Assembly: GCF_014773485.1 (NCBI RefSeq)
Contig: NZ_JACXBP010000002.1
Coordinates: 186,001 to 250,000 of the forward strand
Origin: Erwinia aphidicola
GTDB lineage: Bacteria > Pseudomonadota > Gammaproteobacteria > Enterobacterales > Enterobacteriaceae
Reading direction: 5' to 3'
DNA: 64,000 nucleotides
In this document: positions 1 through 64,000 of the stretch, piece by piece
Layout: each line of letters starts with the position of its first letter
Numbering within the stretch: position 1 is the stretch's first letter
Translations under genes and position numbers: made by a program
The notes under the pieces: model-generated
What the model was told of the DNA's origin: nothing
Seen by the model: only the letters and a program-made list of their open reading frames with translations
Database searches by the model: none

Positions 1-114
1 GTGCTGATCCAGAGCGGTCCGGTTCGTCGCGGGCTGGCAAAAGCGCAGCGCATCGTGGATAAGATGCTCGGCGGCGTGCTGATCGCGCTGGGGATTAAAG
101 TGGCTTTGTCGTGA
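1..114 (+). CDS. LysE/RhtB-type exporter, C-terminal end (partial)
   Basis: The frame is open from the first base of the window to a TGA at 112-114 and gives 37 residues. They look like the last membrane helix of a LysE/RhtB amino-acid exporter: a basic stretch (RRGLAKAQR) followed by a glycine-rich hydrophobic helix ending in LGIKVALS. The 5' part lies outside the window, so neither substrate nor start can be judged. It converges on the ABC transporter operon, with a palindrome between the two stop codons. The family call rests on a short tail only. Confidence 0.5.
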   Translation: MLIQSGPVRRGLAKAQRIVDKMLGGVLIALGIKVALS

Positions 115-124
115 TATCTGTTGC

Positions 125-151
125 GGGCCGACCGGAAAAAAAGGTCGGCCC
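125..151. repeat. REP-like palindrome
   Basis: Inverted repeat GGGCCGACC (125-133) and GGTCGGCCC (143-151) around an A-rich 9-nt loop. It sits between two convergent genes and may end transcripts from either side, although no long T-run follows. It belongs to the dispersed palindrome family seen throughout the window. Confidence 0.7.
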
Positions 152-152
152 G

Positions 153-1229
153 TTACAAGCGCAATTGGCTGTCCGCATCGAATATCAATACCCGCTCCAC
201 CTCAATCTTCATCCCGACCGTATCTCCTGCCTGACAGCCTGAACGCAGCGTGCTGTAGATCATCACCGGCTCACCGTACAGCGTGCCGTGGATCAGCTCC
301 GACAGTCCGGTAGGCTCGATCAGCGACACCTGCAGCGGCAGCGCGCCCTCATCCGCCAAATCGCACAGCGTAATATTTTCCGGGCGAATACCGTAAGTCA
401 CCGCTTTGCCGACCGGCAGGTCGCTGCGCGCGCCCAGCGGTAACACCAGCCGTGCGCTGACTTCAACGCAGGGGCCGCACTCCCCTGTCTGCACGCGGCC
501 ACTGATAAAGTTCATCGGCGGTGAGCCAATAAAACTGGCGACGAACCTGTTGGCTGGGGTGTCATACAGCTCCAGCGGGCTGCCGACCTGCTGGATCACG
601 CCGTGATTGAGCACCACGATGCGGTCCGCCAGCGTCATCGCCTCCACCTGATCGTGGGTGACATACACAATGGTGTTGTTCATCTGCTGGTGCAGCTTTT
701 TGATCTCCACGCGCATCTGCCCGCGCAGCTGCGCGTCAAGGTTCGACAGCGGTTCATCAAACAGGAAGACCTGCGGCTGACGCACAATCGCCCGCCCCAT
801 TGCCACGCGCTGACGCTGGCCACCGGAGAGCTCTTTCGGCCGACGATCCAGCAGGTGCGTCAGGCTGAGGATCTCCGCCGCCCGATTCACCGCAGCGTCA
901 ATCTCCGCTTTGGGCCGCTTCTGCACTTCCAGGCTGAAGCCCATATTGCGCGCCACGGTGAGATGCGGATAGAGCGCGTAGCTCTGGAACACCATCGAGA
1001 TATCGCGGTCCTTCGGCGCTACCTCATTCATCAGGCGCGAGCCGATGCGAATGTCGCCGCTGCTTGCCAGCTCCAGCCCGGCGATGGTGCGCAGCAGCGT
1101 CGATTTGCCGCAGCCGGACGGCCCGACCAGCACCACGAACTCACCGTCGGCGATGGTCAGGTTGATATTGCGCAGTACCTCAACGTTGCCGTACTGCTTC
1201 TGGATTTGCGAAAGAGAGATCTGAGCCAT
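153..1229 (-). CDS. CUT1-type ABC importer, ATP-binding protein (UgpC/MalK family)
   Basis: 358 residues. Cytoplasmic ATPase energising the importer encoded by the two upstream permease genes. Walker A GPSGCGKST is at residues 36-44, the signature LSGGQ at 134-138 and Walker B ending FLFDEP near 154-160, followed by the D-loop SNLDA and the switch histidine in YVTHDQ. The long C-terminal region with GIRPENI is the regulatory OB-fold domain typical of MalK/UgpC ATPases of sugar-type importers. It is the last gene of a minus-strand operon, 5 bp after the second permease. Family membership is clear; the substrate cannot be deduced. Confidence 0.92.
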   Translation of the reverse strand: MAQISLSQIQKQYGNVEVLRNINLTIADGEFVVLVGPSGCGKSTLLRTIAGLELASSGDIRIGSRLMNEVAPKDRDISMVFQSYALYPHLTVARNMGFSLEVQKRPKAEIDAAVNRAAEILSLTHLLDRRPKELSGGQRQRVAMGRAIVRQPQVFLFDEPLSNLDAQLRGQMRVEIKKLHQQMNNTIVYVTHDQVEAMTLADRIVVLNHGVIQQVGSPLELYDTPANRFVASFIGSPPMNFISGRVQTGECGPCVEVSARLVLPLGARSDLPVGKAVTYGIRPENITLCDLADEGALPLQVSLIEPTGLSELIHGTLYGEPVMIYSTLRSGCQAGDTVGMKIEVERVLIFDADSQLRL

Positions 1230-1234
1230 CAGGA

Positions 1235-2062
1235 TTATCCTTTTACCGCGCCAGCCGTCAGCCCCTGGATCAGGTAGCGCTGAATGAAGGCGAAAAACAG
1301 ACAGGCGGGGATCAGCACCAGCACGGCGGCGGCCATCATATCTCCCCAGGAAACGGCGAATTTCGACACGAAGCTCAGCAGCCCAACCGGGAAGGTCATC
1401 ACGTCGTTTTTGTTAATCAGCATCAGCGAGAACAGCAGCTCGCTCCATGCGGCGGTAAAGACAAAACCAAGCGTGGCTGCCATGCCGGGCAGCGTCAGCG
1501 GCATCAGCACGCGGTACAGCGCCTGAAAACGGGTGCAGCCCTCCAGCATCGCCGACTCTTCCAGATCTTTTGGAATCGCATCGAAGAACGACTGCATCAG
1601 GAAAGTAGCAAACGGCACGTTAAATGCGCTGTAGACGAGGATCAGCCCGAGCAGGCTGTTGGTCAGCCCGAGCGGGGCCATCACCTTGTAGATCGGCGCA
1701 AGGATCATCACCAGCGGGAACATCTGGGTGAACAGCAGCAGCGCCGCCATCACCGTTTTGCCCCGGAAGCCAAAGCGTGAAAAGGCATAGCCCGCTGCGG
1801 CCGCTACCACCGTTGCCAGCCCGGCGGTGCCCATTGAAACGATCAGGCTGTTGGTGAAAAAGGTCGGGAAATCACTCTCCACCAGCACGCGGCGGAAGTG
1901 GTCCAGCGTCAGCGCGGCGGGCCACAGGGTCACCCCTTCGCTGTACAGCAGCTTGTCCGGCGTGACGGAGATTTTAATCACCCAGTAGAGCGGGAACAGC
2001 GCAAACAGCAGGTAGCCGAGGATCGCGGCGCGGTGCCCGATCAGGCGTAATAATGCATTCAT
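1235..2062 (-). CDS. CUT1-type ABC importer, permease (MalG/UgpE family)
   Basis: 275 residues with about six hydrophobic helices. The EAA loop, which contacts the ATPase, is visible as EESAMLEGCTRFQALYRVLM region around residues 185-205 (key residues E, A, G). A second inner-membrane permease of the same class precedes it by 9 bp, so the pair forms the heterodimeric channel. The C-terminal end IQGLTAGAVKG is typical of MalG-like subunits. Confidence 0.9.
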   Translation of the reverse strand: MNALLRLIGHRAAILGYLLFALFPLYWVIKISVTPDKLLYSEGVTLWPAALTLDHFRRVLVESDFPTFFTNSLIVSMGTAGLATVVAAAAGYAFSRFGFRGKTVMAALLLFTQMFPLVMILAPIYKVMAPLGLTNSLLGLILVYSAFNVPFATFLMQSFFDAIPKDLEESAMLEGCTRFQALYRVLMPLTLPGMAATLGFVFTAAWSELLFSLMLINKNDVMTFPVGLLSFVSKFAVSWGDMMAAAVLVLIPACLFFAFIQRYLIQGLTAGAVKG

Positions 2063-2071
2063 CGGCCTCTC

Positions 2072-2995
2072 CTATTTCAACAGCTGATGGCGAATGCGCA
2101 GCAGCACCAGCGCATAGCAGGTCATCAGGACCAGCAGGAATACCGCCATCGCCGAAGCGTAACCGAAGTCGAGCTTGCGGTAGGCGGTGGTGAAGATATA
2201 GCTGGAGAGAATCGAGGTTGATCCCGCCGGGCCACCGTCGGTCATGACCACAATCAGATCGGCGAAGTTAGCGATCCAGATAGTGCGCAGCATCACGGTG
2301 ATGGCGATCATCGGCGCGAGAAACGGCAGCGTAACGCGCTTAAACTGCTGCCAGCCGCTGGCCCCGTCCATCGACGCCGCCTCATACAGATCTTTCGGGA
2401 TCGACTGCAGCGCCGCCAGCAGCGTAATAGCGAAGAACGGGATGCCAAACCAGACGTTGGCGATCACCGGCCCGTACAGCGCGAGGCTGGGATCGGACAG
2501 AATATTGTACGGCTCGCTAATCAGGTGCAGGTCAACCATCCAGTGCGGCAGAATGCCAATCACCGGGTTGAGCAGCCATGACCAGGTGAGCCCGGAGAGA
2601 AACGCCGGAACTGCCCAAGGCAGAAACACCAGCGCCTGCGCCCAGCGGCGCAGCGGAAACTCGCGGTTAAGCAGCAGCGCCAGCCCCAGCCCGAGGAAGA
2701 ATTGCAGCACGAGCGAGGTCAGCGTCCAGTTCACCGTGTGGCCAAGCGCCTTAAAGAAGCGCCGATCGTCGAACATGGCGCGGAAGTTATCCAGCCCGAC
2801 CCAGCCGCTGTCCAGCGGGTTGAGCAGCTGGATATTCTGGAAGGCATAAGAGATACCGATCAGCATCGGCACAAAGATAAACAAGCCAATCAGCACCAGG
2901 GTCGGGCTGAGGTACAGCCAGGGCTCAGCCAGCATCCGCAGGCGCACGAAGCGCGGCGCTCGCGTGGGGGTTTCAGTGGTGGCGTCAAGCATCAT
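2072..2995 (-). CDS. CUT1-type ABC importer, permease (MalF/UgpA family)
   Basis: 307 residues, about six membrane helices, with the EAA-loop segment YEAASMDGASGWQQF near residues 205-220. The start at 2995 (ATG ATG) has a GGAG ribosome-binding site about 10 nt upstream. It lies 80 bp downstream of the binding-protein gene, with a REP-like palindrome in the gap. Such a palindrome often stabilises the upstream message and lowers expression of downstream permease genes; here that is inference. Confidence 0.9.
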   Translation of the reverse strand: MMLDATTETPTRAPRFVRLRMLAEPWLYLSPTLVLIGLFIFVPMLIGISYAFQNIQLLNPLDSGWVGLDNFRAMFDDRRFFKALGHTVNWTLTSLVLQFFLGLGLALLLNREFPLRRWAQALVFLPWAVPAFLSGLTWSWLLNPVIGILPHWMVDLHLISEPYNILSDPSLALYGPVIANVWFGIPFFAITLLAALQSIPKDLYEAASMDGASGWQQFKRVTLPFLAPMIAITVMLRTIWIANFADLIVVMTDGGPAGSTSILSSYIFTTAYRKLDFGYASAMAVFLLVLMTCYALVLLRIRHQLLK

Positions 2996-3029
2996 ATGGC
3001 GTCTCCAGTGCGGGGGTTATCAGGTACGC

Positions 3030-3060
3030 GGGTTGACCGAAAAAAAGGGTCAACCCCTAC
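3030..3060 (-). repeat. REP-like palindrome between binding-protein and permease genes
   Basis: Read on the minus strand it has a GTAG head (3060-3057), stem GGGTTGACC/GGTCAACCC and a T-rich loop. It is inside the operon, between the solute-binding protein and the first permease gene, the position where REP elements sit in the E. coli malEFG operon. Confidence 0.7.
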
Positions 3061-3075
3061 GGTACTCTCATCCGG

Positions 3076-4365
3076 TTATTGCGCTGCCATCCAGGCTTTC
3101 TGCTCTTTGGTCAGATATTTGGCCCAGTCTTCCACCATTGATTGGGTATCATTCTGGTCCAGTAACGTTTCCTGGCTGCTCTCTTTCACGATCACCGAGT
3201 TAAAGTAGCCCCAGCCTTTCAGATGCGTTGGCATGGTGAGCGGTACATATTTCGGGTCGTTCAGCTCGGTAAACCAGCCGGCAAACTGTGGCGTGTGGAA
3301 GTACGGGTCGCTCTCCGCACCTTTGTAGATCGGCAGCGTACCGACAAACTTCGACCAGGTAAGGTTGTTCTCTCTACTGCTGAGGAACTGGATCAGCTGC
3401 CACGACTGCGCCTTCTGACCGGCCTGTTTGAATACCGACCAGCCGGTGTAGCCAATGGTCGGGAAGGCTTTGCCCGACGGCCCCAGCGGCATCGGTGCCA
3501 CGGCAAAATCATCCGGATTCATGCTGTTTTTGATCGCGATCAGCGCGTCCGGATCCTGATCGAGCATCGCGCATTTCCCGGAGTAGAACCCGGAAACGAT
3601 CTCGTTAAAGCCCCAGTTGACGCTGTCTTTCGGCGCCCCGCCGCTCTTATACATATCGACCAGCAGCTGCGCCCCCTTCAGCGCCCCCGGCTGGGTCAGA
3701 GTGCTGTTACCCTGCTGGTCAAAAAACGCCGGCGAGCCGTTCATCGCCGCCATAAACATCATCCAGGCATTGGTACCCCCAACGCCGCCGCGCATGCAGT
3801 AGCCGCTAATGCCGTTGCCCAGCGCGCTGATTTTCTTCGCATCAGCCACGAACTCATCCATGGTTTTTGGCGCTTCGCTCAGGCCTGCCTGCTGGAACAG
3901 TTTTTTATTCCAGAACATGGCGCGCAGGTAGAAACCGTAAGGGATCATGGTGGCTTTACCGTTGGCGGCACGCGCCATTGCCAGCGCTTTATCGGTGAGT
4001 TCTGGCGTGCCCGCCCAGCTTTTCAGCTGCGGCTCCAGCTCTTCCAGCATATTGTTGCTGGCATACAGTCCCTGCCAGGTATCCGGCATCTCCACCACGT
4101 CCGGCACCTGGCCGCTCTGCAGCATGGTGCCCAGCTTTTCAAAGGCCTGGCCCCACGGCAGCGACACCACTTCAATTTCCGTACCCGGATGCTGCGCCTT
4201 GTACTCGGTCAGCATTTTTTGCAGCATTTCTGTTCGCGCCGGGCTGGTGATCACCTCCACCAGCGTCAGTTTGGTGGCGGCAACAGTGTTAAAGGTGCTG
4301 GCGATCCCCAGGGCTAAAACCACGCTTTTACCTAACCAGGCGCGCAAAGGATGTTGCTTCATCAT
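3076..4365 (-). CDS. ABC importer, extracellular solute-binding protein (family 1)
   Basis: 429 residues. Periplasmic receptor of the CUT1-type importer. An N-terminal signal peptide is visible: basic start (MMKQHPLRAWLGK), hydrophobic core and likely cleavage after FNTVAA near residue 30. The mature protein begins TKLTLVEV. Aromatic-rich segments (PDTWQGLYA, NWGFNEI, GYTGWSVF) are typical of carbohydrate-type binding proteins. A GAGG ribosome-binding site lies just before the ATG. It follows the lyase gene by 18 bp, which ties the transported compound to that enzyme. The ligand is unknown; a sugar derivative or a phosphodiester is possible by family. Confidence 0.88.
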   Translation of the reverse strand: MMKQHPLRAWLGKSVVLALGIASTFNTVAATKLTLVEVITSPARTEMLQKMLTEYKAQHPGTEIEVVSLPWGQAFEKLGTMLQSGQVPDVVEMPDTWQGLYASNNMLEELEPQLKSWAGTPELTDKALAMARAANGKATMIPYGFYLRAMFWNKKLFQQAGLSEAPKTMDEFVADAKKISALGNGISGYCMRGGVGGTNAWMMFMAAMNGSPAFFDQQGNSTLTQPGALKGAQLLVDMYKSGGAPKDSVNWGFNEIVSGFYSGKCAMLDQDPDALIAIKNSMNPDDFAVAPMPLGPSGKAFPTIGYTGWSVFKQAGQKAQSWQLIQFLSSRENNLTWSKFVGTLPIYKGAESDPYFHTPQFAGWFTELNDPKYVPLTMPTHLKGWGYFNSVIVKESSQETLLDQNDTQSMVEDWAKYLTKEQKAWMAAQ

Positions 4366-4383
4366 GACCTCTTTTCGTTGAAG

Positions 4384-5541
4384 TTAGCGGGCAGCGGCAA
4401 TTGCCTGCTGCAGGTCGAGCCATAAATCATCGGTCTCTTCCAGACCGATGGAGATGCGCACCACGCGCGGTGAAACGCCAAAATCGCGCGCGGAGTTAAA
4501 CTCACCGGCCTGGTTGAGCACCGAAATCGCCGGCATCACCAGGCTTTCGAAGCCGCCCCAGCTGACGCCCATATGGAACAGCTTGAGCGCGTTGCAGAAG
4601 CGCGGAATATCCACCGACTCGTCCAGCTCGAACGAGAACAGCCCGCTGTAGCCGCTCAGCGTGGAGAAGGATTGCGGGTCGAGACCGGGATGGTAAACGC
4701 GCATCACCTGCGGATGTTCCAGCAGCCGCTTTGCTATCGTCAGCGCGCTCTGATGATGCTGGCGCATACGCAGCGGCAGCGTGCGCAGGCCGCGGATCAG
4801 CAGCCAGGCTTCGTTAGCCGACAGCTTGCCGCCGAGGAACGGGCTGACGCCGCGGGTAATGGTGGCAATACGTTCATGGCTGGCTATCACCAGCCCCGCC
4901 ACCACATCGCTGTGGCCGCTGATATATTTCGAGGCGGAGTGCACCACGATGTCGACGCCAAGCGTCAGCGGCTTCTGGAACAGCGGCGAGGCCCAGCTGT
5001 TGTCGATAAGGGTGGTAACGCCGTGCTCGCGCGCCAGCGCCGTCAGGGCGCGTAGATCCTGCTCGCCCATCACCCAGCTGCTCGGGCTTTCCAGATACAG
5101 CAGTTTTGCGCCCGGCAGGGCGGCTTCGACGGCAGCCAGCGAGTCGCCATCGACAAACTCGCTGTCGATATGGAAGCGCTGGCAGAAACCGCGCAGGAAG
5201 CGATAGGTATCCGGGTAAACGTGATTGATGCACACCACTTTGTCACCCGGCGAGACCACGCTAAGGATGGCATTGCTGATTGCTGCCATGCCGCTGCTGA
5301 AGGCCAGACAGGCTTCACCCTGCTCCAGCAGCGCGACTTTATCCTGCAGCGCTTTCACCGTCGGGTTATCCACGCGGGAATAGAGCGGCAGATCGCTGTC
5401 GCCACGAAAACGGGCAATCATGCTGTCGTAGTCGCTGAAGCTGAACAGCGACGACTGGTAGATCGGCGGCGACACCGCCCCTTTATCGTGGCGGGCATCG
5501 TGGGTTAACTGCGTCTGGTCGCTAAACTTTTCTGGCTGCAT
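4384..5541 (-). CDS. PLP-dependent Cys/Met metabolism enzyme (cystathionine beta-lyase-like)
   Basis: 385 residues, the normal length for the MetC/MetB fold-type I family. The pyridoxal-phosphate lysine is K205 in the motif HSASKYISGHSD. Other family marks are SRVDNPTV near residue 55, SSGMAA near 82 and DNSWASP near 180. It probably catalyses beta-elimination from a sulfur amino-acid derivative. The gene starts inside the 3' end of the regulator gene (20-bp overlap) and is followed by an ABC importer, so it acts on something imported and is not simply biosynthetic MetC. The exact reaction (beta-lyase, gamma-lyase or gamma-synthase) cannot be told from sequence. Confidence 0.82.
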   Translation of the reverse strand: MQPEKFSDQTQLTHDARHDKGAVSPPIYQSSLFSFSDYDSMIARFRGDSDLPLYSRVDNPTVKALQDKVALLEQGEACLAFSSGMAAISNAILSVVSPGDKVVCINHVYPDTYRFLRGFCQRFHIDSEFVDGDSLAAVEAALPGAKLLYLESPSSWVMGEQDLRALTALAREHGVTTLIDNSWASPLFQKPLTLGVDIVVHSASKYISGHSDVVAGLVIASHERIATITRGVSPFLGGKLSANEAWLLIRGLRTLPLRMRQHHQSALTIAKRLLEHPQVMRVYHPGLDPQSFSTLSGYSGLFSFELDESVDIPRFCNALKLFHMGVSWGGFESLVMPAISVLNQAGEFNSARDFGVSPRVVRISIGLEETDDLWLDLQQAIAAAR

Positions 5542-6241
5542 GGATCACGTCCTTCATGTCACGTTCGGTGATATCGAGAATCAGATGGCTGACGTGCCGC
5601 GCCTCATCGGCATCGCGGCGGGCTATCGCCTCAAACAGCGTGCGGTGCAGCGGAAACGAGTCGCTGAACAGCGCCTGCTCGGGCGGGGATTCGAAGAAAG
5701 CGTGCAGAGTGTCGTACAGGCCGACCACCATATGCAGCAGCAGCGGGTTATGTGCAGCCTGATAAATACTGGCGTGGAAGGCCCAGTCCTCGGCCCCGGC
5801 GGAGCCAATCGCGAGGTGCACGCGCTCCATCTCGTTCAAGCGCTGCTCAATCAGTACCAGGTCCGCGCGAGTGGCACGCACCGCCGCCAGGCTGCAGGAT
5901 TCGGCTTCAATAATTCGCCGCACCTCCAGCGCGTGCAGCATGTTCTGCGAGTCATTTTTAAAGCGCAGCGACAGGAAACTGTCGTTACTGCTGACCTCGG
6001 CATGCAGGAAGGTGCCGCTGCCCTTGCGGCGTACGATGATGCCCAGCGCTTCCCAGCGCTTAAGCGCCTCACGCACCGTGTTGCGGCTGACGCCCAGCTG
6101 CTCCGCCAGTACGCGCTCCGGCGGCAGGCGCTCGCCGATCCGGGTGCCGGACTGCGCCACGTAGCGCGTCAGGGCATCGAGCACCAGCACGTCACTGTGC
6201 TGCACCGCGATCGGTGCCAGACTGGCGCTTAATAATGTCAT
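5522..6241 (-). CDS. FadR/GntR-family transcriptional regulator
   Basis: 239 residues from the ATG at 6241, chosen because a strong AGGGGG site lies 5 nt upstream; an ATG at 6304 in the same frame has no comparable site. Residues about 15-80 are a GntR winged helix (RLPPERVLAEQLGVSRNTVR). The rest is an all-helical FCD ligand-binding domain with the metal-type histidines in FHASIYQAAHNPL and HRTLFEAI. It is the first gene of the operon with the lyase and importer, so it most likely controls that operon in response to the imported compound. A candidate half-palindrome TTGCT-CA-AGCAA lies about 40 bp upstream. Confidence 0.88.
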   Translation of the reverse strand: MTLLSASLAPIAVQHSDVLVLDALTRYVAQSGTRIGERLPPERVLAEQLGVSRNTVREALKRWEALGIIVRRKGSGTFLHAEVSSNDSFLSLRFKNDSQNMLHALEVRRIIEAESCSLAAVRATRADLVLIEQRLNEMERVHLAIGSAGAEDWAFHASIYQAAHNPLLLHMVVGLYDTLHAFFESPPEQALFSDSFPLHRTLFEAIARRDADEARHVSHLILDITERDMKDVIHAARKV

Positions 6242-6414
6242 GCTGCCCCCTGATAAATTGGCCCAACAACTCAACCTCTTTTGCTTGAGCAAGTTTGATG
6301 CCAAAAAATCAACAGGTTGATTTAGCTGGGATTAGCTAACAAATAAGCAAATCTTCTGGTCGGGAAAGGTGCAAAACAGCGCGGGACTGCGCAGGGAGTG
6401 AGCAAGCAAGGGAT

Positions 6415-6444
6415 AAAAAAGGGGCGACCGTTGACGGTCGCCCC
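6415..6444 (-). terminator. Rho-independent terminator of carAB
   Basis: On the minus strand a perfect stem GGGGCGACC/GGTCGCCCC with a 6-nt loop is followed by six T residues (the A-run 6415-6420 of the plus strand). It lies 56 bp past the carB stop codon. The stem has the same sequence as the REP-like family, so a repeat seems to serve as the terminator. Confidence 0.85.
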
Positions 6445-6455
6445 CTGCAATACGT

Positions 6456-6486
6456 GTAGGGGCGGACCCTCTGTTTCGGTCCGCCC
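6456..6486 (+). repeat. REP-like palindrome downstream of carB
   Basis: GTAG head at 6456-6459, stem GGGCGGACC (6460-6468) and GGTCCGCCC (6478-6486), pyrimidine-rich loop. With the adjacent terminator stem it makes a doublet of two palindromes. Confidence 0.7.
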
Positions 6487-6499
6487 GATGTGCAGCGAA

Positions 6500-9400
6500 T
6501 TATGCGCTAATCTGCGCGTGCATCTCCTGCACGGAAATCACCTGGTCCGTGGCGCTGGAGTTCAGCGACGTCACGGTGGCGAAACCGCCGTTCAGCGTAG
6601 TATCGTAATGCACCTTATACTGCAGCGCGCTGCGGCGGATCAGTTTGGAATCTTCAATCGCCTGGCGGCCTGCGGTGGTGTTGACGATGTAGGCGTACTC
6701 ACCGTTCTTCAGGCGGTCCTGAATGTGCGGGCGGCCTTCGTGCACTTTGTTTACCTGGCGCACGTCAATACCGGCAGCTTTCAGCACCGCAGCAGTACCC
6801 GCGGTAGCATCCAGCTCGAAGCCGTAAGCCTGCAGGCGGCGCGCCAGCTCAGCAATACGCTTCTTATCACCTTCACGCACGGACAGCAGCGCACGACCGG
6901 TTTTCTTCATGTTGCTCTGCGCGCCGAGCATCGCCTTGCAGAACGCTTCTGCAAAGGTACGGCCCACGCCCATCACTTCACCGGTAGAACGCATTTCCGG
7001 GCCGAGGATAGGGTCGACGCCCTGGAACTTGTTAAACGGCAGCACCACCTCTTTCACCGAGTAGTACGGTGGGATGATCTCTTTGGTCACGCCCTGCGCG
7101 GCGAGGGTTTTACCCGCCATCACGCGCGCGGCCACTTTCGCCAGCGGCATGCCGGTTGCCTTGGAGACAAACGGCACGGTACGCGCAGCACGTGGGTTGA
7201 CCTCAATCAGGTAAACCTCATTGTCCTTAACCGCAAACTGCACGTTCATCAGGCCACGCACGCCCAGCTCAAAGGCCAGTTTCTTCACCTGGTCACGCAT
7301 CACATCCTGAATCTCCTGGCTCAGCGTGTAGGCTGGCAGGGAGCAGGCAGAGTCCCCGGAGTGAACGCCCGCCTGTTCGATGTGCTCCATGATGCCGCCA
7401 ATCAGCACCTGCTCACCGTCGCAGATCGCATCAACGTCAACTTCTACCGCATCATCAAGGAAGCGGTCCAGCAGCACCGGCGCGTCGTTAGACACGGAAA
7501 CCGCGGTATTGAAGTAGCGCTTCAGGTCGATTTCGTCATAAACGATTTCCATCGCGCGGCCGCCCAGGACATAGGACGGGCGCACCACCAGCGGGTAGCC
7601 AATCAGCGCCGCCTTTTCCACGGCCATATCGATGGCGGTGACGGTGGCGTTGGCCGGCTGCTTCAGGCCCAGGCGCTCAACCGCCTGCTGGAAACGTTCG
7701 CGGTCTTCTGCACGGTCAATCGCATCCGGGCTGGTGCCGATAACCGGCACGCCTGCGGCTTCCAGCGCACGCGCCAGCTTCAGCGGAGTCTGCCCGCCGT
7801 ACTGCACGATCACCCCTTTTGGTTTCTCAATGCGCACGATTTCCAGCACGTCTTCCAGCGTGACCGGTTCAAAGTACAGGCGGTCAGAGGTGTCGTAATC
7901 GGTGGATACGGTTTCCGGGTTGCAGTTAACCATAATGGTTTCGAAACCGTCTTCGCGCAGCGCAAGCGAGGCGTGTACGCAGCAGTAGTCAAACTCGATA
8001 CCCTGGCCGATACGGTTTGGACCGCCGCCCAGCACCATAATTTTGTCACGATCCTGATTCGGATTGGCTTCGCACTCTTCTTCATAGGTTGAGTACATGT
8101 AGGCGGTGTCCGTAGAGAACTCTGCCGCACAGGTATCCACACGCTTGTAGACCGGGTGCAGGTTGTGCTGCTCGCGCAGGGCACGGATTTCCGCTTCAGA
8201 CACGCCCGCCACATCGGCCAGGCGCGCATCGGCAAAGCCTTTACGCTTCAGCGTGCGCAGGAAGTCATAGCTCAGGCCGTTCACGCCCTGCTCTGCCACC
8301 TGCTGCTCCAGCTGGACCAGTTCTTCAATCTGCACCAGGAACCAGCGGTCAACATTGGTCAGCGCGAAGACATCCTCCACGCTCATTCCGGCGCGGAAGG
8401 CGTCAGCGATGTACCAGATGCGGTCGCAGCCAGCATCTTTCAGCTCGCGACGGATAGTGGTCAGCGCTTCCGGGTCGTTAAGATCCACCTTTGGATCAAA
8501 GCCGTGCGCGCCCACTTCCAGGCCGCGCAGCGCTTTCTGCATCGACTCCTGTAGAGTGCGGCCAATCGCCATCACTTCCCCGACAGATTTCATCTGCGTG
8601 GTCAGGCGGTCGTTAGCACCGGCAAATTTTTCAAAGTTGAAGCGGGGAATTTTGGTGACCACGTAGTCAATAGACGGTTCGAACGACGCCGGGGTCAGAC
8701 CGCCGGTGATGTCATTGGTCAGCTCATCGAGGGTGAAGCCCACTGCCAGCTTGGCGGCGATTTTAGCAATCGGGAAGCCGGTAGCTTTCGAGGCCAGCGC
8801 GGAGGAGCGCGACACGCGTGGGTTCATCTCAATGACGATCAGACGGCCATTCTCCGGGTTCACCGAGAACTGCACGTTTGATCCCCCGGTTTCCACGCCG
8901 ATTTCACGCAGCACCGCCAGCGAGGCGTTACGCATGATCTGGTACTCTTTGTCGGTCAGCGTCTGCGCTGGCGCAACGGTAATCGAGTCACCGGTATGAA
9001 TGCCCATGGCATCAAAGTTTTCGATTGAACAGACGATGATGCAGTTGTCGTTTTTATCACGCACCACTTCCATCTCGTACTCTTTCCAGCCAATCAGCGA
9101 CTCATCAATCAGTAGCTCATTGGTCGGCGACAGATCGAGGCCGCGCTCGCAAATCTCTTCGAACTCTTCACGGTTGTATGCGATACCGCCACCGGTCCCG
9201 CCCATGGTAAAGGAGGGACGGATGATGCACGGGAAGCCGACGTCAGCGGCAACCGCCAACGCTTCTTCCATGGTGTGTGCGATACCGGAACGCGCGGTGT
9301 CGAGGCCGATTTTCTTCATCGCCACGTCGAAACGGCGACGGTCTTCCGCTTTATCAATCGCGTCCGCGGTGGCACCGATCATGGTCACGCCGAACTCTTC

Positions 9401-9724
9401 CAGCACGCCCTGGCGCTCTAACTCCAGCGCACAGTTCAGCGCGGTCTGGCCGCCCATGGTGGGCAGCACCGCATCCGGACGCTCTTTCTCAATGATTTTG
9501 CGTACCACTTCCCAGTTAATTGGCTCGATGTAGGTCGCATCGGCCATATCCGGGTCGGTCATAATGGTTGCCGGGTTAGAGTTTACCAGGATAACGCGGT
9601 AACCCTCTTCACGCAGCGCTTTACACGCCTGTGCACCGGAGTAGTCGAATTCACAGGCCTGGCCGATTACGATCGGGCCAGCGCCAAGGATCAGGATGCT
9701 TTGTATGTCTGTACGTTTTGGCAT
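6500..9724 (-). CDS. carB: Carbamoyl-phosphate synthase, large subunit
   Basis: 1074 residues, full length (E. coli CarB is 1073). Makes carbamoyl phosphate from bicarbonate, ammonia passed from CarA, and two ATP, for arginine and pyrimidine synthesis. Two homologous ATP-grasp halves are visible: carboxy-phosphate synthesis (about 1-400, FTMGGTGGG loop) and carbamoyl-phosphate synthesis (about 554-935, [14 protein letters not shown]). Between them is the oligomerisation domain. The C-terminal 140 residues form the allosteric domain that binds UMP, IMP and ornithine in the family. It follows carA by 18 bp in one operon. Confidence 0.98.
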
Positions 9725-9742
9725 TGTCTTTCTCTCCTGATC

Positions 9743-10879
9743 TTATTTAGAGGCTTTAATCAGTTCGATAAAGTGATCGAACAACGGTGCGGCATCGTGC
9801 GGCCCCGGGCTGGCTTCCGGGTGACCCTGGAAGCTGAACGCCGCTTTATCGGTGCGGTGGATGCCCTGCACCGTGTGGTCAAACAGCGAGGTGTGCGTCA
9901 CGCGCAGGTTGGCCGGCAGGTTGCTGTCATCAACGGCGAAGCCGTGGTTCTGTGCGGTGATCATCACGGTGTTATTGTCGTGATCTTTCACCGGGTGGTT
10001 ACCGCCGTGGTGGCCAAGCTTCATCTTCACGGTTTTCGCACCGCTTGCCAGCGCCAGCAGCTGATGGCCGAGGCAGATGCCGAAGATCGGGATCTCGGTT
10101 TCCAGCAGGCGTTTAATCGCGGTAATGGCGTAGTCGCAAGGCTCCGGATCGCCAGGACCGTTGGAGAGGAACACCCCGTCCGGGTTGAGCTTCAGCACCT
10201 CTTCTGCCGGGGTCTGCGCCGGCACCACCGTCAGGCGGCAGCCGCGATCGACCAGCATACGCAAAATGTTGCGCTTCACGCCGTAGTCGTAGGCCACCAC
10301 GTGGAATGGCAGGTCAGCAGCGGCTTTCTCGGCCGGCAGTTCGCCTTCCAGCGTCCAGCTGCCCTGCTGCCAGCTGTAAGGCTGTGCCACAGTCACTTCT
10401 TTCGCCAGATCCATCCCCTTCAGGCCCGGAAAAGCTTTGGCTTTTGCCAGGGCTTCGGCGGCGTCCAGTGCGTCTCCGGCGATGATGCAGCCGTTCTGCG
10501 CCCCTTTCTCACGCAGCAGACGGGTCAGCTTACGCGTATCGATATCGGCAATCGCGACAATGTTGTTGCGCGTCAGATAGTCAGACAGGCCTTCTTCATT
10601 GCGGTAGTTGCTGGCAATCAGCGGCAGGTCGCGGATAACTAATCCCTGAGCGTGTACCTGAGTGGATTCTGCGTCAGCGGCGTTAGTGCCGACATTGCCG
10701 ATATGGGGATAAGTGAGAGTGACGATCTGGCGGGAATAGGAAGGATCAGTGAGGATTTCTTGATAACCGGTCATTGAAGTGTTGAAAACAACTTCTCCCA
10801 CTGCCGATCCGGTTGCCCCGATGGCCCGACCGTGGAATTGGGTTCCGTCTTCCAGAACCAAGAGCGCTGACTTAATCAA
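9743..10879 (-). CDS. carA: Carbamoyl-phosphate synthase, small (glutamine amidotransferase) subunit
   Basis: 378 residues starting at a TTG codon at 10879. That start is preferred because the protein then begins with [14 protein letters not shown] exactly as in E. coli CarA, which also uses TTG, and a GGAGG site lies 6 nt upstream. It releases ammonia from glutamine for CarB. The C-terminal half is a class I amidotransferase domain with the nucleophile cysteine in FGICLGHQ and the histidine/glutamate pair in [10 protein letters not shown]. Candidate promoter and arginine-repressor sites precede it. Confidence 0.97.
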
Positions 10880-10891
10880 AACATCCTCCAG

Positions 10892-10926
10892 GGAATAAAC
10901 AGTCACAATATCTGCATATTAATTCA
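10892..10926 (-). promoter_or_regulatory. ArgR operator (two ARG boxes) in front of carAB
   Basis: On the minus strand TGAATTAATATGCA (10926-10913) fits the ARG-box consensus TGMATWWWWATKCA at every position. A weaker second box, TGACTGTTTATTCC (about 10905-10892), follows at the 21-bp centre spacing expected for an ArgR hexamer. In E. coli these sites cover the arginine-repressed P2 promoter of carAB, and the layout here is the same. Confidence 0.8.
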
Positions 10927-10988
10927 GGGATGACCCCAAAATCAATGCAAAAACTGCCTGACTGCCCAGTTTTTGGCAAATTGGGCGC

Positions 10989-11017
10989 ATTCTAATGATA
11001 GCCCTGGCGAAAGTCTA
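10989..11017 (-). promoter_or_regulatory. Candidate upstream (pyrimidine-controlled) promoter of carAB
   Basis: On the minus strand TAGACT (11017-11012) and TAGAAT (10994-10989) are separated by 17 bp, a fair sigma-70 match. It lies upstream of the ArgR-covered promoter, where the pyrimidine-responsive P1 of carAB is found in E. coli. The rest of the 468-bp carA-dapB gap holds only AT-rich sequence and the dapB terminator. Confidence 0.45.
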
Positions 11018-11261
11018 CCCTGCGCGCCACTTTTTCTGCGTTTTTTAACTCACTGAGTGGAAAGTCGGATGATTTACCCTGAAAACAGCACATATCCTGG
11101 CAATAAAAACGGTTGCCTGCCAGCTTCTGCATAATTTCTGGTGTGAAAGAGTAAAAAAGTGGACCAAATGGTCAAAATTAGCGTTATGAGCGAGAAAAAA
11201 AGAAGGGTAATCTAACTTTATAGCGGTAATGATTAAACATTAATGACAAACAGCTATTTTT

Positions 11262-11294
11262 CTAAAAATAAAAAGGGCAATAAAATTATTGCCC
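11262..11294 (-). terminator. Rho-independent terminator of dapB
   Basis: On the minus strand the stem GGGCAATAA/TTATTGCCC (11294-11275) is followed by TTTTTATTTTT. It lies about 55 bp beyond the dapB stop codon and separates dapB from carAB. Confidence 0.88.
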
Positions 11295-11347
11295 ATCCAA
11301 TCAAAACGTTATGATTGAAATAACCACATCACGATGGTGCACAACAC

Positions 11348-12175
<828 letters not shown>

Positions 12176-12193
12176 TCATTCCTGACCAATAGT

Positions 12194-12318
12194 TATACTC
12201 TCAACAATTCGCGTTACAGGAAGGCGGCAAGCCAGTGAATCCCGGCAACACAGATAACCCTGTGACCGGGGTGAACGGGCGTAGCCAACGCACCTGTCGC
12301 TTGAAAATGACGAGTATA
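12194..12318. repeat. ERIC element (full length, about 125 bp)
   Basis: Terminal inverted repeats TATACTC (12194-12200) and GAGTATA (12312-12318) bound the element. Inside are the ERIC hallmarks AGGAAGGCGGCAAG, GTGAATCCC, a diverged central stem CCGG/CCGG, GGGGTGAACGGGCG and AGCCAACGCACC. Length fits the classic 127-bp ERIC. It lies within 25 bp of the dapB start and is probably transcribed into the dapB leader, where the hairpin could affect expression. Confidence 0.85.
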
Positions 12319-12495
12319 GGCATGTAAAGCGCATTCAGATTAGCCACGCGTTAATCCCTGCGCCACAACTAAAAACACATAATAAGAATTTTACGCCAGC
12401 GCGTGAGGATTATCAGTAAAACAGATTTCGTAAGGATTGGGGAAAGGAAATGATTAAGCATGGCAGCCGTAACGTGGCGTTATCGGCGCAGCGAG

Positions 12496-12571
12496 TTTGA
12501 ACACGGACAGCGCACAACACCCGGAGCGTACACGTAGTACGTGAGGAGTGTGAGCACTGCCCAGGTTCAAA
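12496..12571. repeat. Nested inverted-repeat element upstream of dapB / downstream of ispH
   Basis: A 76-bp imperfect hairpin with three nested pairs: TTTGAAC (12496-12502) with GTTCAAA (12565-12571); CAGCGC with GCACTG; and CGTAC (12537-12541) with GTACG (12547-12551). It ends 22 bp beyond the ispH stop codon. I recognise the core (GGAGCGTACACGTAGTACG) as a recurrent intergenic sequence in Erwinia-like genomes but cannot name it. It may act as the 3' end of the lspA-ispH transcript. The rest of this 424-bp gap, 12319-12495, shows no convincing gene. Confidence 0.6.
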
Positions 12572-12593
12572 ATAGCAGGTAAAATAGCCGCCC

Positions 12594-13547
12594 TCAAGTG
12601 ATCTGCTTTACCTCTACGCGCAGCTCTTTCGGCACTTCAAACACGATATTCTCTTCACGGCCAATCAGCTCGACAGCATCGACGCCGCCCAGCTCATTGA
12701 GACGCTGGATCACCTGCTGCACCAGAATATCCGGCGCGGAGGCACCGGCAGTCACGCCAACACAGCCGACGCCGCGCACCCACTCTTCCTGAATATCATC
12801 AGCCGAGTCGATCAGGCGCGCCAGCTTACCAGCACGCTGTGCCAGCTCCGCCAGGCGGTTAGAGTTTGAAGAGTTCTTCGACCCCACCACCAGCACCACG
12901 TCCGCATCGCGTGCCAGCGTGCGCACCGCTTCCTGACGGTTGGTGGTGGCGTAGCAGATATCGTCCTTGCGCGGGCCAACAATCTTCGGGAAACGCTCAC
13001 GCAGGGCGTCAATCACCTCGTAGGTGTCATCCACCGACAGCGTGGTCTGCGTCATAAAGCACAGGTTATTTTCATCCTTAACCTGTAACTTCCAGACATC
13101 CGCAGGGGCTTCAACCAGATACATGCCGCCCTTCGGGTTGCTGTACTGGCCCATGGTGCCTTCCACTTCCGGGTGACCGGCATGACCAATCAGGATAGCC
13201 TCGGTGCCTTTACGGCTGGCGCGCGCCACTTCCATATGCACTTTGGTCACCAGCGGACAGGTGGCATCGAACAGCATCGTCAAGTCGCGCGCTTTGGCTT
13301 CCGCACGCACCGCCTGAGAGACCCCGTGCGCAGAGAAGATCAGGATCGACGCGTCCGGCACTTCACCGATATCTTCAATAAAGATCGCCCCGCGCTCGCG
13401 CAGGCTGTTGACCACGTAACGGTTATGCACCACTTCGTGACGCACATAGATCGGCGCACCGTACATTTCCAGCGCTCGCTCGACAATACTGATAGCACGA
13501 TCAACGCCTGCGCAGAAACCGCGCGGGTTAGCCAACAGGATCTGCAT
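12594..13547 (-). CDS. ispH: 4-hydroxy-3-methylbut-2-enyl diphosphate reductase
   Basis: 317 residues from ATG at 13547 (starts [15 protein letters not shown] as in E. coli; a GGAGA site precedes it). Last step of the MEP isoprenoid pathway, making IPP and DMAPP. The three iron-sulfur cluster cysteines are in [15 protein letters not shown] and DDICYATT. The start lies 20 bp inside the end of fkpB, so the two genes are translationally coupled; in E. coli they barely touch. Last gene of the ribF-ileS-lspA-fkpB-ispH run. Confidence 0.97.
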
Positions 13548-13998
13548 TGCTGGTCTCCAGTACCGGATCAATCTCCAGCACTTCTACGTCAAAGTGAATG
13601 GTCTGCCCGGCCAGCGGGTGGTTGAAATCCACGGTAATGGAATCCCCGGAGATCTCGCGGATCACCCCCGGCATTTCGTTACCGTCCATGCCGCTGAACA
13701 GCATGATGGCGCCGATTTCCGGCTCCCCGGCCTCGACAAAATCGCGGCGCGAGAAGTACTGCACCAGATCCGGGCTGATACCGCCAAACGCGTCGGCCGC
13801 TTCCAGCGCGAACGCCGCTTTCCCGCCAACCGGCAGGCCCAGCAGATGGCTTTCCAGCCCCTCTGACAGGCTGCCATCGCCGAGGCAAAACAGCGCAGGC
13901 TTACCGTTGCTGCGCGTTGACTCCGCCGTGGAACCATCCGCCAGCTTTAAGGTGAAATGCACCAGCACTGCGCTGTCATGCTGTACAGAATCAGTCAT
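13528..13998 (-). CDS. fkpB: FKBP-type peptidyl-prolyl isomerase, SlpA-like
   Basis: 156 residues, slightly longer than E. coli FkpB (149): the family sequence ends at [11 protein letters not shown] and about eight more residues (TSNADPVG) follow. The extension runs into the start of ispH. The FKBP fold with an inserted-in-flap chaperone domain is visible ([35 protein letters not shown]). A ribosome-linked folding helper in the cytoplasm. Starts 3 bp after lspA ends. Confidence 0.93.
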
Positions 13999-14001
13999 GC
14001 C

Positions 14002-14511
14002 TTACCCTTTATTCTTAGCCTGCTTGCTGGCCGGGGTGATAAACCCTTCCAGCACGATCAGCGCGGCACCAATACAGATACCGCAGTCGGCAATATTAAA
14101 CGTGGCGAAGTGCCAGTCACCGACGTAGAAGTCGATAAAATCCACCACAAAGCCATGATATGCCCTGTCGAACAGGTTGCCCAATGCGCCACCGACAATC
14201 AGCGCATAGGCGATGTTATTCAGTTTATTGCTCGCCGCCGTGCGGTACATCATCACCAGCAGCACCACCACAATGGCAATGGCAATTCCGGCGAAGAACC
14301 AGCGCTGCCAGCCACCTTTATCGGCGAGGAAGCTGAACGCCGCGCCGTAGTTGTGAGCATAAAAGAAGTTGAAGAACGGCATCACGGACATCGATTCGTG
14401 CAGCATCAGATTATTCATAATCCACTGCTTACTGGCGAAATCGATGCCAATCACCACCAATACCAGCCACAGCCAGCGTAATCCGCTTGAGAGAACAGGT
14501 CTTTTCATCAT
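14002..14511 (-). CDS. lspA: Lipoprotein signal peptidase (signal peptidase II)
   Basis: 169 residues, four membrane helices. Inner-membrane aspartyl protease that removes signal peptides from prolipoproteins. The catalytic aspartates lie in [19 protein letters not shown] (one in LFDR, one in VVDF). The start codon overlaps the ileS stop by 4 bp, as in E. coli, so the two are translated together. Confidence 0.96.
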
Positions 14512-17324
14512 GCAAACTTACGCTGTTCGCCGCTGCCCGCGACGTTAGAGGCACAGCGGCCACAGACGTCAGCGTGTTCAGCGTTTTGGCCGATATCGCT
14601 AGTGTAATGCCAGCAGCGTGGGCATTTCTCGCCTTCTGCTTTATGCAGGGCAATTTTCAGACCTTTCACCACGTCGCTCTGCTGCGCTTCATCCGTTGCC
14701 AGCGCGTAATCCGCTACCTGCGCACCGGAGGTCAGCAGCACAAAGCGCAGCTCTTCGCCCAGGCTGGTCAACTTAGCAGCCAGCGCGGCATCGGCATACA
14801 GCGTGACGCTGGCTTCCAGCGAGCCGCCGATACGCTTATCGGCACGCGCCTGCTCGATCACCTTGTTCACTTCGCCGCGCACTTTCAGCAGCTCCGCCCA
14901 GTAGGCATCGTTCATCGGTTCGTTATCCGCCAGGCTGAACAGCCCGTCGAACCACTCTTCGGTGAACACATACTGGCTGCGTTTACCCGGCAGGTAGCCC
15001 CAGATCTCATCCGCAGTGAAGGACATGATCGGCGCCATCCAGCGCACCAGCGCTTCCACGATGTACCACAGCGCGGTCTGGCAGCTGCGGCGCGCCAGGC
15101 CATCGGCTTTGGCGGTGTACTGGCGATCTTTAATGATATCCAGGTAGAAGGAGCCCATTTCGACCGAGCAGAACTGCATCAGGCGCTGGACCACTTCATG
15201 GAAGTCATACGCTTCATAGGAGGCAACGATATCGTTCTGTGCTGCCAGCGCACGGCCAACTGCCCAGCGGTCAACCACCACCATCTCTTCCGGTTTCACC
15301 ATGTCGGTTTCCGGGTTGAAGCCCGCGAGGTTGGCCAGCAGGAAGCGCGCGGTGTTACGGATACGACGATAGCTGTCGGCAGAGCGCTTGAGGATCTCGT
15401 CGGAAACCGCGATCTCGCCGGAGTAGTCGGTGGATGCTACCCACAGGCGCAGAATGTCAGCACCGAGCTTGTTCATTACATCCTGCGGGCTCACGGTGTT
15501 GCCCAGCGATTTGGACATCTTGCGGCCCTGGCCGTCAACGGTGAAGCCGTGGGTCAGTACCTGGCGATAAGGCGCTTTGCCCTTCATCGCGGTGGAGATC
15601 ATCAGCGAGGACATAAACCAGCCGCGGTGCTGGTCAGAACCTTCCAGATACATGTCCGGGGTATGGCCACCAAACTCTGGGCGAGCATCCACTACCGAGT
15701 AGCTGGTTGAACCGGAGTCGAACCACACGTCCAGGGTATCCTGCACTTTGACGTAGTGATCGGCGTCGGCGCCCATCAGATCGCGCGGATCGAGGTCCCA
15801 CCACGCCTGAATGCCGTCCTGCTCAACCCGCTGCGCGACTTTCTCCATCAGCGCCAGCGAGTCCGGGTGCAGCTGCTCGGTGTCTTTATGCACAAACAGC
15901 GACATCGGCACGCCCCAGGTACGCTGACGCGAGATGCACCAGTCAGGACGGTTGGCAACCATCGACTCGATACGTGCCTGGCCCCAGTCCGGGATCCACT
16001 GCACGCCTTTAATCTCTTTCAGCGACTGCGCACGCAGGCCTTTCTGATCCATGCTGATAAACCACTGCGGGGTAGCACGGAAGATGATCGGGGTTTTGTG
16101 GCGCCAGCAGTGCGGGTAGCTGTGATGCAGTTTTTCCACATGCAGCAGCGCACCCTTTTCACGCAGCAGCTCAACAATCAGGTCGTTGGCTTTAAAGACG
16201 TTAACCCCATCAAGGCCAGGGTAAGTGCCCGGCAGGAAGCTGCCGTCCGGGCCGACCGGATTAGCGACTTCGATACCGTATTTCTGCCCAATGACAAAGT
16301 CATCCGGGCCGTGGCCTGGCGCCGTATGTACCGCACCGGTACCCGCATCCAGCGTCACGTGCTCACCCAACACCACCGGGGAAACGTGGCCGAGGAACGG
16401 GTGCTGGAAGCCCATCAGCTCCAGCTCGGCGCCTTTCACTTCGCCCAGCACGTTCCACTCTGCAACACCGGCACGCTTCATGACGCTATCGACCAGGTCT
16501 TTCGCCAGGATCAGCGCACGACCGTCGATCTGTACCAGCTGATAGTCAAACTCAGGGTGCAGAGAGATAGCGCGGTTGGCCGGCATGGTCCACGGGGTGG
16601 TGGTCCAGATCACCAGGGCAATCGGGCCATTGACCGCAGCAGCGCCAAATTTGGCGGCAACCGCGTCTTTATCAACGGCGTTAAACATCACGTCGATAGA
16701 CGGTGAAGTTTTGTCGTAATACTCCACTTCCGCTTCAGCCAGCGCGGAGCGGCAGTCCAGGCACCAGTGCACCGGCTTAGCGCCTTTGTGCAGATGGCCG
16801 TTACCGATAATTTTACCCAGCGCACGGATGATGTTCGCTTCGGTTTGGAAGTTCATCGTCAGGTATGGGCGATCCCAGTCACCCAGCACGCCAAGGCGGA
16901 TGAAATCAGCTTTCTGTCCTTCAACCTGCTCTGCGGCATAGGCACGGCAGGCAGCGCGGAACTCAGCGGCGCTGACTTTCTCGCCCGGCTTACCGATCAT
17001 CTGCTCAACTTTGTGCTCGATAGGCAGACCATGGCAGTCCCAGCCGGGAACATAAGGGGAGTCATAGCCCGCCATGCCTTTCGACTTAACGATAATGTCT
17101 TTCAGAATCTTGTTAACTGAGTGACCAATATGAATACTGCCGTTGGCGTAAGGAGGGCCATCGTGCAGGATAAAGGTTTTTTTCCCTTTTTTGGCTTCGC
17201 GGATGATGCCGTACAGCTTGTCATCATACCAACGTTGCAGCATGCCCGGTTCGCGTTTGGCCAGATCGCCACGCATTGGGAACCCCGTTTCCGGCAAATT
17301 CAGGGTAGATTTATAGTCACTCAT
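14508..17324 (-). CDS. ileS: Isoleucyl-tRNA synthetase
   Basis: 938 residues, equal to E. coli IleS. Class I synthetase with HIGH-type motif [15 protein letters not shown] near residue 58-72 and KMSKS near 602. A CP1 editing domain lies between them, and a C-terminal zinc site is visible as CPRCWHY and CGRC. It follows ribF by 36 bp and overlaps lspA by 4 bp. Confidence 0.98.
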
Positions 17325-17360
17325 CAGATTCTCGGTTCCGTATGTCGGTTCTGTTTACAC

Positions 17361-18299
17361 TTAAACCGATGCGTTCAGCCCAAAAAAGCGGCGGGCAGTC
17401 AGCACATCGTTAGCAATTTGTTCTTTCAGCGCGTCAAACGAGGCAAAACGCTGCTCGTTACGCAGTTTGTCACGCAGCACCACTTCAATATGGCGCCCGT
17501 ACAGGTCCATCGATACGTCCAGCAGGTGCACTTCCAGCTGCTGACGTAGCCCGCCTATCGTGGGACGCGTGCCGATATTGGCCACGCCGGGAAGCGGTTT
17601 ATCCCCCAGCCCCAGCACTTCAACGGCATACACCCCTTTCACCGGGGAGACCGTGCGCTTAAGCGGCAGATTAGCGGTAGGAAAACCGATGGTGCGGCCC
17701 AGCGCATCGCCATGCACGACACGGCCTGAAATGCTGAAGGGACGCCCCAGCAGGACGTTAGCCAGTGCCAGATTGTCATCTGACAGCGCCTGGCGAATCG
17801 CAGTACTGCTGATGCGCTTACCGTCATCGCAAAAGGTCTGGGTACTGATGACATCAAAGCCATACTCGACGCCAGCCTTCTGTAATAACAGGAAATCACC
17901 CTGGCGACCAGCGCCAAAGCGGAAATCATCTCCGACGGCCAGGAACTTTACATCCAGCTTATCGACCAGCAGGTCGGTGACAAAACTTTGTGCCGTATGG
18001 GCAGCAAAGCGGCGGTCAAAGCGCACGCACAGCACGGCATCAACGCCCGCCTGCTGGAGGTAGCGCACTTTCTCGCGCAGGCGCGTCAGGCGTGCCGGGG
18101 CTTTATCCGCTGCAAACAGCTCCAGCGGTTGAGGTTCAAACAGCATTACCATTACCGGCAAGTTGCGCTGACGCCCCTCTTCGCACAGTTGTGCCAGCAG
18201 CGCCTGATGGCCGCGATGTACGCCATCGAAGTTGCCGATGGTCAGTACGCAGCCGCGATGCTGCTCTCTAAGGTTATGTATGCCGCGGATAAACTTCAT
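17361..18299 (-). CDS. ribF: Bifunctional riboflavin kinase / FMN adenylyltransferase
   Basis: 312 residues. Converts riboflavin to FMN and FAD. The N-terminal adenylyltransferase half has TIGNFDGVHRGH near residue 20-31 and the C-terminal kinase half has GRTIGFPTANL and KGVYAVEV. Divergent from rpsT and first gene of the ribF-ileS-lspA-fkpB-ispH operon, as in E. coli. Confidence 0.97.
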   Translation of the reverse strand: MKFIRGIHNLREQHRGCVLTIGNFDGVHRGHQALLAQLCEEGRQRNLPVMVMLFEPQPLELFAADKAPARLTRLREKVRYLQQAGVDAVLCVRFDRRFAAHTAQSFVTDLLVDKLDVKFLAVGDDFRFGAGRQGDFLLLQKAGVEYGFDVISTQTFCDDGKRISSTAIRQALSDDNLALANVLLGRPFSISGRVVHGDALGRTIGFPTANLPLKRTVSPVKGVYAVEVLGLGDKPLPGVANIGTRPTIGGLRQQLEVHLLDVSMDLYGRHIEVVLRDKLRNEQRFASFDALKEQIANDVLTARRFFGLNASV

Positions 18300-18540
18300 G
18301 GCTGGCTCAAATTTGTGGAAATCGGCGGATTATACCTTGTACAGCCAGGAAGGTTAACCCGCGATTCATCACTTTCATGCTATACCCGCGCCATTTCGTT
18401 CTGTATGGTGCTGATCCTGAGCGTATTGATATTTTTCTTGTGATTGAGCTGTATTCGCCATGCCGAAGCTGATAGAATCTTGCGCCATCGAAACGTAACC
18501 AAGTGCCATTGTTTCATCGGCGCTTATTTGCACAAATCCA

Positions 18541-18569
18541 TTGACAACCGAAGGCGAAAAGGGCATATT
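18541..18569 (+). promoter_or_regulatory. rpsT promoter
   Basis: Consensus -35 TTGACA (18541-18546), 17-bp spacer, and CATATT (18564-18569) as -10, about 45 bp before the rpsT start. The whole segment is nearly the same as the E. coli rpsT P2 region. A second -10-like TAGAAT is seen at 18473-18478 and could belong to P1. The 316-bp ribF-rpsT gap has no other gene. Confidence 0.8.
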
Positions 18570-18615
18570 CCTCGGCCTTTGAATTGTCCTCATAGAACTA
18601 TTTGGGAGTTGGACC

Positions 18616-18879
18616 TTGGCTAATATCAAATCAGCTAAGAAACGCGCTGTAACGTCTGAGAAGCGTCGTAAGCACAACGCTAGCCGTCGTTCAATGCTGC
18701 GTACTTTTATCAAGAAAGTTTACGCGGCAATCGCTACTGGCGATAAAGCAGCTGCGCAGAACGCATTTAACGATATGCAACCAATTGTGGACCGTCAGGC
18801 AGCTAAAGGCCTGATCCACAAGAACAAAGCTGCACGCCATAAAGCTAACCTGGCTGCACAGATCAGCAAACTGGCTTAA
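18616..18879 (+). CDS. rpsT: 30S ribosomal protein S20
   Basis: 87 residues, basic, [20 protein letters not shown] at the N-terminus. It binds 16S rRNA in the small subunit. The start is TTG at 18616, as in E. coli, where this weak start is part of translational feedback by S20; GGAG lies about 9 nt upstream. Followed directly by a terminator. Confidence 0.98.
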
Positions 18880-18907
18880 TGTCAGCGTGTTAATCGAGCT
18901 TTGATAA

Positions 18908-18933
18908 AGAAACCGGCCTGGCCGGTTTTTTTA
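18908..18933 (+). terminator. Rho-independent terminator of rpsT
   Basis: Stem AACCGGCC/GGCCGGTT (18911-18927, single-base loop) followed by a run of T residues to 18932. Confidence 0.9.
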
Positions 18934-18955
18934 TGCCCAAAATTTGGCAAACCGC

Positions 18956-20371
18956 TCAGGAATCCCAAATTGCACCATAGGCCGCCACCCTGCGCGCCTC
19001 ACAGCCCCCGACAACATAGTCCGTCAGCTTACGATTAGCGATGCAGATCACCGCCTCCGCCCCGCTCTCTTCTACCTTCTGTAACGCCAACTGCAGCAAA
19101 TCAGGTTTACCGTGTGCATCGGTATCCCAGATCAGCACGTCGGGCTGAAGGCGAATGATTTCATCCACAAAACTGTCGCCGTAGGTCAGACGCGGATTAC
19201 GCGTCGACCAGATTAAGCGCCGGGGTGTGCCTGGCGCCATCAGATGCGGCAGCAGCGGGCCAATGCCGCTGCCGGTGGCAACGTACACCACTGAGTGAAA
19301 AATTTTTCCTACGCTGCCCACGCCCGGCGTCGGCAAACCTTTAAACCATACGTGATCCGGCGGCGAGTCGATAAAGCGCCCGGTCCAGTCACCGGCGCGC
19401 GAGATCAGCATGCGGCAGCCCGACCCGCTGCCGAGGGGAATGTTGGCAAAGGCGTGCCACTCATCTAGCGGCGCCCGACTAATCGCAAATGACGAGCCGG
19501 GGAAAGGATCCCGCGGCAGCGAGAAAGTGACGATGGCCGCGTGCGATGAAGGGCGCTCAACCTGCACCGCAACTTTACGCAGGCGCAGCCAGGGCAGGAT
19601 GATGCTGGCGGTGATGGTCAGCAGTGCCCAGAATGCGGGTGTTTCAATCAACGCCTGCCATGACCACTGCCCGCCGTGGCAGTCGCGAATAAAGCAGGTT
19701 ACCTGTAGCCATGACAGCAGCAGGGCGAGCCAGCCAACGTAGCGGTGCGCATGCTCAAACAGATTATGGTAGCGCGCACGCACAGCCGGCAGCGCCAGAA
19801 TCACAATGGTCAGCAGCAGCGCGGCCAGCATCGCCGTGACCGTCAGCAGCATCAGGGAAACATTGGGCAGCGCGTGGCAGTGATGGTAATAGACCGCCGC
19901 GCTGAAAACCATCAGCCACAGGCAGGCAAACAGTGCACAGCCGGAGTGCAGACCGCCAAAATGATACACTTTCGCCAGCTGCCTGCGTACTGATAAGGGC
20001 CAGTGCAGCGGGGTATGCCAGACCAGGCGAAATAAAAAGTTGATGATATATTGCTGACGAATAAGCACCGCCACAGTCAGATTAATAATAACCATGTTGC
20101 CGATTTCAATCAGATGAATGCCTTTTTCTGACCACCAGTGCCCACCTGTTAATCCATAGCTGAACAGACTGAGGTTCACCAGCGCGACCAGCAGGAACAA
20201 ATACTGATAGTGGCTGAGCACTAGCCGACGACTTTTGTGGCTGGCCAGCGCGGGAATGGGGAGCAGCGCCGCGCTGCCCGCTTCTGGCAGCGTACTGTTG
20301 GTCTCTTCCAAGGCGACTCTCCCGAACGCATCCCTCGGCAGAAACAGCGTTCCGCCGGGAATGTCATTCAA
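18956..20371 (-). CDS. Membrane flavo-oxidoreductase, TmpL-like (function unknown)
   Basis: 471 residues. About six hydrophobic helices lie at roughly 54-75, 86-112, 138-162, 172-198, 211-228 and 247-263, with histidines H137, H142, H207 and H209 that could bind heme. The C-terminal half (270-471) looks like a ferredoxin-reductase module: ISRAPLDEWHAF for flavin and VATGSGIGPLLPHL (364-377) for NAD(P). This layout recalls the membrane part of fungal TmpL and related reductases. The start is uncertain: TTG at 20371 gives the longest form, while TTG at 20311 has a better GGGAG site. No ATG fits. The location between rpsT and nhaR is not conserved in E. coli. No substrate can be assigned. Confidence 0.65.
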   Translation of the reverse strand: MNDIPGGTLFLPRDAFGRVALEETNSTLPEAGSAALLPIPALASHKSRRLVLSHYQYLFLLVALVNLSLFSYGLTGGHWWSEKGIHLIEIGNMVIINLTVAVLIRQQYIINFLFRLVWHTPLHWPLSVRRQLAKVYHFGGLHSGCALFACLWLMVFSAAVYYHHCHALPNVSLMLLTVTAMLAALLLTIVILALPAVRARYHNLFEHAHRYVGWLALLLSWLQVTCFIRDCHGGQWSWQALIETPAFWALLTITASIILPWLRLRKVAVQVERPSSHAAIVTFSLPRDPFPGSSFAISRAPLDEWHAFANIPLGSGSGCRMLISRAGDWTGRFIDSPPDHVWFKGLPTPGVGSVGKIFHSVVYVATGSGIGPLLPHLMAPGTPRRLIWSTRNPRLTYGDSFVDEIIRLQPDVLIWDTDAHGKPDLLQLALQKVEESGAEAVICIANRKLTDYVVGGCEARRVAAYGAIWDS

Positions 20372-20574
20372 ATATAGTGAAAATAAACCTGAGCAGGTTC
20401 AGTTAACTTCACGTAACAGAGTATTCAAGGATGATAGCGCGGTAAATAGCCGGGATTAATTTGAGAATTTCGCTATTATTTACCCGCAGAAAAGCCGCCT
20501 GATTCCAGTAATTAATGGCAGTGAAATAAAAGAGCAGGCTTATTATTAGCGAAGGAGTGATTGCCGCCTGAATA

Positions 20575-21471
20575 TTAATCGGGCTGGGTAAAAAGCTGAG
20601 AAAAATCTTTATTGCAGATACGCTGCACCGCCGGATGCTGGATCATCCGCTCGGCAAAAATAACATGATACTCTTCCATTACCGTATCAAGCCGCCCCAG
20701 TTCAACAATTCCCTCGTGCTGAAAACTCTCCTGCCCGTACAGCGTTGGCGCAACAAAAATCGCCCGGTTCGCCGCGCCAAAGGCTTTCATCAGGGCGGCA
20801 TCGTCAAACTCGCCGAGGATATCCACCTCCAGCCCCTGCGTTTGAAACCAGTTGAGCAGCTTGCGGCCGAGCATTGAACGCCGCCCGGGGATCAGCAGCT
20901 TGCGCGTGCTGAGGCAGTGCGGAAATGCCGTTTCCGGCAGCGGCGCGTGGCACCAGAAGCTGACGCTGCACTCGCCGAGTTTTACCGAGAACAGCCCTTC
21001 CTGCTGCGAGGAGTCGACCGGGCAGTCGGAGAGGATCATATCCAGCTTATGCTGGCTGAGCTGCTCCAGCAGCAGTTCATGGGTCGATTCAAAACAGCGC
21101 AGATGGATCGGCTCTTCCGCCACCACCGCCGTTTCCAGCACTTTACTCACCAGCCGCTTGGAGAGCGCATCCGCCACGCCCACGTCGAACAGCAGGTTAG
21201 CCTCCTTGCGGTAGTTGACGATATCCAGCATCTCATGGCTAAGCGTAAACATGCGGTCAGCATAGCGAAACACCAGCTGGCCCAGCTCCGACGGCACCAG
21301 CCCCCGCCCCTGGCGCTTGAACAGCTTACCCTGCAGGCGCTCTTCCAGCGTTTTTAGCTGGCCGGTGACGGTCTGCGAAGTGAGGTTGAGAACCTCCGCC
21401 GCGCCCGCCACCGAGCCGGTTTTACACACCTGCCAGAAATAGTAGAGGTGGTTGTAGTTCATCTGCGCCAT
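20575..21471 (-). CDS. nhaR: LysR-type activator of nhaA
   Basis: 298 residues, closely matching E. coli NhaR (NYNHLYYFW start, [37 protein letters not shown] end). N-terminal winged helix and C-terminal co-inducer domain. It senses sodium and activates nhaA. It lies 15 bp after nhaA in the same direction. Confidence 0.96.
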
Positions 21472-21486
21472 AGCTGGGCCAAACCG

Positions 21487-22668
21487 TTAAGCGTGCTTCT
21501 GCGGGGCTGGGCGCAGTTTGAAGTAAAGCAGCACATAGCCCAGTACCGCCGACAGCACCGACCCGCTAAGGATGCCCAGCTTGGCCAGCGTCACCATCTC
21601 TTCATGTGCGGCGTCAAACGCCAGCGAGGCGATAAAGATCGACATGGTAAAGCCAATCCCACACAGCACACCCACCGCGGCAATATCCACCATCTTGGTA
21701 TTTTCCGGCAGCGCCGCAATTTTTAACTTCACCGACAGCCAGCAAATCAGCGTGATCCCCAGCGGCTTACCGACCAGCAGACCAAGGATAATCCCCAGCG
21801 GTACCATCGAGAACAGGCCGTCAATGGAGACGCCAGTCAGTGAAACACCGGCATTAGCAAAGGCGAACAGCGGCAGGATCAGCCAGCTGACCCACGGGTG
21901 CAAGCCGTGTTCCAGCTCGATAGAAGGTGAATGCCCATCCTGCTTTTTCAGCGGGATTAACAGCCCGACAATCACACCGGCCAGCGTAGCGTGCACACCC
22001 GACTTCAGCACCGCCACCCACAGCACCATGCCGACCAGCAGATATACCGAAGTTTTCCGCACGCCGCACAGGTTGAGTATCACCAGCACCGCGATCGACG
22101 CCGCCGCGACGCCGAGTGAGACCAGCGATAAATCGTGGGTATAGAAGAAGGCGATAATCACAATGGCGCCAAGGTCATCGATCACCGCCAGCGCCATCAG
22201 GAACATTTTCAGCGCCGGAGGTACGCGGCTGCCCAGCAGGGCGAGGATACCCAGCGCGAAAGCGATATCCGTCGCGGCCGGGATTGCCCAACCGTGGATC
22301 GCCAGCTCATCGCTGTGGTTCAGCGCCGCATAAATCAACCCTGGGGCTACCATGCCGCCCAGGGCGGCAATCAGCGGGAACATCGCTTTCTCACGCCCTT
22401 TCAGCGAGCCCATCAACAGCTCGCGCTTCACTTCCAGACCGATCATCAGGAAGAACAGCGCCATCAGGGCATCGTTGATCCACAGCAGCAGGTCTTTATT
22501 GATGTCCAGCGCGCCGAAGCGGAACTGCACCGGCATGGCCAGAATGGCCTGGTAAGCCTGCTGCGTGCTGGCGTTATTGGCGAGAAACATCGCCACTGCC
22601 GCAGCAACGATCAGCACCACGCCGCCGGTGGCGTCATTTTTTAACAGTTTTTTGAGAAAGAGGTTCAT
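21487..22668 (-). CDS. nhaA: Na+/H+ antiporter
   Basis: 393 residues from ATG at 22668 (GGAG site 6 nt upstream; protein begins [16 protein letters not shown]). About 12 membrane helices. The ion-binding aspartates are in [16 protein letters not shown], equivalent to D163/D164 of E. coli, and [10 protein letters not shown] holds D133. Expels sodium in exchange for protons, giving salt and alkaline tolerance. Co-transcribed with nhaR. Confidence 0.96.
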
Positions 22669-22793
22669 TACAGACTCCGCTGAATATCCAGATGTTGTCA
22701 ATCAGATAGCGGATAGCATACGCCGTTAAACCGCTCGAAAAAAACAGTTTATACAGCGCGAAAGGTTCGGTATTTACGAGGATTAAGGGGTAA

Positions 22794-22821
22794 GGGCCGA
22801 TCTTTTTATATCGATCGGCCC
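22794..22821. repeat. REP-like palindrome downstream of dnaJ
   Basis: GGGCCGATC (22794-22802) pairs with GATCGGCCC (22813-22821) around a T-rich loop, 13 bp beyond the dnaJ stop. It has no GTAG head and no T-run, so it is a variant of the dispersed family. Confidence 0.6.
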
Positions 22822-22834
22822 TGAGGCTGGCAGA

Positions 22835-23974
22835 TTAGCGGGTTAAATCGTCGAAGAATTTCTTCACGCCGTCGAAGAAACTTTTAGAACGCGGGCTGTT
22901 ATGTTCGCCGGAAGGACCGCCAAAGCTCTCTTCCAGTTCACGCAGCAGCGCTTTCTGTTTCTCGTTCAGGCTGACCGGGGTTTCGACCACCACGCGGCAC
23001 AGCAGGTCACCCTGAGCACCACCGCGCACCGATTTCACACCTTTACCACGCATGCGGAACAGCTTGCCGGTCTGCGTTTCCGCAGGCACCTTCAGCTTGA
23101 CGCGGCCATCAAGGGTCGGCACTTCAATTTCACCGCCCAGTGCGGCCATCACAAAGTTGATTGGCACTTCGCAATACAGGTTGTTCTCTTCACGTTCGAA
23201 GATGTTGTGCTTACGCACCTGCACCTGAACGTAGAGATCGCCCGCTGGCGCACCCTGCTCACCCGCTTCGCCTTCGCCGGTCAGCCGGATGCGGTCACCG
23301 GTATCAACACCGGCCGGGATTTTCACCGACAGGGTTTTCGACTTCTCAACCCGGCCATGACCGTGGCAGGCGTTGCACGGATCTTTAATCACCGAACCGC
23401 GACCGTGACAGGTTGGACACGCCTGCTGAACGGTAAAGAAGCCCTGGCGCATCTGCACCTGGCCTGCCCCGTGACAGGTCTGGCAGGTTTGCGGCTTCGT
23501 CCCCGCTTTCGCGCCGCTACCGTGGCAAACGTCACACTCTTCCAGGGTTGGAATGCGGATCTCTTTGGTCACGCCGCGTACCGCTTCTTCCAGCGACAGC
23601 TCCATGTTGTAGCGTAAATCAGCACCGCGAGCGGCGCGCTGCTGACGGCGGCCTCCGCCAAAGATATCGCCGAATACGTCGCCAAAGATATCGCTGAAGT
23701 CAGCACCGCCGCCGCCGCCAAAGCCGCCGCCGTAGCCACCGCCACCACCCTGTTCAAAGGCTGCATGGCCGTACTGATCGTAAGCCGCACGTTTCTGCGC
23801 ATCGGTCAGAATTTCGTAGGCTTCTTTTACCTCTTTAAACTGCTCTTCGGCACCTTCGCCCTGGTTGCGGTCAGGGTGGAATTTCATTGCCAGGCGTTTG
23901 TAAGCCTTTTTGATCTCACGCTCATCCGCAGATTTGGATACGCCTAAAACCTCGTAATAGTCTCTTTTCGCCAT
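22835..23974 (-). CDS. dnaJ: Hsp40 co-chaperone
   Basis: 379 residues from ATG at 23974 ([12 protein letters not shown]). J domain with HPD in MKFHPDRN, a glycine/phenylalanine-rich linker (residues about 76-105), four CxxCxGxG zinc motifs ([32 protein letters not shown]) and the C-terminal substrate domains. It delivers unfolded proteins to DnaK and stimulates its ATPase. 108 bp after dnaK in the same operon. Confidence 0.97.
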
Positions 23975-24002
23975 TGTTGTTGTTCCTGCCCTTAACATGC
24001 GT

Positions 24003-24064
24003 GCACGGGCGTAGGATTTCTCCGACGCCCGTGCTGGTTATCATCGGTGGCAATGACTGCCACC
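24003..24064 (-). repeat. Two hairpins in the dnaK-dnaJ gap
   Basis: GCACGGGCGT (24003-24012) pairs perfectly with ACGCCCGTGC (24025-24034), and GGTGGCA (24046-24052) with TGCCACC (24058-24064). There is no T-run, so these are more likely mRNA-stabilising or partial-termination structures that set the DnaK:DnaJ ratio than a full terminator. Confidence 0.6.
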
Positions 24065-24082
24065 GTGCCCGCTCAAGGGCGA

Positions 24083-25996
24083 TTATTTTTTGTTGTCTTT
24101 CACTTCTTCGAATTCAGCGTCGACAACATCATCGTCTTTCTTCGCACCGTCGGTGGCATCAGCTGCGCCGCCAGCGGCCTGCTGCTGCTGGGCGAACTCC
24201 ATCAGCTTGCCGGACACTTCCATCAGAGCCTGCATTTTGGCTTCGATTTCCGCTTTATCCTCGCCTTTCAGCGCGGTGTTCAGCTCAGCCAGTGCGGCTT
24301 CGATTGGCGCTTTGTCGTCTGCTGGCAGTTTGTCGCCCGCTTCGTCCAGCTGCTTACGCGTGCTGTGCGAGACCTGGTCACCCTGGTTACGGGTCTGCAC
24401 CAGCTCTTCGAACTTACGGTCAGACTCAGCGTTAGCTTCGGCATCACGCACCATTTTTTCGATCTCTTCGTCATTCAGACCGGAAGAGGCTTTGATGGTG
24501 ATCTTCTGCTCTTTACCGCTATTTTTGTCTTTCGCAGACACGTGCAGAATACCGTCAGCATCGATGTCGAAGGTCACTTCGATCTGTGGCATACCGCGCG
24601 GCGCCGCCTGAATACCGTCGAGGTTGAACTGGCCCAGCGATTTGTTATCCGCTGCACGCTTACGCTCACCCTGCACCACGTGAATGGTTACCGCAGACTG
24701 GTTGTCTTCAGCGGTAGAGAACACCTGGCTGTGCTTGGTTGGGATGGTGGTGTTCTTAGCGATCAGTGAAGTCATCACGCCGCCCATGGTTTCGATACCC
24801 AGCGACAGCGGGGTAACGTCCAGCAGCAGAACGTCTTTCACTTCACCGGCCAGCACGCCGCCCTGAACCGCAGCACCTACAGCAACCGCTTCGTCCGGGT
24901 TAACGTCTTTACGTGGCTCTTTACCAAAGAACTCAGCAACCTTCGCCTGCACCATTGGCATACGCGTCTGACCACCGACCAGGATCACGTCGTTGATGTC
25001 AGAAACCGACAGGCCAGCATCCTGCAGAGCCACTTTCAGCGGCTCGATAGAGCGTGCAACCAGGTCTTCTACCAGTGATTCCAGCTTCGCACGGGTCACT
25101 TTAATGTTCAGGTGCTTAGGACCTGTTGCATCAGCGGTGATGTACGGCAGGTTCACGTCGGTCTGCTGTGCAGAAGAGAGCTCAATTTTCGCTTTCTCTG
25201 CGGCTTCTTTCAGACGCTGCATTGCCAGCGGATCGTTGTGCAGATCGATGCCCTGATCTTTCTTAAATTCAGCCACCAGATAGTTGATCATACGGCTGTC
25301 GAAGTCTTCACCACCCAGGTGGGTATCACCGTTGGTTGCCAGAACTTCGAAGGTTTTTTCGCCGTCAACTTCGTCGATTTCGATAATAGAGATATCGAAA
25401 GTACCACCACCCAGGTCATATACCGCGATAGTGCGGTTGCCCTGACCTTTATCCAGACCGTAGGCCAGTGCCGCAGCGGTTGGTTCGTTGATGATACGTT
25501 TTACTTCCAGACCGGCGATACGACCGGCATCTTTCGTTGCCTGACGCTGCGCATCGTTGAAGTAAGCCGGTACAGTGATAACCGCTTCAGTCACTGGCTC
25601 GCCCAGGTAATCTTCCGCCGTTTTCTTCATTTTCTTCAGCACTTCAGCAGAGATCTGCGGAGGTGCAACACGCTGGCCTTTCACGTCAAGCCATGCGTCG
25701 CCATTATCAGCGCCGACGATTTTGAACGGCATGATTTTAATATCACGCTGTACTTCTTCGTCCTGGAAGCGACGGCCAATCAGGCGCTTAATCGCAAACA
25801 GGGTATTCTGCGGGTTAGTCACCGCCTGACGTTTAGCTGGCTGACCGACCAGTGTTTCACCATCCTGAGTGTAAGCGATGATCGATGGCGTAGTGCGATC
25901 GCCTTCTGCATTCTCCAGTACACGCGCTTTGCCGCCATCCATGATAGCTACACAAGAGTTAGTTGTGCCCAGGTCAATACCAATAATCTTACCCAT
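24083..25996 (-). CDS. dnaK: Hsp70 chaperone
   Basis: 637 residues from ATG at 25996 ([14 protein letters not shown]). The actin-like ATPase domain covers residues 1-383 (phosphate loops GIDLGTTNS and YDLGGGTFD), then the linker [11 protein letters not shown], the substrate-binding domain and a C-terminal lid ending [16 protein letters not shown]. Main protein-folding and heat-shock chaperone. A sigma-32-type promoter lies upstream. Confidence 0.98.
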
Positions 25997-26043
25997 TGAA
26001 ACGTCTCCCACTTAAATTCATGTCAAATCAGGTTATGAACCAA

Positions 26044-26071
26044 TAAATGCGGGCATTTTTTACAGTTTCAA
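26044..26071 (-). promoter_or_regulatory. Sigma-32 (heat-shock) promoter of dnaKJ
   Basis: On the minus strand GTTGAAAC (-35) is followed after about 12 bp by CCCGCATTTA (-10), close to the sigma-32 consensus CTTGAAA with CCCCATNT. It lies about 50 bp before the dnaK ATG. Confidence 0.75.
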
Positions 26072-26181
26072 CTGCTCGCCCTGCGCTTTTTTTCCAGGTC
26101 CGTAGCCTCGGATGCCAAATAAGATGGGGCCGCGCAGCGCGGCATCAAGGGGGGAAGGTAAAAAAATTTTCACTTTGCCGC

Positions 26182-26216
26182 AAAAAAGTGGGCCAGCTGA
26201 AGCTGACCCACTTTTT
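26182..26216. terminator. Bidirectional terminator downstream of the MHS transporter gene
   Basis: AAAAAAGTGGG (26182-26192) pairs with CCCACTTTTT (26207-26216), with an additional inner pairing AGCT. The T-run on each strand allows termination both ways. On the minus strand it lies 17 bp after the transporter stop codon and before the dnaK promoter. Confidence 0.85.
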
Positions 26217-26232
26217 GACGCGATTGGGAGAG

Positions 26233-27537
26233 TTACTGAATACTGACCTGTTTTAACAGCGATTGTCTGCCGGCATCGCGCTGCAGCCAGCAGCCGACCA
26301 GCACGCCAATCAGCGCCAGCAGCAGAACGTAGTATGCCGGGGCCATTGGCGTCAGCTTCATCACCAGCGTCAGCGCGATCGGCGTCAGGCCGCCAAAAAT
26401 GGCGTAGGCGATATTGTAAGAGAAGGAGATGCCGGTAAACCGCACCTCTGCCGGAAAGGCGCGCACCATCACAAAGGGCACCACGCCCACCACGCCAACG
26501 CACAGCCCGGCCAGCGCATAGGCGCTAAACAGATAAGCCGGTGCCGTGGCCGCGACGTGGAAAAAGGTATAGCTGGTCGCGGCCATCAGCACACTGCCGA
26601 CAATCAGCGTTACGCCGGCCCCAATGCGATCGACCAGCGCCCCGGCAATGATGCAGCCAAAGATCAGCATCACGGTGGCAACGCTGTTGGCCTGCAGCGT
26701 CAGCGCCGCGGGCAGGCCGTGCAGTTTCTGCAGCAGCGCGGGGGCCATCAGCAATACCACCACAATACAGGCCGACAGTAGCCACGTGAGCAGCATCGAG
26801 ACCACCACGCCATGCGTGTGGCGCAGCACCACCGTTTTCAACGGCAGCTCGCTCGACAGCGCTTTGCGCTGCTGCATCCGGGTAAACACCGGCGTTTCAT
26901 GCAGCCAGCGGCGCAGATACATCGCCAGCAGTCCAAACCCGCCGCCCAGCAGGAATGGGATGCGCCAGCCGGTATCATGGATGCTTTGCTGGCTCATGGT
27001 CGTGGTAATCAGCGTTGCCACCAGCGAACCCAGTAAGATGCCGAAGGTCAGCCCGGCGGTCAGCGTGCCGCAGGCGAAGCCGATGCGTTTTTCCGGCACG
27101 TGTTCGGCAACGAATACCCAGGCGCCCGGCACTTCTCCGCCTATCGCCGCCCCCTGCAATACGCGCAGCAGCAGCAGTAACAGCGGTGCAGTAATGCCAA
27201 TAGCGTCATAAGTCGGCAGCAGGCCCATGGCCAGCGTCGGCAGGGCCATCAGTAAAATGCTCAGGCTGAACATCTTCTTGCGCCCTTTACTGTCGCCAAA
27301 ATGCGCCATGATAAGCCCGCCCAGCGGGCGCGCCAGATAACCGGCGGCAAAGATGCCAAAGGTTTGCAGCTGGCGCAGCCACTCGGGAATATCCGCGGGG
27401 AAGAACAGCTCGCCGATGACCGCAGCGAAGAAGACGAAGATGATAAAGTCGTAGAACTCCAGCGCGCCACCAAGGGCAGCCAGCGCCAGAGTTTTGTAAT
27501 CCTGTCGGTTAAGACGGCGTGCGTGATCGGTCTGCAT
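26233..27537 (-). CDS. MFS transporter, metabolite:H+ symporter (MHS) family
   Basis: 434 residues with about 12 membrane helices. Family marks include ALGGALEFYDFIIFVFF at the first helix, the loop HFGDSKGRKKMF between helices 2 and 3, and RVLQGAAIGGEVPGA in helix 4. MHS members import organic acids, betaine or shikimate; the substrate here is not evident. The gene occupies the mog-dnaK gap, where E. coli carries satP (yaaH) and other genes. It has its own terminator and no strong ribosome-binding site before its ATG. Confidence 0.85.
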   Translation of the reverse strand: MQTDHARRLNRQDYKTLALAALGGALEFYDFIIFVFFAAVIGELFFPADIPEWLRQLQTFGIFAAGYLARPLGGLIMAHFGDSKGRKKMFSLSILLMALPTLAMGLLPTYDAIGITAPLLLLLLRVLQGAAIGGEVPGAWVFVAEHVPEKRIGFACGTLTAGLTFGILLGSLVATLITTTMSQQSIHDTGWRIPFLLGGGFGLLAMYLRRWLHETPVFTRMQQRKALSSELPLKTVVLRHTHGVVVSMLLTWLLSACIVVVLLMAPALLQKLHGLPAALTLQANSVATVMLIFGCIIAGALVDRIGAGVTLIVGSVLMAATSYTFFHVAATAPAYLFSAYALAGLCVGVVGVVPFVMVRAFPAEVRFTGISFSYNIAYAIFGGLTPIALTLVMKLTPMAPAYYVLLLALIGVLVGCWLQRDAGRQSLLKQVSIQ

Positions 27538-27664
27538 ATGTTGTCAGAATGGCCCAGAGTCAGAAGAAAACAGTATCGTTGCCGCTGTAAAGCTGAGCTT
27601 ACTATACCGTCAATTTTCTGCCACAGCAGCGAGCACTGGATCTTATGCCTGAAAAAATGAATTT

Positions 27665-28252
27665 TTAGCTATTTGTCTCGCGTCGGGCGCTTTTCGGGCG
27701 AAATGCTGCTACCACCTGCGGGTCCGTCTCGATATATGGCCCTTCCAGCAGCTGGATGCAGTAAGGCACGCTGGCAAAAATTCCGTGGACCAGGCTATTA
27801 CCCTGCTCATCTTTCAATCCTTCCAGCGTCTCGGTAATTGACTTCGGCTGGCCCGGCAGGTTGATGACCAGCGACTGCTTGCGGATCACGCCAACCTGAC
27901 GCGACAGGATGGCGGTCGGGACAAAGTTCAGGCTAATCTGGCGCATCTGCTCGCCAAAGCCCGGCATTTCACGGTCGGCAATCGCCAGCGTCGCGTCCGG
28001 CGTCACATCGCGCCGCGCCGGGCCGGTGCCGCCGGTGGTGAGCACCAGATGACAGAACAGCTCATCGACCAGTTCACAGATCGCCTGCTCAATCATCGGC
28101 TGCTCATCGGGCACCAGACGTTTTTCAATTTCAAACGATGTGGTCAGCGCCTTCCCCAGCCACGCTTCCAGCGCCGGTAAGCCCTGATCCTGATAGATGC
28201 CATTAGCGGCACGATCGGAAACGGAGATCAGGCCAATGCGTAGTGTATTCAT
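27665..28252 (-). CDS. mog: Molybdopterin adenylyltransferase
   Basis: 195 residues from ATG at 28252, the same length as E. coli Mog; an upstream in-frame ATG at 28288 would add 12 non-conserved residues. Activates molybdopterin with ATP before molybdate insertion. Motifs are ISVSDRAANG at the start, LTTGGTGPARRDVTPDAT and LPGQPKS. The ribosome-binding site is weak. Confidence 0.96.
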   Translation of the reverse strand: MNTLRIGLISVSDRAANGIYQDQGLPALEAWLGKALTTSFEIEKRLVPDEQPMIEQAICELVDELFCHLVLTTGGTGPARRDVTPDATLAIADREMPGFGEQMRQISLNFVPTAILSRQVGVIRKQSLVINLPGQPKSITETLEGLKDEQGNSLVHGIFASVPYCIQLLEGPYIETDPQVVAAFRPKSARRETNS

Positions 28253-28418
28253 AGGTTTTTGCCGTGAGATAAAGGGAGATTGAGGCAAGGATAAACCATA
28301 GCAAAGCAGGATGTATAGCGAGGGGGGAGAGATTAGAATTCAGGAATAGCCAAAACAATGGGAACTGTAGCAAGGCGGCAAATGCGCTCACCCCGCTACA
28401 GTTTAAGACTGCAGGCTA

Positions 28419-29372
28419 TTACAGCAGTTCAGCAATCATCTTATCGAGCTTGCCCTGGTCGATGGCAAAGTTACGGATGCCTTCAGCCAGTTTCTGGACC
28501 GCCATTGGGTCCTGGTTGTGCTGCCACAGGAACTCGGACTCTGTCATTTTAGCCGGGCGCGCTTTCACTTCGCCCTGGTAAGAGAGCTTACGCTCCAGAG
28601 TGCCTTCGGTTTCAGACAGCTCTTTCAGCAGGCCCGGAGAGATGGTCAGGCGGTCGCAGCCGGCCAGTTCGATGATTTCGCCCACGTTACGGAAGCTGGC
28701 GCCCATCACCACGGTCTCGTAACCGTGCTGCTTGTAGTATTCGTAGATTTCAGTCACGGAAATCACGCCTGGATCTTCGTTCGGTGCGTACTCTTTCTTA
28801 TCGGTGTTCGCTTTGTACCAGTCGAGGATACGGCCAACAAACGGGGAGATCAGGAACACGCCAGCTTCAGCACAAGCACGCGCCTGAGCGAAGGAGAACA
28901 GCAGCGTCAGGTTACAGTTGATGCCCTCTTTTTCCAGCTGCTCAGCGGCACGGATGCCCTGCCAGGTGGAAGCCAGCTTGATCAGGATGCGGTCATTGCT
29001 GATGCCGGCATCGTTATACAGTTTGATCAGGCTATGCGCTTTAGCGATGCTGCCTTCGGTGTCGTAAGAGAGGCGCGCATCAACTTCGGTAGAGATACGG
29101 CCAGGGACCAGCTTGAGGATTTCCAGACCGATGTTCACAGCCAGCTTGTCGGCAGCGTAGGAGATCTGCTCTTCTTTGTCACTGGTCTGCTCACGCGCCC
29201 AGCTCACCGCTTCGTCGATCAGCTTACGGTATTCCGGGATCTGTGCAGCGCTGAGGATCAGAGAAGGGTTAGTGGTGGCATCCTGAGGTTTGTAGAGTTT
29301 CATCGCCGCAATGTCGCCGGTATCAGCAACAACGGTAGTGAGTTGACGCAGGGAAGATAATTTGTCCGTCAT
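28419..29372 (-). CDS. talB: Transaldolase B
   Basis: 317 residues from ATG at 29372 ([12 protein letters not shown]), equal to E. coli TalB. Non-oxidative pentose phosphate pathway: moves dihydroxyacetone units between sugar phosphates. The Schiff-base lysine is in [11 protein letters not shown] and the family signature ATTNPSL is near residue 32. Divergent from yaaA across a 291-bp gap without another gene. Confidence 0.98.
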
Positions 29373-29663
29373 AGTTGTCATTCTCATCAAAGTTGATTTG
29401 TCAGGGTGTTGAAAATGTCTGTCCCGGATGATAGCACGCGCACCCCGCCATGCAAGCAGTGCCGTTCCCCGTAACACAGCAGGAGAATGCCAGCGCACAA
29501 AATCACATTTTCCCCTGCATTCTCTGCGGGCAACAACGGCCAGATTCGGTGATAAACCTTCACCAATAGCAGCGATTCGTCACGCGAAGGCGCTTTTTTG
29601 CTAACATAGCTGCACACTGTTATCCGAAACCAGAGCGACTAAAAATTTTAAAAGGACGCGCGC

Positions 29664-30440
29664 ATGTTGATGGTAATTTCTCCGGCCAAAACGCTGGATT
29701 TTGAAAGTCCGCTGGCGACCAAACGCTACACTCAGCCCGTGCTGCTGGATGAGTCACAAAAGCTGATTAACGTCGCCCGTAAGCTCTCCCCTGCCGATAT
29801 CGGTTCGCTGATGCATATCAGCGATAAACTGGCCGTACTGAATGCCGAGCGCTTCAACGACTGGCAGCCGGATTTCACCCCGGACAACGCCCGCCAGGCG
29901 ATCCTCGCGTTTAAAGGCGATGTCTATACCGGCCTGCAGGCCGAAACCTTCAGCGAGAAGCAGTTCGATTTTGCCCAGCAGCATCTGCGCATGCTCTCCG
30001 GCTTATACGGCCTGCTGCGCCCGCTCGACCTGATGATGCCGTACCGCCTGGAAATGGGGATTAAACTGGCGAATCCGGTCGGTAAGGATCTCTACAGCTT
30101 CTGGGGTGACAAGCTTACTGAAGCGCTGAACGCTGCGCTGGCGGAACAGGGCGATAACGTGCTGATTAATCTTGCCTCGGATGAGTATTTCAAAGCGGTG
30201 AAGCCGAAACTGCTGAACGGCGAGATTATCAAACCGGTATTTTTAGATGAGAAGAACGGCAAATTTAAGGTGATCAGCTTCTACGCCAAGAAAGCGCGTG
30301 GCCTGATGAGCCGCTATATCATTGAGAATAAACTGAGTAAACCGGCACAGCTGAAGACGTTCGATGTCGATGGCTACTTCTTTGATGCGGATGCCAGCAA
30401 GGGCAACGAGCTGGTGTTTAAACGTCACGAAGCCGTTTGA
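29664..30440 (+). CDS. yaaA: Peroxide stress protein YaaA (DUF328)
   Basis: 258 residues, the same length as E. coli YaaA, with [12 protein letters not shown] at the start and the conserved [29 protein letters not shown] and FDVDGYFFD segments. In E. coli it limits free iron and DNA damage during hydrogen peroxide stress. Stands alone between talB and the thr operon. AAAGGA precedes the ATG. Confidence 0.96.
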
Positions 30441-30583
30441 GCGCAGGGGCGCCCCTGAGGGTTCCCCAGAAATGACTGCTATTGCTAAACGTCTGTTAAC
30501 CGGTCTGAGCTCATCCCCCCGTTAGCATCGTGCTGGCTGCGGGTTTTAAACCGCTACGCTGAAGCTTTGGGTGCCAGGAGGGA

Positions 30584-30609
30584 GGGCTGACCGCAATAAG
30601 GGCCAGCCC
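30584..30609. repeat. Degenerate REP-like palindrome between yaaA and thrC
   Basis: GGGCTGACC (30584-30592) pairs with GGCCAGCCC (30601-30609) with one mismatch, 12 bp past the thrC stop. It is a decayed member of the dispersed family. No T-run is attached, and no clear thr operon terminator was found in this gap. Confidence 0.5.
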
Positions 30610-30621
30610 CTGTGCATCAGG

Positions 30622-31908
30622 TTACTTTTTCAGTAAAAAAGCACGCAGATCGGCAAAGTCCGCTTTCATATTATGCGACAGCAGTTCCATGTCGGCGCGT
30701 TCGGCCAGGGCTTCCGGCAGCGGCAGCTGCTGCTCGAGGATCGCTTCCACGCTCTCCTTAAACTTCGCCGGATGCGCGGTGCCGAGGAACAGACCGAACT
30801 CCCCTTCCTGCAGCTGATCGCGCAGCAGGCGGTAAGCGATCGCCGCGTGTGGCTCAGACAGGTAACCGATATCCGCCAGCTCGCGCATGGTGGCTTTGGT
30901 TGTCTCATCACTGACAGCACCGTAGCCAAGATCCTGCAAGCGCCAGGTTTTGCGGCGGAAAATCTCTTCCACGCGCGGCCAGTTGTTTGGCTGCGACACA
31001 TCCATCGCGTTCGACAGCGTGGCAACCGTCACGTTTGGCGTCCACTCACCCTTTTCCAGGAAGCGCGGCACGGTATCGTTGGCATTGGTGGCGGCGATAA
31101 AGCGCTTCACCGGCAGGCCGAGCGATTTCGCCAGCAGGCCCGCGGTCAGGTCGCCGAAGTTACCGCTTGGCACTGAGATGACCAGCTGATTACGCTTCTC
31201 CTGCGGCAGCTGTGCGACCGCCTCGAAGTAGTAGCAGATCTGCGCCAGCAGGCGGCTGATGTTGATCGAATTCGCCGAGTTCAGGCCAATGGCTTTTTTC
31301 AGCGCTTCATCGTCAAACGCCTGTTTCACCAGGGCCTGGCAGGCATCAAAATCGCCGTCGATGGCAATCGTTTCAATATTGCCACCGAGGGTGCAGAACA
31401 GCTTCTCCTGCAGCGGGCTGATTTTGCCCTGCGGGTAGAGGATCACCACGCGCACGTTATCCATGCCGTAGAAGGCATGGGCAACCGCTGCACCGGTGTC
31501 GCCGGAGGTGGCGGTCAGAATGGTGATCTGCTCATCGGCATCGCTAACGTAGGCGAGCATCTGCGCCATAAAGCGGCCGCCGAAGTCTTTAAATGCCAGC
31601 GTCGGGCCGTGGAACAGCTCCAGCGCCGAGATATCCTCAGTCACTTTCACCACCGGAGCCGGGAAGGTAAACGCCGTTTTCAGGCGCTCGTTCAGCTGGT
31701 GCGGGGCAATTTCATCGCCGATAAAAGCCGAGAGGATTTTGCTGCTGCGGGTCACGAAATCCATCTCGAGCATCTCATCGATGTCGGTCAGTTCGAACTC
31801 AGGCAGCTCCAGTGGAAAGAACAGGCCCTGCTGTGTGCCCAGCCCCTGCTTCACCGCTTGTGCGAAGCTCACCTGCTCGTTGTGATCCTTAAGATTGTAC
31901 AGTTTCAT
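30622..31908 (-). CDS. thrC: Threonine synthase
   Basis: 428 residues, as in E. coli. PLP enzyme that converts O-phosphohomoserine to threonine. The PLP lysine lies in HGPTLAFKDFGGRF near residue 107 and the phosphate loop in PSGNFGDLTAG. Third structural gene of the operon, 3 bp after thrB. Confidence 0.98.
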   Translation of the reverse strand: MKLYNLKDHNEQVSFAQAVKQGLGTQQGLFFPLELPEFELTDIDEMLEMDFVTRSSKILSAFIGDEIAPHQLNERLKTAFTFPAPVVKVTEDISALELFHGPTLAFKDFGGRFMAQMLAYVSDADEQITILTATSGDTGAAVAHAFYGMDNVRVVILYPQGKISPLQEKLFCTLGGNIETIAIDGDFDACQALVKQAFDDEALKKAIGLNSANSINISRLLAQICYYFEAVAQLPQEKRNQLVISVPSGNFGDLTAGLLAKSLGLPVKRFIAATNANDTVPRFLEKGEWTPNVTVATLSNAMDVSQPNNWPRVEEIFRRKTWRLQDLGYGAVSDETTKATMRELADIGYLSEPHAAIAYRLLRDQLQEGEFGLFLGTAHPAKFKESVEAILEQQLPLPEALAERADMELLSHNMKADFADLRAFLLKK

Positions 31909-31911
31909 GCG

Positions 31912-32841
31912 TTATCCCAGTTTACGTGCGCCTGCCGTGTCTAAACGGCAAATATGGACGAAGCCTTCATCATTTTGCAGATAGTGCTGACGCAGCCACT
32001 CTGCCATGCGTTGTGCGGTATCCGGCTGGTTGCACACGGCAAACAGCGTCGGGCCGGAGCCGGAAATACCGCAGGCCAGCGCACCGATATCGGCGGCGGC
32101 CTGGCGAGCTTGTGCGAAGCCCGGTAACAATTTGGTGCGGTACGGTTCAGCAATCACATCCTGCATCAGCTTCGCGGCCAGCAACGGCTGCTGCGTATGG
32201 CAGGCGTGGATAAAACCGCCGAGATAGCGACCGTGGCGAATAATCTCCTCTTTGCGATACTGCGCAGGCAGGATCGCACGGGCTTCGGCGGTAGAAACCT
32301 TAATCCCCGGATAGGCCATTACCCACAGCCAGTCACTAAAGCCTGGCACCTGCTGGCTGATGATGCCGTTCTCTTCCAGCATCAGCTGCATGCCGCCGAG
32401 GAAGCAAGGCGCCACGTTATCATAGTGAACGCTGCCGGAAATACGCCCTTCTAACTCGCCCATCAGCGCCAGCAGTTCCGTGTCGTTCAGCGGTTTGCCG
32501 CAGTGTTCGTTCATCGCCATCAGGCCCGCCACCACCGAGCAGGCGCTGGAGCCAAGGCCGGAACCAATCGGCATGTTTTTTTCCAGCGTCATCTTCACCG
32601 GTACGCGCTTGCCGATCGCCTCACAGAAGCGGTCCCAGCACTGATAGACAATATTCTCTTTGGGGTCGGCAGGCAGTTTGCTGACAAAGCTGCCTTCGTT
32701 GTGCAGGCTGAACTCGCTGGCCGCTTCCACGGTCACGCAGTCCCCCAGCAGGGTGCCATCAACCGGCGACACCGCAGCCCCGAGCACGTCAAAACCAACG
32801 CTGACATTGCCAATTGAGGCAGGGGCATGAATTTTAACCAT
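31912..32841 (-). CDS. thrB: Homoserine kinase
   Basis: 309 residues from ATG at 32841 ([18 protein letters not shown]). GHMP kinase with the ATP loop [14 protein letters not shown] near residue 87-100. Phosphorylates homoserine for ThrC. Separated from thrA by 2 bp and thrC by 3 bp, so translation is coupled. Confidence 0.98.
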
Positions 32842-32843
32842 GA

Positions 32844-35306
32844 TTAAACTCCCAACTTCCACGACAGAGTACGTAACAGATCGGCAAACACCCCTGCCGC
32901 GGTCACATCATTACCGGCGCCATAACCGCGCAGCACCAGTGGGATTGGCTGATAATAGCGGCTGTAGAAGGCCAGCGCGTTTTCACCGTTTTTCACTTTA
33001 TACAGCGGATCGTTGCCGTCAACCGCATCGATCTTCACTTTACAGATGCCGCCCTCTTCAATGGCACCGACAAAGCGCAGCACTTTACCCGCATCGCGGG
33101 CGCTGGCGACTTTTGCCGCCATGCTGTCATCCAGCTCCGACAGGCGCGCCATAAACGCTTCCACATCGGCAATCGCGGTCAGTTCTGGCGGCAGCAGCGC
33201 TTCAATCTCAATGTCGCTCAGCTCCAGCTGATGCCCCGCTTCGCGGGCGAGGATCAGCAGCTTACGCGCCACGTCGAGGCCGGAGAGATCTTCACGCGGA
33301 TCCGGCTCGGTAAAGCCCATCTCACGCGCCATTTTCGTCGCGTCAGAGAGCGATACGCCCTCATCCAGCTTGCCGAAAATAAACGACAGCGAGCCAGAAA
33401 GAATACCCGAGAAGCTGATCAGCTCATCGCCGGCATTCAGCAGATTTTGCAGGTTCTCAATCACCGGCAGACCGGCACCGACGTTGGTGTCATAGAGGAA
33501 CTTACGGCGCGATTTTGCCGCCGCCGCACGCATCTGCTGATAGTAATTCCAGCTTGAGGTGTTGGCCTTTTTATTCGGCGTCACCACGTGGAAACCGTCG
33601 GCGAGAAAGTCAGCGTACTGGTCGGCGACCTGCTGGCTGGAGGTACAGTCGACAATCACCGGATTCAGCAGGTGATACTCTTTCACCAAACGATTCAGAC
33701 GGCCCAGATCAAACGGCTCCTTCGCCGCCTTCAGCTGCTCCTGCCAGTTCTCCAGCGGAATGCCGTGCACGTTGGTCAGCAGCGCGCGTGAATTGGCGAT
33801 ACCGCAGACGCGCAGGTCAATATGCTTGTTCTTCAGCCAGCTCTGCTGACGATGTAGCTGGTCGATTAGCGCAGCACCCACGCCACCCACGCCGATAACG
33901 AACACTTCAATCACCTGATCGGTAGCAAACAGCATCTGATGCACCACGCGCACGCCAGTGGTTGCTTCGTCATTATTCACCACCACCGAAATGGAGCGCT
34001 CGGAGGAGCCCTGTGCAATCGCCACAATATTGATGTTGGCGCGCGCCAGCGCGGAGAAGAACTTGGCAGAGATGCCGCGCAGCGTGCGCATGCCGTCACC
34101 CACCACCGAGATCACCGCCAGATGCTCCATCACGTCCAGCGGCTCCAGCAGGCCATCTTTCAGCTCCAGATAGAACTCATCTTCCAGCACGCGGCGCGCA
34201 CGCGCCAGCTCGCTCTGCGACACGCAGAAGCTGATGCTGTATTCGGACGACGACTGGGTGATCAACACCACCGAGATCCCGCTGCGCGACATTGCCGCAA
34301 ACACGCGTGCCGCCATGCCGACCATGCCTTTCATTCCCGGGCCAGAAACGTTGAACATCGCCATATTATTCAGGTTGGTGATGCCTTTCACCGGATTATC
34401 TTCATCACTACCGTCGCCGCCGATCAGCGTGCCGGGGGCCTGTGGGTTGGCGGTATTTTTGATCAGGCAGGGGATTTGAAACTGGGCAATAGGTGAGATA
34501 GTGCGCGGGTGCAGCACTTTGGCGCCGAAGTAGGAGAGCTCCATCGCCTCCTGATAAGACATTGATTTTAACAGACGGGCGTCCGGTACCTGGCGCGGAT
34601 CGCAGGTATACACGCCGTCAACGTCGGTCCAGATCTCACAGCAGTCCGCACGCAGGCAGGCAGCCAGCACGGCGGCTGAGTAGTCAGAACCGTTACGGCC
34701 CAGCACCACCAGCTCACCGCGTTCGTTACCGGCCGTAAAGCCCGCCATCAGCACCATATTGCTGGCCGGGATCAGGCGTGCGGCGATGCGGCGGGTGGAT
34801 TCGGCAATATCAACGGTGGATTCCAGATAGTGGCCGACGGCCAGCAGCTGCTCAACCGGGTTAATCACGCTGACGCCATAACCGCGCGCCTGCAGCAACC
34901 CTTCCATGATGGCGATAGAGAGCTTTTCACCGCGACAGATGATGGCGGCATTGACGCTGTCCGGGCACTGCCCCAGCAGCGCGATACCGTGCAGCACCTG
35001 CTTAAGCTGGGCAAACTCCTGGTCGACTACCGCTTTCAGCTTGTCGCCGTTAAAGCCAGGCTGGGCTTCAGCCAGCCCCTGCAGCAGTTCGGCAAAAATA
35101 CGCTCGGCATCAGTGATGTTCGGCGTGGCGTCCTGGCCGCTGATGGTTTTCTCAATCATTGCCACCAGGTGATTGGTAATCTTCGCTGGCGCGGACAATA
35201 CGGTAGCGACCTGTCCCTGCTTTGCATTGCTTTCCAGAATGTCAGCCACACGCAGAAAACGTTCCGCATTGGCTACCGAGGTTCCACCGAATTTCAGCAC
35301 TCGCAT
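32844..35306 (-). CDS. thrA: Bifunctional aspartokinase I / homoserine dehydrogenase I
   Basis: 820 residues from ATG at 35306 ([18 protein letters not shown]), identical in length to E. coli ThrA. Aspartokinase (about 1-250), ACT regulatory domains (about 300-460) that bind threonine in the family, then homoserine dehydrogenase (about 465-820) with [10 protein letters not shown] as NAD(P) loop and the catalytic segment in [13 protein letters not shown]. First enzyme of the operon and under attenuation control. Confidence 0.98.
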
Positions 35307-35332
35307 GTTCAAGCTCTCCTGAATTTTTGCCG

Positions 35333-35371
35333 AAAAAAAAGCCCGCACTGGTTAGGTGCGGGCTTTTTTTT
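35333..35371 (-). terminator. thr operon attenuator
   Basis: Stem GCCCGCAC (35341-35348) and GTGCGGGC (35356-35363) with a 7-nt loop. On the minus strand eight T residues follow (35340-35333). It starts about 18 bp after the thrL stop and ends about 25 bp before thrA, the classical position of the attenuator. Confidence 0.95.
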
Positions 35372-35388
35372 GATTTTTCCTGTATGCG

Positions 35389-35460
35389 TCAGCCCGCACC
35401 GTTACCTGTGGTAATGGTGGTGGTAATAATGATTGTGGTAATCAGGCTGTGTTTACGCAT
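35389..35460 (-). CDS. thrL: thr operon leader peptide
   Basis: 23 codons from ATG at 35460 to TGA at 35389-35391. The peptide starts MRKHSLITT and ends TGNGAG; it contains seven threonine and five isoleucine codons. Ribosome stalling at these codons when charged Thr- or Ile-tRNA is scarce prevents the attenuator from forming. Similar to the 21-residue E. coli ThrL in its end TTGNGAG but with a diverged start. Confidence 0.95.
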   Translation of the reverse strand: MRKHSLITTIIITTTITTGNGAG

Positions 35461-35498
35461 TTTGGATTTATTCTGTCTGTAAAATCTGTCGGCCTTCA

Positions 35499-35527
35499 GA
35501 AGTAAAGCAAACGGTCGGCCAAGTCAA
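35499..35527 (-). promoter_or_regulatory. thrLABC promoter
   Basis: On the minus strand TTGACT (35527-35522), 17-bp spacer, TACTTC (35504-35499). The -35 box and the start of the -10 are the same as in the E. coli thr promoter. It lies about 40 bp before thrL. Confidence 0.7.
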
Positions 35528-35640
35528 TTTTTTTATCAAACGGCACTTTTCGCGCCGCGATGCCCGCTCAGCCTTTTTCCCTTCGTCGCCGATCTGTTCT
35601 GTTACGCAGAGAAAAAAAGGCAGTAAAACGCGCTAATTTT

Positions 35641-36345
35641 TTACTTTTTGCCAGCGTTTTTATCTATAAGTTTTTTTTCTACGTCATGCAGCAGTCGGTG
35701 CAGCATAGCGGTATCGCGCTGCTGCAGCAGGCCCAGCCGCTGCTGCATCCAGTCCGCCAGCTTTTCGTCTGCGGCCACGTCCAACTGATGCAGCAGATTC
35801 TCAGCACGCTGGCGCAGTGCATCCAGCTGTGGCACTTCTGCCGCAGCGGCCGTTTGCGCACTTACCTGGCGCAGCGCAGAGAGCTGATAGCAGTAAACCA
35901 TCACCGCCTGGCCCAGATTCAGTGACGGGTAGTCAGCCGCCATCGGGATGCCGGTCAGCAGGTCAACCTGTGCCAGCTCCTCGTTGGTCAGCCCGCTGTC
36001 CTCGCGGCCAAACACCAGCGCGGCGCTGTTGACCCACTGCTGCTTCTCTTCCAGTACTGTCTGTACCTGCTGCGGCGTCGCGTAATAGCGGAACTTCGCC
36101 CGTGCGCGGGCGGTCGTCGCAATGCTGAAGTCGATATCCGCCAGCGCCGCGCTTAGCGATCCCCACTGGGTGGCATTTTCCAGAATCTCGCCCGCGCCGT
36201 GGGCCACCCGTTTTGCTGCCGGGTCGAGATGCGCCTGGCTGTCGACGATGCGTAATTCGCTAAACCCCATGGTTTTCATGGCGCGGGCGGCAGCACCCAC
36301 ATTTTCAGCACGCGCAGGGGCAACCAGGATCAGAGGAAAACGCAT
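35641..36345 (-). CDS. yjtD: SPOUT-family RNA methyltransferase YjtD (TrmJ-like)
   Basis: 234 residues, similar to E. coli YjtD (228). SpoU/TrmJ-type knotted methyltransferase: LVAPARAENVGAAARAMK at the start, ALVFGREDSGLTNEEL for SAM/RNA binding and ADYPSLNLGQAVMVYCYQL at the knot. The E. coli protein has no firmly established target; a tRNA or rRNA 2'-O-methylation is likely by family. Confidence 0.92.
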   Translation of the reverse strand: MRFPLILVAPARAENVGAAARAMKTMGFSELRIVDSQAHLDPAAKRVAHGAGEILENATQWGSLSAALADIDFSIATTARARAKFRYYATPQQVQTVLEEKQQWVNSAALVFGREDSGLTNEELAQVDLLTGIPMAADYPSLNLGQAVMVYCYQLSALRQVSAQTAAAAEVPQLDALRQRAENLLHQLDVAADEKLADWMQQRLGLLQQRDTAMLHRLLHDVEKKLIDKNAGKK

Positions 36346-36964
36346 AGATATCCCAATATAGAAAAATGACGGCGCCTACTTTGCCATGCCCGCCCTTAAA
36401 AATCCAAACGGCATTAATTAACAGTAAAGCAACGCTATTTCTCGCCGATTTAAATTCGTTGGATGCAGTGTTATACTCATTCTTTATTGATTAACCTATA
36501 AAATTGGTTTTTTCACAGACAAAAACATTATCTATCAATCAATTAACATTTGTTAAAAACAACGTAAACCTGCTGTTAACTATTCACGCTAAAAGGTGAC
36601 CTTCTCTACGGGTTTGTGAGCTAAGCTGGCAATCTGGGAAGAGTTTTTCACAAAAGTGTTAACGTGCTACAATTGGTTTGATATAAGTCAACTAAGCGTT
36701 GTTTTGTTGCGTAATGGTTGTTGCCTTTGCTGTTATGTTGCTGTTAATGCAGTTAGGATATACACCGTTTTGAGCACTGCCGGGGCATGCAGGATTCATC
36801 CTAATGGCTGCGCTACATATGTTGTTGACGGTAATGGATGGTGTATCAAGAACATAATTCTGTACTGCTGTTGTTATGCTTCTGGCTCTGAACACTGGGT
36901 TTTGCCAGCGCCAACAGCGGTATGCCCTGTTTCGATATTGTTGGCAATTTTAGGTAGCGAACAC
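36346..36964 (+). other. Long arcA leader and upstream region
   Basis: 619 bp without a convincing gene. The first half is AT-rich with several TTAA-type boxes. The second half is unusually rich in TGTT/TGCTGTTG. A frame open from 36656 runs into arcA, but it is very cysteine-rich and has no ribosome-binding site, so I treat it as leader. In E. coli arcA is driven from several promoters in the same interval. Confidence 0.6.
36678..36691 (+). promoter_or_regulatory. FNR-like binding site upstream of arcA
   Basis: TTGAT-ATAA-GTCAA matches the FNR consensus TTGAT-N4-ATCAA at nine of ten positions. FNR activates arcA anaerobically in E. coli, so a site here is expected. It is about 275 bp before the arcA ATG. 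Confidence 0.55.
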
Positions 36965-37681
36965 ATGCAGACCCCGCACATACTTATCGTTGAAGACGAA
37001 TTAGTCACTCGTAATACGCTCAAAAGTATTTTTGAAGCCGAAGGCTACATGGTTTATGAAGCTACAGACGGCGCTGAAATGCACCAGATCCTGACTGAAA
37101 ACGACGTCAATCTGGTGATTATGGACATCAACCTGCCGGGTAAAAATGGCCTGTTGCTGGCGCGTGAGCTGCGCGAGCAGGCCAATGTTGCCCTGATGTT
37201 CCTCACCGGTCGCGATAATGAGGTGGACAAGATCCTCGGCCTTGAAATCGGTGCAGATGATTACATCACCAAACCGTTCAATCCGCGTGAATTAACCATT
37301 CGCGCACGCAACCTGCTGTCACGCACCATGAACCTGGCGGCAGTGAGTGAAGAACGTAAGCTGGTTGAAGCCTACCGCTTTAACGGTTGGGAGCTGGATA
37401 TTAACAGCCGTTCACTGGTCAGCCCACAGGGCGAGCAGTACAAGCTGCCGCGTAGCGAATTCCGCGCTATGCTGCACTTCTGCGAAAACCCTGGCAAGAT
37501 CCAGACCCGTGCCGATCTGCTGAAGAAAATGACCGGCCGCGAGCTGAAACCGCACGACCGTACCGTCGACGTGACGATTCGCCGCATCCGTAAGCATTTC
37601 GAATCGACTCCGGACACCCCGGAAATCATCGCCACCATCCACGGCGAAGGTTACCGCTTCTGCGGCGATTTGCAGGATTAA
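36965..37681 (+). CDS. arcA: Response regulator of aerobic respiration control
   Basis: 238 residues from ATG at 36965 ([20 protein letters not shown] site upstream), matching E. coli ArcA in length. Receiver domain with phospho-acceptor D54 (VIMDINLPG), acidic pocket ED at 10-11, K in [10 protein letters not shown], and an OmpR-type winged helix ending [11 protein letters not shown] and [10 protein letters not shown]. Partner of the ArcB kinase (not in this window); represses aerobic metabolism genes at low oxygen. Confidence 0.98.
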
Positions 37682-37686
37682 TAATC

Positions 37687-37715
37687 GGCGGACCGAAAAA
37701 AAAGGTCCGCCCCTA
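37687..37715 (-). repeat. REP-like palindrome after arcA
   Basis: GGCGGACC (37687-37694) pairs with GGTCCGCC (37704-37711) around an A-run; on the minus strand the element begins with GTAGGGG. It starts 6 bp past the arcA stop codon. Confidence 0.7.
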
Positions 37716-37742
37716 CGCGACCTGTAAACTGACATTCTGCCG

Positions 37743-37772
37743 TAGGGGTCGACCTTCTTTTCCGGTCGACCC
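37743..37772 (+). repeat. REP-like palindrome, inverted partner of the preceding one
   Basis: GTAG head (37743 region), GGGTCGACC (37746-37754) pairing with GGTCGACCC (37764-37772). With the element at 37687-37715 it forms a head-out doublet. Its right arm is the first unit of the 22-bp tandem repeat. Confidence 0.65.
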
Positions 37773-37844
37773 GTATCAAATGTCCGCTCGACCCGCGTCA
37801 AACGTCCGATCGACCCTGTCAAATGTCCGCTCGACCCGCGTCAA
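37766..37844. repeat. 22-bp tandem repeat, about 3.6 copies
   Basis: Copies start at 37766, 37788, 37810 and 37831 with TCGACCC followed by a variable GTCAAANGTCCG-type segment; periods are 22, 22 and 21 bp. The repeats grow out of the right arm of a REP-like palindrome and end just before the creA stop codon. Confidence 0.75.
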
Positions 37845-37858
37845 TCCCGTCAGGTACG

Positions 37859-38338
37859 TTATTTATTTCCCCACGGTATAATCGGCACCGCGCTAAGTGC
37901 ATTCTTAGGCGAACCGTCGACAACCTTGTCTGAATAGCTCAGGTAGACCAGCGCGTTGCGCTTCCGATCGTAAAAACGCACAACTTGCAGCTTCTTGAAA
38001 ATAAGCGATGTCCGCTGACGGAATACCACCTCCCCTTCCGCTTTGCCTTTGGCAATCTTATCGCTGATCTCTACTGGGCCAACCTGCTGACAGGAGATGG
38101 CGGCATCAGAGGTATCCTCAGCCAAACCCAGCCCCCCTTTGATTCCGCCGGTTTTTGCCCGGCTGATATAGCAGGTCACATTTTTCACATCAGGGTCATC
38201 AAAGGCTTCGACCACTATTTTATGATCGGGACCGAATATCTTAAAAACGGTGTCCACAGAACCCACCTGTTCAGCCTGTGCGGCCCAGGATGTGGCTATC
38301 ACTGACGCGGCTATTAACACTTTTTTAATTGTCATCAC
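37859..38338 (-). CDS. creA: CreA family periplasmic protein
   Basis: 159 residues with a signal peptide ([22 protein letters not shown]) and the conserved blocks [36 protein letters not shown] and [20 protein letters not shown]. Function is unknown in any organism. In E. coli creA heads the creABCD locus, but here creBCD is absent and arcA follows. Two adjacent ATG codons (38338, 38335) are possible starts. Confidence 0.92.
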
Positions 38339-38541
38339 GTTACCATTTCAAAGAAAATAGATGCCATTGTAAGTTAACTTAAACGCAAACGCCTACCTAT
38401 AACTATTTCTTGATTTGTCGTTAACCTGCAGTGATTAAGCGGATTCTTACCGCTAAAATTCAACACCTTGCTTTGCAATTAATGCTAATATTCGTCGGCT
38501 TTGCTTATCTGCACCAACACTGAGTAATATGAGGACGATTT

Positions 38542-39420
38542 ATGGACCAAGCCGGTATCATTCGAGATTTGCTTGTCTGGCTGGAGAGCCACCTGGACCA
38601 ACCGTTATCGCTGGATAACGTGGCGGCGAAGGCAGGATATTCAAAATGGCATCTGCAAAGAATGTTTAAGGACGTCACCGGTCATGCGATTGGCGCTTAT
38701 ATTCGCGCCCGCCGCCTGTCAAAAGCGGCAGTGGCACTACGCCTGACCAGCCGGCCAATTCTGGACATCGCTTTACAGTATCGTTTTGATTCCCAGCAGA
38801 CCTTCACCCGGGCCTTCAAGAAACAGTTTACCCAGACCCCTGCCTGGTATCGCCGGATATCAGACTGGAATGCCTATGGCCTGCGGCCTCCTATTCGCCT
38901 TGGCGATAGCAAACTGCCTGAACCTACGTGGGTCAGTTTGCCGGAAACCGAGCTGATAGGGCAAACCCAAAGCTACACCTGCACTCTGGAACAGATTTCT
39001 CGCTTTCGCGATGAGATGCGCCTGCATTTCTGGCGCCAGTTCCTGACTGAGACCGATACGGTTCCGCCGGTGCTGTATGGCCTGCACCAGTCGCGACCGA
39101 GTGCGGAAAAAGATGATGAGCAGGAGATCCTGTATACCACCGCCGTGACGTCCGATCAGATGTCCAGCCAGCTTCATGCCACTCAGCGGGTGATGTTGGA
39201 AGGCGGGGATTACGTACAGTTTACCTATGAAGGGCCGCGTAGCGGTCTTCAGGAGTTTGTCCTGCAAATCTACGGAACCTGTATGCCGACACTGAAACTG
39301 ACACGTCGCCACGGTCAGGATATTGAGCGTTTCTACACCCACGGCGGTAAGAAGCGCGCTGAACCTCCGGTCGATATTCGCTGTGAATATCTGATCCCGA
39401 TCCGTCACAATCAGGATTAA
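38542..39420 (+). CDS. rob: Right-oriC-binding AraC-family activator Rob
   Basis: 292 residues (E. coli Rob 289). N-terminal DNA-binding domain with two helix-turn-helices (LDNVAAKAGYSKWHLQRMF, ILDIALQYRFDSQQTFTRAF) nearly identical to E. coli, then a GyrI-like C-terminal domain for inducer binding. Activates the marA/soxS/rob stress and efflux regulon. Divergent from creA. Confidence 0.96.
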   Translation: MDQAGIIRDLLVWLESHLDQPLSLDNVAAKAGYSKWHLQRMFKDVTGHAIGAYIRARRLSKAAVALRLTSRPILDIALQYRFDSQQTFTRAFKKQFTQTPAWYRRISDWNAYGLRPPIRLGDSKLPEPTWVSLPETELIGQTQSYTCTLEQISRFRDEMRLHFWRQFLTETDTVPPVLYGLHQSRPSAEKDDEQEILYTTAVTSDQMSSQLHATQRVMLEGGDYVQFTYEGPRSGLQEFVLQIYGTCMPTLKLTRRHGQDIERFYTHGGKKRAEPPVDIRCEYLIPIRHNQD

Positions 39421-39437
39421 GCAGACAGATGTCAAAA

Positions 39438-39456
39438 GGGCCGCTCACTGCGGCCC
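39438..39456. terminator. Bidirectional terminator between rob and gpmB
   Basis: GGGCCGC (39438-39444) pairs with GCGGCCC (39450-39456), 5-nt loop. TTTT follows on the minus strand (for gpmB) and TGTTT on the plus strand (for rob). The genes are convergent. Confidence 0.8.
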
Positions 39457-39476
39457 TGTTTATCTCAGGCATTCCA

Positions 39477-40124
39477 TTAGCGCTGCAGTTCGTCGAGTGA
39501 CGTCTGTTCAAGATGCGCCACATCCCCGGCCGTTTCCACCACCCAGCCAGAAGCCAGCCACGCGCTCTGTTGATGATCAACCCGCGAGAGGGAACAGTTG
39601 CGCAGGCGCAGACGGCGTTCTGCATTCGCTGGCAGCCCCAGAATGGTGCTCAGCAGCACGCCCAGCGCCATGCCGTGGCTGACAATCAGCGGACGGCTCC
39701 CCTCGGGCAGTTCGAGGCAGGCATTGAGCGCCTGATGCATGCGCGCCGCCATTTCGCTCATCGACTCCCCTTGCGGGATGCGGCCATTGACGGTGCCATC
39801 CACCAGCGTTTTGCGCCAGCCCTCTTCCTCAGCGCTGAGTGAATCCAGCTGGCGCTGTTCCAGCACGCCCATATTCAGCTCACGCAGGCGTGGGTCGAGT
39901 GTCACTTCACAACCGCAGGCATCGGCAATGATCTCGGCGGTACGGCGGGTACGGCCCAGATCGCTGGCGATCACATGGGTAATTCCGAGCTGCTTCACTC
40001 GCTCCCCCACCTGATGAGCCTGCTGCTCTCCTTTTTCAGTCAGCGCGCTGTCTGACTGGCCCTGAATGCGACGAGCCGCATTCCATAGCGTTTCTCCGTG
40101 GCGAACAAGATAGACCTGTAACAT
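39477..40124 (-). CDS. gpmB: Histidine phosphatase / phosphoglycerate mutase-like protein
   Basis: 215 residues from ATG at 40124 (MLQVYLVRHGET), the E. coli length (ytjC/gpmB). The phosphorylated histidine is in VRHGET, a second catalytic motif in VSHGMALG. Probably a sugar-phosphate or phosphoglycolate-type phosphatase rather than the main mutase; the family name is kept. Divergent from yjjX with 50 bp between starts. Confidence 0.93.
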   Translation of the reverse strand: MLQVYLVRHGETLWNAARRIQGQSDSALTEKGEQQAHQVGERVKQLGITHVIASDLGRTRRTAEIIADACGCEVTLDPRLRELNMGVLEQRQLDSLSAEEEGWRKTLVDGTVNGRIPQGESMSEMAARMHQALNACLELPEGSRPLIVSHGMALGVLLSTILGLPANAERRLRLRNCSLSRVDHQQSAWLASGWVVETAGDVAHLEQTSLDELQR

Positions 40125-40174
40125 GCTTTTTTCCGTTATACTGCGACAAATTTGCGTAGAGGGTTCAAACAATT

Positions 40175-40720
40175 ATGTACCATGTTGTCGCTGCTACCAT
40201 CAATCCCGCCAAAATTAAGGCAATTTCTCAAGCGTTCAGCGATATATTTGGCGAGGGATCCTGCCATATTGAAGGTGTCGAGGTCGATAGCGGCGTGGCC
40301 GCACAGCCGATCACAAACACAGAAACGCGAACTGGCGCACGTCAGCGCGTGATGAATGCCCGCCAGGTCAGACCAGAAGCCGACTTTTGGGTCGCGATTG
40401 AAGCCGGTATTGAAGATGACAGCGCCTTCGCGTGGATGGTGATAGAAAACCATAAGCTGCGTGGTGAATCACGCTCTGCCAGCTTCACCCTGCCGGCGAT
40501 TGTGATGAAGGGCATTCACGCCGGGCGCGAGCTGGGTGATGAAATGGCGCGCCTGACCGGTGTTGAGAATATTAAGCACAAAGGTGGTGCTATCGGGGCG
40601 TTTACCGCAGGCCATCTGACGCGCACCAGCGTTTACCATCAGGCGCTGATCCTCGCGCTGTGCCCGTTCCATAACGACATCTATCAGCGCAAAGCCGATG
40701 ATGGCTCAGACCTTATCTGA
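40175..40720 (+). CDS. yjjX: Inosine/xanthosine triphosphatase
   Basis: 181 residues. The motif [15 protein letters not shown] at the start, [13 protein letters not shown] and [19 protein letters not shown] match the YjjX/PRRC1-like NTPase family. Cleanses the nucleotide pool of ITP and XTP. Its last 15 bp overlap the 3' end of trpR on the other strand. Confidence 0.93.
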
Positions 40721-41038
40721 GCCATTTAGCAGCTGCGCCTCCAGCCACTGCTTCAGGGCTGGCGGCGCACTTTTCAGGCTGTTCGAGCCACGGGTAATCG
40801 TGGCAATCCCCGCACCCAGCTCATTCTTCAGCTCACGCTGGCTCATCTTGCCGCGCATCAGCTCTTCAATAATCCGTAGCCGGGTTCCCAGCGCTTCACG
40901 CTCGTCCGGGGTCAGCATCAGCTGCAGCAGCGGCAGATGAAGCTCACCCTGATAGGCGCGCTGTAGCAGCGTGACAAAGCGCAGCCAGTCTTCATTGGCT
41001 GGCTCTGCGGTAACGGGAATGGGTGCGTGTTCGTTCAT
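40706..41038 (-). CDS. trpR: trp operon repressor
   Basis: 110 residues (E. coli 108). All-helical dimer; the helix-turn-helix is in [24 protein letters not shown]. Binds tryptophan and represses trp genes, and very likely itself, since a trp operator lies directly upstream. Confidence 0.97.
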
Positions 41039-41049
41039 GATATGCCGCC

Positions 41050-41067
41050 ATACTATTTAACTAGTAC
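41050..41067 (-). promoter_or_regulatory. Trp operator controlling trpR
   Basis: On the minus strand GTACTAGTTAAATAGTAT is a near-palindrome that matches the trp operator core GTACTAGTTAACTAGTAC at 16 of 18 positions. It is 11 bp before the trpR ATG, so TrpR autoregulation is expected. Confidence 0.88.
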
Positions 41068-41131
41068 AGAAGCATACCATCATCGTCTGCATACTTGAAG
41101 CTACAGCTGTATCGGCTGCGCACAATCAAAT

Positions 41132-43054
41132 TTAGTAACGCTGCTGCCACTCGCTGTCGGCAAACAGCTTATCGGACTTATTCAGGAAGTGGCGGTAGTA
41201 AGCGTCATACGCCAGCACGTTCTTCACGTAGCCACGGGTTTCTGAAAACGGGATCGTCTCCACAAACGCCACCACGTCAATGCGCCCGGCGCTGTTGCCC
41301 TGCCAGGTGCGCACCCGCGACGGACCCGCGTTGTACGCCGCCGAGGCAAAGATACGGTTCTGACCAAACTGCTGATAGACCGATTCCAGATACTGCGTAC
41401 CAATCTGGATATTGGTTTCCGCATCCAGCAGCTGGCTGCTGTTGCTGTAGCCCGGAATAGCAAATTTAGTCACGGTGTGCTGCGCCGTGGCGGGCATCAC
41501 CTGCATCAGGCCCGCGGCGCCCACCGGGGATCGCGCTTTCGGGTTCCAGGCGCTCTCCTGACGGGCGATCGCCATGGCATAGCTGATCGGGATGCTCTTA
41601 CCGCTGATATTGCGTTCAAACTGCGGCTGCCAGGCGATGGGGAAACGCTCCTGCAGGCTGTTCCACAGTTTGCCGGTGATCGTTGCCTGCACGCTGAGAT
41701 CCCACCAGTTCTGCTGACGCGCGTAGCTGGCCAGCATCTGCTGCTGCGAGGTGGTACGGCTGGAGACCAGGTAGCTCCACTCGCTGCGCGCCAGGTTATC
41801 CATCCCCCAGTACATCAGCTCGCGCACGCGGGCAATCTCAGGGCCGCTGGTCAGGCTGCTGTCGACCGCCGGAGCCGTATCAACCTGCAGCGGATAGTCC
41901 ACGCCCAGCTTTTGCGCAGCGGCCATCGGGTAGAAGCCGCGCTCCTGCATCAGCTTGCGCAGAATGCCTTGCGCTTCATCCTTGCGCCCCTGCTCCAGCA
42001 GCAGGTCGGCCTGCCAGTACTGCCACTCGTCTTTCTCTTTCGCTTCCACCGGCAGACGGGCGATCCAGGTATTCATACCGCGGCGATCGTTATTGCCCAG
42101 CGACATGCGCACCCGCCGCTCAATCAGCGACGTTGAATCGCTGCGCATCACCACATCGTCGCGCCAGCGCGCCTGTTCGCTGGTGATATCGTTGCCCATC
42201 AGACGCCAGGCCACGGTCTCTTTCAGTTCCTGCGCCTGCTGTTCGTCGAGCTTTTGCAGCTGCACCAGCGTCGGGATCATTTGGCGCGCATTCTCCACAT
42301 CGCTGCGCGCCACGCTGGCAAAGGCAATCACCGTGGCCTGGCGGGTAAAGTCGGTCGGCCCCACGCTGCGCGCGAAGTTCTCAATGGTGCCCGGATTGTT
42401 TTGCAGATCCATCACCGCATTGGCAATGGTCTGATAATCCTGCGGCAGCTGCTTAGCAAGGAAATTCACCAGGCTGCCGTTACCCGCCTTCATCGCCAGG
42501 CGGATGCGCTCCAGCGTGGTGATCGGGTTTTGCTGTCCGGCCTGCTGCCAGACGGTAAACAGCTTATCGCAGGTAGCAGGCAGCGAGGTTCCGGTCAGCC
42601 AAATCGACTTCGCTCCCTCCCAGGCCACCTGCTGCTCGCCGGTTGCCCATTTGGCGTAATACCAGTTGCAGCGCGCCGCAACCGGCTTCGGCGCCTGCGG
42701 GCTGAACACCAGCAGCCCGCGCCAGTCTTCGCGGCGGGCCAGTTCATTAACAAAGCGTGAGGAGAGCGAGCGCACCGGCGGCAGCGTCGGGTAACGTTGG
42801 ATAAATGCGTTCACCGCCAGCCCGGTCTCCTGATCGAGGTTCTGCGCCAGCTGACGATACTCCAGATAGGGATAGAGTGGATAATCGCGCAGCGTCGGCA
42901 TCAGCTGGTCGACGGTATCCATCTGCTTGCTGTCCCACGCCTGCTTGATTTGCAGGTAGCGGGTACGCTGTTCATCCAGTGAATCCGCCCAGGCACTGCC
43001 GGTGGCTGCCGTTAAGCACGCCGCTACTACCCATAACTGCCACTTGTCCGCCAT
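41132..43054 (-). CDS. slt: Soluble lytic murein transglycosylase
   Basis: 640 residues from ATG at 43054, preceded by GGGGA; an in-frame GTG at 43066 is also possible. Signal peptide with cleavage after GSAWA, then the long alpha-superhelical U and L domains. The C-terminal goose-lysozyme-like domain begins at the catalytic glutamate in MAIARQESAWNPKARSPVGAAGLMQ. Periplasmic enzyme that cleaves peptidoglycan to anhydromuropeptides. Its neighbour in E. coli is ettA; here 18.9 kb intervene. Confidence 0.97.
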   Translation of the reverse strand: MADKWQLWVVAACLTAATGSAWADSLDEQRTRYLQIKQAWDSKQMDTVDQLMPTLRDYPLYPYLEYRQLAQNLDQETGLAVNAFIQRYPTLPPVRSLSSRFVNELARREDWRGLLVFSPQAPKPVAARCNWYYAKWATGEQQVAWEGAKSIWLTGTSLPATCDKLFTVWQQAGQQNPITTLERIRLAMKAGNGSLVNFLAKQLPQDYQTIANAVMDLQNNPGTIENFARSVGPTDFTRQATVIAFASVARSDVENARQMIPTLVQLQKLDEQQAQELKETVAWRLMGNDITSEQARWRDDVVMRSDSTSLIERRVRMSLGNNDRRGMNTWIARLPVEAKEKDEWQYWQADLLLEQGRKDEAQGILRKLMQERGFYPMAAAQKLGVDYPLQVDTAPAVDSSLTSGPEIARVRELMYWGMDNLARSEWSYLVSSRTTSQQQMLASYARQQNWWDLSVQATITGKLWNSLQERFPIAWQPQFERNISGKSIPISYAMAIARQESAWNPKARSPVGAAGLMQVMPATAQHTVTKFAIPGYSNSSQLLDAETNIQIGTQYLESVYQQFGQNRIFASAAYNAGPSRVRTWQGNSAGRIDVVAFVETIPFSETRGYVKNVLAYDAYYRHFLNKSDKLFADSEWQQRY

Positions 43055-43180
43055 GACTTTCCCCACGTTACCGCCTTAATTATCCTGAACCGCGAAATGT
43101 ATCCCCTTCATGCTAACCAGGTGCGGCCCAACGTGCCATGAACTGAACAAATATTTACGGAATGACACCCCCACTCCTCT

Positions 43181-43806
43181 GTAGGGGTCGATCCTCTTTT
43201 TCGATCGACCCGGCATTGAAAACACGGAGCGACCAAAAAAAGCGGTCGCCCCCTACGCCATTTTTTCGCTCGGCACGCTCGCATTCCATTGTAGGGGTCG
43301 ATCCTCTTTTTCGATCGACCCGACATTGAAAACACGGGGCGACCAAAAAAAGCGGTCGCCCCCTACGCCATTTTTTCGCTCGGCACGCTCGCATTCCATT
43401 GTAGGGGTCGATCCTCTTTTTCGATCGACCCGGCATTGAAGATACGGGGCGACCAAAAAAAGCGGTCGCCCCCTACGCCATTTTTTCGCTCGGCACGCTC
43501 GCATTCCTTTGTAGGGGTCGATCCTCTTTTTCGATCGGCCCGGCATTGAAAACACGGAGCGACCAAAAAAAGCGGTCGCCCCCTACGCCATTTTTTCGCT
43601 CGGCACGCTCGCATTCCTTTGTAGGGGTCGATCCTCTTTTTCGATCGACCCGGCATTGAAGACACTGGGCGACCAAAAAAAGCGGTCGCCCCTACGCCAT
43701 TTTTTCGCTCGGCACGCTCGCATTCCTTTGTAGGGGTCGATCCTCTTTTTCGATCGGCCCGACATTGAAAACACGGAGCGACACAAAAAAGCGGTCGCCC
43801 CCTGCA
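43181..43806. repeat. Tandem array of six REP doublets (110-bp unit)
   Basis: Units start with GTAGGGGTCGATCC at 43181, 43291, 43401, 43511, 43621 and 43730 (periods 110, 110, 110, 110, 109). Each unit has a palindrome GGGTCGATC/GATCGACCC, a short spacer GGCATTGAAAACAC, a second palindrome GCGACC/GGTCGC in the opposite orientation (GTAG head on the minus strand), and a spacer containing CGCTCGGCACGCTCGCATTC. The sixth unit is cut short after its second palindrome. Copies differ at only a few positions, so amplification is recent. Reading frames through it are artefacts. The array begins about 125 bp upstream of slt. Confidence 0.92.
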
Positions 43807-43841
43807 ACGGTCCAACCCTTGCCCCAACTTTGTACAAAGCC

Positions 43842-43858
43842 TGCGCACTGAGCGTGCA
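43842..43858 (+). promoter_or_regulatory. Candidate NtrC binding site
   Basis: TGCGCAC-TGA-GCGTGCA resembles the NtrC consensus TGCACC-N5-GGTGCA: the right half GTGCA is exact, the left half is degenerate. It is about 85 bp upstream of the predicted sigma-54 transcript start. Only one site was found, so this is tentative. Confidence 0.35.
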
Positions 43859-43908
43859 TGCGGTCAGTCTGAATTTTAAAATATCGCTTTAAATCAATAT
43901 ATTAAAAA

Positions 43909-43925
43909 CTGGCACATCGTTTGCT
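43909..43925 (+). promoter_or_regulatory. Sigma-54 promoter of the urea operon
   Basis: CTGGCACATCGTTTGCT matches the -24/-12 consensus YTGGCAC-N5-TTGCW. The invariant GG (43911-43912) and GC (43923-43924) are exactly 12 bp apart. Predicted start of transcription is about 43936, 30 bp before the atzF ATG. It implies an enhancer-binding activator, most simply NtrC under nitrogen limitation. Confidence 0.85.
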
Positions 43926-43927
43926 TT

Positions 43928-43963
43928 GTTGAATTCCATCTTGTATACCAGACGGAATTCAAC
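43928..43963. promoter_or_regulatory. 36-bp palindromic operator overlapping the transcript start
   Basis: GTTGAATTCC (43928-43937) and GGAATTCAAC (43954-43963) are perfect inverted repeats, symmetrically placed around GTATAC (43943-43948). GTATAC-centred palindromes are typical operators of FCD-type GntR regulators, and such a regulator is the third gene of this operon. Its place over the predicted start site and just before atzF suits repression. Confidence 0.75.
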
Positions 43964-43965
43964 AT

Positions 43966-45765
43966 ATGGCTTTGACCACCGGGTTTACGCTCCAGCAGTG
44001 GCAGCAGCACCATCAGCAGCATCCACAGGAGGTGCTCTCCACGCTGGAGGCGCTGCTGGCCTCGCTCTCTATCGATGACAACGCCTGGCTCTACCTGGCG
44101 ACGAAGGCGCAGCTGCGTGCGCAGCTGGAACCGCTGCTGGTCGCCTGGCAGCAGGATCCCGCCTCGCTGCCGCTGTTTGGCGTCCCCTTTGCGGTGAAAG
44201 ACAATATTGATATTGCCGGCTGGCCGACCAGCGCCGCCTGCCCGGCATTTACCTACACCGCGGAAAGCGATGCCGTGGCAGTCGCGAATCTCAAGGCCGC
44301 CGGCGCGATTGCCATCGGCAAAACCAATCTCGATCAATACGCCACCGGGCTGGTCGGCACGCGCTCGCCGTTTGGCGCGGTGTGTAACACCTTTAATCCT
44401 GACTACGTCAGCGGCGGGTCCAGCTCTGGCTCTGCCTCCGTCACCGCGCGCGGCCTGGTGTGCTTCGCCCTTGGCACCGACACGGCCGGCTCCGGGCGCG
44501 TTCCGGCCGGGTTTAACAATATTGTTGGCCTGAAGCCCACCAAAGGCTGGCTCTCCGCCACCGGCGTGGTGCCCGCCTGCCGCCTGAATGACACCATCTC
44601 AATCTTTGCCCTGACGGTGGAAGATGCCTTCCTCGCCGCCAGCTGCGCAGGGGGTTATGACAGCCTCGACGCCTACTCGCGTGTTAACCCAGGCCTTGCC
44701 CCGGCCTCGCTGCCGGAAGCGGCGCGTTTCGCGATTCCGGCCAGTCCGGAGTTCTTCGGTGACCAACAGGCGCAGGATGCGTGGCAGGCCGCCCTGGACA
44801 AATTAATCGCTGGCGGAGCCACGCTGCATCCGATCGACTTCACCCCCTTCACTCAACTCGCCGAGCAGCTCTACTACGGCCCGTGGGTGGCAGAGCGCAC
44901 CGTGGCGGTGGGCGAAATGCTGTCGCGCCCGGAAGAGATGGACCCGGTGGTGTATGGCATCGTCGCCAGCGGCAACAGCTACAGCGCGGTGGATGCCTTT
45001 AAGGCTGAGTACCTGCGGGCCGAACTGACCCGTCAGATCCAGCAGACGCTGAGCCAGTTCGACGCCTTAGTGGTGCCCACCTCGCCGACCATTCACACCC
45101 TGGAAGAGATGAAGCAGGAGCCGGTGCGCTACAACTCGCAGTTCGGCACTTACACCAACTTCACCAACCTCGCCGACCTGTCAGCCCTTGCGCTGCCGGG
45201 CCCGTTCCGCGCCGACGGCCTGCCTGCGGGCATTACGCTGATCGCCCCGGCCTGGTATGACCGGGCGCTGGCGACCTTTGGCAGCCGCTGGCAGAAGCGC
45301 CAGGCCCTGAGCCTCGGCGCCACCGGCAGGCCGCTGCCGTTCGCCAACGATCTGCCTGCCTCCGCGCTGCACGTGCGCGTGGCGGTGGTCGGCGCGCACC
45401 TTAGCGGAATGCCGCTCAACCACCAGCTGACGCGCCGCGATGCGGTGCGGGTTGAAGAGACCACCACCGCCGCCTGCTACCGTCTGTACGCGCTGGCCAA
45501 CACTACCCCGCCAAAGCCGGGCCTGGCACGCGATAGCGCAGGCAGCGCCATTATCGTTGAGCTGTGGGATATCCCGCTGGCGCGCTTTGGCGAGTTCGTG
45601 GCGGAGATCCCCGCCCCGCTCGGCATCGGTACGCTGGAGCTGGCCGATGGCCGCACGGTGAAAGGCTTTATCTGCGAACCTGCGGCGCTGACGCAGGCCA
45701 CTGACATTACCGAATTCGGCGGCTGGCGTCGCTGGCTGAGCCGCGAGGAGAAATCTCATGTTTAG
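43966..45765 (+). CDS. atzF: Allophanate hydrolase
   Basis: 599 residues. Hydrolyses allophanate to ammonia and CO2, the second step of urea breakdown by the ATP-dependent amidolyase route. The amidase half has the Ser-cisSer-Lys triad: K78 in VPFAVKDNID, serine in GGSSSGSAS (150-158) and nucleophile S176 in TDTAGSGRVP. Residues about 465-599 are the extra C-terminal domain that drives decarboxylation of the intermediate in this family. The ATG at 43966 has only a weak GGA upstream, which lies inside the operator palindrome. It overlaps uca by 8 bp. Confidence 0.94.
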   Translation: MALTTGFTLQQWQQHHQQHPQEVLSTLEALLASLSIDDNAWLYLATKAQLRAQLEPLLVAWQQDPASLPLFGVPFAVKDNIDIAGWPTSAACPAFTYTAESDAVAVANLKAAGAIAIGKTNLDQYATGLVGTRSPFGAVCNTFNPDYVSGGSSSGSASVTARGLVCFALGTDTAGSGRVPAGFNNIVGLKPTKGWLSATGVVPACRLNDTISIFALTVEDAFLAASCAGGYDSLDAYSRVNPGLAPASLPEAARFAIPASPEFFGDQQAQDAWQAALDKLIAGGATLHPIDFTPFTQLAEQLYYGPWVAERTVAVGEMLSRPEEMDPVVYGIVASGNSYSAVDAFKAEYLRAELTRQIQQTLSQFDALVVPTSPTIHTLEEMKQEPVRYNSQFGTYTNFTNLADLSALALPGPFRADGLPAGITLIAPAWYDRALATFGSRWQKRQALSLGATGRPLPFANDLPASALHVRVAVVGAHLSGMPLNHQLTRRDAVRVEETTTAACYRLYALANTTPPKPGLARDSAGSAIIVELWDIPLARFGEFVAEIPAPLGIGTLELADGRTVKGFICEPAALTQATDITEFGGWRRWLSREEKSHV

Positions 45766-48700
45766 CACTGTTCTGATCGCTAACCGCGGCGAGATTGCCT
45801 GCCGCGCCATCCGCACCCTGAAGCGCCTCGGCGTGACCAGCGTGGCGGTCTACTCCGACGCCGATAAAAACGCGCAGCACGTCAAGGATGCCGACATCGC
45901 TATCGCCCTCGGCGGGGATAAAGCCAGCGACAGCTACCTGGCAATCGACAAGATCCTCACCGCCGCCAAACAGAGCGGTGCCCAAGCGATCTGGCCGGGC
46001 TACGGCTTCCTCTCCGAGAGCCTGGCCTTCGCCGCCGCCTGTGAAGCCGCCGGGATTGAATTTGTCGGCCCGACCGCGCAGCAGATTGGCGAGTTTGGCC
46101 TCAAGCACCGCGCGCGCGAGCTGGCCGCCGCCGCTGGCGTGCCGATGACGCCCGGCACCCCGCTGCTAGCCTCACTGGACGATGCCATCGCAGCCGCCAC
46201 CCGTATCGGCTACCCGGTGATGCTGAAAAGCACCGCGGGCGGTGGCGGCATCGGCCTGACGCGCTGCGCGGATGAGGCCGCACTCATCAGCGCCTGGGAG
46301 AGCGTGCGCCGCCTCGGCGAACAGTTCTTCAGCGACGCAGGGGTGTTTCTGGAGCGCTGCATCGACCAGGCGCGCCACGTCGAAGTACAGATCTTCGGTG
46401 ACGGTAAAGGCAAGGTTGTGGCCCTCGGCGAACGCGACTGCTCGCTGCAGCGCCGTAATCAGAAAGTGGTGGAAGAGACCCCGGCGCCGAACCTGCCTGC
46501 CGCCACCCGCGCTGCCCTGCTGGCATCCGCCGTTAAGCTCGGCGAGCTGGTCAACTATCGCAGCGCCGGGACGGTGGAATATATCTATGACGCGGCGCGC
46601 GACGAATTCTTTTTCCTCGAAGTGAACACCCGCTTACAGGTGGAGCACCCGGTCACCGAGTGCGTGACCGGGCTGGATCTGGTGGAGTGCATGCTGCAGG
46701 TCGCCGCCGGGGAACAGCCGGACTGGGCGAAGATGGCCCGGATGCCGCAGGGCGCCTCGATCGAAGTGCGTATTTACGCTGAAGATCCGCTGAAAAACTT
46801 CCAGCCCAGCCCCGGCGTATTGACCGAAGTCTGCTTCCCGGAGGGGGTGCGCGTCGACAGCTGGATCAGTACCGGCACCGAAGTCTCGCCGTTCTACGAT
46901 CCGATGATCGCCAAGCTGATTGTCCATGCCGACAGCCGCGCGGCGGCGCTGGAAAAAATGCAGGCGGCGCTCAGTGAAACCCGCCTGCACGGCATCGCCA
47001 CCAACCTCGACTACCTGCGCCAGATCGTCGCCACCGAGGCCTTCCGCACCGGCAACGTCTGGACGCGCCTGCTCGACGGCTTCACGCCAAAAGCGCCGGT
47101 GATCGAGGTGATCCAGCCCGGCACCTGGAGCAGCATTCAGGACTATCCGGGCCGCCTCGGCTACTGGGACATCGGCGTGCCGCCGTCCGGCCCGATGGAT
47201 GATTACGCTTTTCGCCTGGCCAACCGCATCGTCGGCAATGCTAAAGAGGCCGCCGGGCTGGAGTTCACTCTTCAGGGGCCAACCCTGCGTTTTCACAGCG
47301 ACGCGCTGATTGCCCTGACCGGTGCCGCCTGCCCGGCAGCGCTGGACGGCGAAGAGGTGGCGTACTGGCAGCCGCTAAAGGTTAAAGCCGGGCAGACGCT
47401 GACCCTCGGCCGTGCTCAGCAGGGTTGCCGCACCTATCTGGCGGTGCGCAACGGTTTCGACGTGCCGGAATACCTCGGCAGCCGCTCGACCTTCGCCCTG
47501 GGTCAGTTTGGCGGCCACGCCGGGCGCACCCTGCGCGTCGCCGATATGCTGGCGATCTCCCAGCCTGAGCTGGCCGCCTGCACCACGCCCGCCCCGCAGA
47601 CTGAACCCGCCGCGCTGGCCCCGGCGCAGCAGCCTGTGTATGGCGACGAGTGGCGCATCGGCGTGCTGTACGGCCCGCACGGCGCCCCGGACTTCTTCAC
47701 CCAGCAGTCGATTGACGAGTTCTTCGCCGCCGAGTGGCAGGTGCACTACAACTCAAACCGCCTCGGGGTGCGCTTAGTCGGCCCAAAACCGGGGTGGGCA
47801 CGCGCCAACGGCGGCGAAGCCGGTCTGCATCCGTCCAACGTCCACGACTGTGAATACGCCATCGGCGCGGTCAACTTTACCGGCGACTTCCCGGTGATCC
47901 TCACCCGTGACGGACCGAGCCTCGGCGGCTTCGTCTGCCCGGTGACCATCGCCAAAGCCGAACTGTGGAAGGTTGGCCAGGTGAAACCGGGTGACCGCAT
48001 CCGCTTCCATCCGATCGGTTTCGACGAGGCGCACGCGCTGGAGCAGGCGCAGGACCGCAGCGTCGACAGCCTGAGCGCCCTGCACTGCGCCCCCTTTGCC
48101 GTGCCGTCACTGGCGCAAACCGCACAGGGCTCGGGCACGGTTCTGGCGGCGATCAAAGCCACTACCAGCACGCCAACCGCGATTTATCGCCAGGCGGGCG
48201 ACAACTACATCCTGCTGGAGTATGGCGACAACGTGCTGGATCTGGCGCTGCGCCTGCGCGTTCACCTGCTGATGACTGCGCTGCGCGAGTCCGGCCAGCC
48301 GGGGGTTGAGGAGCTGTCTCCGGGCGTGCGCTCGCTGCAAATTCGCTACGACAGCCAGATCCTCAGCCAGAAACAGCTGATGACCCTGCTGCTTCAGCTG
48401 GAAAAAAATCTCGGCGACGTCACGCAGATGAAAGTGCCGTCGCGCATCGTTCACCTGCCGATGGCCTTTGAGGATAGCGCCACGCTGGGAGCGGTTGAGC
48501 GCTATGCCGAAACCGTGCGCACCAGCGCGCCGTGGCTGCCCAACAACGTTGATTTCATCCAGCGTATTAACGGCCTCAGCAGCCGTGAAGAGGTCAGCAG
48601 CACCCTTTTTGATGCCAGCTACCTGATCCTCGGCCTCGGCGACGTTTACCTCGGCGCACCGTGCGCCGTGCCGATCGACCCGCGCCACCGCCTGCTGAGC

Positions 48701-49375
48701 TCGAAATACAACCCGGCGCGCACCTTTACCGCCGAAGGTACCGTCGGCATCGGCGGCATGTACATGTGCATCTACGGCATGGACTCACCGGGCGGCTACC
48801 AGCTGGTCGGGCGCACGCTGCCAATCTGGAACAAGTTCCTCAAGAACGAACAGTTCGCCGCCAGCGAGCCGTGGCTGCTGCGCTTCTTCGACCAGGTCCG
48901 TTTCTACCCGGTGAGCGAAGCCGAGCTGGACGTGCTGCGCGACGATTTCCGCGAGGGGCGCGCCACCATTCGCATCGAGCCGTCGCTGTTTGATTTCGCC
49001 GAACATACGCAGTTTCTTAACGAAAATGCGCACTCTATCGCTGAATTCCGCCGCAGGCAGGCCAGCGCCTTTGAGACCGAAGTGGCGCTGTGGGCGCAGG
49101 AGGAGGAAGGCGCGCCGCTGACCAGCGAAGAGACGCTGTGCCCGGCGCCAGAGGATGACGGCGCGCTGCAGGTCAGCGCCGACATGAACGGCAATATCTG
49201 GAAAGTGCTGGTGCAGCCGGGCGACGAAGTGGCAGCCGGGCAGCCATTGATCATCGTGGAAGCGATGAAAATGGAGCTGGCGATCAACGCCCCGCAGGCC
49301 GGGCGCGTGAAGCGCATCGGCTGCCAGCCAGGCCGCCCGGTCAGCCCCGGCGATGCCCTGCTATGGCTGGAATAG
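45758..49375 (+). CDS. uca: Urea carboxylase (biotin-dependent)
   Basis: 1205 residues. Carboxylates urea to allophanate with ATP and bicarbonate. Domain order: biotin carboxylase (1-450, ATP loop STAGGGGIGLT near 152-162, VNTRLQVEHPVTE), carboxyltransferase parts related to KipA/KipI (about 460-1090: WSSIQDYPGRLGYW, GEAGLHPSNVHD, then PSRIVHLPMAFED), and a biotinyl domain with K1171 in VEAMKMEL. Some relatives are really guanidine carboxylases. Here no carboxyguanidine deiminase genes and no guanidine riboswitch are seen, while a urea importer follows, so urea is the more likely substrate. The start overlaps atzF by 8 bp. Confidence 0.93.
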   Translation: MFSTVLIANRGEIACRAIRTLKRLGVTSVAVYSDADKNAQHVKDADIAIALGGDKASDSYLAIDKILTAAKQSGAQAIWPGYGFLSESLAFAAACEAAGIEFVGPTAQQIGEFGLKHRARELAAAAGVPMTPGTPLLASLDDAIAAATRIGYPVMLKSTAGGGGIGLTRCADEAALISAWESVRRLGEQFFSDAGVFLERCIDQARHVEVQIFGDGKGKVVALGERDCSLQRRNQKVVEETPAPNLPAATRAALLASAVKLGELVNYRSAGTVEYIYDAARDEFFFLEVNTRLQVEHPVTECVTGLDLVECMLQVAAGEQPDWAKMARMPQGASIEVRIYAEDPLKNFQPSPGVLTEVCFPEGVRVDSWISTGTEVSPFYDPMIAKLIVHADSRAAALEKMQAALSETRLHGIATNLDYLRQIVATEAFRTGNVWTRLLDGFTPKAPVIEVIQPGTWSSIQDYPGRLGYWDIGVPPSGPMDDYAFRLANRIVGNAKEAAGLEFTLQGPTLRFHSDALIALTGAACPAALDGEEVAYWQPLKVKAGQTLTLGRAQQGCRTYLAVRNGFDVPEYLGSRSTFALGQFGGHAGRTLRVADMLAISQPELAACTTPAPQTEPAALAPAQQPVYGDEWRIGVLYGPHGAPDFFTQQSIDEFFAAEWQVHYNSNRLGVRLVGPKPGWARANGGEAGLHPSNVHDCEYAIGAVNFTGDFPVILTRDGPSLGGFVCPVTIAKAELWKVGQVKPGDRIRFHPIGFDEAHALEQAQDRSVDSLSALHCAPFAVPSLAQTAQGSGTVLAAIKATTSTPTAIYRQAGDNYILLEYGDNVLDLALRLRVHLLMTALRESGQPGVEELSPGVRSLQIRYDSQILSQKQLMTLLLQLEKNLGDVTQMKVPSRIVHLPMAFEDSATLGAVERYAETVRTSAPWLPNNVDFIQRINGLSSREEVSSTLFDASYLILGLGDVYLGAPCAVPIDPRHRLLSSKYNPARTFTAEGTVGIGGMYMCIYGMDSPGGYQLVGRTLPIWNKFLKNEQFAASEPWLLRFFDQVRFYPVSEAELDVLRDDFREGRATIRIEPSLFDFAEHTQFLNENAHSIAEFRRRQASAFETEVALWAQEEEGAPLTSEETLCPAPEDDGALQVSADMNGNIWKVLVQPGDEVAAGQPLIIVEAMKMELAINAPQAGRVKRIGCQPGRPVSPGDALLWLE

Positions 49376-49377
49376 TC

Positions 49378-50079
49378 ATGGAGGCCAAACGCAGTAAAGA
49401 TCGGCCGGAAGCGCTGGCCGATCGCGTTTACCAGCGGCTGAAAAACGACATCTTCGACTTTCGCCTGATGCCGGGCGACCGCTTCAGCGAAAGCGAAGTG
49501 GCGGAGCGCATGGAGGTCAGCCGCACGCCGGTGCGCCAGGCGCTGTTCCGCCTGGAGCGCGAAGGCTATGTCGAGGTGTGGTTCCGCAGCGGCTGGCAGG
49601 TGCGGCAGTTCGACTTCGCCTACTTCGAAGAGCTGTATGACCTGCGCATTGTGCTGGAGTGCGAAGCGGTGAAACGCCTGTGCTGCCTGCCTGCCGCTGA
49701 CTGCGCCCAGCTGCTAACCCGGCTGACCTGCTTCTGGATCGACGAAGCGCGTCTGGCAGACGGCAATGCCGTGTCGCTGCACGATGAGGCGTTCCATCTG
49801 GCGCTGGTCGCCAGCGCAGGCAACAGCGAAATGGCGCGCATTCACGCCGAACTGACGGAGAAGATCCGCATTATTCGCCGCCTCGACTTCACCCGCGCGG
49901 ATCGCATTAGCGCCACCTATAACGAACACGCGCGCATTTTACGCGCGATATTGCATCAGCACAGCGAGGAGGCTCAGCGCATCCTGACCGATCACATTGC
50001 CGGCAGTCGGGCCGAGGTCAGAAAAATTACCCTCCATATGTTACAGCAGGCAAGGCTACACAATGTTTCATCCACATAA
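49378..50079 (+). CDS. GntR-family (FCD) regulator of the urea operon
   Basis: 233 residues from ATG at 49378, 2 bp after the uca stop; an in-frame ATG at 49363 inside uca is possible but has no ribosome-binding site. Winged helix at about 10-75 (SESEVAERMEVSRTPVRQAL) and an all-helical FCD ligand domain (DLRIVLECEAV, HDEAFHLALVASAGNS, YNEHARILRAI). Placed between the catabolic and transport genes, it probably binds the GTATAC palindrome upstream of atzF. Effector unknown; urea or allophanate would fit. Confidence 0.88.
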   Translation: MEAKRSKDRPEALADRVYQRLKNDIFDFRLMPGDRFSESEVAERMEVSRTPVRQALFRLEREGYVEVWFRSGWQVRQFDFAYFEELYDLRIVLECEAVKRLCCLPAADCAQLLTRLTCFWIDEARLADGNAVSLHDEAFHLALVASAGNSEMARIHAELTEKIRIIRRLDFTRADRISATYNEHARILRAILHQHSEEAQRILTDHIAGSRAEVRKITLHMLQQARLHNVSST

Positions 50080-50106
50080 TCTTTCACTACTTTTAGGGGT
50101 TCACTG

Positions 50107-51375
50107 ATGAAGAGACGTTCGTTTATCAAGGCATTCGCGCTGTCTGCCAGCGTTGTGGCAATGGGTCTGTCGTGGAGCGTGCAGGCGGCTGACACCATCA
50201 AAGTGGGGATTATGCATTCCCTGTCCGGCACCATGGCGATTTCCGAATCGCCGCTGAAGGATGTGGCGCTGATGACCATTGATGAGATCAACGCCAAAGG
50301 CGGCGTGCTGGGGAAAAAACTGGAGCCGGTGGTGGTTGACCCGGCTTCTAACTGGCCGCTGTTTGCCGAAAAGGCGCGCCAGCTGCTGACTCAGGATAAA
50401 GCCGCCGTGGTGTTCGGCTGCTGGACCTCGGTGTCGCGCAAGTCCGTGCTGCCGGTGTTTGAGGAGCTGAACGGCCTGCTGTTCTACCCGGTGCAGTATG
50501 AAGGCGAAGAGATGTCGCCCAACGTGTTCTACACCGGCGCCGCGCCAAACCAGCAGGCGATCCCGGCGGTGGAATATCTGATGAGCGAAGATGGCGGTTC
50601 CGCTAAGCGCTTCTTCCTGCTCGGCACTGACTACGTCTACCCGCGCACCACCAACAAAATCCTGCGCGCCTTCCTGCACTCAAAAGGCGTGAAGGATAGC
50701 GACATCGAAGAGGTCTACACGCCGTTTGGATACAGCGACTACCAGACAATCGTCGCCAACATCAAGAAATTCTCGGCGGGTGGTAAAACGGCGGTGGTCT
50801 CCACCATCAACGGTGACTCCAACGTACCGTTCTATAAAGAGCTGGCTAACCAGGGCATCAAAGCCACCGATGTGCCCGTGGTCGCCTTCTCGGTAGGCGA
50901 AGAGGAGCTGCGCGGCATCGACACTAAACCGCTGGTCGGCAACCTCGCCGCGTGGAACTACTTCGAGTCGGTGGATAACCCAACCAACAAGCAGTTCGTC
51001 GCTGCCTACCGCGCTTACGCCAAGGCGCACAAGCTGCCGAACGCCGATACCGTGGTGACCAACGATCCCATGGAAGCCACCTATGTCGGCATCCATATGT
51101 GGGCGCAGGCGGTTGAGAAAGCGGGCACTACCGACGTGGATAAGGTTCGTGCGGCGATGGCCGGGCAGACCTTTGCCGCGCCGGACGGCTTCACCCTGAC
51201 CATGGATCAGACCAACCACCACCTGCATAAGCCGGTGATGATTGGCGAGATCGAAGATAACGGCCAGTTCAACGTGGTCTGGCAGACCGACAAACCGGTG
51301 CGCGCCCAGCCGTGGAGCCCGTATATCGCCGGCAACGATAAAAAGCCGGATAGCCCGGTAAAAACCAGCAATTAA
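50107..51375 (+). CDS. urtA: Urea ABC transporter, substrate-binding protein
   Basis: 422 residues. Periplasmic receptor of the Urt branched-chain-amino-acid-type importer. The N-terminus MKRRSFIKAFALSASVVAMG has a twin-arginine motif, so export may be by Tat; cleavage is likely after WSVQA. The mature part has the family features IKVGIMHSLSGTMAISE, PVQYEGEE and TNDPMEATYVGIHMWAQAVEKAGT. 27 bp after the regulator gene. Confidence 0.93.
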   Translation: MKRRSFIKAFALSASVVAMGLSWSVQAADTIKVGIMHSLSGTMAISESPLKDVALMTIDEINAKGGVLGKKLEPVVVDPASNWPLFAEKARQLLTQDKAAVVFGCWTSVSRKSVLPVFEELNGLLFYPVQYEGEEMSPNVFYTGAAPNQQAIPAVEYLMSEDGGSAKRFFLLGTDYVYPRTTNKILRAFLHSKGVKDSDIEEVYTPFGYSDYQTIVANIKKFSAGGKTAVVSTINGDSNVPFYKELANQGIKATDVPVVAFSVGEEELRGIDTKPLVGNLAAWNYFESVDNPTNKQFVAAYRAYAKAHKLPNADTVVTNDPMEATYVGIHMWAQAVEKAGTTDVDKVRAAMAGQTFAAPDGFTLTMDQTNHHLHKPVMIGEIEDNGQFNVVWQTDKPVRAQPWSPYIAGNDKKPDSPVKTSN

Positions 51376-51389
51376 TCCGCCGTAAAAGC

Positions 51390-51446
51390 GTAGGGGCGGA
51401 GCATGCCCGGCCCTAAAAGCGTAGTGGCGGGGCATGCCCCGCCCAC
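51390..51446 (+). repeat. Pair of GCATGC-centred REP-like palindromes
   Basis: GTAGGGGCGGAGCATGCC (from 51390) and GTAGTGGCGGGGCATGCC (from 51421) each start a palindrome centred on GCATGC, about 24-26 bp long and in direct orientation. They fill the urtA-urtB gap and may protect urtA mRNA, whose product is needed in excess over the permeases. A perfect member of the same subfamily occurs at 59838. Confidence 0.7.
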
Positions 51447-51460
51447 TCCCGGAGCGAAAT

Positions 51461-53023
51461 ATGATGATGCGATTCCTGCTGTTACTGCTGCTCAGCCTGC
51501 CCTGGCTTGTTCAGGCCGGACCGGCCGCCGATTTTGCCGCCGCCAGCCGCAGCGATCAGCTGAAACTTCTGCAGCAGTGGGCCGCCGCACCGGATGCCGC
51601 ACGCCTGCCGCTGTTGCAGGCTCTGCGCCAGGAGCGTGTCGTGCTGGACGACAATAAACACCCCTTCAGCCAGATTAATGGCCAGCTGACGCCGCTGGAA
51701 GGCAGCAATGCGCCCGCCGGCAGCACCAAAAAGCTGTTTATGAACAACAGGCTGCGGGTGATGATCGCCACCACCCTCGCCGCCCACCAGCTGGTCAGCC
51801 CGGATAGCGCCCAGCGCCTGAGCGCGGCGCGCACGCTGCAAAATGATGCGCAGGCCGACCAGCTGCCGCTGCTGAAACAGCGGCTGGCCGCCGAACCGGA
51901 CAGCCGCGTGCAGGCGGTGCTGGCGCAGGCCGTTGCCGGGCTGCAGCTGGCCGACGCTAACCCGCAGGTGCGCCTCGAAGCGGTGAAGCTGCTGGGCGAA
52001 ACCAGCGATCCGCAGACGCAAGCCAGCCTCGAACGCCTGCTGCAACCCAGCGTTGAAGCCGATGCCAGCGTGCGTGCCGCCGCCGCCGACAGCCTGAAAC
52101 AGATCCGCCATCGCCTGCTGCTCGGCGACCTGCTCGGCCAGGCCTTCACCGGCCTGTCGCTCGGATCGGTGCTGCTGCTGGCGGCGCTTGGCCTGGCGAT
52201 CACCTACGGCCTGCTCGGGGTGATCAATATGGCGCACGGCGAGATGCTGATGATCGGCGCCTACGCCACCTGGATGGTACAGAGCCTGTTCCAGCGTTTC
52301 GCCCCGGAGTGGCTGGTGTTTTATCCGCTGCTGGCGCTGCCGGTGGCGTTCTTTATCACCGCCGCGGTCGGCATGGCGCTGGAGCGCACCATCATTCGCC
52401 ACCTGTATGGCCGCCCGCTGGAAACCCTGCTGGCGACCTGGGGCATCAGCCTGATGCTGATCCAGCTGGTGCGCGTGCTGTTTGGCTCGCAGAATCTTGA
52501 GGTCGCTAACCCGCCCTGGCTCTCCGGGGGCTTACAGGTGCTGCCAAACCTGGTGCTGCCGTACAACCGCCTGGCGGTGATCCTGTTTGTTATCGGCGTG
52601 CTGGTGCTCACCTGGCTGCTGCTGAATAAAACCCGCCTCGGGATGAACGTGCGTGCGGTGACGCAGAACCGCGCGATGGCCGACTGCTGCGGCGTACCGA
52701 CCGGACGCGTGGATATGCTGGCATTCGGCCTCGGGTCCGGTATTGCCGGGCTGGGCGGCGTGGCGCTGTCGCAGCTTGGCAACGTCGGTCCGGAGCTGGG
52801 ACAGGGCTATATCATCGACTCCTTCCTGGTGGTGGTCACCGGCGGCGTCGGCCAGCTGGCGGGCACCGTGGTCGCCGCGCTGGGCCTGGGTATTCTCAAC
52901 AAGGTGCTGGAGCCGCAGATTGGTGCGGTACTCGGCAAAATCCTGATCCTCGTGCTCATCGTGCTGTTTATTCAGAAGCGACCGCAGGGGCTGTTCGCCT
53001 TAAAAGGCAGGGTGATTGACTGA
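51461..53023 (+). CDS. urtB: Urea ABC transporter, permease UrtB
   Basis: 520 residues from ATG at 51461 (GGAG site 7 nt upstream). A signal peptide (MMMRFLLLLLLSLPWLVQA) and a periplasmic N-terminal region of about 210 residues with alanine-rich helical repeats precede the LivH-type membrane domain of eight or so helices (GLAITYGLLGVINMAHGEMLM). The N-terminal extension is typical of proteobacterial UrtB and is not a fusion accident. TGA overlaps the urtC start by one base. Confidence 0.93.
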   Translation: MMMRFLLLLLLSLPWLVQAGPAADFAAASRSDQLKLLQQWAAAPDAARLPLLQALRQERVVLDDNKHPFSQINGQLTPLEGSNAPAGSTKKLFMNNRLRVMIATTLAAHQLVSPDSAQRLSAARTLQNDAQADQLPLLKQRLAAEPDSRVQAVLAQAVAGLQLADANPQVRLEAVKLLGETSDPQTQASLERLLQPSVEADASVRAAAADSLKQIRHRLLLGDLLGQAFTGLSLGSVLLLAALGLAITYGLLGVINMAHGEMLMIGAYATWMVQSLFQRFAPEWLVFYPLLALPVAFFITAAVGMALERTIIRHLYGRPLETLLATWGISLMLIQLVRVLFGSQNLEVANPPWLSGGLQVLPNLVLPYNRLAVILFVIGVLVLTWLLLNKTRLGMNVRAVTQNRAMADCCGVPTGRVDMLAFGLGSGIAGLGGVALSQLGNVGPELGQGYIIDSFLVVVTGGVGQLAGTVVAALGLGILNKVLEPQIGAVLGKILILVLIVLFIQKRPQGLFALKGRVID

Positions 53024-54099
53024 TGACGCAACCGATAACGCTTACCGTGGCGCAGAAAGCGCCGCGCCTGACGCTCTGCCTTGGCGCGCTACTGCTGCTC
53101 GCCCTGCTGCTGATGCCGTTTCTGGCCCTGCTACCGGCGGACAACCCGCTGGCGATCTCCACCTATACACTGACGCTGGTCGGCAAGATCCTTTGCTATG
53201 CCATTGTCGCGGTGGCGCTCGACCTGGTGTGGGGCTACGCCGGGCTGCTGTCGCTTGGCCACGGGCTGTTCTTTGCCCTCGGCGGCTATGCGATGGGCAT
53301 GTATCTGATGCGCCAGGCAGCGGGGGATGGCCTGCCGGCGTTTATGTCCTTCCTGTCGTGGAACGAGCTGCCGTGGTTCTGGGCGGGAACGCAGCATTTT
53401 GCCTGGGCGCTGTGCCTGATTGTGCTGGTGCCGGGGATGCTGGCGCTGGTGTTCGGCTGGTTCGCCTTTCGCTCGAAAATCAAAGGCGTCTACTTCTCGA
53501 TTATGACCCAGGCGCTGACCTACGCCGGGATGCTGCTGTTCTTCCGCAACGAAACCGGCTTTGGCGGCAATAACGGCTTCACCGGCTTCACCACGCTGCT
53601 TGGCTTCCCTGTCACCGCCACCCGCACCCGCGTCGGGCTGTTTGTCGCCAGCGTGCTGCTGCTGGCAGCCAGCCTCGCCGTCGGTTTCGCCCTGGCACGC
53701 AGCAAGTTTGGCCGCGTGCTGACGGCAGTGCGCGATGCCGAAAATCGCCTGATGTTTTGCGGCTACGATCCGAAAGGCTTCAAGCTGTTTGTCTGGACGC
53801 TCTCCGCCGTGTTGTGCGGGCTGGCGGGCGCGCTGTACGTGCCGCAGGTGGGGATTATCAACCCCGGCGAAATGTCGCCAACCAACTCAATTGAGGCTGC
53901 CATTTGGGTGGCGCTCGGCGGGCGCGGCACGCTGATCGGTCCGCTGCTCGGAGCCGGGATCGTCAACGGCGCGAAAAGCTGGTTCACCGTCGCCTTCCCG
54001 GAATACTGGCTGTTCTTCTTAGGCCTGATGTTTATCCTCGTCACGCTGTTCCTGCCGCGTGGCGTGATTGGCCTGCTGCGCCGGAGGAAGCATGACTGA
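53023..54099 (+). CDS. urtC: Urea ABC transporter, permease UrtC
   Basis: 358 residues, LivM-type permease with about nine helices; signature DLVWGYAGLLSLGHGLFFALGGYAMG split over residues 67-92 and AIWVALGGRGTLIGPLLGA near 293-311. Forms the channel with UrtB. Start overlaps urtB by one base and end overlaps urtD by 8 bp. Confidence 0.94.
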   Translation: MTQPITLTVAQKAPRLTLCLGALLLLALLLMPFLALLPADNPLAISTYTLTLVGKILCYAIVAVALDLVWGYAGLLSLGHGLFFALGGYAMGMYLMRQAAGDGLPAFMSFLSWNELPWFWAGTQHFAWALCLIVLVPGMLALVFGWFAFRSKIKGVYFSIMTQALTYAGMLLFFRNETGFGGNNGFTGFTTLLGFPVTATRTRVGLFVASVLLLAASLAVGFALARSKFGRVLTAVRDAENRLMFCGYDPKGFKLFVWTLSAVLCGLAGALYVPQVGIINPGEMSPTNSIEAAIWVALGGRGTLIGPLLGAGIVNGAKSWFTVAFPEYWLFFLGLMFILVTLFLPRGVIGLLRRRKHD

Positions 54100-54883
54100 A
54101 CCCCTGTTTACCCAGCCACACCCGGCAGACCGCCATCGCCTGCAGACCGACCCGGTGCTCCAGCTGGAAAAAATCAACGTCTCGTTTGACGGTTTTAAAG
54201 CGCTGACCGACCTGTCACTTCAGATTGGCGTCGGTGAACTGCGCTGCGTCATCGGCCCGAACGGCGCGGGAAAAACCACCCTGATGGATGTGATAACCGG
54301 CAAAACCCGCCCGGACAATGGCCGGGTGTTCTACGACCAGAGCACTGACCTGACCACGCTTTCCCCTGTCGAAATCGCACGCATCGGCATCGGGCGCAAG
54401 TTCCAGAAACCAACGGTGTTTGCCGCGCTGACGGTGTTTGAAAATCTGGAGATCGCGCTGAAAACCGATAAGTCGGTATGGGCCTGCCTGCGGGCAAAGC
54501 TTAACGGCGAGCAGCAGGACCGCATTGATGAGGTGCTGAAGCTGCTGCGCCTCGGGGCGGAACGTCAGCGCCCCGCCGGGCTGCTGTCGCACGGGCAGAA
54601 GCAGTTTCTGGAAATCGGCATGCTGCTGGTGCAGGACCCGCACCTGCTGCTGCTGGATGAACCGGCGGCAGGCATGACGGATGCCGAAACCGAATACACC
54701 GCCGAGCTGTTCCGCTCGCTGGCCGGCAAGCATTCGCTGATGGTGGTTGAGCACGATATGGGCTTTGTCGAAACCATCGCCGACCACGTGACGGTGCTGC
54801 ATCAGGGCCAGGTGCTGGCGGAAGGATCGCTGCGCGAGGTGCAGGCCAACGAGCAGGTTATCGAAGTTTATCTGGGGCGCTGA
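54092..54883 (+). CDS. urtD: Urea ABC transporter, ATP-binding protein UrtD
   Basis: 263 residues from ATG at 54092, chosen for its perfect GGAGGA site. LivG-type ATPase: Walker A GPNGAGKTT, Walker B LLLLDEPAAGMTD, H-loop VVEHDMGFV. The signature is LSHGQKQFLE, the form usual in UrtD. About 30 extra residues precede the core. Overlaps urtC by 8 bp and ends 1 bp before urtE. Confidence 0.94.
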   Translation: MTEPLFTQPHPADRHRLQTDPVLQLEKINVSFDGFKALTDLSLQIGVGELRCVIGPNGAGKTTLMDVITGKTRPDNGRVFYDQSTDLTTLSPVEIARIGIGRKFQKPTVFAALTVFENLEIALKTDKSVWACLRAKLNGEQQDRIDEVLKLLRLGAERQRPAGLLSHGQKQFLEIGMLLVQDPHLLLLDEPAAGMTDAETEYTAELFRSLAGKHSLMVVEHDMGFVETIADHVTVLHQGQVLAEGSLREVQANEQVIEVYLGR

Positions 54884-54884
54884 T

Positions 54885-55583
54885 ATGTTACAGGTTACTG
54901 AACTAAATCAATATTATGGCGGCAGCCACATTCTGCGCGGCCTGTCGTTTGAGGTTAAAGCGGGTGAGATCACCTGCCTGCTGGGGCGCAACGGCGTAGG
55001 GAAAACCACGCTGCTTAAATGCCTGATGGGGCTGATCCCGGCGAAGTCCGGCACCATCAGCTGGCAGGATAAGCCGATCAACGGGCGCAAGCCGCACCAG
55101 CGCGTGCAGGCGGGCATCGCCTACGTGCCGCAGGGGCGCGAGATCTTCCCGCGCCTGACGGTAGAGGAGAATCTGCTCATGGGGCTGGCACGTTTTTCCG
55201 GCAGCCAGGCGCGTCAGGTGCCGGAGGAGATCTGGCAGCTGTTTCCGGTACTGTGGCAGATGAAGCAGCGGCGCGGCGGCGATCTTTCCGGTGGCCAGCA
55301 GCAGCAGTTAGCCATTGGCCGCGCGCTGGCCTGCAGGCCGCAGCTGCTGATCCTCGACGAACCGACGGAAGGGATCCAGCCGTCGGTGATCAAGGAGATC
55401 GGCGCGGTGATCCGTCAGCTGGCCGCACGCGGCGATATGGCGATCCTGCTGGTTGAACAGTTTTACGACTTTGCCGCCGAGCTGGCCGACAGCTATCTGG
55501 TGATGTCGCGCGGTGAGATTGTCCAGCGCGGCCTCGGCAAGGAGATGGAAAGCGACGGGGTGCGCGGGTTAGTAGCGATTTGA
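54885..55583 (+). CDS. urtE: Urea ABC transporter, ATP-binding protein UrtE
   Basis: 232 residues. LivF-type ATPase with Walker A GRNGVGKTT, IAYVPQGREIFPRLTVEENL, signature LSGGQQQQLAIGRAL and Walker B LLILDEPTEGIQPS, the last being characteristic of UrtE. Last gene of the urea operon. Confidence 0.95.
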   Translation: MLQVTELNQYYGGSHILRGLSFEVKAGEITCLLGRNGVGKTTLLKCLMGLIPAKSGTISWQDKPINGRKPHQRVQAGIAYVPQGREIFPRLTVEENLLMGLARFSGSQARQVPEEIWQLFPVLWQMKQRRGGDLSGGQQQQLAIGRALACRPQLLILDEPTEGIQPSVIKEIGAVIRQLAARGDMAILLVEQFYDFAAELADSYLVMSRGEIVQRGLGKEMESDGVRGLVAI

Positions 55584-55595
55584 TTTTGATACGGC

Positions 55596-55626
55596 GGGCC
55601 GACGGAAAAAGAGGGTCGGCCCCTAC
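55596..55626 (-). repeat. REP-like palindrome after urtE
   Basis: GGGCCGAC (55596-55603) pairs with GTCGGCCC (55615-55622); on the minus strand a GTAGGGG head starts at 55626. It starts 12 bp past the urtE stop and probably marks the 3' end of the urea operon transcript. Confidence 0.7.
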
Positions 55627-55629
55627 GGA

Positions 55630-55859
55630 TTTCTCGGTCGGCCTTTAAAAAAATCATGTTAATAATCCCAATTAAATAAATTACCATCTCATTAATAGAT
55701 TTATATCTCCGCCCGCAATATTATAATTCCCTGCCGTTACTGAATATTCTTCATAAAGAAATAAATTTAATTTCATTTCATATTTTGGAAATATTCATAT
55801 ACTACTTTCCTGTATTGTCATGAAATCAAATTTACCGATCCTTTAATGGAGGTACTCGC
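55630..55859 (+). promoter_or_regulatory. AT-rich leader of the NRPS gene
   Basis: About 230 bp of extremely AT-rich sequence; the stretch 55741-55800 has only 9 G/C in 60 bases. It contains TTGTCATGAAATC and several TATATT/TATAAT-like boxes, but I cannot choose one promoter. The composition suggests silencing by H-NS and a foreign origin. GGAGG at 55849-55853 region serves the GTG start. Confidence 0.55.
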
Positions 55860-58800
55860 GTGGCTATTTATCCGCTAACCAGCGTGCAGCAAGCCGTCTG
55901 GCTCGATCAGTTATTAACACCATCCACCCCCTGCTACAACGTTGGCGCGCTGTGGCGCATTGAAAGAGAGGTTGATATCACCCTGTTAAATCAGGCAATA
56001 AATGAAACTCTCGCCCAACATGATGCGCTGAAATTAACCTTAAAAGAGAGTGAAGGCGGTATCATTCAGACGACCGTATCGAATCAAGACTTCACTCTCG
56101 AATACCACGACTTTAGTCAGGATAACGACGCCGAAAAAAAAGCCCGCGAATACCTAAAGGATAAATTTAATCAACCTTTTAAACTGTATGAAGAATTACT
56201 CTGGCGCTGCGTATTTATTAAAACCACGGCGACAACTGCCTTATGGTTGATTAATGCCCATCATATTATCGCCGACGGGACTTCAGTCTCTCTGCTGAGC
56301 GGCATGATTATGGATCGCTACAAACAGCTGAAAAACGGTCAGTTAGCAGCCCACCAGCAGATTTTCGGCTATCGTGACTTTATCGCTAACGACTGCGCCT
56401 ATTTGCAGTCCACACGCTATGAACGCGACCGCGCCTTCTGGCTGACGCGCTTTGCTGAGCATGCCCAGCCGGGAATGGAGCGGCGTGCCGGCTTTGACCC
56501 AGGCCAGGCGTGGCCCAGCCAGCAGATTAACCGCCCTCTTCCGCTGGAGCGCTATCAGCGCCTGTGCGCCCTGGCCGCCGCACACGGCTGTTCGCCGATG
56601 CACCTGATGACCGCGCTGCTGGCCTGCTGGTACAGCCGCCTGTGGCAGGTTGAACAGCTGACGCTCGGCGTGCCGGTCCATAACCGCAGCGGCGCTCAGC
56701 ACAAGCGTACGCTTGGCATGTTCTCTTCGATGATCCCGGTGGCACTCAGCGTTGACCTCAGCCAGCCATTCAGCGCCCTGATGAGCCAGATTGCCGCCGA
56801 ACTTCGCTGCTGCTACCGCCACCAGCGCTTCCCGATTGCCGAGCTTAACCGCCAGCTGCGCCTCGGGCAGCAGGGCCGCCGCCAGCTGTATGACCTGAGC
56901 TTTTCGCTGGAAGTCTTCCCGACCGATATTGAACTGGAAGGCAGCCAGCTGAAAGTGGAAACCCTGCATCACGGTTTTGAACAGATGCCGCTGGCGCTTT
57001 ATCTGCGCCACTATCACCCCGGCGATGCGCCGCTGCTGGAGTTTAACTTCAATGAAGCCTGGTTCAGCGCCGCCGATGCGCAGCGCAGCGCCGACCGCCT
57101 GCTGATGCTGCTGGATCATCTGCTCGACCACGGCGCAGAGCAGCCGCTGGCGCAGATCCCACTGCTATTGCCGCAGGAACAGCAGCAGATCTTCGGCCAG
57201 TGGAATAACACTGAACAGCAGTGGCCGCTGCCGGAAGGCATTCACTGCGGGTTTGAGCAGCAGACGGCACGCACGCCCGGCGCCGTTGCGCTGTGCGGTC
57301 ACGGCGGCAACGTCAGCTATCAGCAGCTCAATCAGCGCGCTAACCGGCTGGCGGCAGAACTGCGCCAGGCGGGGATTGGCCCTGACGATCGCGTGGCGCT
57401 GTGCTGCGCCCGCAGCAGTGAGATGGTGACGGCGCTGCTGGCGATCCTCAAATCCGGCGGCGCTTACGTACCGCTCGATCCCGACTATCCGCCGGATCGC
57501 CTCAGCCATATGCTCAGCGACTGCGGGGCCGCGCTGGTGCTGCTCGACGATGCCGGCGAGCAGGCGCTGAGCCCGCTGCTGGGCGCCGATCTGCCGGTCT
57601 GGCATCTGAGCCGCGATGCCGCCCGCTGGCAAACTCAGCGCGAGGCTAATCTGCCCGCGCTGGCCGCCGATCCCCAGCGCTCGCTGGCCTATGTTATCTA
57701 CACCTCCGGCTCAACGGGCAAACCGAAAGGGGTCATGAACGAACACCTCGGGGTGATGAACCGCCTGCGCTGGATGCAGGAGGAGTACCGGCTGACGCCG
57801 CAGGACTGCGTACTGCAAAAAACCCCGTTCAGCTTTGATGTCTCGGTGTGGGAGTTCTTCTGGCCGCTGATGGTCGGCGCACGGTTGGCCATCGCCAGGC
57901 CGGCGGGTCACCAGGACCCGGACTACCTCAGCCAGCTTATCGCCGCACAGCAGGTCACGACCCTGCACTTCGTCCCTTCAATGCTGCAGCTGTTTCTTCG
58001 CCACGGCGACATGGAACGGTGCCGCCCGCTGCGCAAGGTGATGTGCAGCGGCGAAGCGCTGCCGCTGGCGGCAGTGCAGCGCTTCCACCAGCAGCTGCCG
58101 GATGCCGAACTGCATAATCTGTACGGCCCGACCGAAGCGGCGGTGGATGTCTCCTTCTGGCACTGCCGGCGCGACGATGCGCGCGGGCTGGTGCCGATTG
58201 GCAGACCGGTCGCCAACACCCAGCTCTATATCCTTGATGCACAGCTGCAACCGCTGCCGCCGGGCGTCAGCGGCGAGCTGCATATCGGCGGCGTGCAGGT
58301 GGCGCGCGGCTACCTTAACCGCGAACAGCTGAGCGCCGAGCGCTTTATTGCCGACCCGTTCAGCAGCGACCCCGCTGCCCGCCTGTATAAAACCGGCGAT
58401 CTGGCGCGCTGGCTGGAGGATGGCAGCATTGAGTACCTCGGGCGCAATGATTTCCAGGTGAAAATCCACGGCCTGCGCATTGAGCTGGGCGAGATTGAGC
58501 AGCAGATTGCCGGATTTAGCGGCATCGACGATGTGGTGGTGATGGCCTGCGACGACGGCCGGGGTGACAAACGGCTGATCGCCTGGCTGGTTGCCGCCCC
58601 GCAGCCCGGCCTGCGCGAGAAGCTGCGCCGCACCCTGCAGGACGCGCTGCCGGAATATATGATCCCCAGCGCCTTTGTGCGGCTGGATGCGTTTCCGCTC
58701 TCCCCTAACGGTAAGCTGGACCGCAAAGCATTGCCGCAGCCTGCGTGGCAGGCGGAAGAAACGGCGTGGCGCGCCCCGCAGAGCGCGGGTGAACGCCAGC

Positions 58801-59798
58801 TGGCAGCGTGGTGGCGCGAGCTGCTACAGGTGGAGAACATCGGCTGCGACGACGATTTCTTCGCGCTTGGCGGCCACTCGCTGCACGCCATCCAGCTGAT
58901 GGTGAAGCTCAAGCGCGCGGGCATCGCGCTGGAGATGAAAACCCTGTTTGCCAACAGCACGCTAAGCGCCCAGGCGCGCGCCATCGCCGGATGCGCGGAG
59001 CTGAACGCGCAGGCTCACGCGCCGCTGCCGATGCAGAAACTGCTGCAGCAGCTCAACCAGCCCGCGGCGCAGTTCCGGCTCACCCAGCGCCTGAACTCGC
59101 CCGCTGAAGCAGGTAATCTGTGGATGGTGCATCCGGCGGTGGTTGGCTGTGAGATCTACCGCGATCTGGCGCAGGCGTTTGACGGCCAGCTCAATGCCAT
59201 CGGCATCAATAATTACAATCTGTACCACCAGCCGCCTATCCCGTCGCTGTCGGCGCTCGCCAGCTATTACCTGCAGCATATGGTGAGCCAGGGGCTGTCG
59301 CGCCAGCAGCCAGTGCAGCTGCTGGGCTGGTCGCTCGGTGGCGTGATTGCGCTGGAGATAGCCGCTCAGCTCGAGCAGCGCGGCTATCGCGATATCCATC
59401 TCTGCCTGCTCGACAGCCTGTACCAGACCGACATTCAGCAGCGCATTGTGGCGGGCATGCTGGCGCCACTGCTGGCGATGATCGGCATCGAGGGGGAAGC
59501 GGCCGAACGCGCGCTGCGCATTGAGCAGCTTGAACTGTCGATGAACAACCAGCCGCTGAGCGCCCCGCTGCGCCACAGCCGGGTGACGCTGTTTAAAGCC
59601 ACCGAGTTTGCCGACCTGAGCATGGACGGTATCGACGGCGTGGAACTGCTGGCGCTGAGCGATAATGGCCTGGGTAAAGTCTGCCCGCAGCTGCAGGTGA
59701 TCCCGCTGGCGGCCAATCACCATTCGATTATCCTGTGCCACGAACCGATCGTCGCCGCGCTGAACCTGGCGCAGAAGATCGGCAGCAGCGCGGCGTAA
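55860..59798 (+). CDS. Single-module nonribosomal peptide synthetase (C-A-T-TE), predicted to use serine; SwrW/EntF-like
   Basis: 1312 residues from GTG at 55860 with GGAGG 7 nt upstream. Condensation domain 1-440 with HHIIADG (134-140); adenylation domain about 455-960 with YTSGSTGKPKG (614-624) and YKTGDLARW; carrier domain about 975-1045 with phosphopantetheine serine S1007 in LGGHS; thioesterase about 1085-1312 with S1158 in GWSLGG, D1185 and H1287/H1288. Specificity residues D660, V661, W664, H703, M728, S730, L754, V762, D763, K952 give D-V-W-H-M-S-L-V-D-K, one change from the EntF serine code. No enterobactin genes are near. Length and architecture equal SwrW of Serratia (1310 residues), which makes serratamolide, a cyclic dimer of 3-hydroxyacyl-serine; a similar lipopeptide is the best guess. 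The first about 160 codons are AT-rich, unlike the rest. Confidence 0.9.
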   Translation: MAIYPLTSVQQAVWLDQLLTPSTPCYNVGALWRIEREVDITLLNQAINETLAQHDALKLTLKESEGGIIQTTVSNQDFTLEYHDFSQDNDAEKKAREYLKDKFNQPFKLYEELLWRCVFIKTTATTALWLINAHHIIADGTSVSLLSGMIMDRYKQLKNGQLAAHQQIFGYRDFIANDCAYLQSTRYERDRAFWLTRFAEHAQPGMERRAGFDPGQAWPSQQINRPLPLERYQRLCALAAAHGCSPMHLMTALLACWYSRLWQVEQLTLGVPVHNRSGAQHKRTLGMFSSMIPVALSVDLSQPFSALMSQIAAELRCCYRHQRFPIAELNRQLRLGQQGRRQLYDLSFSLEVFPTDIELEGSQLKVETLHHGFEQMPLALYLRHYHPGDAPLLEFNFNEAWFSAADAQRSADRLLMLLDHLLDHGAEQPLAQIPLLLPQEQQQIFGQWNNTEQQWPLPEGIHCGFEQQTARTPGAVALCGHGGNVSYQQLNQRANRLAAELRQAGIGPDDRVALCCARSSEMVTALLAILKSGGAYVPLDPDYPPDRLSHMLSDCGAALVLLDDAGEQALSPLLGADLPVWHLSRDAARWQTQREANLPALAADPQRSLAYVIYTSGSTGKPKGVMNEHLGVMNRLRWMQEEYRLTPQDCVLQKTPFSFDVSVWEFFWPLMVGARLAIARPAGHQDPDYLSQLIAAQQVTTLHFVPSMLQLFLRHGDMERCRPLRKVMCSGEALPLAAVQRFHQQLPDAELHNLYGPTEAAVDVSFWHCRRDDARGLVPIGRPVANTQLYILDAQLQPLPPGVSGELHIGGVQVARGYLNREQLSAERFIADPFSSDPAARLYKTGDLARWLEDGSIEYLGRNDFQVKIHGLRIELGEIEQQIAGFSGIDDVVVMACDDGRGDKRLIAWLVAAPQPGLREKLRRTLQDALPEYMIPSAFVRLDAFPLSPNGKLDRKALPQPAWQAEETAWRAPQSAGERQLAAWWRELLQVENIGCDDDFFALGGHSLHAIQLMVKLKRAGIALEMKTLFANSTLSAQARAIAGCAELNAQAHAPLPMQKLLQQLNQPAAQFRLTQRLNSPAEAGNLWMVHPAVVGCEIYRDLAQAFDGQLNAIGINNYNLYHQPPIPSLSALASYYLQHMVSQGLSRQQPVQLLGWSLGGVIALEIAAQLEQRGYRDIHLCLLDSLYQTDIQQRIVAGMLAPLLAMIGIEGEAAERALRIEQLELSMNNQPLSAPLRHSRVTLFKATEFADLSMDGIDGVELLALSDNGLGKVCPQLQVIPLAANHHSIILCHEPIVAALNLAQKIGSSAA

Positions 59799-59834
59799 AC
59801 CAGCGGGTCAGGCATGCAACATCCGCGTTCCTGC

Positions 59835-59867
59835 GTAGGGGGCGGGCATGCCCGCCCCCTGTTTTTA
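59835..59867 (+). terminator. Palindrome/terminator after the NRPS gene
   Basis: GTAG head at 59835, then a perfect 22-bp palindrome from 59838 to 59859 (half-site GGGGGCGGGCA) followed by TGTTTTT. It is a REP-like element that also has the form of a rho-independent terminator, 37 bp past the stop codon. Confidence 0.75.
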
Positions 59868-59945
59868 CCTGCCTGCGCCCTGCTGTTTGCAGCCCTATCT
59901 TATTGACGGTAAACTCCAAATTCCGCGACAACTGGAAACAAACTC

Positions 59946-60686
59946 ATGGAAACCCGGCGCGACGAGCGCATCAATAAGCTGGCCCAGGCGCTGAAAGGCA
60001 CCGATAAAATCCATCTGAAAGAGGCGGCTCAACTGCTTGGGGTGTCTGAGATGACCATTCGCCGCGACCTGAATGAAGGCCCGGGCGCGGTGGTATTGCT
60101 GGGCGGCTACATCGTCAGCGACCCGATGCGTCACCAGAACCACTATTTTGTTTCCGATCAGCAGGGGCAGCATGTCGAGCAAAAGCGCCTGCTGGGCCAG
60201 CACGCCAGCTCGCTGATCAATGCCAATGAAACGGTCTATTTTGACTGCGGTACCACCATTCCGTGGGTGATTGACGCCATCGATCCCGACCTGCCGTTTA
60301 CCGCCGTCTGCTGTGCGATGAACACTTTCCTCGCGCTGAAAGAGAAAAATGCCCGGGTGATCCTGTGCGGCGGCGAGTTCCACGCGGATAACGCCATCTT
60401 CACCCCGCTGGGTCAGCTGTCAGTGATGGACAGCCTGTGTCCGGATAAGGCGTTCATCTCCGCCGCCGGAATCGATGTGCAGCAGGGTGCCAGCTGCTAC
60501 AACCTGAACGAGCTGCCGATGAAGCTTCTGGCACTGCAGCGCGCGCGCCAGAAGTTACTGGTGGCCGACAGCAGCAAATATGGCAAGGTGCTGCCGGCGC
60601 GCATCGCCGATCTCAGCGCGTTTAACGGCTTAATCAGCGATGCCGCCCCCGGGTACGACATCGGTATTGAGGTTATCACCCCGTAA
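59946..60686 (+). CDS. deoR: Deoxyribose operon repressor DeoR
   Basis: 246 residues, clearly the E. coli DeoR orthologue: METRRDERINKLAQALK, DKIHLKEAAQLLGVSEMTIRRDLN (helix-turn-helix), VVLLGGYI, FDCGTTIPWVIDAID, FTAVCCAMNTFLALKEK and ILCGGEFHADNAIF. Represses nucleoside catabolism genes and responds to deoxyribose-5-phosphate. The deo operon is not in this window. Its last residues diverge from E. coli and it is a few residues shorter. Confidence 0.92.
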   Translation: METRRDERINKLAQALKGTDKIHLKEAAQLLGVSEMTIRRDLNEGPGAVVLLGGYIVSDPMRHQNHYFVSDQQGQHVEQKRLLGQHASSLINANETVYFDCGTTIPWVIDAIDPDLPFTAVCCAMNTFLALKEKNARVILCGGEFHADNAIFTPLGQLSVMDSLCPDKAFISAAGIDVQQGASCYNLNELPMKLLALQRARQKLLVADSSKYGKVLPARIADLSAFNGLISDAAPGYDIGIEVITP

Positions 60687-60724
60687 CCGGCGCAAACTCT
60701 CGGCGCGCGGCGACCGCAGAAACG

Positions 60725-60755
60725 GTAGGGGCGGACCTTCTTTTTCGCTCCGCCC
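60725..60755 (+). repeat. REP-like palindrome between deoR and the dehydrogenase gene
   Basis: GTAG head (60725-60728), stem GGGCGGA (60729-60735) and TCCGCCC (60749-60755), T-rich loop. It separates two convergent genes. Confidence 0.7.
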
Positions 60756-60763
60756 GCTGCGCT

Positions 60764-61708
60764 TTACCAGCGATTTAAAATCTCTTCGCCATCGCGCAGG
60801 CGGCGTAAATTCTCACACACCGCCGCGACATTGCCAGCCAGCGAGATATCGGTCACGCCGCCAATGTGCGGGGTGGCAATCACGTTATAGCTGAACAACG
60901 CATCCTGCGGCTCGGGCGGCTCCTGCCAGAACACGTCCAGCCCGGCGCCGCTCAGCTGACCGTTCGCGAGCGCCGCCAGCAGCGCAGACTTCTCAATCAG
61001 CCCGCCGCGCCCGAGATTAATCAGAAAAGCCCCCGGCTTCATCTGCGCCAGCGCCGCTTCATCAATAATATGATGGGTCGCCGGGTTATCCGGCAGGCTG
61101 AGCACCACAAAGTCAGCTTCCCGCAGCAGCTGCGGCAGGCAGTCCATCTCTCCGACCCACGCCAGACGATGCTGGCGGGCAAAGTCATCATCGGCGCTGC
61201 GCTTAACGCCGATCGTACGCATCTCAAACGCCGCCAGCCTCTGCGCCAGCGCTTTGCCAATGCCCCCCAGCCCGACCAGCCCGACGGTTTTGCCCTTCAG
61301 TCCCATGCCAACCGGCAGGCCAAGCTGGCGCGTGGCGATCATCTGTGGCACCTGGTTAGCCTTACGCGCCAGCCCGATCATCATCCAGATGCCCAGCTCC
61401 GCCACCGAGTCGGCGTTGCCGGAGCGGTCGGACGGTACGTTCGCCACCATCACGCCCTGCGCATGGGCGCTGGCGATATCCACCCCTTCCAGCCCGGCCC
61501 CGGCCTGCTGAATCAGCTTGAGGCGATCGGCGGTGCGCAACAGAGCGGGAGTGACCTTCGCCATGCCGGGGATCAACGCGTCAAAACCGGCCAGGCTTTC
61601 CGCCGCGTGGCCCGGCGATGCGACAAATTCGACGTCGGGCAAACGCTGGCGAAACTGCTGGATCATCCCACCCCAGGCATTCTCTTCCGCGGCTATCAGA
61701 ACTCTCAT
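60764..61708 (-). CDS. D-isomer-specific 2-hydroxyacid dehydrogenase
   Basis: 314 residues from ATG at 61708, preferred because GGAG lies 8 nt upstream; an ATG at 61720 has no such site. NAD(P)-binding loop VGLVGLGGIGKA near 140-151. Catalytic Arg, Glu and His are in INLGRGGLIEKSAL, QEPPEPQD and TPHIGGVT. It reduces a 2-oxoacid or oxidises a D-2-hydroxyacid (glyoxylate, hydroxypyruvate and phosphoglycerate relatives). The substrate is not deducible. It is convergent with deoR and stands alone. Confidence 0.88.
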   Translation of the reverse strand: MRVLIAAEENAWGGMIQQFRQRLPDVEFVASPGHAAESLAGFDALIPGMAKVTPALLRTADRLKLIQQAGAGLEGVDIASAHAQGVMVANVPSDRSGNADSVAELGIWMMIGLARKANQVPQMIATRQLGLPVGMGLKGKTVGLVGLGGIGKALAQRLAAFEMRTIGVKRSADDDFARQHRLAWVGEMDCLPQLLREADFVVLSLPDNPATHHIIDEAALAQMKPGAFLINLGRGGLIEKSALLAALANGQLSGAGLDVFWQEPPEPQDALFSYNVIATPHIGGVTDISLAGNVAAVCENLRRLRDGEEILNRW

Positions 61709-61913
61709 TGATATCTCCATGGTTTTAAAGGCAAAAAAACCAGCTTAGCCGTAACTGAACAGAAATCAATCAGAAACAGGCGCTTGTAGCGATATCAGGA
61801 TAATCAGGCCGTCCCGGCTGTGAATAGCAGGGGAAAACAGCTAAACTCCGCTATCTGAGTGGGCAGCTGTTTTGCCCCAATTAAACCCCAGACCATAAGA
61901 GGCTCAACCCAAC

Positions 61914-63581
61914 GTGGCTCAATTCGTCTATAGCATGCATCGCGTCGGCAAAGTCGTACCGCCGAAGCGTCATATTTTAAAGAACATCTCCCTCAGTTTC
62001 TTCCCAGGTGCCAAGATCGGCGTACTGGGTCTGAACGGTGCGGGTAAATCCACCCTGCTGCGCATCATGGCCGGCATCGATAAAGATATCGAAGGGGAAG
62101 CACGCCCGCAGCCAGGCCTGAAGATCGGCTACCTGGAGCAGGAACCGAAGCTGAACCTGGAACACACCGTGCGCGAATCGGTGGAAGAAGCCGTGGCCGA
62201 AGTGGTGGGCGCGCTGAAAGGGCTGGACGAGGTGTACGCCAAGTACGCCGAGCCGGATGCTGACTTCGACAAGCTCGCCGCTCAGCAGGGCAAGTTTGAA
62301 GAGATCATCCAGGCGCACGACGGCCACAACCTGAATACCCAGCTGGAGCGTGCGGCCGATGCGCTGCGCCTGCCGGACTGGGATGCAAAAATTGCTAACC
62401 TGTCCGGTGGTGAGCGCCGCCGCGTCGCTCTGTGCCGCCTGCTGCTGGAAAAGCCGGACATGCTGCTGCTGGACGAACCGACCAACCACCTGGATGCCGA
62501 ATCCGTGGCCTGGCTGGAACGCTTCCTGCACGACTTCGAAGGGACCGTGGTGGCGATTACCCACGACCGTTACTTCCTGGATAACGTAGCGGGTTGGATC
62601 CTCGAGCTGGACCGCGGCGAAGGTATTCCGTGGGAAGGTAACTACTCTTCCTGGCTGGAGCAGAAAGATGCGCGTCTGGCGCAGGAAGCCTCATCCGAAG
62701 CCGCTCGTCGTAAATCGATTGAGAAAGAGCTGGAGTGGGTGCGCAAAGGTGCCAAAGGTCAGCAGTCCAAAGGCAAGGCCCGTCTGGCGCGCTTTGAAGA
62801 GCTGAACAACACCGAGTACCAGAAGCGTAACGAAACCAACGAACTGTTCATTCCACCTGGAGCACGCCTGGGTGACAAGGTGCTGGAAGTCAGCAACCTG
62901 CGTAAATCCTATGGCGACCGCCTGCTGATTGACGACCTCTCCTTCTCGGTTCCTAAGGGTGCGATTGTCGGCATCATCGGTCCGAACGGCGCGGGTAAAT
63001 CCACGCTGTTCCGCATGATGTCCGGTCAGGAGCAGCCTGACTCCGGCGAGATCGTGCTGGGTGAAACCGTTAAGCTGGCGTCGGTCGATCAGTTCCGCGA
63101 CAGCATGGATAATTCTAAAACCGTTTGGGAAGAAGTCTCCGGCGGCCAGGATATTATGCGTATCGGCAACACCGAGATGCCAAGCCGTGCCTACGTTGGC
63201 CGCTTTAACTTTAAAGGGGTTGATCAGGGTAAACGCGTTGGCGAACTCTCCGGTGGTGAGCGCGGTCGTCTGCACCTGGCGAAGCTGCTGCAGGTTGGCG
63301 GCAACATGCTGCTGCTGGATGAACCGACCAACGACCTCGACATCGAAACCCTGCGCGCGCTGGAAAACGCCCTGCTGGAGTTCCCGGGCTGTGCCATGGT
63401 GATCTCGCACGACCGCTGGTTCCTCGACCGTATTGCCACCCACATTCTGGACTATCAGGATGAAGGCAAGATCGAGTTCTTCGAAGGTAACTTCACCGAA
63501 TACGAAGAGTACAAGAAACGCACGCTGGGCGCCGAAGCGCTGGAGCCGAAGCGTATCAAGTACAAGCGTATGATTAAGTAA
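61914..63581 (+). CDS. ettA: Energy-dependent translational throttle protein EttA (ABC-F)
   Basis: 555 residues, same length as E. coli EttA, and like it starts with GTG (61914). Two ABC cassettes: Walker A GLNGAGKST and GPNGAGKST, signatures LSGGERRRVAL and LSGGERGRLHL, with DEPTNHLDAES and DEPTNDLDIET. The interdomain linker KELEWVRKGAKGQQSKGK binds the ribosome P/E-site tRNA region in the family. It gates entry into the elongation cycle according to ATP/ADP. The 205-bp gap to the divergent dehydrogenase contains no other gene. Confidence 0.97.
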   Translation: MAQFVYSMHRVGKVVPPKRHILKNISLSFFPGAKIGVLGLNGAGKSTLLRIMAGIDKDIEGEARPQPGLKIGYLEQEPKLNLEHTVRESVEEAVAEVVGALKGLDEVYAKYAEPDADFDKLAAQQGKFEEIIQAHDGHNLNTQLERAADALRLPDWDAKIANLSGGERRRVALCRLLLEKPDMLLLDEPTNHLDAESVAWLERFLHDFEGTVVAITHDRYFLDNVAGWILELDRGEGIPWEGNYSSWLEQKDARLAQEASSEAARRKSIEKELEWVRKGAKGQQSKGKARLARFEELNNTEYQKRNETNELFIPPGARLGDKVLEVSNLRKSYGDRLLIDDLSFSVPKGAIVGIIGPNGAGKSTLFRMMSGQEQPDSGEIVLGETVKLASVDQFRDSMDNSKTVWEEVSGGQDIMRIGNTEMPSRAYVGRFNFKGVDQGKRVGELSGGERGRLHLAKLLQVGGNMLLLDEPTNDLDIETLRALENALLEFPGCAMVISHDRWFLDRIATHILDYQDEGKIEFFEGNFTEYEEYKKRTLGAEALEPKRIKYKRMIK

Positions 63582-63596
63582 GCTATTCAGGCTTGC

Positions 63597-63625
63597 GGGG
63601 CGACCAGTAAAAGGTCGCCCCCTAC
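63597..63625 (-). repeat. REP-like palindrome after ettA, overlapping the LysR stop codon
   Basis: GGGGCGACC (63597-63605) pairs with GGTCGCCCC (63613-63621). The GTAG head on the minus strand (63625-63622) supplies the TAG stop codon of the LysR gene. Confidence 0.75.
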
Positions 63626-64000
63626 TGATAAAATTCGCGGAATACCGGCGACTGCATGGCAAATTCAATAAAGCGCGCCAGCGCGGGTGAGTTCAGCTTT
63701 CGGCTCGGGTAAACCAGCCACAGTTCATTCCCCTCCACTTCCCATTCCGGTAACACCCGCACTAAATCACCCCGCGGTAATAATTCATTGATCATAAAGA
63801 GCGGCAGTAACGTAATCCCGGCATTGCCCAGCGCACATTCGCGCGCGTACACCAGGTTGTCGGTCATATGGGTCGGCGGTAGCAGCCAGCTGTAGAACTC
63901 TTCGTTACGTTTCAATACCCATTCGCTCCAGGCCCGGTGAGCAATACTGCGATGCTCCATCAGCTGGCTGGGGTGTGTCAGGACGTCGTAATCGGCCAGA
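63622..64000 (-). CDS. LysR-family transcriptional regulator (C-terminal part)
   Basis: The frame is open from the window edge to TAG at 63622-63624 and gives about 126 residues. They fit the second half of a LysR effector domain: GNAGITLLPLFMINELLPRG, LVRVLPEWEVEGNELWLVYP and NSPALARFIEFA. The DNA-binding half lies beyond 64000. Target genes unknown. Confidence 0.85.
   Translation of the reverse strand, partial: LADYDVLTHPSQLMEHRSIAHRAWSEWVLKRNEEFYSWLLPPTHMTDNLVYARECALGNAGITLLPLFMINELLPRGDLVRVLPEWEVEGNELWLVYPSRKLNSPALARFIEFAMQSPVFREFYQ

What the first reader, a model, noticed from the sequence alone, without database searches (positions are those of the whole stretch)
55860..59798. Unimodular serine-activating NRPS, likely a serratamolide-like biosurfactant synthetase
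One gene holds C-A-T-TE with all catalytic residues intact. The ten specificity residues read D-V-W-H-M-S-L-V-D-K, differing from the EntF serine code at one place. Only EntF and SwrW-type enzymes are known to me with this size and order. EntF needs entABCDE, and none of these genes is present; SwrW (Serratia) works alone with 3-hydroxyacyl donors. The N-terminal condensation domain would then be a starter type that N-acylates serine, and the thioesterase would dimerise and cyclise two units. A lipopeptide surfactant in a plant-associated Erwinia relative would matter for surface spreading.
Basis: partly seen in the sequence, partly recalled or inferred. Interest (0 to 1): 0.75.

Follow-up and report, generated by a model that had tools for sequence, protein, structure and literature searches.

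The report
Serratamolide-type biosurfactant synthetase in Erwinia
This gene is the Erwinia counterpart of swrW, the one-gene Serratia enzyme that makes the soap-like antibiotic serratamolide, and it is the likely genetic basis of a compound already detected in an Erwinia isolate.

Summary
In detail: one intact 1312-aa C-A-T-TE synthetase with serine code DVWHMSLVDK. The SwrW reading is well supported. In the genus of Serratia marcescens, 7 of 30 genomes hold a full-length homologue at 62-64% identity; all 7 have a CTP-synthase-like gene on one side and lrgBA on the other, the published swrW neighbours, and 5 of 7 have the identical code. But 9 of 15 same-genus genomes with this gene, including a same-species genome at 99%, have no EntE hit at 1e-100, so an EntF role is unlikely. 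The gene is a presence/absence cassette near ettA, not at the Serratia site. An EntD-like phosphopantetheinyl transferase is in all 15. PMC8867984 reports serratamolide A and six derivatives from an Erwinia isolate, naming no swrW. New member of a known kind; no product was measured here.

The parts
55860..59798 (+). SwrW-type synthetase gene, 1312 aa, C-A-T-TE
55866..57191 (+). Condensation domain (residues 3-444), HHIIADG motif
   Evidence: clade with Serratia SwrW 100/100
57252..58715 (+). Adenylation domain (residues 465-952), code DVWHMSLVDK (serine)
58797..58985 (+). Thiolation (carrier) domain, attachment Ser1007 in LGGHSL
59118..59798 (+). Thioesterase domain, Ser1158-Asp1185-His1287 (Pfam match ends at residue 1222; the His lies beyond it, in the aligned C-terminal part)
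   Evidence: the three residues are kept in 12 of 12 same-genus and 7 of 7 Serratia-genus rows
55848..55852 (+). GGAGG ribosome-binding motif upstream of the GTG start
55584..55859 (+). AT-rich intergenic stretch after urtE (presumed promoter region, not shown); the 300 bases before the start codon, which include the end of urtE, are 36% GC

Best explanation
The gene is the Erwinia orthologue of Serratia swrW and encodes a stand-alone synthetase for a serratamolide (serrawettin W1)-type cyclic aminolipid. Proposed working: an EntD/Sfp-type transferase loads phosphopantetheine on the T domain; the A domain activates L-serine and loads it on T; the C domain N-acylates serine with a 3-hydroxyacyl group from primary lipid metabolism; the TE domain takes two 3-hydroxyacyl-serine units and releases them as a cyclic dilactone, an extracellular wetting agent with antimicrobial activity. 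Shown here: gene integrity, domain order, serine code, orthology, C-domain lineage, presence of a transferase, occurrence without EntE. Inferred: acyl donor, dimerisation, product and role.
For: 7 of 30 genomes of the genus of S. marcescens 106R carry full-length homologues of 62-64% identity. In 7 of 7 of these a CTP-synthase-like gene stands on one side and LrgB, LrgA and LysR on the other (families named on L132), matching the swrW context in PMC7767323 (abstract and passages). Code identical in 5 of 7, V at the fifth position in the other 2. Modules 2 and 3 of SwrA in S. marcescens 106R read DVWHMSLVDK too, and serrawettin W2 has serine second (PMC8880026, passages). C-domain clade 100/100 with SwrW. 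9 of 15 genomes with the gene have no EntE hit at 1e-100. EntD-like transferase in 15 of 15. Serratamolide A (m/z 515.3329, C26H46N2O8, assigned by mass and MS/MS) and six derivatives in Erwinia sp. FHG110488 (PMC8867984, passages). swrW expressed from a plasmid gives serrawettin W1 in P. putida (PMC6053208, PMC7468441, passages).
Against: No product was measured here. Identity to Serratia SwrW is 62-64%, so acyl-chain range could differ. The gene lies at a different chromosomal site from Serratia swrW, without the lrgAB and CTP-synthase-like neighbours in the three same-genus loci tested for them. The genome of FHG110488 was not examined, so the link between that compound and this gene is inferred. 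An EntE homologue exists in this genome. PMC8880026 gives swrW as 4476 bp, longer than the 3.9-kb frames found here in both genera; I did not resolve that.
Confidence: 0.92

Rival explanations
1. It is an EntF-type enterobactin synthetase that takes 2,3-dihydroxybenzoate from the ent-type genes elsewhere in the genome and makes a catechol siderophore.
For: Same domain order and size as EntF; serine code one residue from EntF; an EntE homologue at 72%, with ORFs that look like entC, entB and entA beside it, is in the genome.
Against: NCBIfam EntF equivalog 651 bits against a cut-off of 2400; 33% identity overall, 20.6-22.5% in C, 22.3-27.4% in TE to three EntF proteins; C domain outside the EntF clade; 9 of 15 genomes with the gene have no EntE hit at 1e-100, among them a same-species genome with the gene at 99%. 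An EntF-like C domain is on the genome's C18 synthetase, which joins EntF at 100/100 beside an enterochelin-esterase homologue.
Confidence: 0.03
2. A SwrW relative with changed chemistry: same architecture, but it makes a linear N-acylserine, a mixed or longer-chain dilactone, or a trimer rather than serratamolide A.
For: 57.6-58.0% identity of the TE and 59.0-59.9% of the C to two Serratia SwrW proteins; the fifth code position varies (M, F, V, I) within the 12 same-genus rows.
Against: TE triad kept in 12 of 12 same-genus and 7 of 7 Serratia-genus rows; an isolate called Erwinia does make serratamolide A.
Confidence: 0.05

Closest known systems
SwrW, serrawettin W1 (serratamolide) synthetase of Serratia
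   Same: Length (1312-1314 aa in 6 of 7 by first start codon, 1337 in L113), C-A-T-TE order, serine code, full-length identity 62-64%, common C-domain clade.
   Different: Chromosomal site: in 7 of 7 Serratia-genus loci a CTP-synthase-like gene and lrgBA flank it; same-genus copies sit within about 16 kb of ettA, in 12 of 12 loci beside urtDE, slt or deoR.
EntF, enterobactin synthetase component F
   Same: Domain order, size, serine activation.
   Different: 33% identity; separate C-domain clade; occurs without EntE in 9 of 15 genomes.
SwrA, serrawettin W2 synthetase
   Same: Modules 2 and 3 share the ten-residue code; 43% identity over C-A-T.
   Different: Five C domains in a frame of about 5960 aa; its starter C domain (a long branch) lies with the EntF-side N-terminal C domains, not with SwrW.
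Serratamolide production by Erwinia sp. FHG110488 (PMC8867984)
   Same: Same genus name and the predicted product class.
   Different: Chemistry only; the term swrW does not occur in the main text.

Membership tests
SwrW (serrawettin W1 synthetase) | Single protein of about 1310 aa with C-A-T-TE | tested here: met
SwrW (serrawettin W1 synthetase) | Serine-type A-domain code as in Serratia SwrW | tested here: met
   DVWHMSLVDK; identical in 5 of 7 Serratia-genus homologues
SwrW (serrawettin W1 synthetase) | Full-length orthology, C domain in the SwrW clade | tested here: met
   62-64% full length; 100/100
SwrW (serrawettin W1 synthetase) | EntD/Sfp-type phosphopantetheinyl transferase available in the genome | tested here: met
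   G000:C18:214626-215339, FSLKES motif, PF17837 and PF01648; 15 of 15 genomes
SwrW (serrawettin W1 synthetase) | Product is a cyclic dimer of 3-hydroxyacyl-serine, made by this gene alone | not testable with these tools
   needs expression and mass spectrometry
EntF | Passes the EntF equivalog model | tested here: not met
   651.2 bits, cut-off 2400
EntF | C domain in the EntF clade | tested here: not met
   EntF clade 100/95 without it
EntF | Occurs with 2,3-DHB genes (EntE) | tested here: not met
   EntE hit at 1e-100 in 6 of 15 genomes with the gene, G000 among the 6

The most novel reading that the evidence does not exclude
SwrW-type C domains are a lineage of their own among initiating C domains, separate from the SwrA starter C and EntF groups, and the Erwinia enzymes, 62-82% identical to the window's, have diverged to make an Erwinia-specific family of serratamolide congeners carried as a 4-kb presence/absence cassette.
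Probability: 0.25. Interest if true: 0.45.

Novelty: new member of a known kind. Interest (0 to 1): 0.33.

Why it matters
It supplies a likely gene for serratamolides already seen chemically in an Erwinia isolate, shows this surfactant/antibiotic trait in two genera at different chromosomal sites, and gives a diverse set of one-gene synthetases (15 same-genus and 7 Serratia-genus genomes here) for studying how a single module acylates, dimerises and cyclises. For plant-associated Erwinia it points to a testable trait in surface spreading and competition.

Tried and rejected
EntF reading: rejected (see rivals). Plasmid origin: tblastn against 72,556 plasmid records gave 2930 with a match, none at 60% identity or more. 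Regulation by the adjacent DeoR: not supported. In 11 of 22 gene-less same-genus genomes urtE and deoR are 0.11-0.44 kb apart, and in L163 the same deoR stands beside a DeoC-family aldolase, with an MFS transporter and a DUF4432 protein nearby (similar-looking ORFs in L160 and L164, not searched). It looks like a sugar-catabolism regulator; that role is inferred. A boundary motif of the cassette was sought by local alignment of 11 empty-site stretches with the window's flanks: none was clear. Other genera: of an even sample of 392 family genomes, 5 passed E 1e-250: three of g1 (the window's genus), one of g50 (G118, same coordinates as the Serratia-genus genome G085) and one of g142 with 47% over C-A-T only, inside a 7543-aa frame. 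An order sample of 394 gave 3, of g1 and g50. These samples are not exhaustive.

Errors of mine: the first three code columns were shifted by one; corrected for some rows and for all 25. In one search my ORF picker hid LrgB in some Serratia loci; one search covered all seven. In one search, 300 of 344 C domains were used; the 44 dropped were mostly repeat or partial copies, chosen by locus id. One search used 57 rows, the 22 internal ones a random sample.

Full report
What is there. The ORF at 55860-59798 on the + strand encodes 1312 aa with Pfam condensation, AMP-binding, carrier and thioesterase domains in that order. Motif residues of all four domains are intact. The start is backed by a GGAGG motif, present before the start in 12 of 12 same-genus loci printed.

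Who has it. The window is G000:C17:186001-250000 of a 5.1-Mb genome whose stated contamination is 9.67%. A same-species genome (G093, contamination 1) has the gene at 99%, so it is unlikely to be a contaminant. Of 36 same-genus genomes (G000 counted), 14 have a full-length copy (62-82% identity besides G000); with G093, 15 of 37. Three are named through the public scan: Winslowiella arboricola, Erwinia sp. ErVv1 and Erwinia phyllosphaerae (same coordinates under G061-G063 and G031, G035, G018). In the genus of Serratia marcescens 106R, 7 of 30 genomes have a full-length copy at 62-64%. In 7 of 7 of these a lipid A acyltransferase and a CTP synthase C-terminal-region-related protein stand on one side and LrgB, LrgA and a LysR regulator on the other (families named on L132). 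PMC7767323 (abstract and passages) says that CTP synthase is immediately upstream and LrgA/LrgB immediately downstream of swrW. So these seven are taken as SwrW. No published SwrW sequence was itself in hand.

Not EntF. Identity to three EntF proteins is 33% overall, 20.6-22.5% in C and 22.3-27.4% in TE, against 62-63% overall to two Serratia SwrW proteins. The NCBIfam EntF model scores 651 bits with a cut-off of 2400. In a 57-row maximum-likelihood tree of C domains the 9 same-genus and 4 Serratia SwrW rows form one clade (100/100) and 6 EntF rows another (100/95). Both lie on one side of a branch (96/93) with the SwrA starter, 8 of 9 other N-terminal C domains and one internal domain; the clade holding EntF and the SwrA starter (100/99) excludes SwrW. 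Against a simple 'N-terminal side': the N-terminal C domains of a three-module synthetase fall on the other side, and the SwrA starter is a long branch. A first FastTree of 300 domains also put the 19 SwrW rows together (1.0).

The genome does have ent-type genes: an EntE homologue at 72%, with ORFs that by appearance are entC, entB and entA beside it (only EntE was searched). On C18 are an enterochelin-esterase homologue, a TonB receptor whose best models are of the FhuA/FoxA kind (below their cut-offs), and a synthetase in two overlapping frames, whose first C domain joins EntF at 100/100. This keeps the EntF reading alive until tested by distribution. An EntE hit at 1e-100 or better is found in 17 of 37 same-genus genomes (15 at 71-73%, 2 at 43-44%), but in only 6 of the 15 with the SwrW-type gene. 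G093 has the gene and no such EntE hit.

Where it sits. Neighbours by NCBIfam models over their cut-offs: slt (41132-43066, -), allophanate hydrolase (43966-45765), urea carboxylase (45758-49375), urtA-E (50107-55583), then the NRPS, deoR (59946-60686) and ettA (61914-63581). A GntR-family regulator (49363-50079) and a D-2-hydroxyacid dehydrogenase-like gene (60764-61720, -; models below cut-off) lie among them. In 15 of 15 genomes with the gene it lies within about 16 kb of ettA on the same contig (coordinates). Of 22 same-genus genomes without it, urtE and deoR are 0.11-0.44 kb apart in 11, 4 have other genes between them (2.9-8.5 kb), and in 7 no urtE was found in the stretch read. The gene is thus a presence/absence cassette at a variable site. 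In the full-length tree the Serratia rows form one clade (1.0) and the same-genus rows another with weak support (0.753; 65/13 for the C domain). I cannot tell gene transfer from old common descent with loss.

How it probably works. The mechanism in Best explanation follows SwrW. PMC8880026 (passages) says serrawettin W1 is thought to arise by condensation of two 3-hydroxydecanoyl-serine molecules and that swrW is a large ORF with C, A, T and TE; it gives 4476 bp, longer than the frames found here. PMC6053208 and PMC7468441 (passages) report serrawettin W1 from P. putida expressing swrW. PMC4117218 (passages) states that the transferase PswP is required for serrawettin W1 in S. marcescens ATCC 274 and assigns PswP of strain Db10 (96% identical) to the F/KES Sfp type. 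The window genome has a 238-aa transferase with FSLKES, 37% identical to EntD over 146 aa, found in 15 of 15 genomes with the gene (44-61% outside the species) and at 40% in the two Serratia-genus genomes tested.

Chemistry in print. PMC8867984 (passages) reports serratamolide A (m/z 515.3329, C26H46N2O8, by mass and fragmentation) and six derivatives from Erwinia sp. FHG110488, serratamolide A in an active fraction of an extract chosen for activity against M. smegmatis and Z. tritici; swrW does not occur in its main text. PMC3353980 (abstract and passages) gives the Serratia biology: surfactant zones, swarming, antimicrobial and hemolytic activity. Searches for serrawettin with Erwinia (16 papers), serratamolide with Pantoea (5), serratamolide with Erwinia (12) and Erwinia with biosurfactant terms (8) listed no title or abstract opening that reports the gene in Erwinia. 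Of these papers I read passages of PMC8867984, PMC8880026, PMC3353980 and PMC4117218 only; the rest I saw as listings. So a report of the gene in Erwinia elsewhere is not excluded.

Verdict. It is a new member of a known kind, of moderate interest because it links a compound known from an Erwinia isolate to a likely gene and shows a second genus carrying it.

Noticed in passing
L137 (G000:C18:30001-50000), 4885-15134: Siderophore locus: enterochelin-esterase homologue and a synthetase in two overlapping frames (6587-13729, 13485-15134) whose second code reads DVWHFSLVD (serine type, last position not aligned); possibly chrysobactin-like (recalled label). No such synthetase, nor the C4 one, is among the 12 matches in the same-species genome G093, which also lacks the EntE hit.
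   Followed up: partly
window 55560-56460 and the same place in orthologues: The 300 bases before the gene (27-39% GC) and its first 600 bases (44-55%) are AT-richer than the rest of the gene in 14 of 14 loci measured, the two Serratia ones less so inside the gene. Reason unknown; silencing by H-NS-like proteins is one idea.
   Followed up: no
L138 4272-14366 (-) (G000:C21) and L147 (S. marcescens 106R): A three-module synthetase of about 3340-3360 aa, in both genera, whose terminal thioesterase is 50% identical to the SwrW-type thioesterase over 222-236 aa, closer than EntF's (22-27%); its product is not known to me.
   Followed up: partly
window 41132-63581 and L153-L174: The slt-ettA interval is a variable site in this genus: urea-degradation and urea-transport genes, an apparent sugar-catabolism set and the NRPS come and go.
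   Followed up: partly
L034 (S. marcescens 106R), SwrA: SwrA modules 2 and 3 both carry the serine code DVWHMSLVDK, although the composition given for serrawettin W2 is Leu-Ser-Thr-Phe-Ile (PMC8880026); the strain may make a variant.
   Followed up: no
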